Position numbers and translations under genes: made by a program
NCBI RefSeq assembly: GCF_001422405.1
Contig: NZ_LMMV01000012.1
Span: forward strand, 1-64,000
Origin: Pseudorhodoferax sp. Leaf267
Lineage (GTDB): Bacteria; Pseudomonadota; Gammaproteobacteria; Burkholderiales; Burkholderiaceae_C
Direction: 5' to 3'
Length of the DNA stretch: 64,000 nt
In this document: piece after piece, positions 1-64,000 of the stretch
Position numbering within the stretch: the first letter of the stretch is position 1
Layout: each line of letters opens with the position of its first letter
Notes under the pieces: model-generated
Databases searched by the model: none
Told to the model about the DNA's origin: nothing
The model's input: only the letters and a program-made list of their open reading frames with translations

Positions 1-168
<168 letters not shown>

Positions 169-190
169 GCAGCTCCAGCCCCTCGGCTGA

Positions 191-1039
191 TCAACCCAGT
201 TCGAGGACCACCGGTTGGTGGTCCGACAGCTGGGTTTTTTCATCCACCATGAGTTGGCGCACGCGCGGTGCCAGGTCCTCGCTCAGGTAGAAAAAGTCGC
301 AGCTGATCGGCTCCGGCCCGTAGCGCCGGTCGAACACCCGGAAGGTCGGCGCATGCGCGTCGCCGGCATGGGCCACGGTCCACGCATCGACCAGCCGCGT
401 CGTGTCGTGCGGCCCCGCGGCCTGCAGCACGCGGTATTCCTCGTCCACCGTCTCGAAGTTGAAGTCGCCGCACAGCACGGCGCTGGCCGTGTGGCGCTTG
501 TTCTGGAACGGGCCACCACTCTCGTCGTCCAGCGGCGGCTGCGCGGCATGGCCGCAGGCCTGGCGGTGCAGATCTACCAGCGCATGGGCCTGGGCCATGC
601 GCTGGCGCTTCGAATAGAACTCCAGGTGCGTGGTCATGATGCGCACCGGGCCGAATGGCGCGGATACCGTCACGCTGGTGCACATGCGCGGCATGGAGCG
701 CACGCCGCCATCGGCCGGCCAGGGCAGGGCGTGGTGCTGCACCTGCTCCACCTGCAATCGCGTGGCGACCAGGTTGCCAAAGCGCTGGCGCTGGCCGTCG
801 CGGCCTCGCTCGTCGACCGCGGCGCCAAAGAACACCGCGAAGCCCGGCAGCAACGCGCGCACGCGCGCCACCTGGTCGAAGCCGGCATTGCCGGTCAGCC
901 CCGCGTAGTCGATGGCCACCTCCTGCAGGCACAGCACGTCGGCATCGCACCAGGCTTGCGCATGCCGGATCACGCGGTCCACGTCGACCACGTCGTCCAG
1001 GCCGCAGAACCATTGCACGTTCCAGGTCAGGATCTTCAT
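191..1039 (-). CDS. Endonuclease/exonuclease/phosphatase (EEP) family protein
   Basis: Metal-dependent phosphodiesterase fold of the EEP superfamily (DNase I, exonuclease III and inositol phosphatase relatives), about 282 residues. Visible landmarks in order are N-terminal LTWNVQW (Asn ligand), LQEV (metal-binding Glu), TTHLE, CGDFNFE (catalytic Asp/Asn) and the C-terminal SDHQPV (catalytic Asp-His). The start is chosen at the ATG giving MKILTWNVQ because it has GGAG six bases upstream and matches where the fold begins. An upstream in-frame ATG at 1099 overlaps the sigma factor stop as ATGA and could give a 20-residue extension, so translational coupling is possible. It is the last gene of the long minus-strand array. 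The substrate cannot be told from sequence. Confidence 0.85.
   Translation of the reverse strand: MKILTWNVQWFCGLDDVVDVDRVIRHAQAWCDADVLCLQEVAIDYAGLTGNAGFDQVARVRALLPGFAVFFGAAVDERGRDGQRQRFGNLVATRLQVEQVQHHALPWPADGGVRSMPRMCTSVTVSAPFGPVRIMTTHLEFYSKRQRMAQAHALVDLHRQACGHAAQPPLDDESGGPFQNKRHTASAVLCGDFNFETVDEEYRVLQAAGPHDTTRLVDAWTVAHAGDAHAPTFRVFDRRYGPEPISCDFFYLSEDLAPRVRQLMVDEKTQLSDHQPVVLELG
193..240 (+). terminator. Rho-independent terminator of the thiolase gene, inside the convergent gene
   Basis: The outer arms AACCCAG (193-199) and CTGGGTT (230-236) and the inner arms GGACCACC (205-212) and GGTGGTCC (217-224) pair perfectly around a GGTT loop. A run of six T follows at 235-240 on the plus strand. The element lies within the last codons of the opposite-strand gene 191-1039, so the same bases encode that protein's C-terminus. 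Confidence 0.8.
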
Positions 1040-1095
1040 CGCGGCTCCATGGGTGGGCGCGCCAGTGTCGCATGCCACCGCCGGCCTCATGCTCG

Positions 1096-1992
1096 TCATG
1101 GGCGCGAAGCGATGCGTGCCAACTTCTCTGGATTGCGCACTGCATAGATCGCGACGATGCGCTCGCCATCCGACACGAACGCCTGGGCGGATTCCAGCAC
1201 GCCGTCGACGTAGCGCAGCAGGCCGGGCTCGCCATTGACGGTGGCCGCTCGGTAGACCAGCCCATCGCCGAAGCGCCGCGTGCCCGCGAAGAACAGGTTG
1301 GCGATGCGGAACGCGCCGCGCAGCACCTTGCCGAACGAGGGCACCCGGCCGCCGCCGTCACCGACCAGTTCGGCGTTCTCGGCCAGCAGAGCCTGCATGG
1401 CATCGCGCTGGCCGCTGCGCGCGGCGGCGATGAAGCGTTCGAGCACGCGCCGGTGCGCCTCCCGCGGCACGGCAAAGCGCGGCTGCTCGCGCCGCACGCG
1501 CTCGGCGGCCCGGTGCACCAGCTGGCGGCAGGCCGCCTCGCTCTTGCCCAGCGTGGCGGCGATGTCGGCGTAGTCCTGGTCGAACACCTCGCGCAGCAGG
1601 TAGGCGGCGCGCTCCTCAGGTGCCAGGCGCTCCAGCACCCACATCAGCGCCACCGACAGCTCGCCAGCCTGCTCAGCCGCAGCCTCGGGCGTGTGCTCGT
1701 CCAGCTGCACCAGCGGCTCGGGCAGCCAGAAGCCCACGTAGGCCTCGCGCTCGACCTTGGCCGCGCGCAGCCGGTCGATCGCCAGCCGCGTGGCCACGGT
1801 GACGAGCCAGGCTTCGGCCGATGCCAGCGTGCCGTGTTCGGCCGCTTGCCAGCGCAGCCAGGTGTCCTGCACCAGGTCGTCGGCATCGGCGCGCGTGCCC
1901 AGCATGCGGTAGCCGATCGCGAACAGGCGCGGGCGCAGTGTGGTGAAGAGGTCGTCCGTGGCAATTGCCGTGTCGGCTGGGTCGGCGGGCAA
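1096..1992 (-). CDS. ECF41-type RNA polymerase sigma factor with SnoaL-like C-terminal domain
   Basis: A 298-residue extracytoplasmic-function sigma factor. Region 2 is visible as YRMLGTRADADDLVQDTWLRW (split here only for naming), and region 4 as a helix-turn-helix around DIAATLGKSEAACRQLVHRA. The C-terminal part is an NTF2/SnoaL-like extension. Three motifs known for the ECF41 group are present: WLPEPL in the linker, DGGGRV in the extension, and NPEKL near the end; that extension is known to tune sigma activity without a classical anti-sigma factor. The apparent start is TTG at 1992, four bases after the stop of the HD-GYP gene, so it is probably read from the same message. ECF41 genes usually neighbour a small oxidoreductase; none is seen here. 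Confidence 0.85.
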   Translation of the reverse strand: MPADPADTAIATDDLFTTLRPRLFAIGYRMLGTRADADDLVQDTWLRWQAAEHGTLASAEAWLVTVATRLAIDRLRAAKVEREAYVGFWLPEPLVQLDEHTPEAAAEQAGELSVALMWVLERLAPEERAAYLLREVFDQDYADIAATLGKSEAACRQLVHRAAERVRREQPRFAVPREAHRRVLERFIAAARSGQRDAMQALLAENAELVGDGGGRVPSFGKVLRGAFRIANLFFAGTRRFGDGLVYRAATVNGEPGLLRYVDGVLESAQAFVSDGERIVAIYAVRNPEKLARIASRP

Positions 1993-1996
1993 GGGC

Positions 1997-3102
1997 TCAG
2001 TCCTCGTCGCGGTGCGTGGTGGCGATCACGTTGAAGTCGTCTGCCACGGCCACGAAGGCGTCCACGATGTCGGGATCAAAGTGCTTGCCCCGGCCCTCCA
2101 CGACGATGCGGCATGACTCCTCGTGGCTGAAGGCCGGCTTGTACACGCGCTTGCTGATCAGCGCGTCGTAGACGTCGGCCAACGCCATGAGCCGCGCCGC
2201 GACCGGGATCGCGTCGCCGGCCAGGCCCAGCGGGTAGCCCGAGCCGTCCCATTTTTCCTGATGGCTGTACGCGATCTCCTTGGCCAGCGTCAGGAAGTCC
2301 ACCCTCATGCCCAGGCGCTTCTCGGCGTCCTCGATCGCCGCACGCCCCAGCGTGGTGTGGCTCTTCATGATCTCGAATTCTTCGGGCGTGAGCTTGCCGG
2401 GTTTGAGCAGGATGTTGTCCGGGATGCCGACCTTGCCGATGTCGTGCAGCGGTGCCGACTTGTAGAGCAGCTCGATGCAGCGCTCGGTCAGGAACTTGGA
2501 GAAGCGGGCATGCGTGCGCAGTTGCTCGGCCAGCCGCCGCACGTAGAGCTGCGTGCGGCGGATGTGCGCGCCGGTCTCGTTGTCGCGCGTCTCGGCCAGC
2601 GAGGCCATGGCCATGATGGTCACGTCCTGCACCGCCTGCACCTCGGCCGTGCGCTTGGCGACCTCGCTCTCCAGGTAGGCGCTCTTGTCGCGCAGGAAGT
2701 CGGCGTTGGCCTTGAGCGTCAGGTGGGCATGCACGCGGGCCAGCACGATGGGCGGGCTGATCGGTTTGGTGATGTAGTCGGCCGCGCCCAGCTCCAGACC
2801 GCGCGTTTCGTCCTCCACCTCGGAGCGCGCGGTCAGGAAGATCACCGGGATATCGCGCGTGCGCGGCTCGGCCTTCAGCCGACGGCAGACCTCGTAACCG
2901 TCGATGTCCGGCATCATGATGTCCAGCAGGATCAGGTCGGGCGGAGTTTCTGAATTGGCGATGCGCAGGCCGCGCTCGCCGTGGTTGGCCACCTTGACCT
3001 TGTAGTGGTCCTTGAGCAGCGCGCTCATGAGCGACAGGTTGTCCGGCGTGTCGTCCACCACCAGCACGGTGGCCAATTTGGGCGGTTCGATCCAAGCGTC
3101 CA

Positions 3103-3106
<4 letters not shown>
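1997..3106 (-). CDS. Response regulator with HD-GYP cyclic-di-GMP phosphodiesterase domain
   Basis: 369 residues, RpfG-like. An N-terminal receiver domain (about 12-130) has the acidic pair VVDD and phospho-acceptor Asp62 in LLDIMMP. A helical linker follows, then an HD-GYP domain with the HDIGKVGIP metal motif and the GSGYP signature. HD-GYP domains hydrolyse cyclic-di-GMP; the receiver suggests control by phosphorylation. The start ATG overlaps the stop of the diguanylate cyclase gene (ATGATGG context), so synthesis and breakdown enzymes are translationally coupled. The partner kinase is not identified, though two hybrid kinases with Hpt domains lie about 15 kb away. Function is secure at family level. 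Confidence 0.92.
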
Positions 3107-4662
<1,556 letters not shown>

Positions 4663-4675
4663 GCTCGTCCTTCCA

Positions 4676-7600
4676 TTACAGCGCGCCGTCAGCCGAGCGT
4701 GGCGCATCGCTGCCCTGCGTGTCCTTGCCATCATCGACCAAGGCCGGCGCCGTGTGTGGCTCACCGCGCACCCGCTGCCTGCGACGCGTGAGCACCGGCA
4801 GCGGATCGAAGGGCCTCCAGGCTGGCGAAGCGGCCAGCAGGCTGGCCACCAACGCACTGCCGCGGCTGGCCCAGAACACCGCGCCCAGCGAGATCACCAG
4901 CCCGCCAACCAGCACGTTGTCGACGTCGATGGCAGCACGCACCGCGCTGTCGCTGCTGCCGACCGGCTCGGCTGCCGTGATTCTCGCGCGCAGATGGCTG
5001 CCGTTGCCGACCACCGATGCCAGGCCCGCCGCGTCCGCAGCATCGCGCAGCAGCATTGCGAGCACGTCGTCGGCCCGCTCGTGCTGCAGCCGGCTGCTGT
5101 GCACGCTGGCCCAGTCCATGCGCTGCACGCGGGAGGCGCGCAGCGCGGCGTCGAAGGTCGAGCCGGCCAGCACCGCCGGGGCCGGCACCGTGCCCGGCGC
5201 GCGGTCTTGCAGGGCCCAGGCGCCGGTGCTGTCCGTGCCGTCGACGCCACCCGCTTTTTCAGGGCGACCGGTTCCACCGGCGCCACCGGTCCCGTCCAGC
5301 TCCGTGGCCCCGCCACCGCTGCCCAGGAGGGCCGGCAGCCGCACCGGGCCCAGCGGGCTGCCGGGCGCCACCGCGAGGGGCACGATGGTGACCGGCGCAA
5401 TGGGGTCCGGCGGCAGGCCCGGCCCCAACGAGTCCCCGGGTTCCGCGATGACGGGGGGCAGCACCTGCACGTACACCATCTGCGTGGCGAACAGTGTGCC
5501 GTTGCTGGCGCGCACCAGCACCTCGTACCGGTTGTCGCGCCCTGCGTCGCGCGGCAGGTCGTAGCGTGGCGGGGCTGTGAAGCGCAGCGCGCCCGTTGCC
5601 GCGTCGATCTCGAACTGCGCGGCGTCGGCACCCCCGGCGATGCTGTAGGCCAGCGTGCGGCCCATCGGATCGGTGGCGGCCACGGTCGTGATCGGCACCT
5701 GCTCTTGCGCCACGTCCACGGTGCTGCTGTCCGCGGCGAACACCGGCGGCAGGTCGACGGGGTCCTGCCGCAGGCGCACGGCCACGCTGCGCACCAGCGT
5801 GCTCGCCGAGCCATCGGCGCTCGTGGCCTGGATGACGATGCCATGGCTGGCGGCCACGCGGCCGTCCAGCAGCCGGCCATCGGCCACGGTCACCACGCCG
5901 GTCGTGGCGTCGATGGTGAAGCGGCCACCGGCATCGTCCAGGAGCGTGTAGCGCACCGTGTTGTTCGTGCCGTCCGGGTCCACGGCATGGGCCGTGATGC
6001 CCACCGGCGTGCCGGTGGCGGCGCCCTCGGGCACGGTGTCGGCTGCCGGGTCCACGTCTGCCACCGGCCCGATCGCATGCTCGTTCGTGTCGGCCAGCAC
6101 GATGGTGAAGCCGGCAGTGGAGAACGAGCCGTCGGCCGAGTCGGCGCGCACGGTGATCTGGTGGCTGGAGGCTGCCTCGTAGTCCAGCCGGCTGCCATCG
6201 GCCACCGTCACCACGCCGCTCACCGGGTCGATGGTGAAGCGGCCACCGGCATCGTCGTTCAGCGTGTAGCGCACGGTGCTGTTGGTGCCATCGGGGTCGA
6301 CCGCATGCGCCGTGATGCCCACGGGCGTGCCGTTCGCTGGATGCTCGGCCACCGGCAGCCCGTTGCCGTTGTTGGTGCCCACCGTGCCGTAGACGCGGTT
6401 GCCCAGCAGGGCATTGCCCCGGGCGGCGCTGTCCTCGACCTGGATGCCGCTGGCGCCGCTGCCGCCCTGGTTGCTGAAGGCGACGAGGTTGCCCTCGCCC
6501 GCGCCGGTGCCGCCGATGAGGTTGTTGCTGCTGGCGCCCGACAAGCGGATGCCGTAGGTCTGCGCGCCCCAGTTGAGCGTTCCCGCCGCGTCGGTGCCGA
6601 TGGTGTTGCCCTGCACGGTGTTGCCGCTGGACGCGATCAGGATGAGGCCCGTAGCGCCCGCGCCCGCGATGCGGTTGCCGGCGGCCGCCGTGCCGATGGT
6701 GTTGTTGTCGCTCTGCTCGACCCGGATGCCGCTGGACACCGTGCCGATGCGTGTCGTGCCGTCGCCACTCAGGCCCACCCAGTTGCCCAGCACCTGGTTG
6801 CCCGAGGCCGACGCCGAGACGAACGCGATCTCGATGCCGTAGAAGGTCCCGGCCACCACGTTGCGGTCGGCGGCCGCCGTGCCGCCGATGGTGTTGCTGG
6901 CGCCCTCGACCAGGATGCCGGTGTCCTCGATGGTGGTGGTGCCCACGCCGCCGCCGGGTGCGAGCCGGCCCACGTAGTTCCCGGCGATGGTGTTGCCGTT
7001 GGAGCCTGGCTGGATCCAGATGCCGCTGCTCAGCCCGTTGGTGATGACCAGGCCGCGGATGGTGCTGCCGCTGGCGCCGGGGGTCAGCGTCAGGATCTGG
7101 TTGTCCATGCCGTTGCCGTTGAGCACGATGGCCGGCCGGCTGCCGTTGGCGGCGAAGCTGTCGTCCGTGCTGCCGTCGATGACGACCGGGCGGGCGATCT
7201 CCGGCAGGGGCGAGCCGAGCGTGATCGTGTGGGTTCCCGTGCCGCTGATGCCGAACTCGATGCGCAACGCCTGCGCGCCCGCCGCCGTGTTGTTCACCGC
7301 GATGAGCGCCTCGCGCAGCGAGATGCGTCCGTCGCTGCCCTTGCTGTCGAGCAGCGCGAACACGCTGCTGGTGTCGCCATTGACCGTGTCCGCATTGGTG
7401 TCCACCACAAGGACCGCGCTGGTGGTCACGCGGCTGAGCGAGAACTCCGAGGTGTCGGTGAAGCTGGTGTAGCCGGCCACCGAGCGCGTGGCCGTGGCCG
7501 AGATCACATGGCCGACCGGCACGGCCGTGCCGGTCAGCACGGCCGAGAAGCTGGCGTTGCCCGAGCCGTCGGTGGCGACGTCCACGTAGCCCAGGTAGGT

Positions 7601-9484
7601 CTGACCCTCGCCGTAGCCGCTGGGGTCGGCCGCGGGCGAGGAGAAGAACTCCAGCCTGTAAAAACCGTTGGCATTGGTGTTCAGCGTGCCGGCCACCTGC
7701 ACCAGACCGGCGCCGTCCGTGCGGGCCTGCGTCAACACCGGGTGGTTCTGCAGGTTGTTGGCGCCACTGTCACCGTCACCGGTGTCGTTGGCCGTGACGC
7801 CGTTGGTGCCCAGGTCGATGCCCAGCCCCCCGCTGCCGTAGATGCGGTTCGCGGAGAAGGTGTTGCGCACGACGCCCGCGTCGGAGGCGTTGATGCCGTC
7901 CGAGGAGGTGACGCTCTGCCCGCTGAAGGCGATCACGTTGCCTTCCACACGCGTGTCGGTCGCTGCCCCGGAGCCGGGGTCTTCCAGCAGCACGCCGTTT
8001 CCGAGCATGCCCCAGTTCGCCGTGCCGGCCAGGTCGGTGCCGATGCGGTTGCCCTGGATCAGCGTGCCGGTGGAGGGGCCGTCCACCTCGATGCCGGTGG
8101 AGGCGTTGGCGATCCAGTTGCCGGCGCCCGCACCGAGGCCGCCGATGACGTTGTTGTCCCCGCCGCCCAGTACGCCGATGCCGGTGGAGCCAGTGCCCGG
8201 CGCCGTCGTGCCGTCGGGCAGGACGCCGATCCAGTTGCCGCGCACGACATTGTTGTCGGCCGCCTCGAAGGTCATGCGGATCGCCGTGGAGCCCGCGTTG
8301 GTGATGACGTTGCGGTCCGCCAGGGTGTTGCCGCCGATGGTGTTGGACGACCCTTCGATCCAGATGCCGGACGCGCCCACGCCGGTGGCCAGCGCGGCGC
8401 CGTTGGCGCCCACGCCGCCGATGAAGTTGCCCGCGATGGTGTTGCTGTCCGATCCGGCCTGGATCAGGATGCCGCTTTGCTGGAAGTTGGTGATGACCAG
8501 GCCGCGGATGGTGCTGCCATCGGCCGTGCTGGAGAGCGTGAGGCCGTTGGCGTTGAGGTTGTTGCCATTGAGCACGATGGCCGGCCGGTTGCCGTTGGCA
8601 GCAAAGCTGTCGTCGGTGGTGGCGTCGAGGGTCACCCGGTCGGTGATGGTCGGCAGCGCGCTGGACAGGTTGATGGTGTGCACCCCCGTGCCCGGGATGT
8701 TGAAGGCGATGGTGTCGTCGACCGTGGTGGTGGCGTTGGAATCCAGGATCGCCTGGCGCAGCGAGCCGGCGCCGCTGTCGGCCGTGTTGGTCACGGTGTA
8801 GGTGGCCAGCAGCCCCTGCCATTGCGCCTGGGTCTGCAGGCCGAAGGCGAGCCGTGCCTCGATGGCGCCGGTCTGCATTTCCAGCGTCCAGTTGCCGCCC
8901 AGCGCGGCGGCGCCCGTCGCATCCTCGCTGGCTGCCACGTCGGCGCCCGTCAGCGCGGCCAGGCCCCGCACGAGCTCGCGCCCGTCGTCGGTGGATGCCA
9001 CGTCGCAGCCATACAGCAGGATGTCGGCATCGCGGCCCAGACGGAGTCCCCAGGCCGCGATCTCGTCGGCGCGCTGCAGCAGCGCCGGCGAGTCGAGCGC
9101 CTGCCGCCCCAGCAGCAGCTGGCCGGCACCGCCATGGCTGACCAGGTGCAGCGCGGCCACGTCGTCGCGGCCGGCCAGCGCGGTGCCGATCGCAGTGATG
9201 GCGTCTTCGTCCGCGCCGATGCGGATGGTGTCGATCGTCCGCCCGTCGCCGGCCTGCGCCGCGAAGGCGGCGGCCAGCGCGTCTGCGTCCTGCACGCGCT
9301 CGTCGATGAACACCAGCTCGGTAGCGGCGCGCGGGTCCTGCGGGACCATCTGGTCGTGCTCGCGCTCCTCGGCCTGGTGCAGCAGGGGGGCAGCCAGCAC
9401 CGCGCCCGGCGTATCAGCCGAGTAAAGGATGCGTCGCTCGATATCTTCTAGTTCTGGGCGCTGACGGGGGCTGTTCCTCTTCAT
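4676..9484 (-). CDS. Giant surface protein: LEPR-XLL-like N-terminus, DUF4347, beta-helix and cadherin-like repeats
   Basis: 1602 residues, the likely cargo of the neighbouring export genes. Residues 11-24 (LEDIERRILYSAD) resemble the LEPR-XLL motif that opens many very large repeat proteins. A DUF4347 domain spans about 55-215 with LHLVSHG and LLYGCD motifs. Two right-handed beta-helix blocks follow (about 235-560 and 700-1040), each opened by a SLREA/SLRQA-type segment and rich in NTIGG/NVIGG turns. Then come two near-identical cadherin-like repeats (about 1045-1245) and a third diverged one to 1350. A proline/glycine-rich stretch leads to one hydrophobic segment (about 1524-1552) and a basic tail, which would suit membrane retention. 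No ordinary Sec signal peptide is visible. It starts 16 bases after the adaptor gene. Adhesin or matrix role is inference. Confidence 0.85.
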   Translation of the reverse strand: MKRNSPRQRPELEDIERRILYSADTPGAVLAAPLLHQAEEREHDQMVPQDPRAATELVFIDERVQDADALAAAFAAQAGDGRTIDTIRIGADEDAITAIGTALAGRDDVAALHLVSHGGAGQLLLGRQALDSPALLQRADEIAAWGLRLGRDADILLYGCDVASTDDGRELVRGLAALTGADVAASEDATGAAALGGNWTLEMQTGAIEARLAFGLQTQAQWQGLLATYTVTNTADSGAGSLRQAILDSNATTTVDDTIAFNIPGTGVHTINLSSALPTITDRVTLDATTDDSFAANGNRPAIVLNGNNLNANGLTLSSTADGSTIRGLVITNFQQSGILIQAGSDSNTIAGNFIGGVGANGAALATGVGASGIWIEGSSNTIGGNTLADRNVITNAGSTAIRMTFEAADNNVVRGNWIGVLPDGTTAPGTGSTGIGVLGGGDNNVIGGLGAGAGNWIANASTGIEVDGPSTGTLIQGNRIGTDLAGTANWGMLGNGVLLEDPGSGAATDTRVEGNVIAFSGQSVTSSDGINASDAGVVRNTFSANRIYGSGGLGIDLGTNGVTANDTGDGDSGANNLQNHPVLTQARTDGAGLVQVAGTLNTNANGFYRLEFFSSPAADPSGYGEGQTYLGYVDVATDGSGNASFSAVLTGTAVPVGHVISATATRSVAGYTSFTDTSEFSLSRVTTSAVLVVDTNADTVNGDTSSVFALLDSKGSDGRISLREALIAVNNTAAGAQALRIEFGISGTGTHTITLGSPLPEIARPVVIDGSTDDSFAANGSRPAIVLNGNGMDNQILTLTPGASGSTIRGLVITNGLSSGIWIQPGSNGNTIAGNYVGRLAPGGGVGTTTIEDTGILVEGASNTIGGTAAADRNVVAGTFYGIEIAFVSASASGNQVLGNWVGLSGDGTTRIGTVSSGIRVEQSDNNTIGTAAAGNRIAGAGATGLILIASSGNTVQGNTIGTDAAGTLNWGAQTYGIRLSGASSNNLIGGTGAGEGNLVAFSNQGGSGASGIQVEDSAARGNALLGNRVYGTVGTNNGNGLPVAEHPANGTPVGITAHAVDPDGTNSTVRYTLNDDAGGRFTIDPVSGVVTVADGSRLDYEAASSHQITVRADSADGSFSTAGFTIVLADTNEHAIGPVADVDPAADTVPEGAATGTPVGITAHAVDPDGTNNTVRYTLLDDAGGRFTIDATTGVVTVADGRLLDGRVAASHGIVIQATSADGSASTLVRSVAVRLRQDPVDLPPVFAADSSTVDVAQEQVPITTVAATDPMGRTLAYSIAGGADAAQFEIDAATGALRFTAPPRYDLPRDAGRDNRYEVLVRASNGTLFATQMVYVQVLPPVIAEPGDSLGPGLPPDPIAPVTIVPLAVAPGSPLGPVRLPALLGSGGGATELDGTGGAGGTGRPEKAGGVDGTDSTGAWALQDRAPGTVPAPAVLAGSTFDAALRASRVQRMDWASVHSSRLQHERADDVLAMLLRDAADAAGLASVVGNGSHLRARITAAEPVGSSDSAVRAAIDVDNVLVGGLVISLGAVFWASRGSALVASLLAASPAWRPFDPLPVLTRRRQRVRGEPHTAPALVDDGKDTQGSDAPRSADGAL
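5881..6331 (-). repeat. Direct DNA repeat encoding two cadherin-like modules
   Basis: Two copies of about 133 bases, at 5881-6013 and 6199-6331, are offset by 318 bases (106 codons) and closely similar. Each encodes the same stretch beginning TPVGITAHAVDPDGTN and continuing through GRFTID and GVVTVADG. The DNA-level similarity suggests recent duplication or gene conversion inside the giant protein gene, a usual source of length variation in adhesins. Confidence 0.85.
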
Positions 9485-9500
9485 GGACGGTGGCAGCGCG

Positions 9501-10418
9501 CTAGCGGGTCGCGGTGCCGGTGGGCGTGAGCGTGGCGGGCGCGGCGGCGCGCAGGCCTAGATCGACCTTGCAGCGCAGGCCGGCGGGCAGTGCATGGTCG
9601 GCGTTGGGCAGGTCCAGCCGCAGGCGGAAGGTGTTGCTGGCCGGGTCCAGCACCTGGTCGATCTGCGCGATGCGCGCGCTGCGCGGCGTGGTGCCGGCCA
9701 GCTCGGGCACCACCTGCACCTGCTGGCCCTGGCGCAGCTGGCCGAACAGCGTCGTGGGCGCGACCACTTCCACGCGCAGGTGGGCGATGGCGGCGATCTT
9801 CACCAGGGGCTTGTCCTCGAAACGCTCGCCCAGGTTGGCGTAGCGCTCGACGATCACGCCATCGAAGGGCGCGCGCAGCACGCGCTGGTCGGTCTGCGCG
9901 CTGGAGACGACCAGCTCGCGCGCCGCGGTGCGCAACGCGTCGCGGGCCTGGGCCAGGCGCTCGTTGGCCACCTTGTATTCCGCGTGGGCCTGCTCCACGG
10001 CCTGGGTGGAGACGAAGTTCTCTTCCTTCAACGAGCGTGCCCGATCCAGCCGCAACTGGGCCAGCTCGCGGCCGGCCTCGGCGCCGCGCAGCTCGGCCTC
10101 GCTCTGCGCGCGCGAGCGCACCAGGTCGGCGTTGGCGCGTTCCACGTCGGAGCGCAGCCGCGCGAGGATCTGGCCCTTGCGCACGGCGTCGCCGCGCTCG
10201 ACCTCGAGTGTCTCGACCACGCCGATCACGGCGCTGCCGACATCGGCCACCTGCGAGGGCAGGATCAGGCAGGCCAGCGCCTGCATGGGGGGCGACGTGG
10301 CGGGCTGCTGCTGCGCGTCCACGGCCCAGGGCGCGGCGGCCAGCACCGCGCTGGCCAGGACGAGAGGGCGGCGCCGTGCGGCCGGTTCGTGCGGGCGCAG
10401 CGGAGGATGGGTGTGCAT
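9501..10418 (-). CDS. Periplasmic adaptor of the HlyD/RND family
   Basis: 305 residues. An N-terminal signal peptide is visible (basic n-region, hydrophobic core, cleavage near VDAQQQ). A biotinyl-lipoyl-like half motif (GVVETLEVERGDAVRKGQIL) is followed by a helical hairpin rich in Glu, Arg and Ala (about 85-165), the second lipoyl half (LRAPFDGVIVERYANLGE) and a beta-barrel domain. Such proteins bridge inner-membrane exporters to an outer-membrane channel. No RND pump or TolC-type gene is adjacent; the neighbours are the SecA-like ATPase (13 bases upstream) and the giant surface protein (16 bases downstream). That context makes an adaptor for protein export more likely than a drug efflux role, but this is inference. 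Confidence 0.85.
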   Translation of the reverse strand: MHTHPPLRPHEPAARRRPLVLASAVLAAAPWAVDAQQQPATSPPMQALACLILPSQVADVGSAVIGVVETLEVERGDAVRKGQILARLRSDVERANADLVRSRAQSEAELRGAEAGRELAQLRLDRARSLKEENFVSTQAVEQAHAEYKVANERLAQARDALRTAARELVVSSAQTDQRVLRAPFDGVIVERYANLGERFEDKPLVKIAAIAHLRVEVVAPTTLFGQLRQGQQVQVVPELAGTTPRSARIAQIDQVLDPASNTFRLRLDLPNADHALPAGLRCKVDLGLRAAAPATLTPTGTATR

Positions 10419-10431
10419 GGTGTCGACCTTC

Positions 10432-12441
10432 CTAACGCGAAGGGTTGAAGCTCAGGCTCGCGTCCATGGCGAGGTCCTGCTTGAACAGCTGGCGGCGCAG
10501 GCCGGACTGGCGCCGCTCGGCGAGGCGCTGGGCCAGGCGCAGCATGGCCAGCGCGAGGCGGGGCGACAGGGCCAGGCGGCCGCTGGCGTCGGGAGCGGGC
10601 GCCAGCACGCGCGCGGCGACGGCCAGGCCGGCCAGCAAGCGGCTGTCGGCGCCCGGGGTATGCAGCGCGAGCCAGACCTCGTGGCTGCCGGGCTGGCCCT
10701 GGCGCGCAGCGCGGCCCGCGAGCTGGCGGTCCAGCCGCTTGGAATCGTTGAGCTGGCAGCTCAGCACGTGCAGGCCGCCGGCGGCTTCGGCCGCCGCGTC
10801 CAGGCGGATGTCGGTGCCGCGGCCGGCCATGTTGGTGGCCACCGTGACCTGCGCGGCCCGGCCCGCGCAGGCCACGATGGCGGCCTCCTGCGCGTCCTGC
10901 CGCGCGTTGAGCACCTGGTGCGCGATGCCGGCCGCCTGCAGTGCCTCGGCCATGGCGAGCGAGCTCTCGACCGAGTCGCAGCCGATCAGCACGGGCCGGC
11001 CGGCGGCCACCAGCGCGGCCACGCGCGGCACGGCGGCGGCGCGGCGCGCGGCGTCGTCAGCGTAGACGCGCGTGGGCCAGGCGCTGGCCTGGCTGGGCAG
11101 GCGCAGGGGCACGCGCACCATGGCGCAGCCGTACAGCGCGCGCAGCTCGGCGCGGGCCTCGTACAGCGTGCCGCTCATGCCGCCCAGGCGGTGGTAGCGG
11201 CGAAAGAAGCGCTGGAAGGTGATCTGCGACAGCGTCTCGGTCTGCTTCTGGTGCGGCAAGCCCTCCTTGAGCGCGACCAGGGCATGCAGGCCGCGCGACC
11301 ACTTGCGGCCGTCGGCGATGCGGCCGGTCAGCGCGTCGACGATGGCGATGTCGGCCGGGCGCTCGGTGGCGGGATCGGCCGGCTGCACCACGTAGTCGCG
11401 GTCGCGCTGCAGCAGGTGCTGCGCGGTCAGCGCCAGCGTGACGGTCTCGTCGCGGTGGCGCTCGTTCTTCCACAGCGGGCCGAGCGTGGTGGCCAGCCGC
11501 GTGAGGCGCGCGCGGCCGGCGGAGGTGAGCGCGATGCGGCGCGGCGTGCCGGTGATGGTGAAGTCGTGCCGCTGCGCGAGCCGGCCGGCCAGCGCGCGGG
11601 CCTGCCACAGGAAGGCGCGGGCGGCGCCGTCGTTCACCTCGCGCGAGAGGATCAAGGGCATCAGCGCTTCGTCGACCAGCACGCTGTCGGCCTCGTCGAT
11701 CACTGCCATGCACAGGCCGCGCAGCACGGGCCGGCTTTCGGCGGGTGCGCTGAGTGCCAGCGCGCGGCGCTGCAGCGGCGCGCGCGCCGTGCCGTGGCTC
11801 AGGCGGTCGCGCAGGTAGTCGAACGCAGCCTCGCGCGCGGTGACGTAGACGACCGGTGCGGCGTAGGCGGCGCGGCGCGCGGGCTCCTTGTGCGAGCCGA
11901 TCACGAAGGCCACGGCCAGGCCCAGGCGCGCATAGAGCGGGGCGAAGAGCTCGGCGTCGCGCTGCACCAGGTAGTCGTTGGAGGTGAGCACGTGCACCGG
12001 GATACCGGCCAGCGCGCCGACGCCGGCGGCCAGCGCGGCGGCCAGCGACTTGCCCTCGCCGGTGGCCATCTCGACCAGCTGGCCGTCCAGGATGGCCAAC
12101 GCGGCCATGAGCTGCGTGGCGTAGGCCTGGCGGCCCAGCGTGCGCCGCCCGGCCTCGGCCACGTAGGCACAAGCCTGGTCGCGCGCGGCGCGCGCGAAGC
12201 CGCTGGCCAGCAGGGCGTCCTGCACCGAACCCAGCAGCGCGGAGAAGGCGCCATCGCTCAGGGCCTGCCACGCGGCGGCCTGGCGCCACATGGCGCCGGC
12301 CCGGCGCGGCAGGGCGCCGGGGCGCAGCGGCACCAGCGGTGCGCTGCGGCGCCAGCGCTTGCCACCCACGGGCTCGCTGCGCTCGGGGTAGCTGCCCCAG
12401 CGCAGGCCGGGGACGGGCAGGGTGGCAGAGGGCATGATCAT
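10432..12441 (-). CDS. Shortened SecA-like preprotein translocase ATPase
   Basis: 669 residues against about 900 for housekeeping SecA. Motor motifs are intact: Walker A MATGEGKS (128-132), NDYLVQRD (about 155), DEADSVLVDEA (249-259, a variant of the SecA DEVDS motif), ITFQRFFRRY, LGGMSGTL and MAGRGTDI (538-545). The N-terminus is shorter and the C-terminal zinc-binding Cys-rich tail is absent. It should use ATP to push a protein through a channel. The start is set at the ATG one base after the small ORF's stop (TGACATG); a second ATG lies two codons in. The position between an M50/HlyD protein and an HlyD adaptor, upstream of a giant repeat protein, suggests a dedicated accessory SecA. Housekeeping secA is not in this window. 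Confidence 0.88.
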   Translation of the reverse strand: MIMPSATLPVPGLRWGSYPERSEPVGGKRWRRSAPLVPLRPGALPRRAGAMWRQAAAWQALSDGAFSALLGSVQDALLASGFARAARDQACAYVAEAGRRTLGRQAYATQLMAALAILDGQLVEMATGEGKSLAAALAAGVGALAGIPVHVLTSNDYLVQRDAELFAPLYARLGLAVAFVIGSHKEPARRAAYAAPVVYVTAREAAFDYLRDRLSHGTARAPLQRRALALSAPAESRPVLRGLCMAVIDEADSVLVDEALMPLILSREVNDGAARAFLWQARALAGRLAQRHDFTITGTPRRIALTSAGRARLTRLATTLGPLWKNERHRDETVTLALTAQHLLQRDRDYVVQPADPATERPADIAIVDALTGRIADGRKWSRGLHALVALKEGLPHQKQTETLSQITFQRFFRRYHRLGGMSGTLYEARAELRALYGCAMVRVPLRLPSQASAWPTRVYADDAARRAAAVPRVAALVAAGRPVLIGCDSVESSLAMAEALQAAGIAHQVLNARQDAQEAAIVACAGRAAQVTVATNMAGRGTDIRLDAAAEAAGGLHVLSCQLNDSKRLDRQLAGRAARQGQPGSHEVWLALHTPGADSRLLAGLAVAARVLAPAPDASGRLALSPRLALAMLRLAQRLAERRQSGLRRQLFKQDLAMDASLSFNPSR

Positions 12442-12442
12442 G

Positions 12443-12631
12443 TCAGTGGCCCATGGCGCGACGCGCCGCCCGCAGCCCACGCACCTGCTCGCACGCAAAG
12501 ACTCCCACGGCCGCGGAGCAGGCCATGCCAGCGGCCGCCGCGGAACGGGCTCCGCCCGGCCGCTGGCGGCGCCGCTGGAGGGGGATGGGATGGCGACACG
12601 AAGTGCGCCAGCCAAACGGAGTGGTCGTCAT
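12443..12631 (-). CDS. Small protein, translationally coupled between M50/HlyD and SecA-like genes
   Basis: A 62-residue ORF that I do not recognise. Its ATG overlaps the stop of the M50/HlyD gene as ATGA, and its TGA is one base from the ATG of the SecA-like gene, so it fills the 187-base gap with coupling on both sides. The N-terminal third is basic and proline-rich; residues 31-48 (AAAAGMACSAAVGVFACE) are small and hydrophobic with two Cys, possibly a weak membrane helix; the C-terminus is basic. No Shine-Dalgarno of its own stands out, as expected for coupled starts. It could be a small subunit or merely a coupling spacer; conservation in relatives would decide. Confidence 0.5.
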   Translation of the reverse strand: MTTTPFGWRTSCRHPIPLQRRRQRPGGARSAAAAGMACSAAVGVFACEQVRGLRAARRAMGH

Positions 12632-14820
12632 GTCGTTGGTGAGAAATGCCCGAGCAGCAGCTGCTGCAGGCCGCGCAGCGCCTGGCTGGCGATGGGGGCG
12701 GTGCCGTGGTCGAAGCGCACCAGCGCGCGCGCGCCGAAGCGTTCGCCGGCTGGCTGGTCCAGCGCGATGTCCATCACCACCACGGGCTGGCGCGGCGTGA
12801 CGCCGTCCTTGTCGCCCGGGTCGGTGGGGATGTCGCCCCCGGCGAAGTCGCCCAGCGCCGCGCTCGGCAGGCGCGCCAGCGTGCCGGGCACCTGCAGCGC
12901 GATGCGGCCGGCATGCTCGCTGCGGTCGTCTTCCATCAGGCGCACGTGGATGTCGCCCTGGCGCGAGCGCACCAGGTCGGCCTGGCGCTGCGGCAGCGCC
13001 ACGCGCACCACCTGCGCGGCCTCGGTGAGCAGGTAGCCGATGGACTCGCCGCGCTTGCGAAACTGGCCCAGGATTTCCTCGCCCGGCGGCAGCACCAGCA
13101 CGCCGTCGGCCTGGGCGCGCACCTCGCGCAGCGCGAGTTTTTCGTCCACGCGGGCCAGCTCGGCCTGGCTGTAGGCCAGCTTCTCGCGCAGGTCGGGTGC
13201 CTCCTCGGGCGCGCTGGCGATGGCGTGGTACAGGCGCACGTCGGTTTCGGCCAGATCGCCGGCCAGGCTGGCGCGGCGCGCGACCAGGTGCTCGTCCTGC
13301 AGCACGGCGATCAGCGCGCCGGCCTGCACGCGCTGGCCGTCGGTGGCGGCCAGGCGCACAACGAAGCCCTCGGTGCCGGCGCGGATCTGCGCGTGCTCGG
13401 GCAGCCAGACGACGCCCTGGGCGACGCTCGTGAACGGCACGGGCAGCCAGGCCAGCAGCGCGAGCAACGCCAGGCCGACGCCGGCCACGCGCGCGTAGGC
13501 GCGGCCGCGTGCCTGCCCGTCCTGCAGGCCCCCGCGCATGGCCAGCAGCATGCGGCGCATCGGGAAGATGGTGTTGGCCGCCAGCATGAGGCCGCCCACG
13601 AAGACGCCCATCAGCGTGGAGATGCTGCCGATCCACAGCGCCACGACGATGCTCAGCACCAGCCGGTAGACCCAGGACGCAGGCGCGTACACGCGCAGCC
13701 ACCAGCGTTCGCCGGGCAGCGGCTCGACGGGCACGCGCGCCGGCACGCCGAACAGCCGCCGGTTCAGGCCCTCGGCCCAGTAGCGGCCGCTGCGCGTGGC
13801 CAGGTTGCGCAGGTCCAGCAGGTCGCACAGCACGAAGTAGCCGTCGTAGCGCAGCAGCGGGTTGCCATTGGTCAGCAGCGTGGACAGGCCCGCCGTCAGC
13901 AGCACGATGAACGCCATGTCGCGCACCAGCCCGGGCTGCACGGCCAGCCACAGGGCCAGCGCGATGGCGGCGATCAGCAGCTCGGCCATGATGCCGGCCG
14001 CGCTGATCAGCGCGCGCTGGTAGCGGCTGCGCAGGCCGTCGGCGGCCGAGGCGTCGACGAACGGCACCGGGTTCAGCACGATCAGCGTGATGCCCGCGCT
14101 GTGCACGCGCCCGCCGTAGCGCATGAGCGCCAGGCCGTGCGCGGCCTCGTGCAACACTTTGATGAAGGGGTAGCTGAGCCAGCCCAGCAGCAGGTAGCCG
14201 GGCGAGTACAGCACCTTGTCGGCATAGGGCACGAGCGCATCCCAGTGCATGGCGGTGCCCAGCAGGCCGGCGCCCACGGCCAGCAGCCACAGCGCAAAGC
14301 CCAAGGGCGAGAACAGCACCGGCGCGAAGCGCCGCAGCGGCTCCAGCAGCCAGGACGGGTCGCCCAGCGGCAGGCGAAAGGCCATGGGGTTCACGCCGGT
14401 CAGGCGGCGCTTGCGGCGGCGCTTGTTCTGCGCGTGGAACAGGGCCTCGACATCGGGCGGAACGTCGAACTGCATGAGCCCGCGGCCGTGCAGCGCGACC
14501 AGCAGCTCGATGGCCTCGGTCTGCGACATGGCCTCCTCGGGATGGGCCTGCAGCACGGCGTCCCAGATCTGCTGCACCGTGGCCTGGCCGTCGCAGCGGC
14601 CCACGAAGGCATAGGCCGCGGTGTTCAGGCGCTGGGCGTTGTCGTTGGTCAGGTCGCGCAGCACGTAAAAGGGGGTACCGCGCTGCACCTGCAGATCGAT
14701 CTGGACATGGCCGCGCAGTTGCGGCTTGAGCCCGGCCACGCGGTGCCAGCGCGGATTGAACAGCGAGGCCGGCGCGTCGGGCGTGCCGCGTTCGGCCGGG
14801 CGTGCGGGCCAGAGCTTCAC
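12628..14820 (-). CDS. PqqD-like / M50 site-2-type zinc protease / HlyD fusion protein
   Basis: About 730 residues. Residues 35-120 resemble a PqqD-type domain (LNTAAYAFVGRCDGQATVQQI through LHGRGLMQF, named in parts). Membrane helices follow near 169-188, 208-225, 270-293, 303-318, 390-415 and 450-465. The M50 protease motifs are intact: HEAAH at 224-228 and NPLLRYDG at 320-327. The C-terminal 260 residues are an HlyD-like periplasmic domain with a lipoyl-type half motif (AGTEGFVVRLAATDGQRV). The start is GTG at 14820, overlapping the stop of the GAF-HlyD gene as GTGA; the open frame to 15384 is a shadow of that gene. It may cleave or gate the export cargo. Domain identity is well supported, the role is inferred. 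Confidence 0.85.
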   Translation of the reverse strand: MKLWPARPAERGTPDAPASLFNPRWHRVAGLKPQLRGHVQIDLQVQRGTPFYVLRDLTNDNAQRLNTAAYAFVGRCDGQATVQQIWDAVLQAHPEEAMSQTEAIELLVALHGRGLMQFDVPPDVEALFHAQNKRRRKRRLTGVNPMAFRLPLGDPSWLLEPLRRFAPVLFSPLGFALWLLAVGAGLLGTAMHWDALVPYADKVLYSPGYLLLGWLSYPFIKVLHEAAHGLALMRYGGRVHSAGITLIVLNPVPFVDASAADGLRSRYQRALISAAGIMAELLIAAIALALWLAVQPGLVRDMAFIVLLTAGLSTLLTNGNPLLRYDGYFVLCDLLDLRNLATRSGRYWAEGLNRRLFGVPARVPVEPLPGERWWLRVYAPASWVYRLVLSIVVALWIGSISTLMGVFVGGLMLAANTIFPMRRMLLAMRGGLQDGQARGRAYARVAGVGLALLALLAWLPVPFTSVAQGVVWLPEHAQIRAGTEGFVVRLAATDGQRVQAGALIAVLQDEHLVARRASLAGDLAETDVRLYHAIASAPEEAPDLREKLAYSQAELARVDEKLALREVRAQADGVLVLPPGEEILGQFRKRGESIGYLLTEAAQVVRVALPQRQADLVRSRQGDIHVRLMEDDRSEHAGRIALQVPGTLARLPSAALGDFAGGDIPTDPGDKDGVTPRQPVVVMDIALDQPAGERFGARALVRFDHGTAPIASQALRGLQQLLLGHFSPTT

Positions 14821-16187
14821 AGCCAGCTCCACACGGCCAGGCGCAACCAGTCGGTCGCGCGGTGGAACCACACCCAGGCCAGCGGCGCCTGTCCGACGCC
14901 GATCTTGGCCACGCCCTGCAGGCCGGGGCGGATGCGCGCCGGGTCGGCCTGGATGTCGGCCTGCACATCGAACACGTTGCGGCCCTCGACGGCCTGCGCC
15001 ATGGGCGTGATGCGCGTGACCGTGATCGGCAGCGCGTCCCAGGGCAGGGCCGACAGGGCCAGCGTGCCGGCCTGGCCGAGCCTGAGGTAGCGGATGTCGC
15101 GCTCGTCCACCTGCACCATCACGCGAAAGCGCTCGGGCGGCGTCAGCAGCAGCAGCGGCTTGCCGCGCTCCAGCGGTGCGCCCAGGGACTGCGTGAGGTC
15201 GCCCTCGACGACAAGGCCGGCGAACGGCGCGGTGATGCGCGTGCGCGCCAGCTCCGAGGAGACGAGGCCCAGGTGGGCGCGGGCCTCGTCGGCGCGCGCT
15301 AGGGCGATGACCATGGCCGAGCGGTCGGCACGCGCCAGCGCGGCGGCATAGGCGTTCTCCTGCTGGCTCAGGTCGCTGCTCCACTTGCGCTGCTGCAGCA
15401 GCAGGTCCTGGTCGGCCAGCTCGAGCAGCAACTGGCCGGCCTCGACCCGGTCGCCGGGCCGCACGTGCACGGCCTTGAGGAAGCCATCGGCCGGGGCCAC
15501 CAGCGCGCGCTGCTCCTGGCCCTCGATGCGCGCCTGGCCGCCCACGCGGTGTTCCACCGGCACGGCCAGCACGCCGACGAGCGCCAGGGCGCCCACGCCC
15601 AGGCCCCAGGCCAGCCGAAGGTCATGGCCGTCGCGCAGGCGGCGCAGGCGGCGGCGCCAGGCGTCGCGCAACCGCCAGTGCAGCGGCGCGTCGCGCCGGT
15701 ACATGAGGTGCAGCACCGGGCCGGCCAGGCTGACGTGGTTCTCCAGCTCCTCCACGATCGCGGCCAGGTGCTCGGGCGGCGTGGTCCATTCGCAGCACAC
15801 GGCGCCCACGCACTGGCCCAGATGCACGATGGGCAGCGTGGCGACGGCGCCGCCACGCTCGCCGAGCAGGCGGCGGTGCGACTGGCGCAGCGCGGGCGGG
15901 CCGTCGGCCGGCCAGTGGATGGCCAGGCCTTGCTGCACGGCCTCGTCCATCGCGGCGGTCAGGTTGTTGTAGGCGGGCTGGTGCAGCTCGTCGTTGCTGC
16001 CGTGCGAGACCGCCACCAGCCGCACCAGATGGTTGTGCACGAAACCCACGCTGACCCGCGCACAGCCGCGCGCGTTGGCCAGCTCGCCGGCGAAGGCGGT
16101 GGCCGCTTCGTCCAGGCGTGCATGGGCCAGCACTGTCGCCTGAAGCGAAAGCGCCAGCGCTTGTGGATCGGCGATCCAGGACTTCAT
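14817..16187 (-). CDS. GAF-domain HlyD-type membrane fusion protein
   Basis: 456 residues, first gene of the export operon. A cytoplasmic GAF-like sensor domain fills about 25-165, followed by an Arg-rich segment (175-187), one transmembrane helix (192-211), and a periplasmic HlyD part with lipoyl halves (RALVAPADGFLKAVHVRPGD and RITAPFAGLVVEGDL) around a helical hairpin. The GAF domain on the cytoplasmic side of an adaptor is unusual for drug efflux and suggests that export is gated by a small ligand or nucleotide; that is inference. The stop overlaps the GTG of the next gene. No strong Shine-Dalgarno precedes the ATG at 16187. Confidence 0.85.
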   Translation of the reverse strand: MKSWIADPQALALSLQATVLAHARLDEAATAFAGELANARGCARVSVGFVHNHLVRLVAVSHGSNDELHQPAYNNLTAAMDEAVQQGLAIHWPADGPPALRQSHRRLLGERGGAVATLPIVHLGQCVGAVCCEWTTPPEHLAAIVEELENHVSLAGPVLHLMYRRDAPLHWRLRDAWRRRLRRLRDGHDLRLAWGLGVGALALVGVLAVPVEHRVGGQARIEGQEQRALVAPADGFLKAVHVRPGDRVEAGQLLLELADQDLLLQQRKWSSDLSQQENAYAAALARADRSAMVIALARADEARAHLGLVSSELARTRITAPFAGLVVEGDLTQSLGAPLERGKPLLLLTPPERFRVMVQVDERDIRYLRLGQAGTLALSALPWDALPITVTRITPMAQAVEGRNVFDVQADIQADPARIRPGLQGVAKIGVGQAPLAWVWFHRATDWLRLAVWSWL

Positions 16188-16505
16188 GCGGTGGCCTGTG
16201 TCGGTCAGCTGCCGGCACCGCCTGCGCTCGAGAGCGCCGCGCGGTCTTCGGCAAAAACTTCAGGCGAATCGGTGCGGGAACCCATGCAAAGCTCGCAACA
16301 GTGGGAAAAGCTTACAACGAACGCGCATATTCGGCTAGAAAAGGTGCCAATGTGGAGCGGCGGCCGCGCGATTTTTGATGATTTTTAGTGGGGGCCAGGC
16401 CGAGAAAAAGTGGGTGGCTTCCCTTCTGATGCGCGCACCACCGCCTGGACATTCGTTCGCAAGTAAGCAATGATTTCCCGACATAACCGTTCATAGGATG
16501 CGCGC
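16188..16505. other. Divergent intergenic region between export operon and chemoreceptor
   Basis: 318 bases with no convincing gene. It must hold the promoters of the minus-strand export operon and of the plus-strand chemoreceptor cluster. A more A/T-rich patch lies around 16365-16390 with a near-repeat of GATTTTTGATGATTTTTA. I could not fix a sigma-70, sigma-54 or sigma-28 promoter with confidence. Confidence 0.6.
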
Positions 16506-18110
16506 ATGCACGGACTCCGACACCTCAGGCTGTCAGCACGGTTGTCTGTGTTGATCGGCATCTTTGCGCTGGGCTTCATCGTCTCGGGCGCATGGGCGTT
16601 CAAGACGCTGGACACGCTGAAGGTGAACGGGCCGATCTACGAGCGCATCGTGCAGGGCAAGGACCTGATCGCCGACGTGCTGCCCCCGCCCGAGTACATC
16701 ATCGAGTCCTACCTGGTGGCGCTGCAGCTGGCGCGTACGGCCGACGGGGCGCAGCAGGGCGCGCTGGCCGGCCGCATGCGCGCGCTCCAGGCCGATTTCG
16801 ACGCGCGCAACGCGTTCTGGCAGAAGCAGGATCTCGATGCCCAGACGGCGCGCCTGCTTTTGACGGATGCGCACGCGCCGGCCCAGGCTTTCTACCGCGT
16901 GGCGCAAGAGCGGCTGCTGCCCGCCGTGCAGGCCGGCGATGCCCAGGCCGTGGGCGCGGCCTTGGCCCAGCTCGACGCGGCCTACGAGGCGCACCGCAAG
17001 GCCATCGACCAGCTGGTGGTGCTGGCCACGAAGCGCATCGCGCAGGACGAGCGCGAGGCCGCCGCCCTGATCCAGCGCGACAGCCTGCTGCTGCTGGCCC
17101 TCATGGCCGGGGCGCTGGCCGGTGCCGTGGTCGTGGCGCTGCTGGTGGCGCGCAGCATCACGGTGCCCCTGCGCGATGCCGTGCGCGTGGCGCAGGTCGT
17201 GGCCTCGGGCGTGCTGAACAGCCGCATCCACGTGCGCTACCCCGACGAGCCGGACCAGTTGCTGCAGGCCCTGAAGGACATGAACGGCAGCCTGCAGCGC
17301 ATCGTGGGCGAGGTGTGCTCGGGGGTGGACAACATCGCCGCGGCGTCCAGCCAGATCGCGCAGGGCAACGACGACCTGTCGGCGCGCACCGAGCGCCAGG
17401 CCAGCGCGCTGCAGCAGACGGCCGCGGCCATGGAGCAGCTGACCAGCACGGTGCGCCAGAACGGCGACAACGCGCGCCACGCCAACCAGCTTGCGCAGTC
17501 GGCCTCGCAGGTGGCGCAGCGCGGCGGCCAGGTGGTCTCCGAAGTGGTCAGCACCATGGAGTCGATCAATGGCTCGTCCAGGAAGATCGTGGAGATCATC
17601 GGCACCATCGACGGCATCGCGTTCCAGACCAACATCCTGGCACTGAACGCGGCCGTGGAGGCGGCGCGCGCGGGCGAGCAGGGCCGGGGTTTCGCGGTCG
17701 TGGCGTCCGAGGTCCGCAGCCTGGCCCAGCGCTCGGCGCAGGCGGCCAAGGAGATCAAGACGCTGATCGGCGACTCGGTGCACAAGGTGGAGGCCGGCAG
17801 CGCGCTGGTGGCGCGGGCCGGCAGCACCATGGGCGAGATCGTGCAGAGCGTGCGGCGTGTCACCGACATCATGGGCGCCATCACGGCGGCCAGCGCCGAG
17901 CAGATCGCCGGGCTGGAGCAGATCAACACCGCCATCATGGAAATGGACGGCACCACGCAGCAGAACGCGGCGCTGGTGGAGCAGGCCGCCGCGGCGGCTG
18001 CGTCGCTGCGCACCGAGGCCCACAAGCAGGCCCGGGTGGTCAGCGTCTTCCAGCTCGACGACTCGGCCGGCGCGGCAGGCCCGGGTCTGCTGCTGCCGCA
18101 TCCCGCATGA
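16506..18110 (+). CDS. Methyl-accepting chemotaxis protein
   Basis: 534 residues. TM1 at about 15-33, a periplasmic ligand-binding domain of about 155 residues, TM2 at about 191-213, a HAMP domain (to about 268) and a long cytoplasmic signalling domain. The highly conserved hairpin tip is visible ([20 protein letters not shown], then [19 protein letters not shown]), which contacts CheA and CheW. There is no C-terminal NWETF-type pentapeptide, so CheR/CheB tethering is not expected. It lies just upstream of two hybrid kinases and may belong with them; its stop is five bases before the proposed GTG of the next gene. Ligand unknown. Confidence 0.95.
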
Positions 18111-18114
18111 CATC

Positions 18115-22563
<4,449 letters not shown>

Positions 22564-22565
22564 GC

Positions 22566-26696
<4,131 letters not shown>

Positions 26697-26817
26697 TGCC
26701 GAAGTCGGCTTGCCTGGCGAGAGGGGCGATTCCTACACCGGCGAGGCTGGCGCGGGCTCAAGATCGAACTTCGATGCATCCCGACAAGGTGCTTTCTGGG
26801 AAGCGGATGCATCGTTT

Positions 26818-26842
26818 GGGCTGCCTATGGGCAGCCCTTTTT
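26818..26842 (+). terminator. Rho-independent terminator after the hybrid kinase operon
   Basis: GGGCTGCC (26818-26825) pairs with GGCAGCCC (26830-26837) around a TATG loop and is followed by five T. It ends the plus-strand chemoreceptor and kinase transcription unit, 121 bases past the last stop. Confidence 0.85.
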
Positions 26843-26848
26843 ACGGCG

Positions 26849-26914
26849 TCACGGGACCGGCCGGCAAAACAGGCAGACGAGGACGATGGCGCTGATGGCG
26901 AGGATGACTTCCAT
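26849..26914 (-). CDS. Putative 21-residue membrane peptide
   Basis: A short ORF not recognised as a known family. It encodes MEVILAISAIVLVCLFCRPVP, a single hydrophobic helix. A very good Shine-Dalgarno (AGGAAGGAG) lies six bases before the ATG, which is the main reason to call it. The stop is seven bases from the kinase-operon terminator, which could serve both directions. The length and composition recall small membrane peptides such as KdpF, but no kdp genes are near. It could also be chance in a 342-base intergenic region. Confidence 0.4.
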   Translation of the reverse strand: MEVILAISAIVLVCLFCRPVP

Positions 26915-27023
26915 GGCGTTCTCCTTCCTGGTGGGTGGGCAGGGCGGCAAGCATTGCAGCCCCTGACTTCAGCATAGGCCATGGGCCGCGCCCGGCTGTC
27001 GGACGGCGACCGCACGCCATGCC

Positions 27024-27056
27024 GTCTGCGGCGCTCTCTCAGCGAGCGCCGCAGAC
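27024..27056 (-). terminator. Perfect 13-bp hairpin spanning the moeB stop codon
   Basis: Arms GTCTGCGGCGCTC (27024-27036) and GAGCGCCGCAGAC (27044-27056) are exact inverted repeats with a seven-base loop. The moeB stop codon (27039-27041) lies in the loop. No T run follows on the minus strand, so it may be a 3' stabilising hairpin or a weak terminator rather than a classical one. Confidence 0.5.
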
Positions 27057-27788
27057 GGGGCAATGCGGCTGCCTGGCCACGCGCAGTGGCGTCCACTCCA
27101 TCCCGCGCGCATCGAGCATCAGCAGCCTGCCCACCAGCGCCGAGCCCATGCCGGCCAGCAGCTTGATCGCCTCGGCCGCCTGCAAGCTGCCGACGATGCC
27201 CACCAGCGGCGCCAGCACGCCAAAGGTGGCGCAGCGGGTTTCCTCGAACTGGCTGTCGGGCGGGAACAGGCAGGCGTAGCAGGGCGAGGCGGCGTCGCGC
27301 GTGTCGAACACCGCGATCTGGCCGTCCAGACGGATGGCCGCGCCCGAGACCAGCGGCTTGCCGTGCTGCACGCAGGCCGCGTTCACGGCCTGGCGTGTGG
27401 CGAAGTTGTCGCAGCAGTCCAGCACCAGATCGGCGCCGGCCACCAGATCGGCCAGCAGGGCCGCGTCGGCGCGCTGCGTCACGGTGCGGACCACGACCTC
27501 GGGATTGATGGCCGCGATGGCGGCTTGCGCCGATTCCGTCTTGGGCTGGCCGACCCGTTCCATGTTGTGCGCGATCTGGCGCTGCAGGTTGGTCACGTCC
27601 ACGCGGTCGTCGTCCACCAGCGTGATGCGCCCGACGCCGGCACCGGCCAGGTACAGCGCCACGGGCGAGCCCAGGCCGCCGGCGCCGACGATGAGCGCGT
27701 GGGCCGCCAGCAGGCGCTCCTGGCCTTCGATGCCGATCTCGTCGAGCAGGATGTGGCGCGAATAGCGCAGGAGCTGGTCGTCGGTCAT
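27039..27788 (-). CDS. moeB: HesA/MoeB/ThiF family adenylyltransferase
   Basis: 249 residues. E1-like enzyme that adenylates the C-terminal Gly-Gly of a ubiquitin-like sulfur carrier (MoaD or ThiS). The ATP-binding GAGGLGSP loop is near residue 35, with the following LVDDD and the RQ pair of NLQRQ. Two zinc-binding pairs are present, CYAC and the C-terminal CPVC. It lacks a C-terminal rhodanese domain, like bacterial MoeB. Whether it serves MoaD, ThiS or both cannot be told here. It follows gpmA and the S41 protease on the same strand but is separated from the protease by a terminator, so it probably has its own promoter. Confidence 0.92.
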   Translation of the reverse strand: MTDDQLLRYSRHILLDEIGIEGQERLLAAHALIVGAGGLGSPVALYLAGAGVGRITLVDDDRVDVTNLQRQIAHNMERVGQPKTESAQAAIAAINPEVVVRTVTQRADAALLADLVAGADLVLDCCDNFATRQAVNAACVQHGKPLVSGAAIRLDGQIAVFDTRDAASPCYACLFPPDSQFEETRCATFGVLAPLVGIVGSLQAAEAIKLLAGMGSALVGRLLMLDARGMEWTPLRVARQPHCPVCGAR

Positions 27789-27810
27789 GGGGCGATTGTG
27801 GAGCGCCCAA

Positions 27811-27835
27811 GAAAAAGCCCCGCGGTGCGGGGCTT
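27811..27835 (-). terminator. Terminator after the S41 protease gene
   Basis: AAGCCCCGC (27815-27823) pairs with GCGGGGCTT (27827-27835) around a GGT loop. Read on the minus strand it ends in TTTTTC. It lies between the protease stop (27858) and the moeB start (27788). Confidence 0.85.
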
Positions 27836-27857
27836 GGTCTGGGGTAGCCTTGGCGGC

Positions 27858-29297
27858 TTAGTTTTCCTTCTTTTCCTCGGGCGGGCGCTCGACCTGGGTC
27901 TTGCTGATCAGCACCGGGCCGCCCTTGAGCCGGCTGATGGCCTGGGCAAGCTGGAAGTCCTTGTCGGAGCCGAATTCCGGCGGCCGGCGGTCGGCGTTGG
28001 GCTTCTTGGCCTCCTCTTCCAGGCGCTTGCGGGCCTCCTCCCGCGCGGCCTCGCGGGCAGGGTCCTTCTTTTCCTCGCCCTGGCCGCTCTGCAGGTGCTT
28101 TTCCAGGTCGGCCTCGCGCACGCGCAACGCGGCAAACGGGCTGCCTTCGGCCGTCTCGTCCACCATCACGTCGGGCACGATGCCCTTGGCCTGGATGGAG
28201 TTGCCGCTCGGCGTGTAGTAGCGGGCCGTGGTCAGCTTCAGGCCCGTGTCGGGGCCCAGCGGGCGCACGGTCTGCACCGAGCCCTTTCCGAAGGTCTGGC
28301 TGCCCATGATGGTGGCGCGCTTGTGGTCCTGCAGCGCGCCGGCCACGATCTCGCTGGCGGACGCCGAGCCTTCGTTGACCAGCACCACGATGGGCACGCT
28401 CTTCAGGGCTGCGGGCAGGCGCTTGAGCGGGTCGCTGCCGCCGCGGCGCAGGTAGTACTCGGGCGCGGCCTTGTAGGTGAACTTGCTGTCGGCCAGCTGG
28501 CCGTTGGTGGAGACGACGGTCACGTTCTCGGGCAGGAACGCGGCAGAGACGGCGACGGCCGCGTCGAGCAGGCCGCCCGGGTCGTTGCGCAGGTCCAGCA
28601 CCAGGCCCTTGAGGTTGGGCTCCTGCTTGTAGATCTCGTCGACCTTGCGCGCGAAGTCGTCGACCGTGCGGTCCTGGAACTGGCTCAGGCGGATCCAGGC
28701 ATAACCAGGCTCGACCACCTTGCCACGCACCGATTGGGTGCGGATTTCCTCGCGCGTGATGGTCACGGGGAAGGTGCGGCCCTCGTCCTTGCGGAAGATC
28801 GTGAGGTCGACCTTGGTGTTGGGCTCGCCGCGCATGCGCTTGACGGCGTCGTTCAGCGACAGGCCCTTGACGGCCGTGTCGTCGATCTTGGTGATCAGGT
28901 CGTTGGGCTTCAAGCCGGCGCGGAAGGCGGGCGAGCCTTCGATCGGCGAGACGACCTTGACCAGGCCGTCTTCCTGCGTGATCTCGATGCCCACGCCGAC
29001 GAAGCGGCCGGTCGTGCCTTCGCGGAATTCCTTGAAGGACTTCTTGTCGAAGTACTGGGAATGCGGGTCCAGGCTGGCGACCATGCCGGAGATGGCGTCG
29101 CTGATGAGCTTTTTCTCGTCCACGGGCTCGACGTAGTCGCTCTTGACCATGCCGAACACGGCGGCGAGCTGCTGCAACTCTTCGAGCGGCAAGGGCGCCA
29201 TGGCTCCACGGGCCACGGTCTGCAAGGACACCGTGGTCATGGCGCCGGCCAGGGCACCGGCAGCGACCCAGCCTGCGATCTTCAGTTTTTGACCCAT
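27858..29297 (-). CDS. S41 family C-terminal processing peptidase
   Basis: 479 residues, CtpA/Prc family periplasmic serine protease. A signal-anchor is at about 7-28. A PDZ domain is visible (GSPAFRAGLKPNDLITKID). The catalytic Ser lies in NEGSASASEIVAGAL and the catalytic Lys in SQTFGKGSVQT. The C-terminus is charged and Lys/Glu-rich (about 405-450). The start is chosen at the ATG giving MGQKLKIAGW, with AGGGA eight bases upstream; the longer frame has no signal-like start. It lies 103 bases after gpmA, the common order in Burkholderiales. It probably trims periplasmic proteins and affects cell-wall hydrolases, but its substrates are unknown here. Confidence 0.93.
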   Translation of the reverse strand: MGQKLKIAGWVAAGALAGAMTTVSLQTVARGAMAPLPLEELQQLAAVFGMVKSDYVEPVDEKKLISDAISGMVASLDPHSQYFDKKSFKEFREGTTGRFVGVGIEITQEDGLVKVVSPIEGSPAFRAGLKPNDLITKIDDTAVKGLSLNDAVKRMRGEPNTKVDLTIFRKDEGRTFPVTITREEIRTQSVRGKVVEPGYAWIRLSQFQDRTVDDFARKVDEIYKQEPNLKGLVLDLRNDPGGLLDAAVAVSAAFLPENVTVVSTNGQLADSKFTYKAAPEYYLRRGGSDPLKRLPAALKSVPIVVLVNEGSASASEIVAGALQDHKRATIMGSQTFGKGSVQTVRPLGPDTGLKLTTARYYTPSGNSIQAKGIVPDVMVDETAEGSPFAALRVREADLEKHLQSGQGEEKKDPAREAAREEARKRLEEEAKKPNADRRPPEFGSDKDFQLAQAISRLKGGPVLISKTQVERPPEEKKEN

Positions 29298-29400
29298 TTC
29301 AACAATCCCTTGACCGTTTTCCAGATAGATGCGCATTGGAACCCGGCGGCGCGCGCCGGTTCCGTCCGATGAAGCAAATAAAAGACCAGCAGTTGCGGGC

Positions 29401-30150
29401 TTAGCCGGCTTTCTGGCCTTGTGCCGCCACGGCCGCCGCAGCGCGCGCTGCCGCCTCGGCGTCGCCCAGATAGTAGTGGCGGATGGGCTTGAGGTCGTCA
29501 TCTAGCTCGTAAACCAGCGGAATTCCGTTGGGAATGTTCAGGCCCACGATGTCGCTGTCGGAGATGCCGTCCAGGTACTTGACCAGGGCGCGGATGGAAT
29601 TGCCGTGCGCGGCCACGACCACGCGGCGGCCGGACTTGATGGCCGGGGCGATGGATTCGTTCCAGAACGGCATCACGCGCGCGACCGTGTCCTTCAGGCA
29701 TTCGGTCAGCGGCACCTGCTCGGCCGGCAGCTTGGCGTAGCGGATGTCGCCGCGCTCGCTGCGTTCGTCGCTCGCTAGCAGTGCCGGCGGCGGCGTGTCG
29801 TAGCTGCGGCGCCAGACCAGGACCTGGTCGTCGCCGTACTGCTTGGCCGTCTCGGCCTTGTTCAAACCTTGCAGCGCACCGTAGTGGCGCTCGTTCAGGC
29901 GCCAGCTGTGCACCACGGGCAGCCAGGTGCGGTCCATCTCGTCCAGCACATGCCACAACGTGCGCGTGGCGCGCTTGAGCACGCTGGTGTAGGCCACGTC
30001 GAACTCGTAGCCTTCGGTGCGCAGCAGCTGGCCGGCATTCTTGGCCTGCGCGATGCCGGTGTCGGTCAGGTCCACGTCGGTCCAGCCGGTGAAGCGGTTT
30101 TCGAGGTTCCAGGTCGATTCGCCGTGGCGGATCAGGACAAGTTTGTGCAT
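29401..30150 (-). CDS. gpmA: 2,3-bisphosphoglycerate-dependent phosphoglycerate mutase
   Basis: 249 residues, full length for GpmA. It interconverts 3- and 2-phosphoglycerate in glycolysis and gluconeogenesis. The phospho-histidine motif LIRHGEST is at the N-terminus ([11 protein letters not shown]), [13 protein letters not shown] carries the second conserved region, and a His sits in [12 protein letters not shown]. The start is the ATG at 30150 just before the RHGES motif; the longer open frame upstream crosses the promoter of the divergent rhodanese gene. It is upstream of the S41 protease gene on the same strand. Confidence 0.97.
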
Positions 30151-30308
30151 GGTGGTGGTCGGGTGAGGCGGCTGGCTGCGCATGCGCAGGGCCGTGGACA
30201 GGTGGCGGATAGGGGCTTGGCGGACCGCGCGAACGGCCGCACCGGGCGGCATTTTAAAATCCGCGCGCGCCGGGCCAGCCGGCCGGCGCCAACAACCCAA
30301 AGGCTTAG

Positions 30309-30719
30309 ATGAATTTCGTGATCGACAACTGGATGCTGTTTGCCGTGGCACTGGTCTCCGGCGGCATGCTGCTGTGGCCCATGGTGTCCGGCGCGGCGGG
30401 TGCCTCGGCCCTGACGGCCAACGGCGCGGTGCAACTGATCAACCGCGAAAAGGCTGTGGTGGTGGACGTGCGCGAGGCCGAGGAATTCGCTGGTGGCCAC
30501 ATCGTCGGTGCCAAGAACGTGCCCGTGGCCCAACTCGAAGAGCGCCTGCCCGCAGTGGTGAAGAACAAGGGCCTGCCGCTGCTGCTGGTCTGCCCGACCG
30601 GCGCGCGCGCTAACAAGGCCGTCGCCGTCGCCAGGAAGCTGGGCTATGAGAAGGCCCAGGCCATCGGCGGTGGCATGAAGGGCTGGCGCGACGCCGGCCT
30701 GCCACTGGAGAAAGCATGA
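30309..30719 (+). CDS. Membrane-anchored rhodanese-like protein (YibN type)
   Basis: 136 residues. One N-terminal transmembrane helix (about 8-26), then a single rhodanese domain with [11 protein letters not shown] and the active-site loop CPTGARA carrying the catalytic Cys, ending with [12 protein letters not shown]. It probably transfers sulfur or handles persulfides at the membrane. Its stop overlaps the grxC start (ATGATG), and grxC, secB and gpsA follow, the standard betaproteobacterial and gammaproteobacterial arrangement. Confidence 0.93.
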
Positions 30720-30979
30720 TGCAGAACGTTCGCATGTACACCACGGCCGTGTGCCCCTATTGCATCCGCGCCAAGCAGATCCTCAAGAGCAAGGGCGTGG
30801 CGCAGATCGAAGAGATCCGCATCGACACCGACCCAGCGCAGCGCCAGCAGATGATGGAGATGACCGGCCGGCGCACCGTCCCGCAGATCTACATCGGCGA
30901 CACGCATGTCGGCGGCTGCGACGACCTGATCGCGCTGGACGGGCGCGGCGGCCTCGTGCCCCTGCTGCAGGCGGCCTGA
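30716..30979 (+). CDS. grxC: Glutaredoxin 3
   Basis: 87 residues. The active site CPYC is at about 13-16, and the cis-proline TVPQIYIGDTHVGGCDD region is intact. It is a GSH-dependent thiol-disulfide reductant. The start overlaps the rhodanese stop by four bases, so the pair is translationally coupled. A terminator follows before secB. Confidence 0.95.
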   Translation: MMQNVRMYTTAVCPYCIRAKQILKSKGVAQIEEIRIDTDPAQRQQMMEMTGRRTVPQIYIGDTHVGGCDDLIALDGRGGLVPLLQAA

Positions 30980-31020
30980 CGGGTCACCCGCCAAGGCGAT
31001 AATCGCCGGCTGACTTCCCC

Positions 31021-31054
31021 GCCCGCCGTGGACGATCCCGGCGGGCTTTGTTTT
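31021..31054 (+). terminator. Terminator between grxC and secB
   Basis: GCCCGCC (31021-31027) pairs with GGCGGGC (31040-31046) across a 12-base loop, followed by TTTGTTTT. It may reduce read-through from the rhodanese-grxC pair into secB. Confidence 0.7.
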
Positions 31055-31072
31055 GACACCCGAAAGCATTCC

Positions 31073-31540
31073 ATGGCCGAGACCCAAGACCCCGTGTTCC
31101 AGATCCAGCGCGTCTACCTGAAGGAGGTTTCGCTGGAGCAGCCCAATTCCCCGACCATCCTGCTGCAGCAGGAACAGCCATCGGTGGACATCCAGCTGGG
31201 CGTGGATGGCACCAACGTCGCCGATGGCATCTTCGAAGTGACCGTGACGGCCACCGTTCATACCCGCGTGGGCGACAAGACCATGTTCCTGGTCGAAGCC
31301 AAGCAGGCTGGCATCTTCGAGATCCGCAACCTGCCGCAGGAGCAGATGGGCCCCATCATGGGCATCGCCTGCCCGCAGATCGTCTACCCCTACCTGCGCG
31401 GCAACGTGGCCGACCTGATCCAGCGCGCCGGTTTCCCGCAGGTGCACCTGGCCGAGATCAATTTCCAGGCCATGTACGAGCAGCAGCAGGCACAGCAGGC
31501 CGCCGCCTCCAACGGCGCTGCGCCGGCCGCCATCCAGTAA
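31073..31540 (+). CDS. secB: Protein-export chaperone SecB
   Basis: 155 residues. Tetrameric cytoplasmic chaperone that holds precursors unfolded and hands them to SecA. It shows the family core ([17 protein letters not shown], then the beta-strand region with VEAKQAGIF and the C-terminal helices with [16 protein letters not shown]). The start is the ATG giving MAETQD; the longer frame runs back through the terminator hairpin. It lies between grxC and gpsA. It is not linked to the SecA-like gene at 10-12 kb. Confidence 0.96.
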
Positions 31541-31567
31541 GTCTTGGCCGCGGCCCAGTCCCCCGCG

Positions 31568-32557
31568 ATGAAGATCGCCGTCCTGGGCGCCGGCGCCTGG
31601 GGCACGGCGCTGGCGGTCAATGCCAGCCGCCACCACCAGGTCACGCTGTGGGCGCGTGACGCAGCCCAGGTGGCGCAGCTGCGCACCGAGCGCGTGAATG
31701 CGCGCTACCTGCCGGGCACGGTGCTGCCGCCGTCGCTGGCGCTGCAGGACGGTGCATTGCCCGCCCTGTGCCAGGGCCAGGATCTGCTGGTCATCGCCAC
31801 GCCCATGGCCGCGCTGCGCGCGATGCTGGGCACGCTGGTGCCCACCGGCGTGCCGCTGGCCTGGCTCTGCAAGGGGTTCGAGGCCGACGCCGGCCTGCTG
31901 GGCCATGAAATCCACCACGCTGTGGCCGCCGCGGGCCACGCCGGCTTCGGCGTGCTGAGCGGCCCCAGCTTCGCCCAGGAAGTCGCCGCCGGACAACCCA
32001 CGGCATTGGTTGCAGCCAGCGCCGACGCGGCCGTGCGCGACCTGCTCGTGCGCGCTTTCCACGGGCCGGCCTTGCGTGTCTACAGCAGCGATGACGTTGT
32101 GGGCGTGGAGGTCGGCGGTGCCGTCAAGAACGTGCTGGCCATCGCCACCGGCCTGTGCGACGGCCTGGCGCTGGGCCTGAATGCGCGGGCCGCGCTGGTC
32201 ACGCGCGGCCTGGCCGAGATGACGCGGCTCGGCGTGGCGCTGGGCGCGCGTGCCGAGACCTTCATGGGCTTGTCGGGACTGGGCGACCTGGTGCTGACGG
32301 CGACGGGCGACCTGAGCCGCAACCGCAAGGTCGGCCTGCTGCTGGCCCAGGGCCAGAGCCTGGCGCAGGCCGTGGCCTCGCTGGGCCATGTGGCCGAGGG
32401 CGTGTACAGCGCACGCACCGTGGTGCAGCGCGCGCGCGCACTCGGCGTGGCCATGCCGATCGCCGAGGGTGTGCTGGCCCTGCTGGACGGGCAGATGCGG
32501 CCCGACCAGGCCGTCGCCGCGCTGATGGGCCGCGAGCCAGCGGCCGACGGGATCTAG
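31568..32557 (+). CDS. gpsA: NAD(P)H-dependent glycerol-3-phosphate dehydrogenase
   Basis: 329 residues. It reduces dihydroxyacetone phosphate to sn-glycerol-3-phosphate for phospholipid synthesis. The Rossmann motif [10 protein letters not shown] is at residue 7, and the catalytic Lys region [16 protein letters not shown] is intact. The ATG at 31568 is preferred over an in-frame TTG at 31544 because it places the Rossmann motif right at the N-terminus. It follows secB by 27 bases and converges on scpA with a six-base gap. Confidence 0.95.
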
Positions 32558-32563
32558 GGCCGC

Positions 32564-33361
32564 CTAGGCTGGCGTGTAGGCCAGGCGCACGTAGATCGGT
32601 GCGAAAGCCTCGGCCTGCACGATCTCGACCAGCGTTTCCTTGGCCAGCTCCAGCAGTGCGATGAAGGTCACCACCAGCACCGCCCCACCCTTGGCCGGGT
32701 TGAACAGCTCCTCGAACTCCACGAACTTGCGGCCTTGCAGGGTTTTGAGCACCTGGCTCATGTATTCGCGCACCGAGAGCTCCTCGCGCGTGATCTTGTG
32801 GTGCTGCACGAGCTTGGCCCGCTTCATGATGTCGCGCCACGCCTCCTGCAGGTCCGCCAGGTGCACCTCGGGAAAGCGGGGCTGCAGCGACTGCTCGATG
32901 GTGACCTGGGCCTTGAGGAAATCGCGGCCGAACTGCGGCAGCGCATTGAGCCGCGCGCCGGCCAGTTTCATCTGCTCGTATTCCAGCAGGCGCCGCACCA
33001 GTTCGGCGCGTGGGTCTTCGGGTTCCTCGCCCTCGGCCACCTTCTTGGGCGGCAGCAGCATGCGCGACTTGATCTCGATCAGCATCGCCGCCATGAGCAG
33101 GTATTCGGCCGCCAGCTCCAGGTTGCGGGTGCGGATCTCCTCCACATAGACCAGGTACTGGCGCGTGACGCCAGCCATGGGAATGTCGAGGATGTTGAAG
33201 TTCTGCTTGCGGATCAGGTAGAGCAGCAGGTCCAGCGGGCCTTCGAACGCTTCGAGGAAGACTTCCAGCGCGTCCGGCGGGATGTACAGGTCCTGCGGCA
33301 TGGCGAACAGCGGTTCGCCGTACAGGCGTGCCAGGGCCACCTGGTCGACCACGTCGGGCAT
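32564..33361 (-). CDS. scpA: Segregation and condensation protein A
   Basis: About 265 residues. Kleisin subunit of the SMC-ScpAB condensin complex. Diagnostic stretches include FEGPLDLLLYLIRKQ and LAAEYLLMAAMLIEIKSRMLLP in the N-terminal SMC-binding part, and a C-terminal winged helix region (FVEFEELF, FIALLELAKE). The ATG at 33361 is used; a GTG at 33403 would add 14 residues and lies 16 bases after the DUF3460 stop, so the start is uncertain. scpB and smc are not in the window. Confidence 0.93.
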   Translation of the reverse strand: MPDVVDQVALARLYGEPLFAMPQDLYIPPDALEVFLEAFEGPLDLLLYLIRKQNFNILDIPMAGVTRQYLVYVEEIRTRNLELAAEYLLMAAMLIEIKSRMLLPPKKVAEGEEPEDPRAELVRRLLEYEQMKLAGARLNALPQFGRDFLKAQVTIEQSLQPRFPEVHLADLQEAWRDIMKRAKLVQHHKITREELSVREYMSQVLKTLQGRKFVEFEELFNPAKGGAVLVVTFIALLELAKETLVEIVQAEAFAPIYVRLAYTPA

Positions 33362-33419
33362 GGACGCACCCCGGCCCTCGGCCTGCAGCAGTTCGGAACT
33401 CACCCGGCCAGGCCCAGGC

Positions 33420-33626
33420 TCAGCTGTTGTCGGTCTGGTAGACGTAGGGCTTCTGGGGGACTTGCGCGCTGCGGTACTGCGACCAGGCGCTGCGGTCGAC
33501 CGCCTTGTCCCACAGCAGGGCGCGGCCAGCGCGCTGGCGCGCTTCCATGTCCGGATGCTGCGACTTGAGCTGGTCGATGAACTGGGTGGCGTCGGACTGG
33601 TAGTCGGGGCGGCGGAAGATGGACAT
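33420..33626 (-). CDS. DUF3460 family protein
   Basis: 68 residues, small soluble protein typical of betaproteobacteria, opening with MSIFRRPDYQSDATQFI. Its function is unknown. Its position immediately upstream of scpA on the same strand is typical and suggests co-transcription. It is divergent from the BamE-like lipoprotein across about 40 bases. Confidence 0.85.
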   Translation of the reverse strand: MSIFRRPDYQSDATQFIDQLKSQHPDMEARQRAGRALLWDKAVDRSAWSQYRSAQVPQKPYVYQTDNS

Positions 33627-33667
33627 AGACTGGAACCTCTTGAATGCGCGAATTTTACGGGGGTGGC

Positions 33668-34180
33668 ATGGTGCCTGGTTTTGGAAAGATGACGGCGCTG
33701 GCCAGCGCCCTGGTAGCGGCCCTGGTCTTGGCCGCCTGCGACCCGCAGCGCATCGACGCGCTGGAGGAGGGCGTGGCCACCGAGGCCGACGTGCGCAAGC
33801 AGTTCGGCGATCCCGAGAAAATCTGGGACGCCCCCGCCGGCGCCCGCACCTTCGAGTACAGCCGCCAGCCTGCCGGCCACCGCAACTACATGATCACCAT
33901 CGGCCCCGACGGCAAGATGAGCGCGCTGCGCCAGGTGCTCACGCCGGAGAACTTCGCCAAGGTGCAGCCCGGCATGATGATGGAAGACGTGCGCAAGCTG
34001 CTGGGCAAGCCGATGAAGATCACGCCCTACGACCTCAAGCGCGAGGTGGTCTACGACTGGCGCTACCTGGATGCGCCCAACACCTCCATGGTGTTCAGCG
34101 TGGTGTTCAACAACGACTACCGCGTGCTGCGCACAGGCTCGGTGCTCGATCCGCAGGCGCCCGAGAACAGGGTGCATTAA
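33668..34180 (+). CDS. BamE/SmpA-OmlA-like outer-membrane lipoprotein
   Basis: About 170 residues. An N-terminal signal with lipobox LVLAAC gives a lipidated Cys near residue 25. The mature part resembles the SmpA/OmlA fold twice over (VRKQFGDPEKIWD and VRKLLGKPMKI are the typical turn with GDP/GKP). BamE itself is shorter and has one domain, so this is a relative rather than clear BamE. The start at 33668 is favoured by a GGGGG Shine-Dalgarno; ATGs at 33644 and 33689 are alternatives. It converges on the SulP gene with a three-base gap. Confidence 0.8.
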   Translation: MVPGFGKMTALASALVAALVLAACDPQRIDALEEGVATEADVRKQFGDPEKIWDAPAGARTFEYSRQPAGHRNYMITIGPDGKMSALRQVLTPENFAKVQPGMMMEDVRKLLGKPMKITPYDLKREVVYDWRYLDAPNTSMVFSVVFNNDYRVLRTGSVLDPQAPENRVH

Positions 34181-34183
34181 GCC

Positions 34184-35863
34184 TCAGATCTCGGCCGAAG
34201 GGCGCTGCTGAGCCACCTCTTGGGCAAACCCCGAGCGCTCGAACACCTCGCGCGGCTGCGGCTGCAGCGCTTCCACGCGCAGCGTGCCGCCGCGGAGCAG
34301 CACGGCCTTGTGCAACTGGCGCAGCGCGTCCAGGCCCGAGGTGTCCAGCGACACGAGCTGCAGTGCATCCAGCACCACGGTGATGCCGCGCGGGCCGGAC
34401 TCCACCTCCTGCACGGTGCGATCGATCTGCGCGACGGCACCGAAGAAGAGAGCGCCGAACAGCCGGTAGGTCACGACATCGCCCTCGTGCGACACCTGCT
34501 CGACGCGGAACAGCCCGCTCATGCGACGGATGAACAGGCCGCAGGCCAGCAGCAGGCCCACCTGCACGGCCACCGTCAGGTCGAACACCACGGTGAGGAA
34601 GAAGGTGCCCAGCATGAGCAGCTGGTAGTGGTGGCTGTAGCGCCGCAGGTGGGTGAACTCGCGCCACTCGCCCATGTTCCAGGCCACGTACAGCAGGATG
34701 CCGGCCAGCACCGCCAGCGGCACGTACAGCGCCAGCGGCGCGGCCACCAGGACCACGGCCAGCAGGGTCAGAGCGTGCACGATGCCGGCCACGGGCGAGG
34801 TGCCGCCCGAGCGCACGTTGGTGACCGTGCGCGCAATCGTGCCCGTGGCCGGCATGCCGCCGAAGAAGGGCGCGACCATGTTGGCCACGCCCTGGGCCAT
34901 CAGCTCCTGGTTCGGATCGTGCCGCGGCAGGCCGGACATCTGGTCGGCCACGCGCGCGCACAGCAGCGACTCGATGGCGCCCAGCAACGCAATCGTCAGC
35001 GTTGGCGCCAGCAGCAGCTTGACCGTCTCCCACGAGAACGCCGGTAGCGCAAAGGCCGGTGCGCCCTGCGGAATGCTGCCGAAGCGCGAGCCGATGGTCT
35101 CCACCGGCAGCCGCAGCGCCCAGGCCAAAACGGTCAGCGACACCAGCGCGATGATGGGGCCGGGCATGCGCGAGGCCATGGTCAGCGCGCGCTGCTCCAC
35201 CTTGGTGCTGGCCACGCTGTGCAGCACGGTGTGCACGGCGTGGTGCAGCCGCGAACGCTCGCGGAACAGCAGTGGCCAGACGAAAAGGCCCAGCAGGCAT
35301 GTCGCGCCCAGGCCCAACGCGTACAGGTTCAGGCTGCCTGCATGCGTGCCGATGGCGTGGATCTGCGCGAAGAAGTCGGCCGGCATCCGGGCAATCGACA
35401 GGCCCAGCAGGTCCTTGATCTGCGACAAGGCAATCAGCACCGCGATGCCGTTCGTAAAGCCCACGACGATGCTGACCGGCACGTAGCGCACCAGCCGGCC
35501 CAGCCGGAACAGCCCCATCAGGAACAGCAGCACGCCGGCGCAGGCCGTGGAGATCAGCAGGTTGGCCAGCCCGTAGCGCTCCACGATGCCGTAGACGATC
35601 ACGATGAAGGCACCCGCCGGCCCGCCGATCTGCACGTTGGAGCCGCCTAGCAGCGAGATCAGGAAGCCCGCGATGATGGCCGTCCAGATGCCGGCCTCCG
35701 GCTTGAGCCCCGAGGCAATCGCGAACGCCATGGCCAGCGGCAGCGCGACGATGCCCACCGTGACGCCGGCGCCCGCGTCCTTGACCAGCCGCTCGCGCGT
35801 GTAGCCCTTCAGCGCATCGATGGAACGGGGGTGGAAGCGCGCAAGCTGGATCGGTGGCTGCAT
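34184..35863 (-). CDS. SulP family inorganic anion transporter with STAS domain
   Basis: About 559 residues. Multi-spanning SLC26/SulP transporter, with VTVGIVALPLAMAFAIASG at the N-terminus and QIGGPAGAFIVIVYG typical of TM3, about 12 to 14 membrane segments to residue 425, then a cytoplasmic STAS domain with LVSLDTSGLDAL. Candidate substrates are sulfate, bicarbonate or dicarboxylates; this cannot be settled from sequence. The ATG at 35863 is used; the additional upstream codons look non-coding. The gene neighbours do not suggest a substrate. Confidence 0.92.
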   Translation of the reverse strand: MQPPIQLARFHPRSIDALKGYTRERLVKDAGAGVTVGIVALPLAMAFAIASGLKPEAGIWTAIIAGFLISLLGGSNVQIGGPAGAFIVIVYGIVERYGLANLLISTACAGVLLFLMGLFRLGRLVRYVPVSIVVGFTNGIAVLIALSQIKDLLGLSIARMPADFFAQIHAIGTHAGSLNLYALGLGATCLLGLFVWPLLFRERSRLHHAVHTVLHSVASTKVEQRALTMASRMPGPIIALVSLTVLAWALRLPVETIGSRFGSIPQGAPAFALPAFSWETVKLLLAPTLTIALLGAIESLLCARVADQMSGLPRHDPNQELMAQGVANMVAPFFGGMPATGTIARTVTNVRSGGTSPVAGIVHALTLLAVVLVAAPLALYVPLAVLAGILLYVAWNMGEWREFTHLRRYSHHYQLLMLGTFFLTVVFDLTVAVQVGLLLACGLFIRRMSGLFRVEQVSHEGDVVTYRLFGALFFGAVAQIDRTVQEVESGPRGITVVLDALQLVSLDTSGLDALRQLHKAVLLRGGTLRVEALQPQPREVFERSGFAQEVAQQRPSAEI

Positions 35864-35901
35864 GGGTGAATTGTGGACCCTGCCTGCTGGCCTCCTAGAA
35901 G

Positions 35902-37194
35902 GTGCGCCAGTACAAGCTCGCCGTGACAACGGTCACGCGCCAGACCTGTACCTATTGCTCGGGCGGCTGCGGCATCCTGATGTATTCGCTGGGCGATGGC
36001 TCCAAGAACGCCAAGCCCTCGGTCATCCACGTCGAGGGCGATCCGGATTACCCGGTGAACCGCGGCACGCTGTGCCCCAAGGGCGCGAGCCTGCTGGACT
36101 TCATCAACAGCCCGAACCGGCTGCGCAGGCCCCAGCTGCGCACGCCCGGCGCCAGCGCGTGGACCGACATCTCCTGGGACGACGCGCTGGACCGCATCGC
36201 CCCCTGATGAAGGACGACCGCGACGCCAACTTCGTCGAGCGCACGGCCGACGGCAAGCTGGTCAACCGCTGGACCAGCACCGGCATGCTGGCAGCCTCGG
36301 CCTGCAGCAGCGGAGCCGGTGACATCACCCACAAAGTGGCCCATAGCTGGGGCCTGCTCGCATTCGACAACCAGGCACGTGTTTGACACGGCCCGACGGT
36401 GGCAGGTCTTGCCCCGACGTTTGGCCGTGGAGCGATAACCAACCATTGGCTCGACATCAAGAATGCGGATGTGATTTTGATCATGGGCGGCAATGCCGGA
36501 GGCCCACCCCTGCGGCTTCAAATGGGTCACCGAAGCCAAGGCGCACGACAAGGCGCATTTCATGGTGGTGGACCCACGCTTCGACCGCGCGGCCTCGGTC
36601 GCGGATTTCTATGCGCCGATCCGCTCCGGCAGCGACATCGGTTTCCTGGGTGGGGTCATGCACTACCTGCTCAGCAACGACAAGATCCACCACGACTACG
36701 TGCGCAATGAGACGGACATCAGCTTCGTGTTGCGCGACGGCTTCAAGTTCGAGGACGGCTTCTACTCCGGCTACGACGCCGACAAGCGCACCTACGAGAA
36801 GACCAGTTGGGACCATGAGCTGGGCGCCGATGGCTTCGTGGTGACCGATGCCACGCTGGCACACCCGCGCTGCGTCTACCAGCTCATGAAGGCGCACTAC
36901 AGCCGCTACACGCCCGAGGTCGTGGAGCGCATCTGCGGCACGCCCAAGGCCAAGTTCCTGCATGTGTGCGAGAGGCTCGCCAGCACGCCCGTGCCGGGCC
37001 GCCACCATCCTGTACGCGCTGGGCTGGACGCAGCATTCCACCGGCGCGCAGATGCTGCGCATCGGTGCCATGGTGCAACTGCTGCTGGGCATCATCAGCG
37101 TGGCTGGCGGCGGCATGAACGCGCTGCGCGGCCACTCCAACATCCAGGGCCTCACCGACCTGGGCCTGCTCTCGGCCAGCCTGCCCGGCTACCT
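35902..37194 (+). pseudogene. Decayed formate dehydrogenase-N alpha subunit (selenoprotein type)
   Basis: Fragments of one FdnG-like protein in four frames. The first part (to about 36200) opens near GTG 35902 without the expected twin-arginine leader, and keeps TCTYCSGGCGILMYSLGDG ([4Fe-4S] ligands) and GTLCPKGASLLDFI. A one-base loss near 36200 shifts to the next frame, which runs through NRWTSTGMLAAS and DNQARV to an in-frame TGA at the selenocysteine position, then HGPTVAGLAPTFGRG. A second shift near 36498 restores [13 protein letters not shown] to [13 protein letters not shown] third near 37000 gives [14 protein letters not shown] to LTDLGLL and SLPGYL. There the sequence jumps into the beta subunit, so over half of alpha is missing. 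It cannot make an active enzyme. Confidence 0.9.
36384..36424 (+). promoter_or_regulatory. Selenocysteine UGA codon with bacterial SECIS hairpin
   Basis: TGA at 36384-36386 sits exactly where FdnG/FdhF carry selenocysteine (after NQARV, before HGPTV). Downstream, GGCA (36401-36404) and TGCC (36410-36413) pair around the loop GGTCT. The loop begins at base 22 counted from the T of TGA, the same spacing as in the E. coli fdhF element, and the CACGGCCC after the UGA also matches it. SelB reads such hairpins. It sits in a pseudogene, so it is a relic here. Confidence 0.8.
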
Positions 37195-37503
37195 GCCTGC
37201 GTGAAAACCTGCCCGACGGGCGCCATTGTGTTCGGCACCAAGCAGGCCATGAAGGACCATGCGGCCGAGCGCATCGAAGACCTGAAGGAGCGCGGCTTCG
37301 AACATGCCGGCCTGTACGACCCGGCCGGCGTGGGCGGCACGCACGTGATGTACGTGCTGCACCATGCGCACAAGCCTTCGCTGTACGCCGGCCTGCCCGA
37401 CGCGCCGAAGATCAGCCCCATGGTGGCGGTGTGGAAGGGTCTGGACAAGCCCATCGCGCTGGCCGGCATCGCGCTCACGGCGCTGGCCGGCTTCTTCCAC
37501 TAT
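37195..37503 (+). pseudogene. Formate dehydrogenase-N beta subunit, C-terminal fragment
   Basis: About 100 codons match the end of FdnH/Fdh[21 protein letters not shown] (an iron-sulfur Cys cluster), then [20 protein letters not shown] and the single membrane anchor [17 protein letters not shown]. The N-terminal two thirds, with the other [4Fe-4S] clusters, are gone. The fragment is fused upstream to alpha at about 37195 and downstream to gamma at about 37503, with no start codon or Shine-Dalgarno of its own. Confidence 0.88.
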
Positions 37504-37971
37504 TCTGGCCTTCCTGGGGCTGGTGATCCGGTTCTGGCACCACAACTTCTTGGACATCACCGTTGGGCGATGGATGCGCCGGATGGGCGACGTGCTGCAC
37601 AACCGCGAAGAGCGCCTGCCGCCCGTGGGCCGTTACAACGCCGGGCAGAAGCTGCTGTTCTGGGTGCTGCTCTTGAGCATGGCCGGCCAGCTGCTGACCG
37701 GCCTGGTGATGTGGCGCGCCTACTTCAGCCACCTGTTCCCCATCGGCATGCTGCATCTGGCTTCGCTGTTGCATGCCTTCTTCGGCTTCGTGCTCGTGTG
37801 CTCGATCATCGTGCACGTCTACGCCGCCACTGGATCAAGGTCTCGATGAAGGCCATGACGCAGGGAACGGTGAGCTACGCCTGGGCGCACAAGCACCACT
37901 CGGCCTGGCACCACGAGGTGGTCGAGCGCGAGCGCACACTGGCACGCGACGGCCGCGCGCCTTCGGCCTGA
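37503..37971 (+). pseudogene. Formate dehydrogenase-N gamma subunit (cytochrome b556), fragment
   Basis: The reading frame starts inside the second membrane helix ([16 protein letters not shown]) and continues through GKYN-like [13 protein letters not shown], a membrane helix, YFSHLFP and [12 protein letters not shown] frameshift near 37830 leads to [19 protein letters not shown] and [12 protein letters not shown], the normal C-terminal tail, ending in TGA at 37971. The first 60 or so residues, with TM1 and one haem ligand region, are missing. Confidence 0.85.
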
Positions 37972-38241
37972 GCATTTTTCCTTCCCGATCGGCCATCCAC
38001 TTGCAACGCATCCTCCAGCCCAGCGAGATCGAAGCACCCGACCGCACCAGCTTTCCGCGCGTGCTGCTGTCCGGCACCTTGCTGACGACCGCAGCGCTGA
38101 TCGGCTGCGGCCAGCGCAACGACACGCCCGGGCCAGCCACACCAGCGTGCCGGCGCCGACGGCTGCAGCCTCGGCCGCGCCACCGGCCCACGACCCCAGC
38201 AACTTGAAGCCGCATCCGTCGGCGCCCGAGCCGGCAATGTG
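37972..38241 (+). pseudogene. Likely FdhE N-terminal scrap and other debris
   Basis: About 270 bases with no intact gene. Bases 38001-38066 encode LQRILQPSEIEAPDRTSFPR and a few more residues, resembling the N-terminus of betaproteobacterial FdhE, the accessory protein normally following the gamma gene. The frame then runs into LLTTAALIGCGQRNDTP, which looks like a piece of a lipoprotein signal from another gene. Both readings are tentative. Beyond this the minus-strand lipoprotein gene begins. Confidence 0.4.
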
Positions 38242-38496
38242 TCAGGGTGCCGGGGTGCTGTCTGGCAGCACGGCGTCGGCAGCGGCGCCCACGGCCTTGC
38301 CCGCGATGCGCACCGTGCCCACGGCCGCGTCTGCAGCCAGGCCGACGGCACCGACCCCCACGCTGACGACCGTGGACGCCAAGGTCACCACCGCGCAGCC
38401 GGTGAGCGCGCCAGCCGCGAAGAGCGTGACGCACAAGCGTGCGGCGCGGGCCGATGCCGTGCCTGGCCGGTGCGGCGACGAGGGGCGCAGGGCCAT
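38242..38496 (-). CDS. Small lipoprotein
   Basis: 84 residues. A basic N-terminus and hydrophobic core lead to the lipobox ALTGC (Cys near residue 34), followed by an Ala/Gly/Val-rich stretch (VVSVGVGAVGLAADAAVG). It resembles the short alanine-rich lipoproteins common in proteobacteria, of unknown function. The ATG overlaps the TGA of the Bug gene by one base (TGATGG), so it is coupled to that operon. The first 20 residues are long for a signal n-region, so an internal start is possible. Confidence 0.65.
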   Translation of the reverse strand: MALRPSSPHRPGTASARAARLCVTLFAAGALTGCAVVTLASTVVSVGVGAVGLAADAAVGTVRIAGKAVGAAADAVLPDSTPAP

Positions 38497-39464
38497 CAGT
38501 CCACCTGCGCGCCCGAAGCCTTCACGACCTTCTCGTACTTGGCCAATTCGGCCTTCATGAACGCGCCGAACTCGGCGGGCGTGTTGGCCACGGGCTCGGC
38601 CATCAGGCTGCCGAAGCGCTGACGCGTCTCGGGCGACTGCAGCGCCGCCACGAAGGCCTGGTTCAGCCGCGCGAGCACGTCGGGCGGCGTGCTGGCCGGC
38701 GCGACCAGGCCCCACCAGGTGTCGATCGCGAAGCCCTTGAGCGTGTCGGCCACGGGCGGCACGTCGGGCAGCGCGGGCGAGCGGGCGAGCGTCGTCACGG
38801 CGATCGCCTTGAGCTTGCCCGAGCGGATGTTGGGTGCGGCCGTTGCCAGGTTGTCGAAGTTGAAGTCGACCTGGCCCGACAGCAGCGCCAACTGCGCGGG
38901 GTTGCCGCCGTTGTAGGGGATGTGCAGCGCGAAGATGCCGGCCTGGGCCTTGAACATCTCGCCCGCCAGATGCCCCGCGCTGCCGTTGCCGCCCGAGGCG
39001 TAGTTCAGCTTGCCAGGGTTGGCCTTGGCGTAGGCGATGAGGTCGGCCAGGCTGTTGATCTGCAGACGCTGCGCCGTGTCGGCGTTCATGACCAGCACGT
39101 TGGGTACGCGCAGCATCTGCGTGACGGGCGCGAAGTCTCGGGCCGCGTCGTAGGGCATCTTGCGGTACAGCCAGGGGTTCACGGCGTGCGTGGCGGTCGC
39201 CGCGATGCCGATCGTCAGCCCGTCGGGCGCGGCCTTGGCCACCATGTCGGCGCCGATGTTGCCGCCCGCGCCCGGCTTGTTGTCGATGATCACCGTGCCG
39301 AGCTGGTCCTTCACGCGCTCGGCCAGCACGCGGGCCGTCACGTCGATGGGGCCGCCTGCTGCGTAGGGCACGATCAGGCGGATCGGCTTTTGCTGCGCAA
39401 GAGCGGGCAGGGCGGCCAGCGCGAGCGTGGCCAGCACGGTGGCGCGGCGCAGGGTGTCGGTCAT
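38496..39464 (-). CDS. Tripartite tricarboxylate transporter substrate-binding protein (Bug/TctC family)
   Basis: 322 residues. A signal peptide (about 1-23, cleavage near LAQQ) is followed by the Bug fold starting KPIRLIVPYAAGGPIDVTAR, with NKPGAGGNIG and the C-terminal EFGAFMKAEL. Bug proteins are periplasmic binders for carboxylates and aromatics and are expanded in Burkholderiales, mostly as orphans without TctAB membrane genes, as here. The ATG overlaps the stop of the reductase gene by four bases. Ligand unknown. Confidence 0.92.
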   Translation of the reverse strand: MTDTLRRATVLATLALAALPALAQQKPIRLIVPYAAGGPIDVTARVLAERVKDQLGTVIIDNKPGAGGNIGADMVAKAAPDGLTIGIAATATHAVNPWLYRKMPYDAARDFAPVTQMLRVPNVLVMNADTAQRLQINSLADLIAYAKANPGKLNYASGGNGSAGHLAGEMFKAQAGIFALHIPYNGGNPAQLALLSGQVDFNFDNLATAAPNIRSGKLKAIAVTTLARSPALPDVPPVADTLKGFAIDTWWGLVAPASTPPDVLARLNQAFVAALQSPETRQRFGSLMAEPVANTPAEFGAFMKAELAKYEKVVKASGAQVD

Positions 39465-40546
39465 GGCTGTGCCTTGTCGGCTTCGGTCGTGAACGCGTCG
39501 GCGAAGAATTCGTCCAGCGGCAGGCCGGCCTGGGCGGTGTAGGCGGCACGCGCCGAGTCCACCACGATGGGCGCGCCGCAGGCATAGACCTGGTAGCCCG
39601 ACAGGTCGGCGATGTCGTCCAGCACGGCCTGGTGCACGAAGCCGGTGCGGCCCGTCCAGTTGTCCTCGGGCACGGCGTTGGAGACCACGGGTACGTAGCG
39701 CAGATTGGGCATGGCGGCCAGTTGCGCGCGCATCCAGTCGTCCATGTACAGGTCGCTGGGACGGCGGCCGCCCCAGTAGACCGTGGCCGGGCGAGCGATG
39801 TTCTTGAATTGCATCTGCTCGATCACGGCCTTGATGGGCGCGAAGCCCGTGCCCGAGGCCAGCAGCACCATGGGCTTGGTGGAGTCCTCGCGCAGGAAGA
39901 AGCTGCCGTAGGGGCCTTCGATGCGCAGGATCTCCTTCTCCTTCATGGCGCTGAACACGTGGTCCGTGAACTTGCCGCCCGGCATGTGGCGGATGTGCAG
40001 CTCCACGCTGGGGCCCACCGGCGGCGTGGCCGCGGGCTGGCCGCCCGCCAGGTGCGGCGCGTTGGCCATGGAGTAGCTGCGGCGCGCGCCGTCGCGCAGG
40101 ATGAACTCGATGTACTGGCCCGCGTGGTAGCGCATGGCGTCGTTGGCCGGCAGCTGCAGGCGAACCAGCATCACGTCCTGCGATTTCTTCTCCAGGCTGA
40201 TCACGCGCGAGGGCATGCGCTTGATCGGGTACGCGCTCTCGTCCGTCACCTGGCGCGATTCGAGCACCACGTCGGACAGCGGCACGCCGCAGCAGGTGAG
40301 GATGAGGCCGGCGGCTTCTTCCTCGGCCGACAGCGCCTTGCTCTGGTGCGGGCCATGCGCCACGCGGCCTTCGAGCATCTTGCATTTGCACGAGCCGCAG
40401 GCGCCATCCTTGCAGCCATAGGGCAGGCCAATGCCCTGGCGGATGCCGGCCGCCAGGATGGCCTCGCCGGCGGCAGCCTGGAAGGCGCGGCCGCTGGGCT
40501 GCACGGTGATCTGGAACTCCGGCGCGGCGGCCGTTGTGCTGTTCAT
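39461..40546 (-). CDS. 2Fe-2S ferredoxin-NAD(P)H reductase (CDP-6-deoxy-glucoseen reductase-like)
   Basis: 361 residues. An N-terminal plant-type [2Fe-2S] ferredoxin domain (CKDGACGSCKCKMLEG and the later TCC) precedes an FAD-binding domain (RSYSMAN flavin motif) and an NAD(P)-binding domain (GTGFAPIKAVIE; final Cys-Gly in YACGAPIVV). It shuttles electrons from NAD(P)H to an unidentified partner. This type is often annotated as AscD-like in Burkholderiales, but no deoxysugar genes are present, so that name should not be taken as function. It is the first gene of a three-gene coupled set with the Bug protein and a lipoprotein, and is divergent from the epimerase-like gene. Confidence 0.88.
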   Translation of the reverse strand: MNSTTAAAPEFQITVQPSGRAFQAAAGEAILAAGIRQGIGLPYGCKDGACGSCKCKMLEGRVAHGPHQSKALSAEEEAAGLILTCCGVPLSDVVLESRQVTDESAYPIKRMPSRVISLEKKSQDVMLVRLQLPANDAMRYHAGQYIEFILRDGARRSYSMANAPHLAGGQPAATPPVGPSVELHIRHMPGGKFTDHVFSAMKEKEILRIEGPYGSFFLREDSTKPMVLLASGTGFAPIKAVIEQMQFKNIARPATVYWGGRRPSDLYMDDWMRAQLAAMPNLRYVPVVSNAVPEDNWTGRTGFVHQAVLDDIADLSGYQVYACGAPIVVDSARAAYTAQAGLPLDEFFADAFTTEADKAQP

Positions 40547-40591
40547 CTTTGGGTATCCTCGAGGGCTTCTTGCCGCTTGTGGACCGGGATT

Positions 40592-41506
40592 TTGCCTTCA
40601 AACCAATCACCTCTCGGCGCGCTGCCTGCGCGGTTCCGCCGTGCCCGCCTGCTGATCGTGGGCTGTGGCGACGTCGGCCAGCGGGTGGCTGCCCGGCTGC
40701 CAGCGCATGTGCGCGTGCTGGCGCTGTCCTCGTCGGCAGATCGGCGCACGAGCCTGCGCGCGCAGGGCATGGTGCCGCTGCTCGGCAACCTGGACCACCC
40801 GGCCTCGCTGCGCCGCCTGGCCGGCCTGGCCGACCGCGTGCTGCACCTGGCGCCACCGCCCGGCGAGGGCCGCGACGACCCGCGCACGCGCGCGCTGGTC
40901 CAGGCCCTGCGCCGGCGCACACGTCCCCTGGCGCTGGTCTATGGCTCGACCAGCGGCGTCTATGGCGATTGCAGCGGTGAGCTGGTCGCCGAGACGCGGC
41001 TGCCCGCGCCGTGCACCGAGCGCGCGCACCGCCGCGTCGATGCCGAGGCGGCCGTGCGTTTCCTGGGCCGCGCCGGCGGCGTGCGGGCCAGCGTGCTGCG
41101 CATTCCGGGCATCTACGCGCCCGATCGCGAAGGCGGCACGCCACGCGAACGCCTGCTGCGCGGCACGCCCGTGCTGGCGGCGCCAGACGACGTCTACACC
41201 AACCACATCCACGCCAACGACCTGGCCAGGGCCTGCATCGCCGCACTGTGGCGCGGCAAGGCCCAGCGCGCGGTCAATGTCAGCGACGACACGGTGCTCA
41301 AGATGGGCGACTACTTCGACCTGGCCGCCGACTTGTACGGCCTGGCGCGGCCCCCGCGCGTGGCGCGCGATGCGGCGCGGGGCCAGCTGCCGCTGGGCGT
41401 GCTGAGCTTTATGTCGGAGTCGCGTCGGCTGGACAACGGTCGCATGAAGCGCGAGCTGCGGCTGGCGCTGCGCCATCCCACGGTGCGCGAGGGCCTGGCG
41501 CCCTGA
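40592..41506 (+). CDS. NAD-dependent epimerase/dehydratase-like SDR protein (YeeZ type)
   Basis: About 304 residues. Extended SDR fold with the dinucleotide motif LLIVGCGDVGQRVA at the N-terminus, a YGSTSGVYGD stretch resembling the epimerase active-site strand, and NHIHANDLARA, typical of UDP-sugar epimerase relatives. The catalytic Tyr-xxx-Lys is not obvious. There is no ATG near the domain start: TTG at 40592 or 40577 are the candidates, so the start is uncertain. The very long open frame upstream overlaps the divergent reductase gene and is not real. Confidence 0.8.
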   Translation: MPSNQSPLGALPARFRRARLLIVGCGDVGQRVAARLPAHVRVLALSSSADRRTSLRAQGMVPLLGNLDHPASLRRLAGLADRVLHLAPPPGEGRDDPRTRALVQALRRRTRPLALVYGSTSGVYGDCSGELVAETRLPAPCTERAHRRVDAEAAVRFLGRAGGVRASVLRIPGIYAPDREGGTPRERLLRGTPVLAAPDDVYTNHIHANDLARACIAALWRGKAQRAVNVSDDTVLKMGDYFDLAADLYGLARPPRVARDAARGQLPLGVLSFMSESRRLDNGRMKRELRLALRHPTVREGLAP

Positions 41507-41509
41507 AGC

Positions 41510-42547
41510 TCAAATCCCCGCGGGCTTGCGCATGGTGCTCATGCGGTCGACGGGCTTGACGGTGATGGCCTTGATTTCGGCGCCCTGCAGCACGGTCAGC
41601 TGCACTTCGGCGGTCGGGTCGGCGCGGTCCCAGAGCTTCTTGTAGAAGCCTTCCAGCGTTGTGACCTTGGTGCCGTCCACGGCCAGCACCACATCGCCGG
41701 CCTGCAGCCCGGCGGCCAGCGCCGGGCTCTGCTTGCTCACGCGCACCACCTGCACACGGCCGGATTGCTCGGCCGAGTTCAAGCCCAGCCACGGGCGGCG
41801 GCTCAGCGACGTGCTGCCCGTGCGCTGCAGTTCTGCAAGGATGGGCTTGAGCAGGTCGATCGGCACGAACATGTTGCCCGGCAGCTGGCGGTTCTCCCCC
41901 ATGGCGTCCATGACGAACAGGCTGCCGATGCCCACCAGTTCGCCCTTCTGGTTGAACAGCGGCGCGCCGGAATGGTTGGCAATGGGCGGGCTCGTGAAGA
42001 GCGCGGCGTCGATGAAGTACTCCCAATACCCCGAGAACGCGCGCTTGCTCACGAGCTGGGTCATGGCGACGTCGGCCTCGGTGCCGCCGGCTGCGCCGGT
42101 GGCGGTCATCAACACGGTACCGGGCTCGATGTCGCGGTAGTTGCCCAGGGGGACGGCGGCGACGCCACGCAAGGGCAGCAGCGGCTGCAGCAGGCCGAAG
42201 CCCGTGGCCAGGTCATAGGCCACCGCCTTGGCCGGCAGCGTGCGCCCGTCCTGCGTCACGACCTGGATGTTCTCGGCCTCCAGCATCAGGTAGCCGATGG
42301 TCAGGATCAAGCCGTCCGGGCCGATCACCACGCCCGAGCCCTGGCGCTGCCGGCCCAAGGTCTCGACGGAGCTGCCGTCCGCGGACGCGTTGACCTGAAT
42401 GCCGACGACGGCCGCGTTGGCGCGGCTCAGCGCGTCGATGGTCTGCTGCGCCGGTGGCGGTGCGGGAGTGGCCGCCCAGGCGATGCCGACGGCGAGCGCC
42501 CATGCCCCGATCAGGAGCGAGCGTGAGAAGGCTGTGATGTTGCGCAC
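41510..42547 (-). CDS. S1C (HtrA/DegP-like) family protein lacking catalytic His and Asp, with PDZ domain
   Basis: 345 residues from GTG 42547, preceded by GGGAG. A signal peptide (about 5-25) leads to a trypsin-like domain. Aligned by eye to DegP, LTNNHVV is replaced by LTIGYLM (catalytic His to Tyr), the SDIALL region reads TGFGLL (Asp to Gly), and the serine region reads NHSGAPL rather than GNSGGPL. A PDZ domain follows (LAAGLQAGDVVLAVDGTKV). The periplasmic protein is therefore probably not a normal serine protease and may act as a binding or scaffold protein. It is convergent with the epimerase-like gene. Confidence 0.85.
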   Translation of the reverse strand: MRNITAFSRSLLIGAWALAVGIAWAATPAPPPAQQTIDALSRANAAVVGIQVNASADGSSVETLGRQRQGSGVVIGPDGLILTIGYLMLEAENIQVVTQDGRTLPAKAVAYDLATGFGLLQPLLPLRGVAAVPLGNYRDIEPGTVLMTATGAAGGTEADVAMTQLVSKRAFSGYWEYFIDAALFTSPPIANHSGAPLFNQKGELVGIGSLFVMDAMGENRQLPGNMFVPIDLLKPILAELQRTGSTSLSRRPWLGLNSAEQSGRVQVVRVSKQSPALAAGLQAGDVVLAVDGTKVTTLEGFYKKLWDRADPTAEVQLTVLQGAEIKAITVKPVDRMSTMRKPAGI

Positions 42548-42661
42548 GATGGACTCCCGATGGTTGGAGGAGCAGACGTACGCAAAGAATGCGCCCGAAA
42601 GAAAGGCCCTGCAAGTGCCAGGGCCCTGGTCGAAAGCGATGCCGTGCGGCACCGCGGATCG

Positions 42662-43195
42662 TCAGCTCTTGAGCTGCAGGTACTTGCCGTAGGCGAACAC
42701 GGAGTTCGGTGCGCTGACCACCGACGGACGCGCCTTGGGCTGCACCGCCGCGCGGCGGCGGCTGGGGCCGGCCTCGATCGAGACGCCCTTGGCGCGCTGC
42801 TCATCGGCCAGCTGACGCAGCGAAATGCCCTGCATGTAGTCCAGCATGCAGGCGCTCAGGCTGTCCCACAGTTCGCTGGCCATCTTCTGGTCTTCGTCCA
42901 GGCCGACCTGGTGCACGCCCTGGGCATCCTGGGCGGCCTGGTCGTCCACGGCCAGGATGATGTCCGCCACGCTCACGGCACTGGCTTTGCGCGCCAGCGT
43001 GTAGCCGCCGCCCGGGCCACGTGCGCTCTCGACCAGACCACAGCGGCGCAGCCGGCTGAACATCTGCTCCAGGTACGACAGAGAAATCTTTTGCCGCGCG
43101 CCGATGGCGGACAGCGTCACTGGTCCCAGATGTTCCCGCAATGCGACATCGATCATGGCGTTCACAGCGAAACGGCTCTTGGTAGTCAGTCGCAT
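42662..43195 (-). CDS. Rrf2/IscR-family transcriptional regulator without cluster-binding cysteines
   Basis: 177 residues. The N-terminal winged helix opens MRLTTKSRFAVNAMIDVA and has SYLEQMFSRLRRCGLV and GPGGGYTLAR, closely like IscR. The segment which in IscR holds three cysteines for [2Fe-2S] reads DAQGVHQVGLDEDQKMA here, with all three replaced; ELWDSLSACMLDYMQGISL follows as in IscR. No iscS or iscU genes follow. The regulator is divergent from an NhaR-like gene across an A/T-rich spacer with a dyad. The target genes are unknown. Confidence 0.88.
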   Translation of the reverse strand: MRLTTKSRFAVNAMIDVALREHLGPVTLSAIGARQKISLSYLEQMFSRLRRCGLVESARGPGGGYTLARKASAVSVADIILAVDDQAAQDAQGVHQVGLDEDQKMASELWDSLSACMLDYMQGISLRQLADEQRAKGVSIEAGPSRRRAAVQPKARPSVVSAPNSVFAYGKYLQLKS

Positions 43196-43269
43196 GGTGG
43201 GCTCCTTCTTGGTAGTGAAATTCTGGAAACAGAGGCTGACTCTAAACGCGATGACACTTCGCGTATATT

Positions 43270-43288
43270 CGTATTTAAGACAAAAATA
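43270..43288. promoter_or_regulatory. Dyad in the divergent rrf2 / lysR spacer
   Basis: GTATTT (43270-43275) and AAATAC (43283-43288) form a perfect inverted repeat with a seven-base spacer, in an unusually A/T-rich patch (43240-43305) for this genome. It is 60 bases before the LysR start. T-N11-A-type dyads like this are typical LysR operators; Rrf2 binding is the other option. Confidence 0.5.
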
Positions 43289-43347
43289 CTTCGATAAAAG
43301 CGATGGAACTTACAGATCGGTTGACCCAGCTGGCGGCTGGAGGTTCC

Positions 43348-44244
43348 ATGAATTTCAAGCATTTGCGGTATTTCTGGGTCGTGGCGAAAGCCGGTGGCGT
43401 CATGCGCGCTGGCGAGCAGTTGCACACCACGCCGCAGACCTTGTCGGGCCAGATCAAGCTGTTCGAGGACTGGATCGGCCACAAGTTGTTTCGCAAGGTC
43501 GGCCGCCGGCTGGAGCTGACCGAGCAAGGTCGTGTCGCGCTCGACTACGCCGAGGAAATCTTCGCTTTGGGCGCGGCACTGGAGACGGCGGTGCGCCACA
43601 AGCGCGGCGAGCGGCGCACGCTGGACTTCCGTGTCGGCGTGGCCGATTCGGTGGCCAAGTCGGTGGTCTACCAGCTGCTGGAGCCGGCGCTGGACGGCCC
43701 GGAGCCGGTGCGCATGATCTGCCACGAAGGCAAGCACGACGAGCTGCTGGCGCAACTGGCCTTGCACCGCCTGGACCTGGTGATCGCCGACGAGCGCGTG
43801 TCCAGCAAGGTCAGCGTGCGCGCGTTCAACCATTCGCTGGGCCGCAGCCCGATGACCTTCTTTTGCTCCACGGCGCTGCGCGGCCGGCTGGAGGGCGCAT
43901 TTCCGCAGTGCCTGGATGGCGCGCCGCTTCTGGTGCAGGGCTCGACGTCGTCCGTGCGGCGCCAGCTGGACCCCTGGCTGGTGCGGCACCGGTTGCGCCC
44001 GCGCATCGTGGGCGAATTCGACGACACGGCGCTCATGAACGCGTTCGGCCGGGAGGGGCGTGGCGTGTTCATGTCGCCCTCGGTGCTGGAGGCGCAGATC
44101 GCCGCCCAATACGGCGTCGAAGTGCTGGGCCGCAGCGATGAATTGGTCGAAGAGTTCTTCGCGATTTCGGTGGAGCGCCGGATCAGTCACCCGAGCGTGG
44201 CGGCCATCACGCGCGTCGCGCGCTCCAAGCTGTTCCACGCTTGA
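43348..44244 (+). CDS. LysR-family regulator, NhaR-like
   Basis: 298 residues. An N-terminal winged helix-turn-helix (MNFKHLRYFWVVAKAGGV, TTPQTLSGQIKLFEDWIG, LFRKVGRRLELTEQG) is followed by a LysR effector domain. The short FKHLRYFWVVA opening and overall make-up are those of NhaR, which in E. coli activates the NhaA Na+/H+ antiporter gene. No antiporter gene is adjacent, so the target is unknown. The start is at ATG 43348, with GGAGG five bases upstream, in preference to the in-frame ATG at 43303. Confidence 0.9.
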   Translation: MNFKHLRYFWVVAKAGGVMRAGEQLHTTPQTLSGQIKLFEDWIGHKLFRKVGRRLELTEQGRVALDYAEEIFALGAALETAVRHKRGERRTLDFRVGVADSVAKSVVYQLLEPALDGPEPVRMICHEGKHDELLAQLALHRLDLVIADERVSSKVSVRAFNHSLGRSPMTFFCSTALRGRLEGAFPQCLDGAPLLVQGSTSSVRRQLDPWLVRHRLRPRIVGEFDDTALMNAFGREGRGVFMSPSVLEAQIAAQYGVEVLGRSDELVEEFFAISVERRISHPSVAAITRVARSKLFHA

Positions 44245-44249
44245 ACTTG

Positions 44250-44558
44250 TCACTGTCGCGCCGCGTTGCGCTTGCGCGTGGCAGCAGCCTTTTTGGCCGA
44301 TGCCGAGCGCTCTTCGGCCGACCGCGCAGCCGATGCACTGCCGCCGGCCTCGCCACCCTTGCGGGCCGGCGACTTGTCGACGGGATGACCGCGGCCCGAT
44401 CCGCTCTTCTTGCCGCCGCCGGTCTCCTTGTTCACGGTCGCCCATGCGCGGCGCTCGGCTTCTTCGCTCGAGAGACCGCGCGCTTCATAGCCGCGCTCGA
44501 TATGTTCGGCCTGGCGTTTTTGCTTGTCGGTGTACGAGGACTTGTCGCCGCGTGGCAT
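44250..44558 (-). CDS. Small basic protein (annotated elsewhere as plasmid stabilisation-like)
   Basis: 102 residues, very hydrophilic. It opens MPRGDKSSYTDKQKRQAEHI, continues EEAERRAWATVNKETGGGKKSGSG, and ends in a Lys/Ala/Arg-rich tail like a histone H1-type tail. Proteins of this type are widespread in soil proteobacteria, often stress-related, with names such as plasmid stabilisation protein that lack proof. GGAGAG precedes the ATG. The gene is convergent with the LysR gene. The function is unknown; nucleic-acid binding is a guess from composition. Confidence 0.75.
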   Translation of the reverse strand: MPRGDKSSYTDKQKRQAEHIERGYEARGLSSEEAERRAWATVNKETGGGKKSGSGRGHPVDKSPARKGGEAGGSASAARSAEERSASAKKAAATRKRNAARQ

Positions 44559-44670
44559 GGCACTCTCCTGGATCATGGCTGCCAAGAGGTTAAAAGGCTC
44601 GCGCCTCGCGCCTGTAGGAAACGCATGACCCTGTGCGTAGGCATGCGTCCGCAATGCCGCGCTGCATCCC

Positions 44671-44708
44671 AAAACAAAAACGCCGACAGCTGTCAAGAAC
44701 TGTCGGCG
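44671..44708 (-). terminator. Terminator downstream of tRNA-Leu
   Basis: CGCCGACAG (44681-44689) and CTGTCGGCG (44700-44708) pair perfectly around a ten-base loop. On the minus strand the hairpin is followed by TTTTTGTTTT. It lies eight bases beyond the tRNA 3' end. Confidence 0.9.
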
Positions 44709-44715
44709 TCGTATC

Positions 44716-44800
44716 TGGTGCCCGGGGCCGGAATCGAACCGGCACACCTTTCGGTGGGGGATTTTGAGTCCCCTGCGTCTACCAATTTCACCACCCGGGC
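44716..44800 (-). tRNA. tRNA-Leu (anticodon CAA)
   Basis: 85 bases including an encoded CCA end. The acceptor stem GCCCGGG pairs with CCCGGGC; the D-arm, an anticodon stem GGGGA/TCCCC with loop CTCAAAA (anticodon CAA, reading UUG), a long variable arm (CACCGAAAGGTG region) and GGTTCGATTCC in the T-arm are all visible. A class II tRNA with a long variable arm and this anticodon is leucine. A terminator follows directly. No integrase or direct repeat of the 3' end is seen nearby. Confidence 0.97.
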
Positions 44801-44841
44801 GGCGCGCAAAGCGAGCCGGAAATTATGGCACAGTCAAGCCC

Positions 44842-45744
44842 ATGCAATACCCAACGATAGAAGACGCCATCGGACGTACGCCGCTCGTGGCGTTGCAGCG
44901 GATCGGTGCCGCCGACAACCAGGCGCGCGGCAATGTACTGCTGGGCAAACTGGAGGGCAACAACCCCGCGGGCTCGGTGAAGGACCGGCCTGCCGTCTCC
45001 ATGATCCGGCGTGCCGAGGAGCGCGGGGAAATCAAGCCGGGCGACACGCTGATCGAGGCCACATCGGGCAACACCGGTATTGCGCTGGCCATGGCGGCGG
45101 CGATCAAGGGTTACCGCATGCTGCTGATCATGCCGGAGGATCTGTCGATCGAACGGGCCCAGACCATGAAGGCCTTCGGCGCAGAACTGCTGCTGACGCC
45201 CAAGAGCGGCGGCATGGAATACGCGCGCGACCTGGCCGAGCAAATGCAGCGTGACGGCAAGGGGCGCGTGCTCGACCAGTTCGCCAATGCCGACAACCCG
45301 CGCGTCCACTACGAGACCACGGGGCCGGAACTGTGGGCCGACACCAAGGGGCGCATCACCCATTTCGTGAGCGCCATGGGCACGACCGGCACCATCACCG
45401 GCGTCTCGCGCTTCCTGAAGGAGAAGAACCCGGCCATCCGCGTCATCGGCGCCCAGCCCAGCGAGGGCTCGCGCATCCCCGGCATCCGCAAGTGGCCGCA
45501 GGAATACATGCCCCGCATCTACGACGCCTCGATGGTCGACGAGACCGTGTCCGTCGGCCAGGACGATGCCGAGGAAATGTGCCGCCGCCTGGCGCGCGAA
45601 GAGGGCATCTTCGCGGGCATCTCCGCCGCCGGTGCCTGCTGGGTCGCGCAGCAGGTCGCGCAACGCGAGAAGAACGCGACAATCGTCTTCGTGGTCTGCG
45701 ACCGGGGCGATCGCTATCTCTCCACGGGCGTGTTCCCTGCATGA
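44842..45744 (+). CDS. cysM: Cysteine synthase B (O-acetylserine sulfhydrylase)
   Basis: 300 residues. PLP enzyme making cysteine from O-acetylserine (or phosphoserine) and sulfide or thiosulfate. The PLP Lys is in NPAGSVKDRPA, the substrate loop TSGNTGIAL is intact, and the C-terminal GISAAGACWVA is typical; the short 300-residue length and ARGNVLLGKLEG opening fit CysM rather than CysK. The ATG at 44842 follows the tRNA gene by 41 bases on the other strand. The stop overlaps the Nudix gene by four bases. Confidence 0.94.
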   Translation: MQYPTIEDAIGRTPLVALQRIGAADNQARGNVLLGKLEGNNPAGSVKDRPAVSMIRRAEERGEIKPGDTLIEATSGNTGIALAMAAAIKGYRMLLIMPEDLSIERAQTMKAFGAELLLTPKSGGMEYARDLAEQMQRDGKGRVLDQFANADNPRVHYETTGPELWADTKGRITHFVSAMGTTGTITGVSRFLKEKNPAIRVIGAQPSEGSRIPGIRKWPQEYMPRIYDASMVDETVSVGQDDAEEMCRRLAREEGIFAGISAAGACWVAQQVAQREKNATIVFVVCDRGDRYLSTGVFPA

Positions 45745-46262
45745 GCGCGCCAGACTTCAAGTTCTGCCCGCATTGCGCGACTCCGCTGGCCTGGATCAGC
45801 CGGCTCGAAGACAGCGGCGAGACCGAGCGCCTGCGCTGCCCTGCCTGCAACTACACGCACTGGAACAATCCCACGCCCGTGCTGGCCGCGGTCATCGAAT
45901 ACGGCGGCCAGATTCTGCTGGCGCGCAACGCCGCCTGGCCCGGCAAGATGTACGCGCTGATCACCGGCTTCATGGAGGCCGGCGAGACGCCGCAGGAGGG
46001 CATCGCGCGCGAGATCAAGGAGGAGACGGCACTCGACGTGACGGCGCTGAACCTGATCGGCGTCTACGACTTCCAGCGCATGAACCAGGTCATCATCGCC
46101 TACCACGCCCAGGCCCAAGGCGAGGTGCGCCTGTCGCCCGAGCTCGTGGACTACCGGCTGTATGCGCCCGAAGATGTGCGCTGCTGGCCGGGTGGCACCG
46201 GTCAGGCCATGGCCGACTGGCTGCGTTCGCGTGGGCACACCCCCCAATATCTGAGCCGCTGA
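45741..46262 (+). CDS. Nudix hydrolase with N-terminal zinc ribbon
   Basis: 173 residues. Two Cys pairs at the N-terminus (CPHC and CPAC) form a zinc ribbon like that of NudC-type enzymes. The Nudix box is complete: GFMEAGETPQEG followed by AREIKEETAL. It likely hydrolyses a nucleoside diphosphate derivative; the NudC-type SQPWPFPxS motif is not seen, so NADH specificity is not supported. The ATG overlaps the cysM stop (ATGA), and tusA follows by 36 bases, making a probable three-gene unit. Confidence 0.9.
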   Translation: MSAPDFKFCPHCATPLAWISRLEDSGETERLRCPACNYTHWNNPTPVLAAVIEYGGQILLARNAAWPGKMYALITGFMEAGETPQEGIAREIKEETALDVTALNLIGVYDFQRMNQVIIAYHAQAQGEVRLSPELVDYRLYAPEDVRCWPGGTGQAMADWLRSRGHTPQYLSR

Positions 46263-46298
46263 GCGAAACCTAGAATCGCGCGACCTGCAAGGAACACC

Positions 46299-46526
46299 AT
46301 GGACATCCACAAAGAAATCGACACCCGCGGCCTGAACTGCCCGCTGCCCATCCTGAAGGCCAAGAAGGCCCTGGGCGAATTGCAAAGCGGCCAGTTGCTC
46401 AAGGTGGTGGCCACCGATGCCGGCTCGGTGCGCGACTTCCAGGCCTTCGCCAAGCAGACGGGCAACGAGCTCGTGGAGCAGCAGACCGCAGGCGCGGAAT
46501 TCATCCACGTACTGCGCCGACGCTGA
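46299..46526 (+). CDS. tusA: TusA-family sulfurtransferase
   Basis: 75 residues. It carries the diagnostic RGLNCPLPILKAKKAL, with the CPxP motif and the sulfur-carrying Cys at about residue 14. Family members relay sulfur, for instance to tRNA thiolation or molybdenum cofactor enzymes. An AAGGAA Shine-Dalgarno lies just upstream. It follows cysM and the Nudix gene, so a sulfur-metabolism context is reasonable; the exact acceptor is unknown and the symbol is by family. Confidence 0.85.
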   Translation: MDIHKEIDTRGLNCPLPILKAKKALGELQSGQLLKVVATDAGSVRDFQAFAKQTGNELVEQQTAGAEFIHVLRRR

Positions 46527-46546
46527 ACGAGGCGGCGCCCAGAATG

Positions 46547-46574
46547 AAAAAAGCCGGGTCACCCCGGCTTTCGT
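46547..46574. terminator. Bidirectional terminator between tusA and galU
   Basis: AAGCCGGG (46551-46558) and CCCGGCTT (46563-46570) pair around TCAC. On the minus strand a run of six T follows, serving galU; on the plus strand TTTCGT follows, serving tusA. Confidence 0.85.
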
Positions 46575-46592
46575 GTCTCTGGCGCTGCGCGC

Positions 46593-47495
46593 TCAGATCT
46601 TCAGCGTCGACAGGTACTCGCGGAAGCCCTTGCTGACTTCGGGGTGCTGCAACGCAAGCTCCACGGTCGCTTCCAGAAAACCGTGCTTGCTGCCGCAGTC
46701 GAAGCGCTTGCCTTCGTACTGGTAGGCGTGGACGATTTCGGTGTTCAGCAGGCCGGCGATGCCATCGGTCAGCTGGATCTCGCCACCGGCGCCGCGCGGC
46801 TGATTGCGGATGTGGCCGAACACGGCCGGCGTCAGGATGTAGCGGCCAGCCACGCCCATGCGCGATGGCGCGGCTTCGGGCGCGGGCTTTTCCACCATAT
46901 GGTTCACGCGCGTGAGCCGGCCGTCCTCGATGTCCTTGACCACTTCACCGGCAACGATGCCGTAGCGGCGCACCTGCTCCAGCGGCACTTCCTGCACGGC
47001 GATCATCGAGGTGCCCAGGCGGCTGAAGGCATCTGTCATCTGCGCCAGCACGGGCTTGCCGCCCTTGGGGCCGATCATCAAGTCGTCGGCCAGCAGCACG
47101 CCGAACGGCTCGTCGCCGACCAGGTGCTCGGCACACAGCACGGCGTGGCCCAGGCCCAGCGAACGCGGCTGGCGCACGAACGAGCAGAACATGTCGTCCG
47201 GCGACACGGACCGCACCAGGTCCAGCAGCTCTTTCTTGCCGGCGGTTTCCAGTTCGCTCTCCAGTTCGTAGGCCGTGTCGAAGTGGTCTTCGATCGCGCG
47301 CTTGTTACGCCCCGTCACGAAAATCATCTGCCGGATACCCGCTGCATACGCCTCTTCGACGGCGTACTGGATCAGCGGCTTGTCCACCACCGGCAGCATT
47401 TCCTTGGGCTGCGCCTTCGTGGCGGGGAGGAAACGCGTGCCGAGGCCGGCAACGGGGAACACGGCTTTTCTAACGGTCTTCTGGTAGCTGGACAT
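46593..47495 (-). CDS. galU: UTP-glucose-1-phosphate uridylyltransferase
   Basis: 300 residues, full length. It makes UDP-glucose for surface polysaccharides. Motifs visible are [25 protein letters not shown] at the nucleotide-binding N-terminus (first part [12 protein letters not shown]), [13 protein letters not shown], and [10 protein letters not shown]. The gene has its own terminator downstream. The 106-base gap to the valS stop upstream suggests a separate promoter. Confidence 0.96.
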
Positions 47496-47601
47496 GGGTC
47501 TGGGACTCTCTCTTCAATCAAAAAAGGGGTGCTTTGGGGGAAAGGCGGCAGTCTGGCAGAGTTGTTGCAAAACGTGTGCCATCGATCCCGCTCTGGGGCT
47601 G

Positions 47602-50481
47602 TCAGCCCAATCGTACAAGCTGGTCGTGAAGCCTTTGTAACGTGGCCGTGTAGTCCGCGACGCGCTTGCGTTCCTGGTCGATGACGGCCGGCGGTGCCTT
47701 GGCAACGAAGGCCTCGTTGCCCAGTTTGCCGTTGGCTTTCGCGATCTCGCCCTGCAGCCGTGCGACTTCCTTGCCCAGACGCAGCTTCTCGGCCGCCACG
47801 TCGATCTCCACGTACAGCGCCATGCGGGCCTCACCCACCACGGCCACCGGTGCCGCCTGGGCCGCGGCCTGCCAAGCCGTCTCATCGTCGAACACCTTGA
47901 CCTCGCTGAGCTTGGCCAAGGCCTGCAGCACGGGCGCCGCAGCGCGCATGAAGTCGGCATCGCCCAGCACATACAGCGGCAGCCGCGTGGCCGGCGACAC
48001 GTTCATCTCGCCGCGCAGGTTGCGGCAGCTATCGACCAGCGACTTGAGCTTGGCGACATGGGCGATGGCCCCCTCGTCGATCTTGCTGGGCTGGGCTTCT
48101 GGGTACTTGGCCACGCTCACGGACGCGCCGGGCAAGCCAGCCACGGGCGCGACCTTCTGCCACAGCGCCTCGGTGATGAAGGGGATGATGGGGTGCGCCA
48201 GCCGCAGGATGGCCTCCAGCGTGCGGATCAGCGTGCGGCGCGTGGCGCGCTGCTCGGCCTCGCTGCCGGTCTGGATCTGCACCTTGGCGATCTCCAGGTA
48301 CCAGTCGCAGAACTCGTTCCAGACGAAGTCGTAGAGCGCGTTCGCCACGTTGTCCAGCCGGTACTCGGCAAAGCCCTTGGCGATGTCGGCTTCCACCTTC
48401 TGCAGGGCCGAGCTGATCCAGCGGTCCGCCTGGGAAAAGCGCATGTAGCCGTGGAACTCGCCGCCAGGCTGGCACTGTTCCTTGGTGTGTTCCTTGAGGC
48501 CGCAGTCCTGGCCCTCGCAATGCATGAGCACGAAGCGCGTGGCGTTCCAGAGCTTGTTGCAGAAGTTGCGGTAGCCCTCGCAGCGCTTGCTGTCAAAGTT
48601 GATGCTGCGGCCCAGCGAGGCCAGCGCCGCGAAGGTGAAGCGCAGTGCGTCGGCGCCGTAGGCCGGGATGCCTTCGGGGAATTCCTTCTCGGTGTTCTTG
48701 CGCACCTGGGGCGCGGTCTCGGGCTTGCGCAGGCCGGTGGTGCGCTTGTCGAGCAGCGGGGGCAGGGCGATGCCATCGATCAGGTCCACCGGGTCCAGCA
48801 CGTTGCCTTCGGACTTGCTCATCTTCTTGCCCTGCGCGTCGCGCACCAGGCCGTGGATGTAGACATGCCTGAACGGCACGCGGCCCGTGAAGTGCGTCGT
48901 CATCATGATCATCCGGGCCACCCAGAAGAAGATGATGTCGTAGCCCGTCACCAGCACGGTGGAGGGCAGGTAGAGGTTGTAGTCGTCGGTGGGCGCGTCG
49001 GTCTGTTCGGGCCAGCCCATGGTCGAGAAGGGGACCAGCGCGGACGAGTACCAGGTGTCCAGCACGTCCTCGTCGCGGCGGAGCAGCTTGCCGGGCGCCT
49101 TGGCCTGTGCATTGGCTTCGCTGCGCGCCACGATCACGTTGCCGTCCTCGTCGTACCAGGCCGGAATCTGGTGGCCCCACCAGAGCTGACGGCTGATGCA
49201 CCAGTCCTGGATGTTGTTCATCCACTGGTCATACGTGTTGACCCAGTTCTCGGGCACGAAGCGCACCTCGCCGCTCTTCACGGCGTCGATGGCTTTGGTG
49301 GCGATGCTCTTGCCGGTCGGGTCTTGATCGGACACCTTGGTCATGGCGACGAACCATTGGTCCGTCAGCATGGGCTCGACCACCTCGCCGGTGCGCGTGC
49401 AGACCGGCACGGTCAGCTTGTGCTTCTTGATCTCGACCATGGCGCCGATGGCTTCCAGGTCGGCCACGATGGCCTTGCGCGCCACGAAGCGGTTCAGGCC
49501 GCGGTACTTCTCGGGCGCCTCGTCGTTGATGGTGGCCTGCAGCGTCAGCACGCAGATCATGGGCAGCTTGTGGCGCTGGCCCACGGCGTAGTCGTTCACG
49601 TCATGCGCGGGCGTGACCTTCACCACGCCGGTGCCGAAGGCCTTGTCCACGTAGTCGTCGGCGATCACCGGGATCTCGCGGCCCACCAGCGGCAGCGTGA
49701 CGGTCTTGCCGATCAGGTGCTGGTAGCGCTCGTCCTCGGGGTGCACCATCACGGCCACGTCGCCGAGCATGGTCTCCGGGCGCGTGGTGGCCACCGTCAG
49801 GCTGCCCGAGCCGTCGGTCAGCGGGTAGGCGATGTGCCACAGCGAGCCGTCTTTCTCTTCGCTCTCGACCTCCAGGTCGGACACGGCGGATTGCAGCTTC
49901 GGGTCCCAGTTGACCAGGCGCTTGCCGCGGTAGATGAGGCCTTGCTCGTACAGCTTCACGAAGGTGTCGGTCACCACCTTGGACAGTTTGTCGTCCATGG
50001 TGAAGTACTCGCGACTCCAGTCCACGCTGTCGCCCATGCGGCGCATTTGCGTGGTGATGGTGTTGCCCGACTGCTGCTTCCACTCCCACACCTTGGCGAC
50101 GAAGTTCTTGCGGCCCAGGTCGTGGCGGCTGAGCTTGTGGTCCTGCAGCTGGCGCTCCACCACGATTTGCGTGGCGATGCCGGCGTGGTCGGTGCCCGGC
50201 ACCCAGGCCGTGTTGAACCCGCGCATGCGGTGGTAGCGCGTGAGCGCGTCCATGATGGTCTGGTTGAACGCGTGGCCCATGTGCAGCGTGCCCGTGACGT
50301 TGGGCGGCGGCAGCTGGATGGCGAACGAGGGGGCTGCCGCATCGGGCTGGCCCGTCCCGCGGACGCCTGCGGCGCCCAGGCCGCGGCGCTCCCACTCGGG
50401 GCCCCAGTAGGCCTCGATGGCGGCGGGTTCGAAGGATTTGGACAGTTCGGCCAGGCCGGGTTGCAGGGGGGTGTCGCTCAT
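47602..50481 (-). CDS. valS: Valyl-tRNA synthetase
   Basis: About 959 residues, class I synthetase. The HIGH-type motif LHMGHAFN and the KMSKS motif ([13 protein letters not shown]) are both present, with the editing domain between them, an anticodon-binding domain after them, and the C-terminal coiled coil ([15 protein letters not shown]). The start is placed at ATG 50481 (MSDTPLQPG); the longer frame upstream overlaps the MarR gene region and is not needed. It is an essential, isolated gene here. Confidence 0.97.
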
Positions 50482-50606
50482 GGGGGAATCCAGACGGAAG
50501 GCGGCGCCGGTGGCGGCGCTGCGGGGCGAGAACGCGAAGCGGGCGATTTTAGGCGGTCCGTGCGGTACGGCGCCCTGGGTGGAGCGGGTGGCCCAGGGGC
50601 AGCGGA

Positions 50607-51113
50607 TCAGCGCGTCTCGCGCTTCTCGCCCTTGCCCAGATAGAACTTCTGCAGCAGCCGCTGCAGCGTGGTGCGCTCGCGTTCGGTCAGCCGGCCGGCC
50701 AGCTCGCTCTCCATCTCCACCACGATCTTCTCGGTCTCCTGCGCCAGTGCATGCCCGGCGTCGGTGAGGTGCAGGCCCACGGCGCGGCCGTCGCGCGGGT
50801 GCGGGCGGCGCTCGATCAGGCCGCGGCGATCGAGCGCGGCGATCAGGCTCACAAAGTTGGGCGGCAGGATGTCCAGCGTGGCGCACAGCTGGCGCGAGGT
50901 GGCGCCGGGGTTGTGCGCCAGCAGGGCCAGCACCGAGAAGTCGGCCTGCTTCAGGCCATAGGGCGCCATGCGCTCGAAGAACTCGGCGCCGATGGCAATC
51001 GAGGCGCGCCGGGCGTTGTAGCCGACCAGGGCCTCGAGCACGCTGGTGTCCAGCTGCTCGGGGCCGGGCGTGGCGGGAGAGGGCGTTGTTGTGTTCTTGG
51101 ATGCTCGGGCCAT
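50607..51113 (-). CDS. MarR-family regulator of the aromatic-acid operon
   Basis: About 168 residues. A winged helix typical of MarR is visible ([20 protein letters not shown], then [21 protein letters not shown], and the wing [19 protein letters not shown]). It is the last gene of a seven-gene operon, 16 bases after the acyl-CoA dehydrogenase stop. In hydroxycinnamate clusters of other bacteria a MarR regulator (CouR or FerR type) represses until the CoA thioester appears; by position this protein is the natural candidate here. Its likely target is the inverted repeat in the divergent spacer at about 59054. Confidence 0.85.
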
Positions 51114-51129
51114 GCCCGATTGTTGTCGT

Positions 51130-52836
<1,707 letters not shown>

Positions 52837-52848
52837 GGCGGTGTGTCG

Positions 52849-54552
52849 TTACTTGCAGCTGAAACTGGCGGCGCTTTCGATGTCGCCGGTGCCGTTGTAG
52901 CGCGCGACCTGCGGGTAGGGGCACAGCGGGCGGGTGCGGGTGGGCGACCAGGCGGCGGGCACGTCGGCGTTCACGCCACCGGCATTGCCGGCGCCGCGCG
53001 CGTTGGCGATCACGCGGTCGGGCGCCACGCCCTTTTCGACCCAGTCGACCAAAGCCGTGACCATGTCGAACTGGTCGGTGGCCGGGCCGGCGCTGCAGTG
53101 GTTCATGCCGGGCACCAGGTAGAGCCGCGCAAAGTTGGCGGCGTTACCGCCGTTGGCGTTGCGCAGGCCGTCGTACCAGGCCGCCGTGTCGTCGGAGGAG
53201 AACACGCCGTCGGACGTGCCGTGGTAGACCATCATCTTGGCGCCGCGGTCCTTCAGGGCCGACAGGTTGGTCGGGTTCGGCGGCGTCATGAAGCTCAGCG
53301 ACGACTCGGTGTAGGTCGCGTTGGTCGCGGCGATCTTGGGCGCGTCCGTGTCCATGTTGAACGCCAGCGCGAAGGCCTTGGTGTCCGTCAGGATGCTGGT
53401 CGGCGCGGGCGGCACCTGGAAGATGAAGCCCACGGCCACCGGGTCGCGCGCGGCGCCGATGGAGGACTGGAACTTCCAGCTCGCCCAGTTGGCCGAGGTG
53501 ATGCCGGCGTCCCACGGGAAGCTGGCATACAGCGCGGTGCCGGCGCTGTTGCGTGCGCCGCGGAAGATGTTGGACAGAGCCGTCTTTTGCGCCGTGCTGA
53601 TGCAGCTGCCGTCGCGCGCGCCGGTGCAGCTCGGCACGTCGCGCTCCAGCGAGAAGGCGCTCTGGCAGGCCTTGATGTCCTGCACCAGCCCGTCGGTGGC
53701 GCCATCCAGCGCGTCGCATTTCTCCAGCACCTTGGCCGCCACCAGTGCACGTTCCGCGGGCGTGAAGGAGGTGGCGATGTCCGCCGGGTCGCTGGCCACG
53801 CTGTTCAACTGCTGCGCACCGTAGAGCTGGGCCACGGCCGCCTTGGGCAGGTTGAAGCCGGGGTTGCCGGCCAGGATGCCGTCGTACTGGTCGGCATAGC
53901 GCGACGCGCCCACCATGGCGTGGCGCCCGCCATTGGAGCAACCCACCAGGTACGAGCGGTCGGGCTGCTTGCCGTAGGCAGTCTGGATCAGCGACTTGGC
54001 CATGGGTGTGAGCTTGCCCACGGCCTGGTAGCCGTAGTCCAGCCGGGCCTGCGGGTCCAGGCCGAACAGCGGGTTCTGCGCGCCGCTGTGGCCGGCGTCC
54101 GAGCTCAGCACGGCGAAGCCGTCGCGCAGGCCGTTGCTCAGCGCGCCGCCGCCGCCCTTGCCGCCCGAGGCGGTGCCGATGTTGCCGTCCGTACCGCCGT
54201 TGACCTGGTGGAAGAAGCGGCCGTTCCAGTTGTTCGGCAGCCGCATCTCGAATCCGATGGCGTAGGTCTGGCCGTCGACGGCGCTCACGCGCTCGAACAT
54301 GCGGCCGGTCACGCGGCAATGCTCGGGCACGGCCTGGCCGGCCACCGTGAGCGTGCCGGCCGGCACCACGGTGGTGGCGGTGATCTGCGTGTTGGCCAGC
54401 GCCAGGCGGCTCACGAGATCGGCGCAGGCCTGCAACGTGGCCGGCTTGGCCTCGGCCAGCTGCGGCAGGTCGTCGTCCGAGCCGCCGCAGGCGCCCAGCA
54501 GCAGGGCAGGGGCCAATGCGGCCAGGATCAGCGTGGGGGTGTTCTTTGCCAT
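52849..54552 (-). CDS. Tannase/feruloyl esterase family lipoprotein
   Basis: 567 residues. A signal peptide with lipobox LLGAC (Cys near residue 22) predicts membrane attachment. Catalytic motif CSNGG (in LVGCSNGGRHAM) holds the nucleophilic Ser beside a Cys, and GMNHCSAGP near the end holds the His beside the partner Cys; this Cys-Cys-linked arrangement is diagnostic of the tannase family. It would release ferulate or similar acids from plant esters outside the inner membrane. A strong GGAGGAG precedes the ATG. Its operon partners activate and degrade the released acid. Confidence 0.92.
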   Translation of the reverse strand: MAKNTPTLILAALAPALLLGACGGSDDDLPQLAEAKPATLQACADLVSRLALANTQITATTVVPAGTLTVAGQAVPEHCRVTGRMFERVSAVDGQTYAIGFEMRLPNNWNGRFFHQVNGGTDGNIGTASGGKGGGGALSNGLRDGFAVLSSDAGHSGAQNPLFGLDPQARLDYGYQAVGKLTPMAKSLIQTAYGKQPDRSYLVGCSNGGRHAMVGASRYADQYDGILAGNPGFNLPKAAVAQLYGAQQLNSVASDPADIATSFTPAERALVAAKVLEKCDALDGATDGLVQDIKACQSAFSLERDVPSCTGARDGSCISTAQKTALSNIFRGARNSAGTALYASFPWDAGITSANWASWKFQSSIGAARDPVAVGFIFQVPPAPTSILTDTKAFALAFNMDTDAPKIAATNATYTESSLSFMTPPNPTNLSALKDRGAKMMVYHGTSDGVFSSDDTAAWYDGLRNANGGNAANFARLYLVPGMNHCSAGPATDQFDMVTALVDWVEKGVAPDRVIANARGAGNAGGVNADVPAAWSPTRTRPLCPYPQVARYNGTGDIESAASFSCK

Positions 54553-54577
54553 GGTGTGTCTCCTCCGGTTGAACGAA

Positions 54578-55567
54578 TCAGGACTCTGCGGTGAAGCCGA
54601 TCTGCTTGACCAGCGGCCCCCAGCGCTCGTACTCGGCCTTCTGGTCGGCCACCATTTCCTGCGCCGTGCTGCCGTGTGCCACCAGGCCGACGATGGCCAG
54701 TGCATCGATGACGGTCTTGTCTTTCAGCGCCGCGTTGATGGCGGCGTTGGCGGCGGCCAGTGTGGCGGGCGGCGTCTTGGCCGGCGCGTAGAAGCCGAAC
54801 CATTCCTCCGAGGTCACATCCGGGTAGCCCAGCTCGGTGAAGGTGGGCACGTCGGGCAGGAACGGCGAGCGCTTCTTGCCCGAGGTGGCCAGCACGCGCA
54901 CACGGCCGGTCTTCATGTATTGCAGGTAGTCGCCGCTGGGGTTCATGGCCGCGGCGATCTGGCCGCCGACCAGGTCGGTGATGCTGGGCACGGTGCCGCG
55001 GTAGGGCACGTGCTTGAGGTCTACGCCGGCGCGGATGCCGAGCAGCGCGCCCAGCAGGTGGGGCATGGAGCCGGCGCCCGGCGAGCCGTAGCTGGCCTGG
55101 TTCGGGTTCGCCTTGGCCCAGGCCAGAAAGTCCTTCAGCGTCTTGACCTCGGCCGGCACGGCAGGGCCGACCGCCAGGCCGTGGAACATGATGGCGCCGA
55201 TGGAGACCGGGGTCACATCCTCCTGCTTGTATGTGAGCTTGGGGTAGATGTAGGGGTAGACGGCCAGGGCCGACACCGGCGCCAGCGTCAGCACCGAGCC
55301 GTCGGCCACGGCGACTTTGAGCGACTCCACCGCGATGCGGCCGCCGGCGCCGGGCTTGTTCTCCACATAGCCTGGGTTCTTGCTGTAGGGCGTGCCGCCC
55401 AGCTTCTCGGCCACGCGGCGGGCCACGCTGTCGCCCGCGCTGCCGGCCGGGAAGCCGTACATGACCTTGACCTGGTCCAGCGCCTGCGCGAGCACGCTGA
55501 GCGGCGAGAGGGCGCCGAGCGCAGCAGCGCTGCCCAGGGCCTGGATGAAATGACGACGGTGTTGCAT
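54578..55567 (-). CDS. Bug/TctC-family periplasmic substrate-binding protein of the aromatic operon
   Basis: 329 residues. Twin-Arg-like N-terminus (MQHRRHFIQALGSAAALGAL) as signal, then the Bug fold (NKPGAGGRIAVESL, VPYRGTVPSITDLVGGQI). It probably binds an aromatic or carboxylate substrate in the periplasm; no TctA or TctB membrane genes lie beside it. Its position between the esterase and SDR genes suggests that the ligand is the pathway's acid. A GAGGAGA Shine-Dalgarno precedes the ATG. Confidence 0.9.
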   Translation of the reverse strand: MQHRRHFIQALGSAAALGALSPLSVLAQALDQVKVMYGFPAGSAGDSVARRVAEKLGGTPYSKNPGYVENKPGAGGRIAVESLKVAVADGSVLTLAPVSALAVYPYIYPKLTYKQEDVTPVSIGAIMFHGLAVGPAVPAEVKTLKDFLAWAKANPNQASYGSPGAGSMPHLLGALLGIRAGVDLKHVPYRGTVPSITDLVGGQIAAAMNPSGDYLQYMKTGRVRVLATSGKKRSPFLPDVPTFTELGYPDVTSEEWFGFYAPAKTPPATLAAANAAINAALKDKTVIDALAIVGLVAHGSTAQEMVADQKAEYERWGPLVKQIGFTAES

Positions 55568-55593
55568 GCGGTTGTCTCCTCGGGGTGGGTGGT

Positions 55594-56358
55594 TCAGCGC
55601 GGGGCCATGCGCAGCGCGCCATCCAGCCGGATGACTTCGCCGTTCAGGTGGTTGTTGGTCACGATGTGGCAGGCCAGCTCGGCGAACTCCGAGGGCTTGC
55701 CCAACCGCGACGGGAAGGGGATGGACGCGGCCAGCGACTGCTGCACCGGCTCGGGCAGCTCCAGCAACAGCGGCGTGGCGAAGATGCCGGGCGCCACCGT
55801 GCACACCCGGATGCCGTGCTGCGCCAGGTCGCGCGCCATCGGCAGCGTCATGCCGACCAGCCCGCCCTTGGACGCGCTGTAAGCCTGCTGGCCCACCTGG
55901 CCGTCGTAGGCCGCCACCGAGGCGGTGAACATCATCACGCCACGCGCGCCGTCCTCCAGCGCTTCGAGCTTGGCGCAGCGCGCGGCGAACAGGCGGCTGA
56001 TGTTGTAGGTGCCGATCAGGTTCACGCCGATGACCTTGGCGAAGTCTTCCAGCGGCGCGGCGCGGCCGTCCTTGCCGACGATGCGCTTGGCACCACCGAT
56101 GCCGGCCACGTTCATGAGGATGCGGGCCGGGCCGTGGGCGGCAGCGGCAGCGTCGAGCGCAGCCTCCACGCTCGCGGTGTCGGCGATGTCGCAGGCGTGC
56201 GCCGTGCCGCCGATGTCGGCCGCGACTTTTTGCGCCAGCTCGCTGTTGCGGTCCAGCACCGCGACCCTGGCGCCCAGGCGCGCCAGTTCGCGTGCGACGG
56301 CCTCGCCCAGGCCCGATGCGCCGCCCGTGACGAGTGCTGACGTTCCTTCGATTTGCAT
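55594..56358 (-). CDS. SDR-family 3-hydroxyacyl-CoA dehydrogenase-like protein
   Basis: 254 residues. Classical short-chain dehydrogenase: TGGASGLGEA cofactor loop, an acidic residue after the second strand (VLDRNSE) suggesting NAD preference, NVAGIGGAK, and the YSASKGG active site with Ser in FTASVAA. Its nearest type by eye is 2-methyl-3-hydroxybutyryl-CoA dehydrogenase (HSD10). In this operon it should oxidise the 3-hydroxyacyl-CoA made by the crotonase. AAGGAG precedes the ATG, and the gene begins 11 bases after the synthetase stop. Confidence 0.9.
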   Translation of the reverse strand: MQIEGTSALVTGGASGLGEAVARELARLGARVAVLDRNSELAQKVAADIGGTAHACDIADTASVEAALDAAAAAHGPARILMNVAGIGGAKRIVGKDGRAAPLEDFAKVIGVNLIGTYNISRLFAARCAKLEALEDGARGVMMFTASVAAYDGQVGQQAYSASKGGLVGMTLPMARDLAQHGIRVCTVAPGIFATPLLLELPEPVQQSLAASIPFPSRLGKPSEFAELACHIVTNNHLNGEVIRLDGALRMAPR

Positions 56359-56369
56359 GACGGTCTCCT

Positions 56370-58226
56370 TTATTGCGGCTTGAGGGTGAAGGGCAGCGTG
56401 TCTGCGTGCAGCGCCTGCACGGCCGCGTCGCGGTGCTTCAGCACGGCGCGCTGGTTGATCGAGCCCTTGTCGGTGACTTCGCCCTTGTCGATGGACGGGG
56501 GCTCGGCCACGAGCACCGCGCGCGCGATGCGGTTGGCGCTGCCGGTGGAGTCGGTCGCGAGCTTGTTCAGCACGCGCTGGAAGTGCCCCTGCACGGCCGG
56601 GCTTTCCAGCACCTGCTGCCACGGCGCATCGGCCGGCAGCCGCGCCAGTTCGCGCACGGCCTGCGTGCAGAAGATCAGCGCGCCGACCTCCTTGAGGTTG
56701 ATGCCGGTCAGCACCGCGTCCTGCACATAAGGCGCCCCGTAGGCGGTGATCCTGGCGCGCATCGGCCCCACGCTGACGAAGGTGCCTGTGGCCAGCTTGA
56801 AGTCTTCGGCAATGCGGCCGTCGAATCGCAGGCCCAGATGGATGTTCTGCGGGTCGATCCAGTCCACCGCGTCGCCGGTCATGAAGAAGCCCTCTTCGTC
56901 GAAGGACTCGTGCGTCACGTCCGGCAGGCGCCAGTAGCCCGGCGTGACGTTGGGGCCGCGGTAGCGGATCTCGGTCTTGCCATCGGTGGGCACGAGCTTG
57001 ATCTCCATGCCGGCGGTGGGCAGCCCCAGGTCGCCGGTGGCCACCTCGGGCCGCGTGATGTACAGGCCGAACGGGCCGGACTCGGTCATGCCCAGGCCCG
57101 TGCCCATCACCAGGCGCTCGCCGATCTCGGCCTCCTGGATGGTGTGCAGCTTGTCCCACACGGCCTGCGGCAGCGCCGCGCCGGCGTAGAAGAACATGCG
57201 TGCGCGCGACAGCAGGTTCTTGCGCAGCACCGCGTCGGTCTCCATCGCGTCGGCGATGTATTCGAAGCCGGTCGGCACGTTGAAGTAGACCGTGGGTGCG
57301 ATCTCGCGCAGGTTGCGCAGCGTCTCGGCGATGCCGGAAGGCGTGGGCTTGCCGTCGTCGATGTACAGCGTGCCGCCGTTGTCCAGCACGATCCCCACGT
57401 TGTGGTTGCCGCCGAAGGTGTGGTTCCAGGGCAGCCAGTCGACCAGCACCGGCGGCTCCTCGCCCAGCGCGGGGATGGAGCTGCGCAGCTGTTGCTGGTT
57501 CGCGCACCACATGCGGTGCGTGTTGATGACGGCCTTGGGGTTCTTGGTGGAGCCCGAGGTGAAGAGGAACTTGGTGATCGTGCCGGGGTGGATGTTGGCC
57601 ATGGCGGCGTCCACGGCCGGCGTCACTTCGGTGGCCAGCAGCTCGGCCAGCGTGGTGCTGGCGCGGTCTTGCAGCCGGCCCTCGCCGAGCACGACCTCGG
57701 TGTCGGCCGGCACCACGGCGGCGATCGCCTTGGCATAGCGTGCGTCGGCGGCGAACACCAGGCCCGGCGTCAGCGTGGCCATCACGTGGCGCAGCTTCTC
57801 GTAGTCCTTGCTCACCAGCGCGTAAGGCGTGGAGACGGGGCAGTGCGGCACGCCGGCCAGCAGCGCGCCGAAGGCAATGAGCGCGTGGTCGATGCCGTTC
57901 TCGGCCAGGATCGCGACCGGCCGCTCGGGCGACAGGCCGCGCGTGAGCAGCGCCTGCGCGATGGCGCGCGCCTTGGCCAGCATCTCGCGGTACGTCATGT
58001 GCACCCAGTCGCCGCGGCTGCCATCGGCGTTGCGCGCGCGCTGGGCGATGAACGTGCGGTCGGGCGCCACTTCGGCCCAGTGCACCAGGCGGTCCGTCAT
58101 GCGGTGGGCGTAGGGCGGCAGCGGCGTCTCGGCGCTGAGGTAGGCCACGCCGCCTTCGCCCTCGCGCAGCACGCCGCGCGTGATGCCGAAAGCCAGCGGT
58201 CGGTACTTGGGTGTTGTCTCCGTCAT
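56370..58226 (-). CDS. Feruloyl-CoA synthetase
   Basis: 618 residues, ANL-superfamily acyl-CoA ligase of the feruloyl-CoA synthase type. The ATP loop FTSGSTKNPKAVINTH, the DWLPWNHTFGG stretch typical of this subgroup, GLGMTESGP and FMTGDAVDWIDP are visible. It activates ferulate, p-coumarate or similar acids to CoA thioesters. An AGGAGA Shine-Dalgarno precedes the ATG at 58226. It is located between the crotonase and the SDR genes in the operon. Confidence 0.9.
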   Translation of the reverse strand: MTETTPKYRPLAFGITRGVLREGEGGVAYLSAETPLPPYAHRMTDRLVHWAEVAPDRTFIAQRARNADGSRGDWVHMTYREMLAKARAIAQALLTRGLSPERPVAILAENGIDHALIAFGALLAGVPHCPVSTPYALVSKDYEKLRHVMATLTPGLVFAADARYAKAIAAVVPADTEVVLGEGRLQDRASTTLAELLATEVTPAVDAAMANIHPGTITKFLFTSGSTKNPKAVINTHRMWCANQQQLRSSIPALGEEPPVLVDWLPWNHTFGGNHNVGIVLDNGGTLYIDDGKPTPSGIAETLRNLREIAPTVYFNVPTGFEYIADAMETDAVLRKNLLSRARMFFYAGAALPQAVWDKLHTIQEAEIGERLVMGTGLGMTESGPFGLYITRPEVATGDLGLPTAGMEIKLVPTDGKTEIRYRGPNVTPGYWRLPDVTHESFDEEGFFMTGDAVDWIDPQNIHLGLRFDGRIAEDFKLATGTFVSVGPMRARITAYGAPYVQDAVLTGINLKEVGALIFCTQAVRELARLPADAPWQQVLESPAVQGHFQRVLNKLATDSTGSANRIARAVLVAEPPSIDKGEVTDKGSINQRAVLKHRDAAVQALHADTLPFTLKPQ

Positions 58227-58252
58227 GTCGTTCTCCTGGTGGTCGCCGGGGG

Positions 58253-59026
58253 TCAGTTCTTGCTGACCTTGGGCGCCTTGCCTTCGAGGAAGGCGCGCAC
58301 GCGCTCCTTGGCGTCGGGGGCGTCCTGCACGATGCCCGCCATCAGCGCCTCGGTGAAGAAGCCGTGGTCGGCCGGCTGCTCGGCGATGCGCGGCAGCGCG
58401 TGCATGAGCGCGTAGTTGGTCAGCGGGGCGTTGGTGGCGATGCGCTTGGCCAGCTCCACCGCCTTGTCGAACGCCGTGCCTTCGGCCACCAGGTACTGCG
58501 CGAAGCCGGCGCGCTCGCCGTCTTCGGCGTTGTAGACGCGGCCGGTCATCATCATGTCGGTCATGCGCGCCACGCCGATCAGCTTGGGGATGCGCACCGA
58601 GCCGCCGCCGCCCACGAAGATGCCGCGCGTGCCTTCGGGCAAGGCGTAGAAGGTGGTGCTGTCCGCCACGCGGATGTGGGCCGCGCTGGCCAGCTCCAGC
58701 CCGCCGCCGACGACCGCGCCGTGCAGCGCCGCGACCACGGGCACCGGGCCGTGCTGCACGCATTCCAGCGCCTGGTGCCACATGCGCGAATGCATCACGC
58801 CCTGGCCGGCGTTGCGCTCCTTCAATTCCGACAGGTCGAGCCCGGCGCAGAAGTGCGGGCCGGCGCCGTCGATGACGACCGCGCGCACGCTCTCGGGCAG
58901 GTTCTGGAAGGTGTCGCGCAGCGCCAGGATCAGCGCGTCGTTCAAGGCATTGCGCTTGGCCGCGCGTTCCAGTCGAACGATGGCGATGTCGCCCTGGGTT
59001 TCGAAAGTGAGGTCGGGGTGGGTCAT
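58253..59026 (-). CDS. Crotonase/enoyl-CoA hydratase family protein
   Basis: 257 residues, first gene of the operon. The oxyanion-hole stretch FCAGLDLSELKER and the GAVVGGGLELASAAHIRVAD region are typical, and Glu in LPEGTRGIF is the likely catalytic acid. It would hydrate the CoA-activated cinnamate side chain, and might also cleave it to an aldehyde and acetyl-CoA as hydratase-lyases do; the adjacent SDR argues for a beta-oxidative route. It is distinct from the 276-residue Pseudomonas feruloyl-CoA hydratase-lyase. Confidence 0.9.
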   Translation of the reverse strand: MTHPDLTFETQGDIAIVRLERAAKRNALNDALILALRDTFQNLPESVRAVVIDGAGPHFCAGLDLSELKERNAGQGVMHSRMWHQALECVQHGPVPVVAALHGAVVGGGLELASAAHIRVADSTTFYALPEGTRGIFVGGGGSVRIPKLIGVARMTDMMMTGRVYNAEDGERAGFAQYLVAEGTAFDKAVELAKRIATNAPLTNYALMHALPRIAEQPADHGFFTEALMAGIVQDAPDAKERVRAFLEGKAPKVSKN

Positions 59027-59053
59027 GATTGCGTCCTTGGGTTGGATCGATTA

Positions 59054-59072
59054 TGGTTATGAAAAATAACCA
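59054..59072. promoter_or_regulatory. Inverted repeat in the divergent aromatic-operon spacer (candidate MarR operator)
   Basis: TGGTTAT (59054-59060) and ATAACCA (59066-59072) form a perfect dyad with spacer GAAAA, 27 bases upstream of the crotonase ATG and between the two divergent start points. The spacing and size suit a MarR dimer. Confidence 0.65.
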
Positions 59073-59078
59073 AATCAA

Positions 59079-59091
59079 GCGCTCTGAGCGC
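59079..59091. promoter_or_regulatory. Second palindrome in the divergent aromatic-operon spacer
   Basis: GCGCTC and GAGCGC flank a single T, a perfect 13-base palindrome seven bases from the first repeat. It may be a second regulator site or a small hairpin in the leader of the amidohydrolase message. Confidence 0.4.
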
Positions 59092-59128
59092 CTCCAAAAC
59101 CCCGTACTTACCCTGAGAGGAGACCTGA

Positions 59129-59995
59129 GTGGACTGCACCAACCTGATCGCCATCGACACCCACACGCACGCCGAAATCAGCTGCTGGAACCCGTTCGAC
59201 AACTACGGCGAGGAATACGACCGCGCCGCCGACAAGTACTTCCGCTCCAGCCGCCGGCCCACCATCCAGGAGAGCATCGACTACTACCGCGAGCGCAAGA
59301 TCGGCTTCGTGATGTTCGGCGTGGACGCCGAGTCGCAACTGGGCCGCCGCCGCATCCCCAACGAAGAGATCGCCGAGGCCGCGCAGCAGAACCCGGACAT
59401 CATGATCGCCTTCGCCAGCATCGACCCGCACAAGGGCAGGATGGGCGCGCGCGAGGCGCGCCGGCTGGTGGAGGAGCACGGCGTGAAGGGCTTCAAGTTC
59501 CACCCCACCGTGCAGGGCTTCCACCCCTACGACAAGATGGCCTGGCCCATCTACGAGGTGATCGCCGAACGCAAGCTGCCCGCCATCTTCCACACCGGGC
59601 ACAGCGGCATCGGCTCGGGCATGCGCTGCGGCGGCGGGCTGCGGCTGGAGTACAGCAACCCCATGCACTTGGACGACGTGGCGATCGATTTCCCCGACAT
59701 GCAGATCGTCATGGCCCACCCCAGCTTCCCGTGGCAGGACGAGGCGCTGTCGGTGGCCACGCACAAGCCCAACGTGTGGATTGACCTGTCGGGCTGGAGC
59801 CCCAAGTACTTTCCCAAGCAGCTCATCCAATACGCCAACACGATGCTGAAGGACCGCGTGCTGTTCGCCAGCGACTGGCCGCTGATCTCGCCGGACCGCT
59901 GGCTTAAGGATTCGGAAGAGGCCGGCTTCAAGCCCGAGGTGATGCCGGGCATCCTCAAGGGCAATGCAATGCGCCTGCTGGGCCTGGGTGCATGA
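59129..59995 (+). CDS. Amidohydrolase family protein (ACMSD-like TIM barrel)
   Basis: 288 residues. Metal-dependent hydrolase of the amidohydrolase-2 group. The metal motif is DTHTHAE near the N-terminus; FKFHPTVQGFHP, FHTGHSG, MAHPSFPWQDEAL and FASDWPLISPDRWL carry the other expected ligands. Related enzymes decarboxylate or hydrolyse ring-cleavage products. It starts at GTG 59129 with GAGGAGA upstream and is divergent from the feruloyl operon, so it probably shares its regulation. The substrate is unknown. Confidence 0.85.
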   Translation: MDCTNLIAIDTHTHAEISCWNPFDNYGEEYDRAADKYFRSSRRPTIQESIDYYRERKIGFVMFGVDAESQLGRRRIPNEEIAEAAQQNPDIMIAFASIDPHKGRMGAREARRLVEEHGVKGFKFHPTVQGFHPYDKMAWPIYEVIAERKLPAIFHTGHSGIGSGMRCGGGLRLEYSNPMHLDDVAIDFPDMQIVMAHPSFPWQDEALSVATHKPNVWIDLSGWSPKYFPKQLIQYANTMLKDRVLFASDWPLISPDRWLKDSEEAGFKPEVMPGILKGNAMRLLGLGA

Positions 59996-60134
59996 AGCCG
60001 CTTCATCTGGCCGCGCGACAGGGTTGACGTCCGCCGGCGCTGCAGGGCGGCAACGCGGCGACCACAAGCAGGCCGCGACGACGGCCACCACCGCAGTTCC
60101 GAGGCCTTGGTGATCGTGCCGCGCTGAGGCCGGC

Positions 60135-60159
60135 TCTGCATATGCAAGACATATGCAGA
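60135..60159. promoter_or_regulatory. Perfect 10-bp inverted repeat upstream of the PEP-CTERM gene
   Basis: TCTGCATATG (60135-60144) and CATATGCAGA (60150-60159) are exact inverted repeats with spacer CAAGA, 76 bases before the ATG at 60236. There is no T run after it, so it reads as an operator rather than a terminator. Confidence 0.65.
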
Positions 60160-60235
60160 CCCGTTGTTTCAGATATTTGATCTGCGGGAGAGGGCGCCCT
60201 AGCATCCGCGCTCCAACGATTTCCCGGAGACATCC

Positions 60236-61471
60236 ATGCCCCGCCCCCTCCTGCGCGCCCTGGCGCTGCCCGCGCTGCTCGCCTGCGCCGCAGCGGCCCA
60301 GGCCGATCCCGTCAGCGTGCTGTTCGTCGGCAACAGCTACACCTTCGGCCGCGTCGACCCGGTCATGAGCTACAACGCTGCCAATGTGCGCGACCTCACG
60401 GCGCCGATGGCAGCGGCCAACCCCACCGGCAGCAACAGCTTCGAGCCCCACCCCTGGGGCGGCGTGGCCGGCATCTTCAAACAGTTCACGACGCAGGCGG
60501 GCCTGGACTACCAGGTGGCGCTGTCTACGCGCAACGCCGCCTCGCTGCGCGGTCATTTCCTCAACAGCAACCCGGCCGACTGGAACCTGCGCGGCAACAT
60601 CGCGAGCCAGACCTGGAGCAAAGTCGTGCTGCAGGAGCAGAGCGACGAGGCACTGCCCAAACAGACGGGCCTGGCGTCCAACCCCGCGTACTTCAACGCC
60701 TACGTGAATGTCATCGAGAACTACCTGCACCAGGGCAACGCGTTGTCGTACCGCGAGCGCGAGCTGATCGGCGGCACCAATGCCGAATGCGCGCGCATCA
60801 CCGGCGCGTCCGCCGGCACCTGCGGGCTGCTGCGCAACATCGAGGCCAACCCGAACGCCAGCGCCGATACGCAGGTCTACCTCTACCAGACCTGGGCACG
60901 CCCGAACCTCGTGAATGCGCCGTTCACCACAGTGACCGACCCTGTCACGGGCGAGGTGAGCTTCACGACCACGCCCGCCACGTCGTTCTACGGCTCGCTG
61001 CAGGCCATGACCGAGGACCTGCGCGATGCCTATGCCAAGGCCGCGGCGGACGCCGGTGCCGACGGCAGCGGCGGCGTTGTCGACGTGGCACCGGTCGGTG
61101 AGGCCTTCATGCTGGCCCTGGCGATGGGCGTGGCCACGGCCAACCACTATGCGCCCGACGCCGTGACCGATGGCCTGGTGGACCTGTGGTGGGACGACGG
61201 CACGCACGCCAGCAAGTTCGGCTCCTACCTCAGCGCACTGACGTTGTTCGGCACGCTGACCGGCCTGGACCCGGCCAGCCTGGGCGCCGCCGAAATCGCG
61301 GCGCGCGACCTGGGCATCGCCGTACCCGAAGCCGTGCTGCTGCAGCGTGTGGCCAGCCTCACGCTGGGCTTCGACCCGCAGCAAGTGCCCGAGCCCTCGG
61401 TGCTGGCGCTGTGGTTCACCGCCGCTGCCGCCGGGCTGGCGCTGCGGCGACGCCGCTCTTCTCGCGCCTGA
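60236..61471 (+). CDS. PEP-CTERM protein with SGNH-hydrolase-like motifs
   Basis: 411 residues. A signal peptide (about 1-23) is followed by VLFVGNSYTFG, resembling the GNS/GDS block of SGNH hydrolases, and by DDGTHASKFGSYL, resembling the DxxH block near the C-terminus. The last 28 residues form a sorting signal: VPEPS, a hydrophobic helix and RRRRSSRA. PEP-CTERM tails are cut by exosortase (EpsH-type) and are linked to exopolysaccharide in many Gram-negative bacteria; no exosortase is in this window. The enzyme activity is inference. A perfect palindrome lies upstream. Confidence 0.88.
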   Translation: MPRPLLRALALPALLACAAAAQADPVSVLFVGNSYTFGRVDPVMSYNAANVRDLTAPMAAANPTGSNSFEPHPWGGVAGIFKQFTTQAGLDYQVALSTRNAASLRGHFLNSNPADWNLRGNIASQTWSKVVLQEQSDEALPKQTGLASNPAYFNAYVNVIENYLHQGNALSYRERELIGGTNAECARITGASAGTCGLLRNIEANPNASADTQVYLYQTWARPNLVNAPFTTVTDPVTGEVSFTTTPATSFYGSLQAMTEDLRDAYAKAAADAGADGSGGVVDVAPVGEAFMLALAMGVATANHYAPDAVTDGLVDLWWDDGTHASKFGSYLSALTLFGTLTGLDPASLGAAEIAARDLGIAVPEAVLLQRVASLTLGFDPQQVPEPSVLALWFTAAAAGLALRRRRSSRA

Positions 61472-61554
61472 CGGCGAGTGGCTGGCCGCAAAGGCCTGGG
61501 TGGGCGGTGGCCATGCGGCCTGCAACATAATTTGCGCCGCACTTCACCCGCCCC

Positions 61555-62328
61555 ATGCTGTTCCTGATTTCACCTGCCAAATCCCTCGACTACGACACCC
61601 CGCTGGGGCCCGTGCCCCACACCAAGCCGCTGTTCCCCGAGCAGGCGGCCGAGCTGATCGCTGTGCTCAAGGGCAAGACGCCTCAGCAGATTGCCGAACT
61701 CATGGACCTGTCCGACAGCCTGGCTGCGCTGAACGTGGCGCGCTACCAGGCCTACAGCCCGCGCATGACGGCGCGCAATTCGCGCCAGGCCGCGCTGGCC
61801 TTCGACGGTGATGTCTACGGCGGGCTGGACGCGCGCAGCCTGCCACTGGACGATCTGCGCTGGGCCCAGCGCCACCTGCGCATCCTGTCGGGCCTGTACG
61901 GCGTGCTGCGCCCGCTGGACCGCATGCAGCCCTACCGGCTGGAGATGGGCACGGCGCTGGCCAACGCGCAGGGCGCCAACCTGTACCAGTTCTGGGGCAG
62001 CCGCATCGCCGAATACCTGAACGGCGAACTGGCCGGCAGCAAGACGCCCGTCGTCGTGAACCTGGCCTCGCAGGAGTATTTCAAGTCGGTGGACCGCCAG
62101 GCCTTGCGCGCGCGGGTGGTCGAATGCCAGTTCGAGGACTACAAGAACGGGCAGTACAAGATCATCAGTTTCTTCGCCAAGCGCGCGCGCGGCCTGATGG
62201 CCCGCTATGCGATCGAGCACCGCATCAAGACGCCGGCCGGGTTGAAGGGTTTCAACGTGGACGGCTACGCCTTCGACGCCAAGGCCTCGGCGCCGGATCG
62301 CCTGGTGTTCCGGCGCCGCGCGGACTGA
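61555..62328 (+). CDS. yaaA: YaaA family peroxide-stress protein
   Basis: 257 residues, the normal length for the family (former DUF328). It opens MLFLISPAKSLDYDTP and shows the conserved GLYGVLRPLDRMQPYRLEMG and FFAKRARGLMARY stretches. The E. coli protein lowers free iron and protects DNA under peroxide stress. The P4H-like gene follows by 17 bases and queF after that, so the three may form one unit. Confidence 0.94.
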   Translation: MLFLISPAKSLDYDTPLGPVPHTKPLFPEQAAELIAVLKGKTPQQIAELMDLSDSLAALNVARYQAYSPRMTARNSRQAALAFDGDVYGGLDARSLPLDDLRWAQRHLRILSGLYGVLRPLDRMQPYRLEMGTALANAQGANLYQFWGSRIAEYLNGELAGSKTPVVVNLASQEYFKSVDRQALRARVVECQFEDYKNGQYKIISFFAKRARGLMARYAIEHRIKTPAGLKGFNVDGYAFDAKASAPDRLVFRRRAD

Positions 62329-62345
62329 TCTCAGAAAGGAGCACC

Positions 62346-63209
62346 ATGGCCGCCAACACATCGTCGCAAAGCATCACGCCGCAGCTGCGGCAGTGGATTG
62401 TCGAGCAGGCGCAAGCCGGCCACGCGGCCGACGTGGTGCTCCAATCCATGCGCGATGCGGGCTGGGACGAGGACGTGGCCATCGAGGCCATGGAAACCAG
62501 CCTGCGCGACCACCTGGAGCAAGCCGCCAAGGCCGCCAGCCTGCCGCCGGCCGTGCCCGTGCCCGAGCCCGACCTGGCCGATGCCCCGCTGTACCTGGAT
62601 GCCGGCGACCGCCGCGTGCATGTGCTGAGCATGCAGCGCGAGCCGCGTGTCGTGGTGTTCGGCAACCTGCTCAGCGACGAAGAGTGCGAAGCGTTGATCG
62701 AAGAGGCCCGCCCGCGCATGGCGCGCTCGCGCACCGTGGCCACCAAGACCGGCGGCGAAGAGATCAACGTGGACCGCACCAGCGATGGCATGTTCTTCCA
62801 GCGCGCCGAAACGCCCTTGATCGCGCGCATCGAGGACCGCATCGCCCGCCTGCTGCGCTGGCCGCTGGAAAACGGCGAAGGCCTGCAGATCCTGCACTAC
62901 GGCCCCGGCACCGAATACAAGCCGCACTACGACTATTTCGACCCCGGCGAGCCCGGCACGCCCACCATCCTGCGCCGCGGCGGCCAGCGTGTCGGCACGC
63001 TTGTGATGTACCTGGGCGAGCCCGAGCAGGGCGGCGCCACGGTGTTCCCCGACATCCAGCTCGAAGTGGCGCCCAAGCGCGGCAACGCCGTGTTCTTCAG
63101 CTACGAGCGGCCACACCCGAGCACGCGCACGCTGCATGGCGGCGCGCCCGTGCTGCAGGGCGAAAAATGGATCGCCACCAAATGGCTGCGTGAACGTGAA
63201 TTCGCATGA
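62346..63209 (+). CDS. Prolyl 4-hydroxylase-like 2-oxoglutarate/Fe(II) dioxygenase
   Basis: 287 residues. The C-terminal two thirds are a P4H-type double-stranded beta helix with iron ligands HYD (in [11 protein letters not shown]) and a second His in TLHGGAPV, and the 2-oxoglutarate-binding Lys in EKWIATKW. The first 70 residues are a separate small helical region with a proline-rich linker. An AAAGGAG Shine-Dalgarno precedes the ATG. The substrate is unknown; bacterial relatives hydroxylate proline in proteins such as EF-Tu. The stop overlaps the queF start by four bases. Confidence 0.88.
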
Positions 63210-64000
63210 CATCCCCTGACCAATCCCCCCTGGGCAAGGCCTCGGCCTACGCCGACCGGTACGACGCCTCGCTGCTGTTCCCGATCCCGCGCGCCGACAA
63301 GCGCGCCGAGCTGGGCATCCAGGGCGCCAGCCCCTTCTTCGGGGCCGACCTGTGGACGGCGTATGAGCTGAGCTGGCTCAACACGCGCGGCAAGCCCCAG
63401 GTGGCGCTGGCGCATTTCACCGTGCCCTGCGAGACGCCCAACATCATCGAGAGCAAATCGCTCAAGCTGTACCTGGGCAGCTTTTCCAACACGCCGTTCG
63501 AGTCGGTGGACGCCGTGCGTGCGCACCTGCGCACCGACCTGTCCGAGGCTGTATGGCGCGGCAGCGACCAGCCGGCCACCATCGGCGTGCGCGTGCTCGG
63601 CCCGGAGTTGTTCGACCGCGAGCCCGTGCACGAGCTCGACGGCCTGAGCCTGGACCGGCTGGACCTGGAATGCACGCACTACCAGCCCGCGCCCGAGCTG
63701 CTCACGGCGGCGTTCGACGAGGCGCCAGTCACCGAAGTGCTGACCTCCAATTTGCTCAAGAGCAACTGCCTGGTCACCGGCCAGCCCGATTGGGGCGCGG
63801 TCCAGGTAAGCTACAGCGGCCCGCAGATCGACCAGGCCGGCCTGTTGCGCTACATCGTTTCGTTCCGCAACCACAACGAGTTCCACGAGCAGTGCGTCGA
63901 ACGCATGTTCATGGACATCTGGCGCCGCTGCCGCCCGGTCAAGCTGACGGTCTACGCGCGTTACACGCGGCGCGGCGGGCTGGACATCAACCCTTGGCGC
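63206..64000 (+). CDS. queF: NADPH-dependent 7-cyano-7-deazaguanine reductase, cut at the window end
   Basis: 265 codons are visible, and only the last few are missing, since the family's near-terminal [11 protein letters not shown] is reached. It reduces preQ0 to preQ1 in queuosine synthesis. The long two-domain (E. coli-type) form is shown by the [10 protein letters not shown] motif in the N-terminal half and by [12 protein letters not shown], where the catalytic Cys sits, in the C-terminal half; [11 protein letters not shown] is also diagnostic. The ATG overlaps the P4H-like stop (ATGA). Confidence 0.95.

Follow-up and report, generated by a model that had tools for sequence, protein, structure and literature searches.

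The window analysed, a 64,000-nucleotide stretch of contig NZ_LMMV01000012.1 of Pseudorhodoferax sp. Leaf267, bears nine genes at positions 191–16187, all on the minus strand (Table 1). Four of them form a core, encoding a GAF-HlyD protein, a membrane protein with PqqD-like, M50 and HlyD parts (M50/HlyD), a SecA-like ATPase and an HlyD protein; a gene for a 1602-residue DUF4347 protein, the putative cargo, then follows. A first-pass annotation had counted ten genes. The 'small protein' among them is ruled out as a gene by the dispersed copies of its sequence, a repeat with at least 36 matches in the Leaf267 genome (itself included), and by its distribution among the four nearest relatives: it is absent from three (L022, L024 and L025), where the start of SecA abuts or overlaps the stop of M50, and a similar insert lies between these two genes in the fourth (L023). 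The nine remaining genes were confirmed, all on one strand, and assigned by Pfam and NCBIfam scans. The tight spacing described earlier holds for most junctions, which overlap or span about 20 bases or less, but not for the 186-base stretch preceding SecA nor, if the EEP gene starts at 1039, for a 56-base gap at that gene. As had been noted, neither an ABC transporter nor an outer-membrane gene, including any TolC-type factor, is found among the nine. A PADLOC check of eight proteins of the window for defence functions gave no match.

Table 1. Features of the 191–16187 locus and the evidence for each assignment.
Feature	Position	Strand	Evidence
GAF-HlyD membrane-fusion-type protein, 456 aa	14817..16187	-	HlyD_3 66.7 bits; GAF 18.3 bits
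PqqD-like/M50/HlyD membrane protein	12628..14832	-	HExxH and NxNP....D motifs kept
Dispersed-repeat copy between M50/HlyD and SecA-like genes (not a gene)	12448..12612	-	Repeat matches in own genome
SecA-like ATPase, 669 aa, without the C-terminal domains of SecA	10432..12441	-	SecA_DEAD 255 bits
HlyD/RND-type periplasmic adaptor, 305 aa	9501..10418	-	RND_mfp 132 bits (cut-off 94.9)
Putative cargo, 1602-aa DUF4347/beta-helix/cadherin repeat protein	4676..9484	-	Pfam matches
Degenerate LEPR-XLL motif LEDIERRILYSAD at cargo N-terminus	9392..9451	-	14.7 bits (cut-off 17)
C-terminal membrane helix of cargo, followed by PAWRPFDPLPVL and a polar tail	4859..4933	-	Mean hydropathy 1.76
Membrane-anchored PAS-GGDEF diguanylate cyclase	3103..4662	-	Sequence matches
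REC-HD-GYP c-di-GMP phosphodiesterase	1997..3106	-	Sequence matches
ECF41/SigJ-type sigma factor, candidate member of the unit	1096..1992	-	SigX4 339 bits, over cut-off
Endonuclease/exonuclease/phosphatase (EEP) protein, candidate member of the unit	191..1039 (or from 1099)	-	Sequence matches

In this one sequence, all three parts of the M50/HlyD protein score below their own Pfam cut-offs (M50, 23.8 bits against a gathering score of 27.2; PqqD, 18.5 bits; HlyD_3, 18.4 bits), as does the GAF part of GAF-HlyD (18.3 against 22.4 bits). Alignment of 62 M50/HlyD sequences showed H222, E223, H226, N318, P319 and D324, which make up the HExxH and NxNP....D motifs, to be invariant; all 80 M50 loci keep HExxH, and in a structure model of the protein (pLDDT 84.1, pTM 0.67) these metal-binding motifs fall in membrane helices. 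A profile of the 62 sequences matched the solved PqqD protein 3g2b at 1.2e-5. When the model was used for a fold search, only the HlyD part was matched among the best 50 results, with no channel-like relative in that set. The best NCBIfam match was the daptide HExxH intramembrane metalloprotease NF041824 (133.7 bits, below the cut-off of 300), with the PqqD-like and M50 parts matching end to end. Together with the PqqD profile match and the universal HExxH, this would fit a protein that mainly processes, in the manner of RiPP enzymes, within a module that matures the cargo instead of moving it. We consider such a role improbable, since the three HlyD-type proteins, the SecA motor and the TolC gene present in several loci point to transport, and the loci share no recurrent maturation enzyme; besides scoring under the cut-off, the M50/HlyD protein differs from the daptide protease and from PqqD-type RiPP peptide-binding domains in being fused to HlyD and in having export proteins as partners.

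The first-pass description of the large protein as LEPR-XLL/DUF4347 was borne out directly for DUF4347 (PF14252; 171 bits, cut-off 24.6), with further matches to cadherin (91.5 bits) and Beta_helix (33.3 bits). Its N-terminal motif scored below the cut-off of the curated LEPR-XLL model NF012209, which the cargos of two further cassettes in the same genome, C1 and C27, exceeded with 35.9 and 33.1 bits; the window motif is tied to LEPR-XLL through intermediate forms such as VEELEPRILYSAD (L030) and MEEIEPRLLYSAD (L060), others being found in L027, L039 and L048. In the subtype to which the window belongs, the C-terminal helix and a PAW..DP motif were present in all seven cargos with a readable C-terminus. 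Some of the longest bacterial genes code for LEPR-XLL and DUF4347 proteins: the LEPR-XLL frames found here reach 19,427 aa, and 48 of the 96 listed for a sample of the order were at least 5,000 aa long. The LEPR model has 24 positions, and matches in frames of 23, 50, 64 and 452 aa are probably due to chance.

The SecA-like ATPase aligns with SecA up to about residue 608 of a 783-residue chain and lacks the C-terminal domains that follow; the same end point was seen in 69 of 69 relatives. In SecA the missing domains hold the two-helix finger, which makes contact with the SecY channel. The score against the canonical model TIGR00963 was 422.8 bits (curated cut-off 800), while the ATPase motifs TGEGK, DE and GRGTD (Walker and GRGTD) were invariant in 55 SecA-like sequences. 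Gram-positive accessory SecA2 systems also dedicate a second SecA to large surface proteins, but the ATPase described here has HlyD and M50 partners, occurs in bacteria with two membranes, and scores far below the cut-offs of the SecA2 models TIGR03714, TIGR04221, TIGR04397 and NF012136 (306–385 bits against 725–1100).

Not every M50/HlyD machinery comes with a dedicated SecA. Weak M50 matches (160–260 bits) could be dismissed as noise were it not for the regions around them: reading 12 fetched regions, L105, L106 and L109 being left out, with a gene finder trained on this GC-rich genome, revealed in seven (L102, L103, L107, L108, L110, L111 and L112) a sister type with TolC, HlyD, GAF-HlyD homologue and M50 genes and no SecA of its own. 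Of the others, L113 has SecA, and L104 has the M50 gene beside a large protein in a different order. Pfam confirmed OEP in the five sister-type TolC candidates submitted. A cassette of the SecA-less kind is also carried by plasmid pMSR-1 of Magnetospirillum gryphiswaldense MSR-1. A single SecA was present in 22 of 22 sister-type genomes, and two or more in 28 of 28 SecA-type genomes tested. Of 42 extra SecA matches, 36 lay less than 500 bases from a strong M50 match on the same strand; the other six were on contigs with no M50 match, and one of these six, a fragment of 144 aa, probably belongs to the housekeeping SecA.

Since the sister type does without an extra SecA, the housekeeping SecA may suffice there. 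This, and the constant loss of the domains that would contact SecY, would agree with a cargo that crosses by the ordinary SecYEG route, the truncated SecA being a chaperone or unfoldase that only modifies or speeds the housekeeping SecA, and M50/HlyD acting later, in cargo release or stress clearance. We regard this route as possible, with the odds somewhat against it. The cargo N-termini lack the hydrophobic core typical of signal peptides: by a crude measure, the best 11-residue mean hydropathy within the first 40 residues, the three Leaf267 cargos gave 1.52, 0.81 and 1.67, against 2.21–2.64 for three Sec-type controls. In addition, invariant ATPase motifs are expected of a motor, not of a scaffold.

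Three cassettes, and no more, were found in the Leaf267 genome; each lies beside a LEPR or LEPR-like protein, and C1 ends with a TolC gene. The two M50/HlyD copies outside the window are 39 and 37% identical to that of the window, and three of the four SecA_DEAD matches in the genome lie within cassettes. One LEPR match of 17.0 bits, in a 165-aa frame, was taken as chance. Over a wider range, GAF-HlyD, M50/HlyD and SecA follow in this order in 74 of 80 loci, a recurrence indicating that the set is more than chance; these loci span Pseudomonadota, Nitrospirota, Myxococcota, Desulfobulbaceae and Rokubacteria. In 79 of the 80, the gene immediately upstream of M50/HlyD encodes a GAF-HlyD homologue. 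In favour of a link to LEPR proteins, named plasmids carry a cassette with an adjoining gene, of 31.8 and 38.8 kb, annotated 'LEPR-XLL domain-containing protein'.

The co-occurrence with LEPR-XLL proteins proposed as a check came out in favour of the export reading in two samples that share some genomes. With M50/HlyD as the marker, 36 of 39 LEPR genomes of the order sample (300 genomes) were positive (36 with both, 18 with the marker only, 3 with LEPR only, 243 with neither; Fisher P = 1.6e-29), as were 48 of 50 in the phylum sample (299 genomes; 48/37/2/212, P = 1.5e-29). Counted by genus, the phylum sample gave 29/15/1/109 (P = 3e-19); relatedness above the genus level is not taken into account in these tests. 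Searches with queries A1 and A3 scored no more than three candidates per genome, and those for LEPR no more than about 27. As a negative control, the classical type I adhesin signal TIGR03661 showed no association with the marker, which was present in 10 of 50 genomes having that signal (P = 0.69). The 18 of 54 marker genomes with no LEPR match at E 0.01 comprised 13 with DUF4347 and five with neither; 11 of 48 DUF4347 genomes had no marker. LEPR frames outnumber cassettes in many genomes, and 8 of 37 such frames on marker contigs were more than 120 kb from the marker.

Giant genes and cassettes might merely travel together on horizontally moved islands, with no joint function. Some cassettes are indeed plasmid-borne (18 and 15 matching records), and lateral transfer was inferred by Kamneva et al. 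(PMC4452313) in their treatment of the module. Nevertheless, mere neighbourhood is very improbable: the co-occurrence persists where the LEPR gene and the cassette sit on different contigs, every one of the 29 LEPR frames lying no more than 50 kb from a marker is on the marker's strand, the second class of giant proteins used as control showed no association, and cargo type follows the machinery tree, in that a single 22-row group of the M50 tree (support 96) holds 16 of the 17 loci of the DUF4347/LYSAD type.

The statement in the first-pass annotation that no characterised system has this gene set needs amending, since the module was described computationally by Kamneva, Poudel and Ward in 2015 (PMC4452313). 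As set out in the parts of that article dealing with it, the module comprises a secondary SecA_DEAD protein, M50 with HlyD, GAF with HlyD, and HlyD/biotin_lipoyl, sometimes with OEP and without an ABC transporter; SecA was proposed to replace the ABC ATPase of type I secretion, and the M50 protein to be the pore. The operon MexAM1_META1p2402-2399 of Methylorubrum extorquens AM1 is named as an example. There the role is called 'completely unknown' and no cargo is named, and Fig 3 includes some proteins longer than 1,000 aa that may be large neighbours. The Leaf267 locus fits that description: a second SecA_DEAD protein exists beside the housekeeping SecA, and M50-HlyD, GAF-HlyD and HlyD are co-encoded, with no ABC transporter among the nine genes. 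Relative to those parts of the article, the present analysis adds the class of cargo, backed by statistics and a negative control, the SecA-less sister type, the fixed C-terminal truncation of SecA, the kept protease motifs with the PqqD-like domain, and the window subtype with its downstream DUF4347 cargo, C-terminal membrane helix and GGDEF gene. No LEPR-XLL cargo for a SecA/M50-HlyD module was found in open-licence PubMed Central papers, preprints excluded.

The reading we favour, with a probability of roughly 0.7, is a type-I-like export machine encoded by the four core genes, in which a dedicated, truncated SecA replaces the ABC transporter and which has the neighbouring large repeat protein of the LEPR-XLL type as its cargo. 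Since the set travels with giant start-tagged proteins across many bacteria, it is probably a dedicated exporter of such proteins, of which the window would hold one self-contained version. A self-contained export route for a large surface protein, as first suggested, is still the best reading of the locus, although the genome has three cassettes and one of them, C1, includes TolC. The PqqD-like domain of M50/HlyD would bind the N-terminal LEPR-like segment as a targeting leader, and the SecA-like ATPase would push the unfolded chain over the inner membrane. The M50 site may trim the leader or clear stalled chains, and the HlyD parts of the three proteins would form a passage through the periplasm to a TolC-type channel, the gene for which would lie elsewhere in the genome. 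The membrane helix at the end of the cargo in the window subtype would stop it in transit and keep it anchored, its repeats outside.

Type I secretion, in its HlyB/HlyD/TolC form, resembles this arrangement in its HlyD-type adaptors (three HlyD-class membrane fusion proteins are encoded here), in the TolC gene of some loci and in very large cargo. The module differs in having a SecA-like ATPase and a polytopic M50 protein instead of an ABC transporter, and a tag at the cargo N-terminus; the type I C-terminal signal T1SS_VCA0849, searched with the TIGR03661 model only, had no match in the Leaf267 genome. The absence of an ABC transporter among the nine genes rules out membership of the type I family, and the likeness may be one of working. 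A bolder version, which we think rather unlikely, would have the SecA stripped of its SecY-contacting domains drive the M50/PqqD/HlyD protein itself as the channel in place of SecYEG; the PqqD-like domain would read the LEPR leader, M50 would cut it in the membrane and the chain would pass straight to TolC. This would be a widespread system for the largest bacterial proteins, with the SecA-less sister type an older or variant form that borrows the housekeeping SecA or is driven otherwise. If the export reading is true, a module on record since 2015 with no role assigned gains one, thousands of LEPR-XLL-tagged proteins gain a secretion route, and SecA can power a type-I-like machine across the envelope.

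The adjoining GGDEF/HD-GYP pair may tune the making or retention of the cargo. A large anchored repeat protein beside c-di-GMP enzymes recalls the LapA-type adhesins under c-di-GMP control; LapA has an ABC exporter and a LapD/LapG protease switch, and neither a LapD-type c-di-GMP receptor nor a LapG protease is among the nine genes of the locus. Of the second-messenger control suggested earlier, the link to GGDEF recurs: BLAST matches place a GGDEF gene after the cargo in five of six related loci with the next gene visible (L025, L026, L028, L039 and L058), the sixth running into an assembly gap. For HD-GYP, a 95% identical fragment follows GGDEF in L025, the only relative showing the pair.

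Nine genes lie on the minus strand between positions 16187 and 191 of the window (see the table). The first-pass annotation had read ten there; nine were retained, and the tenth, a small protein between the M50 and SecA genes, was rejected since a dispersed repeat has one of its copies there. At least 36 matches to a 165-base repeat query were present in the genome, the query itself counted (a lower bound, 40 of 185 candidates having been scored), and it looks like an intergenic repeat family. The SecA gene immediately follows M50 at loci L022, L024 and L025 of other genomes, and L023 has an insert akin to the window's.

Coordinates of the features described (window positions unless a contig or locus is named; C1 and C27, other contigs of the same genome; L, loci from elsewhere)
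Feature	Location	Strand	Remarks
GAF-HlyD, PqqD-like/M50/HlyD, SecA-like ATPase, HlyD adaptor	in 16187-191	minus	First four of nine genes (the cassette)
1602-aa DUF4347/beta-helix/cadherin protein (cargo)	4676-9484, in 16187-191	minus	After HlyD adaptor gene
Membrane PAS-GGDEF, REC-HD-GYP, ECF41-type sigma factor, EEP protein	in 16187-191	minus	Last four genes
Dispersed repeat, ~160 bases	12448-12612		On several contigs of the genome
Several short frames	35902-37849		By eye, resemble pieces of a formate-dehydrogenase-type operon
SapC-family gene	C1:405656-406429		Recurs beside the cassette in one tree branch
Giant LEPR cargo, divided	C27:56359-74174		801-aa and 5124-aa frames
DUF3467 gene	L118, 17848-18129		Overlaps both giant LEPR-XLL gene and GAF-HlyD; possibly an extra small partner
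Sister-type cassette (TolC, HlyD, HlyD, M50-type)	L121 (36-kb plasmid pMSR-1, Magnetospirillum gryphiswaldense MSR-1), 9508-17094		Adjoined by an ELWxxDGT repeat protein

Four SecA_DEAD matches were found in the genome, one being the housekeeping SecA and three belonging to cassettes, all ordered GAF-HlyD, M50/HlyD, SecA-like, HlyD. The window's M50/HlyD protein shares 39% and 37% identity with the other two copies. On C1 the cassette lies downstream of a protein of 9822 aa whose LEPR-XLL motif is intact, a SapC gene standing between them and a TolC-type gene closing the cassette. On C27 it follows two adjacent frames, the shorter of which carries LEPR-XLL; these are two distinct genes, or else the frame is broken in the gene or the assembly. 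When the whole genome was searched with the LEPR model, the C1 and C27 proteins scored above the cut-off of 17 bits and the window cargo reached 14.7 bits; a further 17.0-bit match in a 165-aa frame was taken as chance. Cassettes and LEPR-like proteins thus pair 3:3, the members of each pair being adjacent.

A scan of genome contigs for M50/HlyD relatives yielded 138, the best 80 of which were kept as loci. Among these, GAF-HlyD lay upstream of M50/HlyD in 79, a same-strand SecA-like gene was present in 75, and the order GAF-HlyD, M50, SecA held in 74; HlyD was found in 66 (six on the opposite strand), SapC in 17 and, by BLAST, a TolC relative in four. Three of the five SecA-less loci (L032, L064, L084) end at, or no more than ~200 bases from, the M50 end; L056 and L090 do not. 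Nitrospira, Myxococcota, Desulfobulbaceae and a Rokubacterium are represented among the M50/HlyD rows.

The proposed co-occurrence with LEPR-XLL proteins was borne out. With M50/HlyD as marker (profile at E 1e-40; LEPR-XLL at E 0.01), an order sample of 300 genomes contained 54 with the marker, 39 with LEPR-XLL and 36 with both, so that the marker was present in 36/39 LEPR genomes; the three LEPR-only genomes hold frames of 23, 50 and 452 aa. In a phylum sample of 299 genomes the values were 85, 50 and 48 (48/50), the LEPR-only genomes being G561 (64-aa frame) and G502 (2514-aa frame; genome 86% complete); by genus, 29 had both, 15 the marker only, one LEPR only and 109 neither. As a negative control, the classical type I adhesin signal T1SS_VCA0849 was scored in the order sample: the marker occurred in 10/50 genomes with the signal versus 44/250 without it (P = 0.69). 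DUF4347 was found in 48/300 order-sample genomes, 37 of them with the marker, and 49/54 marker genomes contained LEPR or DUF4347, neither being detected in G052, G098, G114, G136 and G153. Thirty-seven LEPR frames share a contig with the marker; 29 lie within 50 kb, all 29 on its strand. Two plasmids, one from Pontibrevibacter nitratireducens and the other from Pseudosulfitobacter sp. DSM 107133, carry ahead of GAF-HlyD a gene (31.8 and 38.8 kb, respectively) annotated 'LEPR-XLL domain-containing protein', which agrees independently with the link; two further plasmid regions examined had no annotated LEPR-XLL gene. The longest LEPR-XLL frame seen was of 19,427 aa (G359, contig 115). Large frames upstream of the cassette at L038, L042, L063, L071, L079, L085, L087, L095 and L100 carry a zincin-like HExxHxxGxxH motif in their C-terminal parts, several then terminating in W..DF[LV]NHL...NPNA; they may be proteases that act at the surface or on themselves.

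In a tree of 72 M50/HlyD proteins, 16/17 loci with a downstream DUF4347/LYSAD-type cargo fell into one 22-row group (support 96; exception, L036). The three copies from the window's genome fell on three separate branches; its cassettes are therefore old, separate systems. Start motifs of window-subtype cargos range from VEELEPRILYSAD to LEDIERRILYSAD (the window's), and all seven with a readable end (window, L025, L026, L028, L039, L048, L058) close with a C-terminal membrane helix, then PAW..DP[LIV].[VI]L and, last, a polar tail. The gene after the cargo could be seen in six other loci: in five (L025, L026, L028, L039, L058) it is a GGDEF gene, and in the sixth, L031, none shows, but the cargo there contains a run of unknown bases.

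Association, gene order, strand agreement, the control and the tree together make a functional link between the module and LEPR/DUF4347 proteins very likely. The module was proposed as an export machine in 2015, the sections of that work consulted assigning it no cargo (PMC4452313). Export is the simplest reading of SecA, HlyD and TolC together. Transport may run via SecYEG or the M50 protein, and the system may involve leader recognition, leader cleavage and c-di-GMP control.

A profile of 55 SecA-like proteins aligned to residues 13-608 of the 783-residue chain of a solved SecA, with invariant nucleotide-binding motifs; in SecA, the part absent here contains the two-helix finger and the helical wing domain. 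Sixty-nine relatives matched well and were complete at the 3′ end; all of them ended at offsets of -13 to +11 residues from the ends of the genome's own SecA-like proteins. The structure model is confident (pLDDT 90.5, pTM 0.90) and terminates in a single long helix. The M50/HlyD protein has an N-terminal PqqD-like domain (its profile matches solved PqqD), then membrane helices with protease motifs and a C-terminal HlyD part; its closest curated relative, scoring below that model's cut-off, is the daptide intramembrane protease. These features suggest that it might bind and cleave a leader.

A sister type ordered cargo, TolC, HlyD, GAF-HlyD homologue, M50, with no SecA, was found in 7/12 fetched regions, chosen from weaker M50 matches. 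Its M50 proteins retain HExxH, and the two cargos inspected start with LEPRLMFDGA or LEPRIMFDAA. In a 60-genome test set, one SecA was present in 22/22 sister-type-only and 10/10 marker-less genomes, and two or more in 28/28 genomes with the SecA type, a count leaving out four of 32 such genomes (G000, with four SecA by separate search, G052, G153 and G181). Thirty-six of 42 extra SecA matches lay no more than 500 bases from M50.
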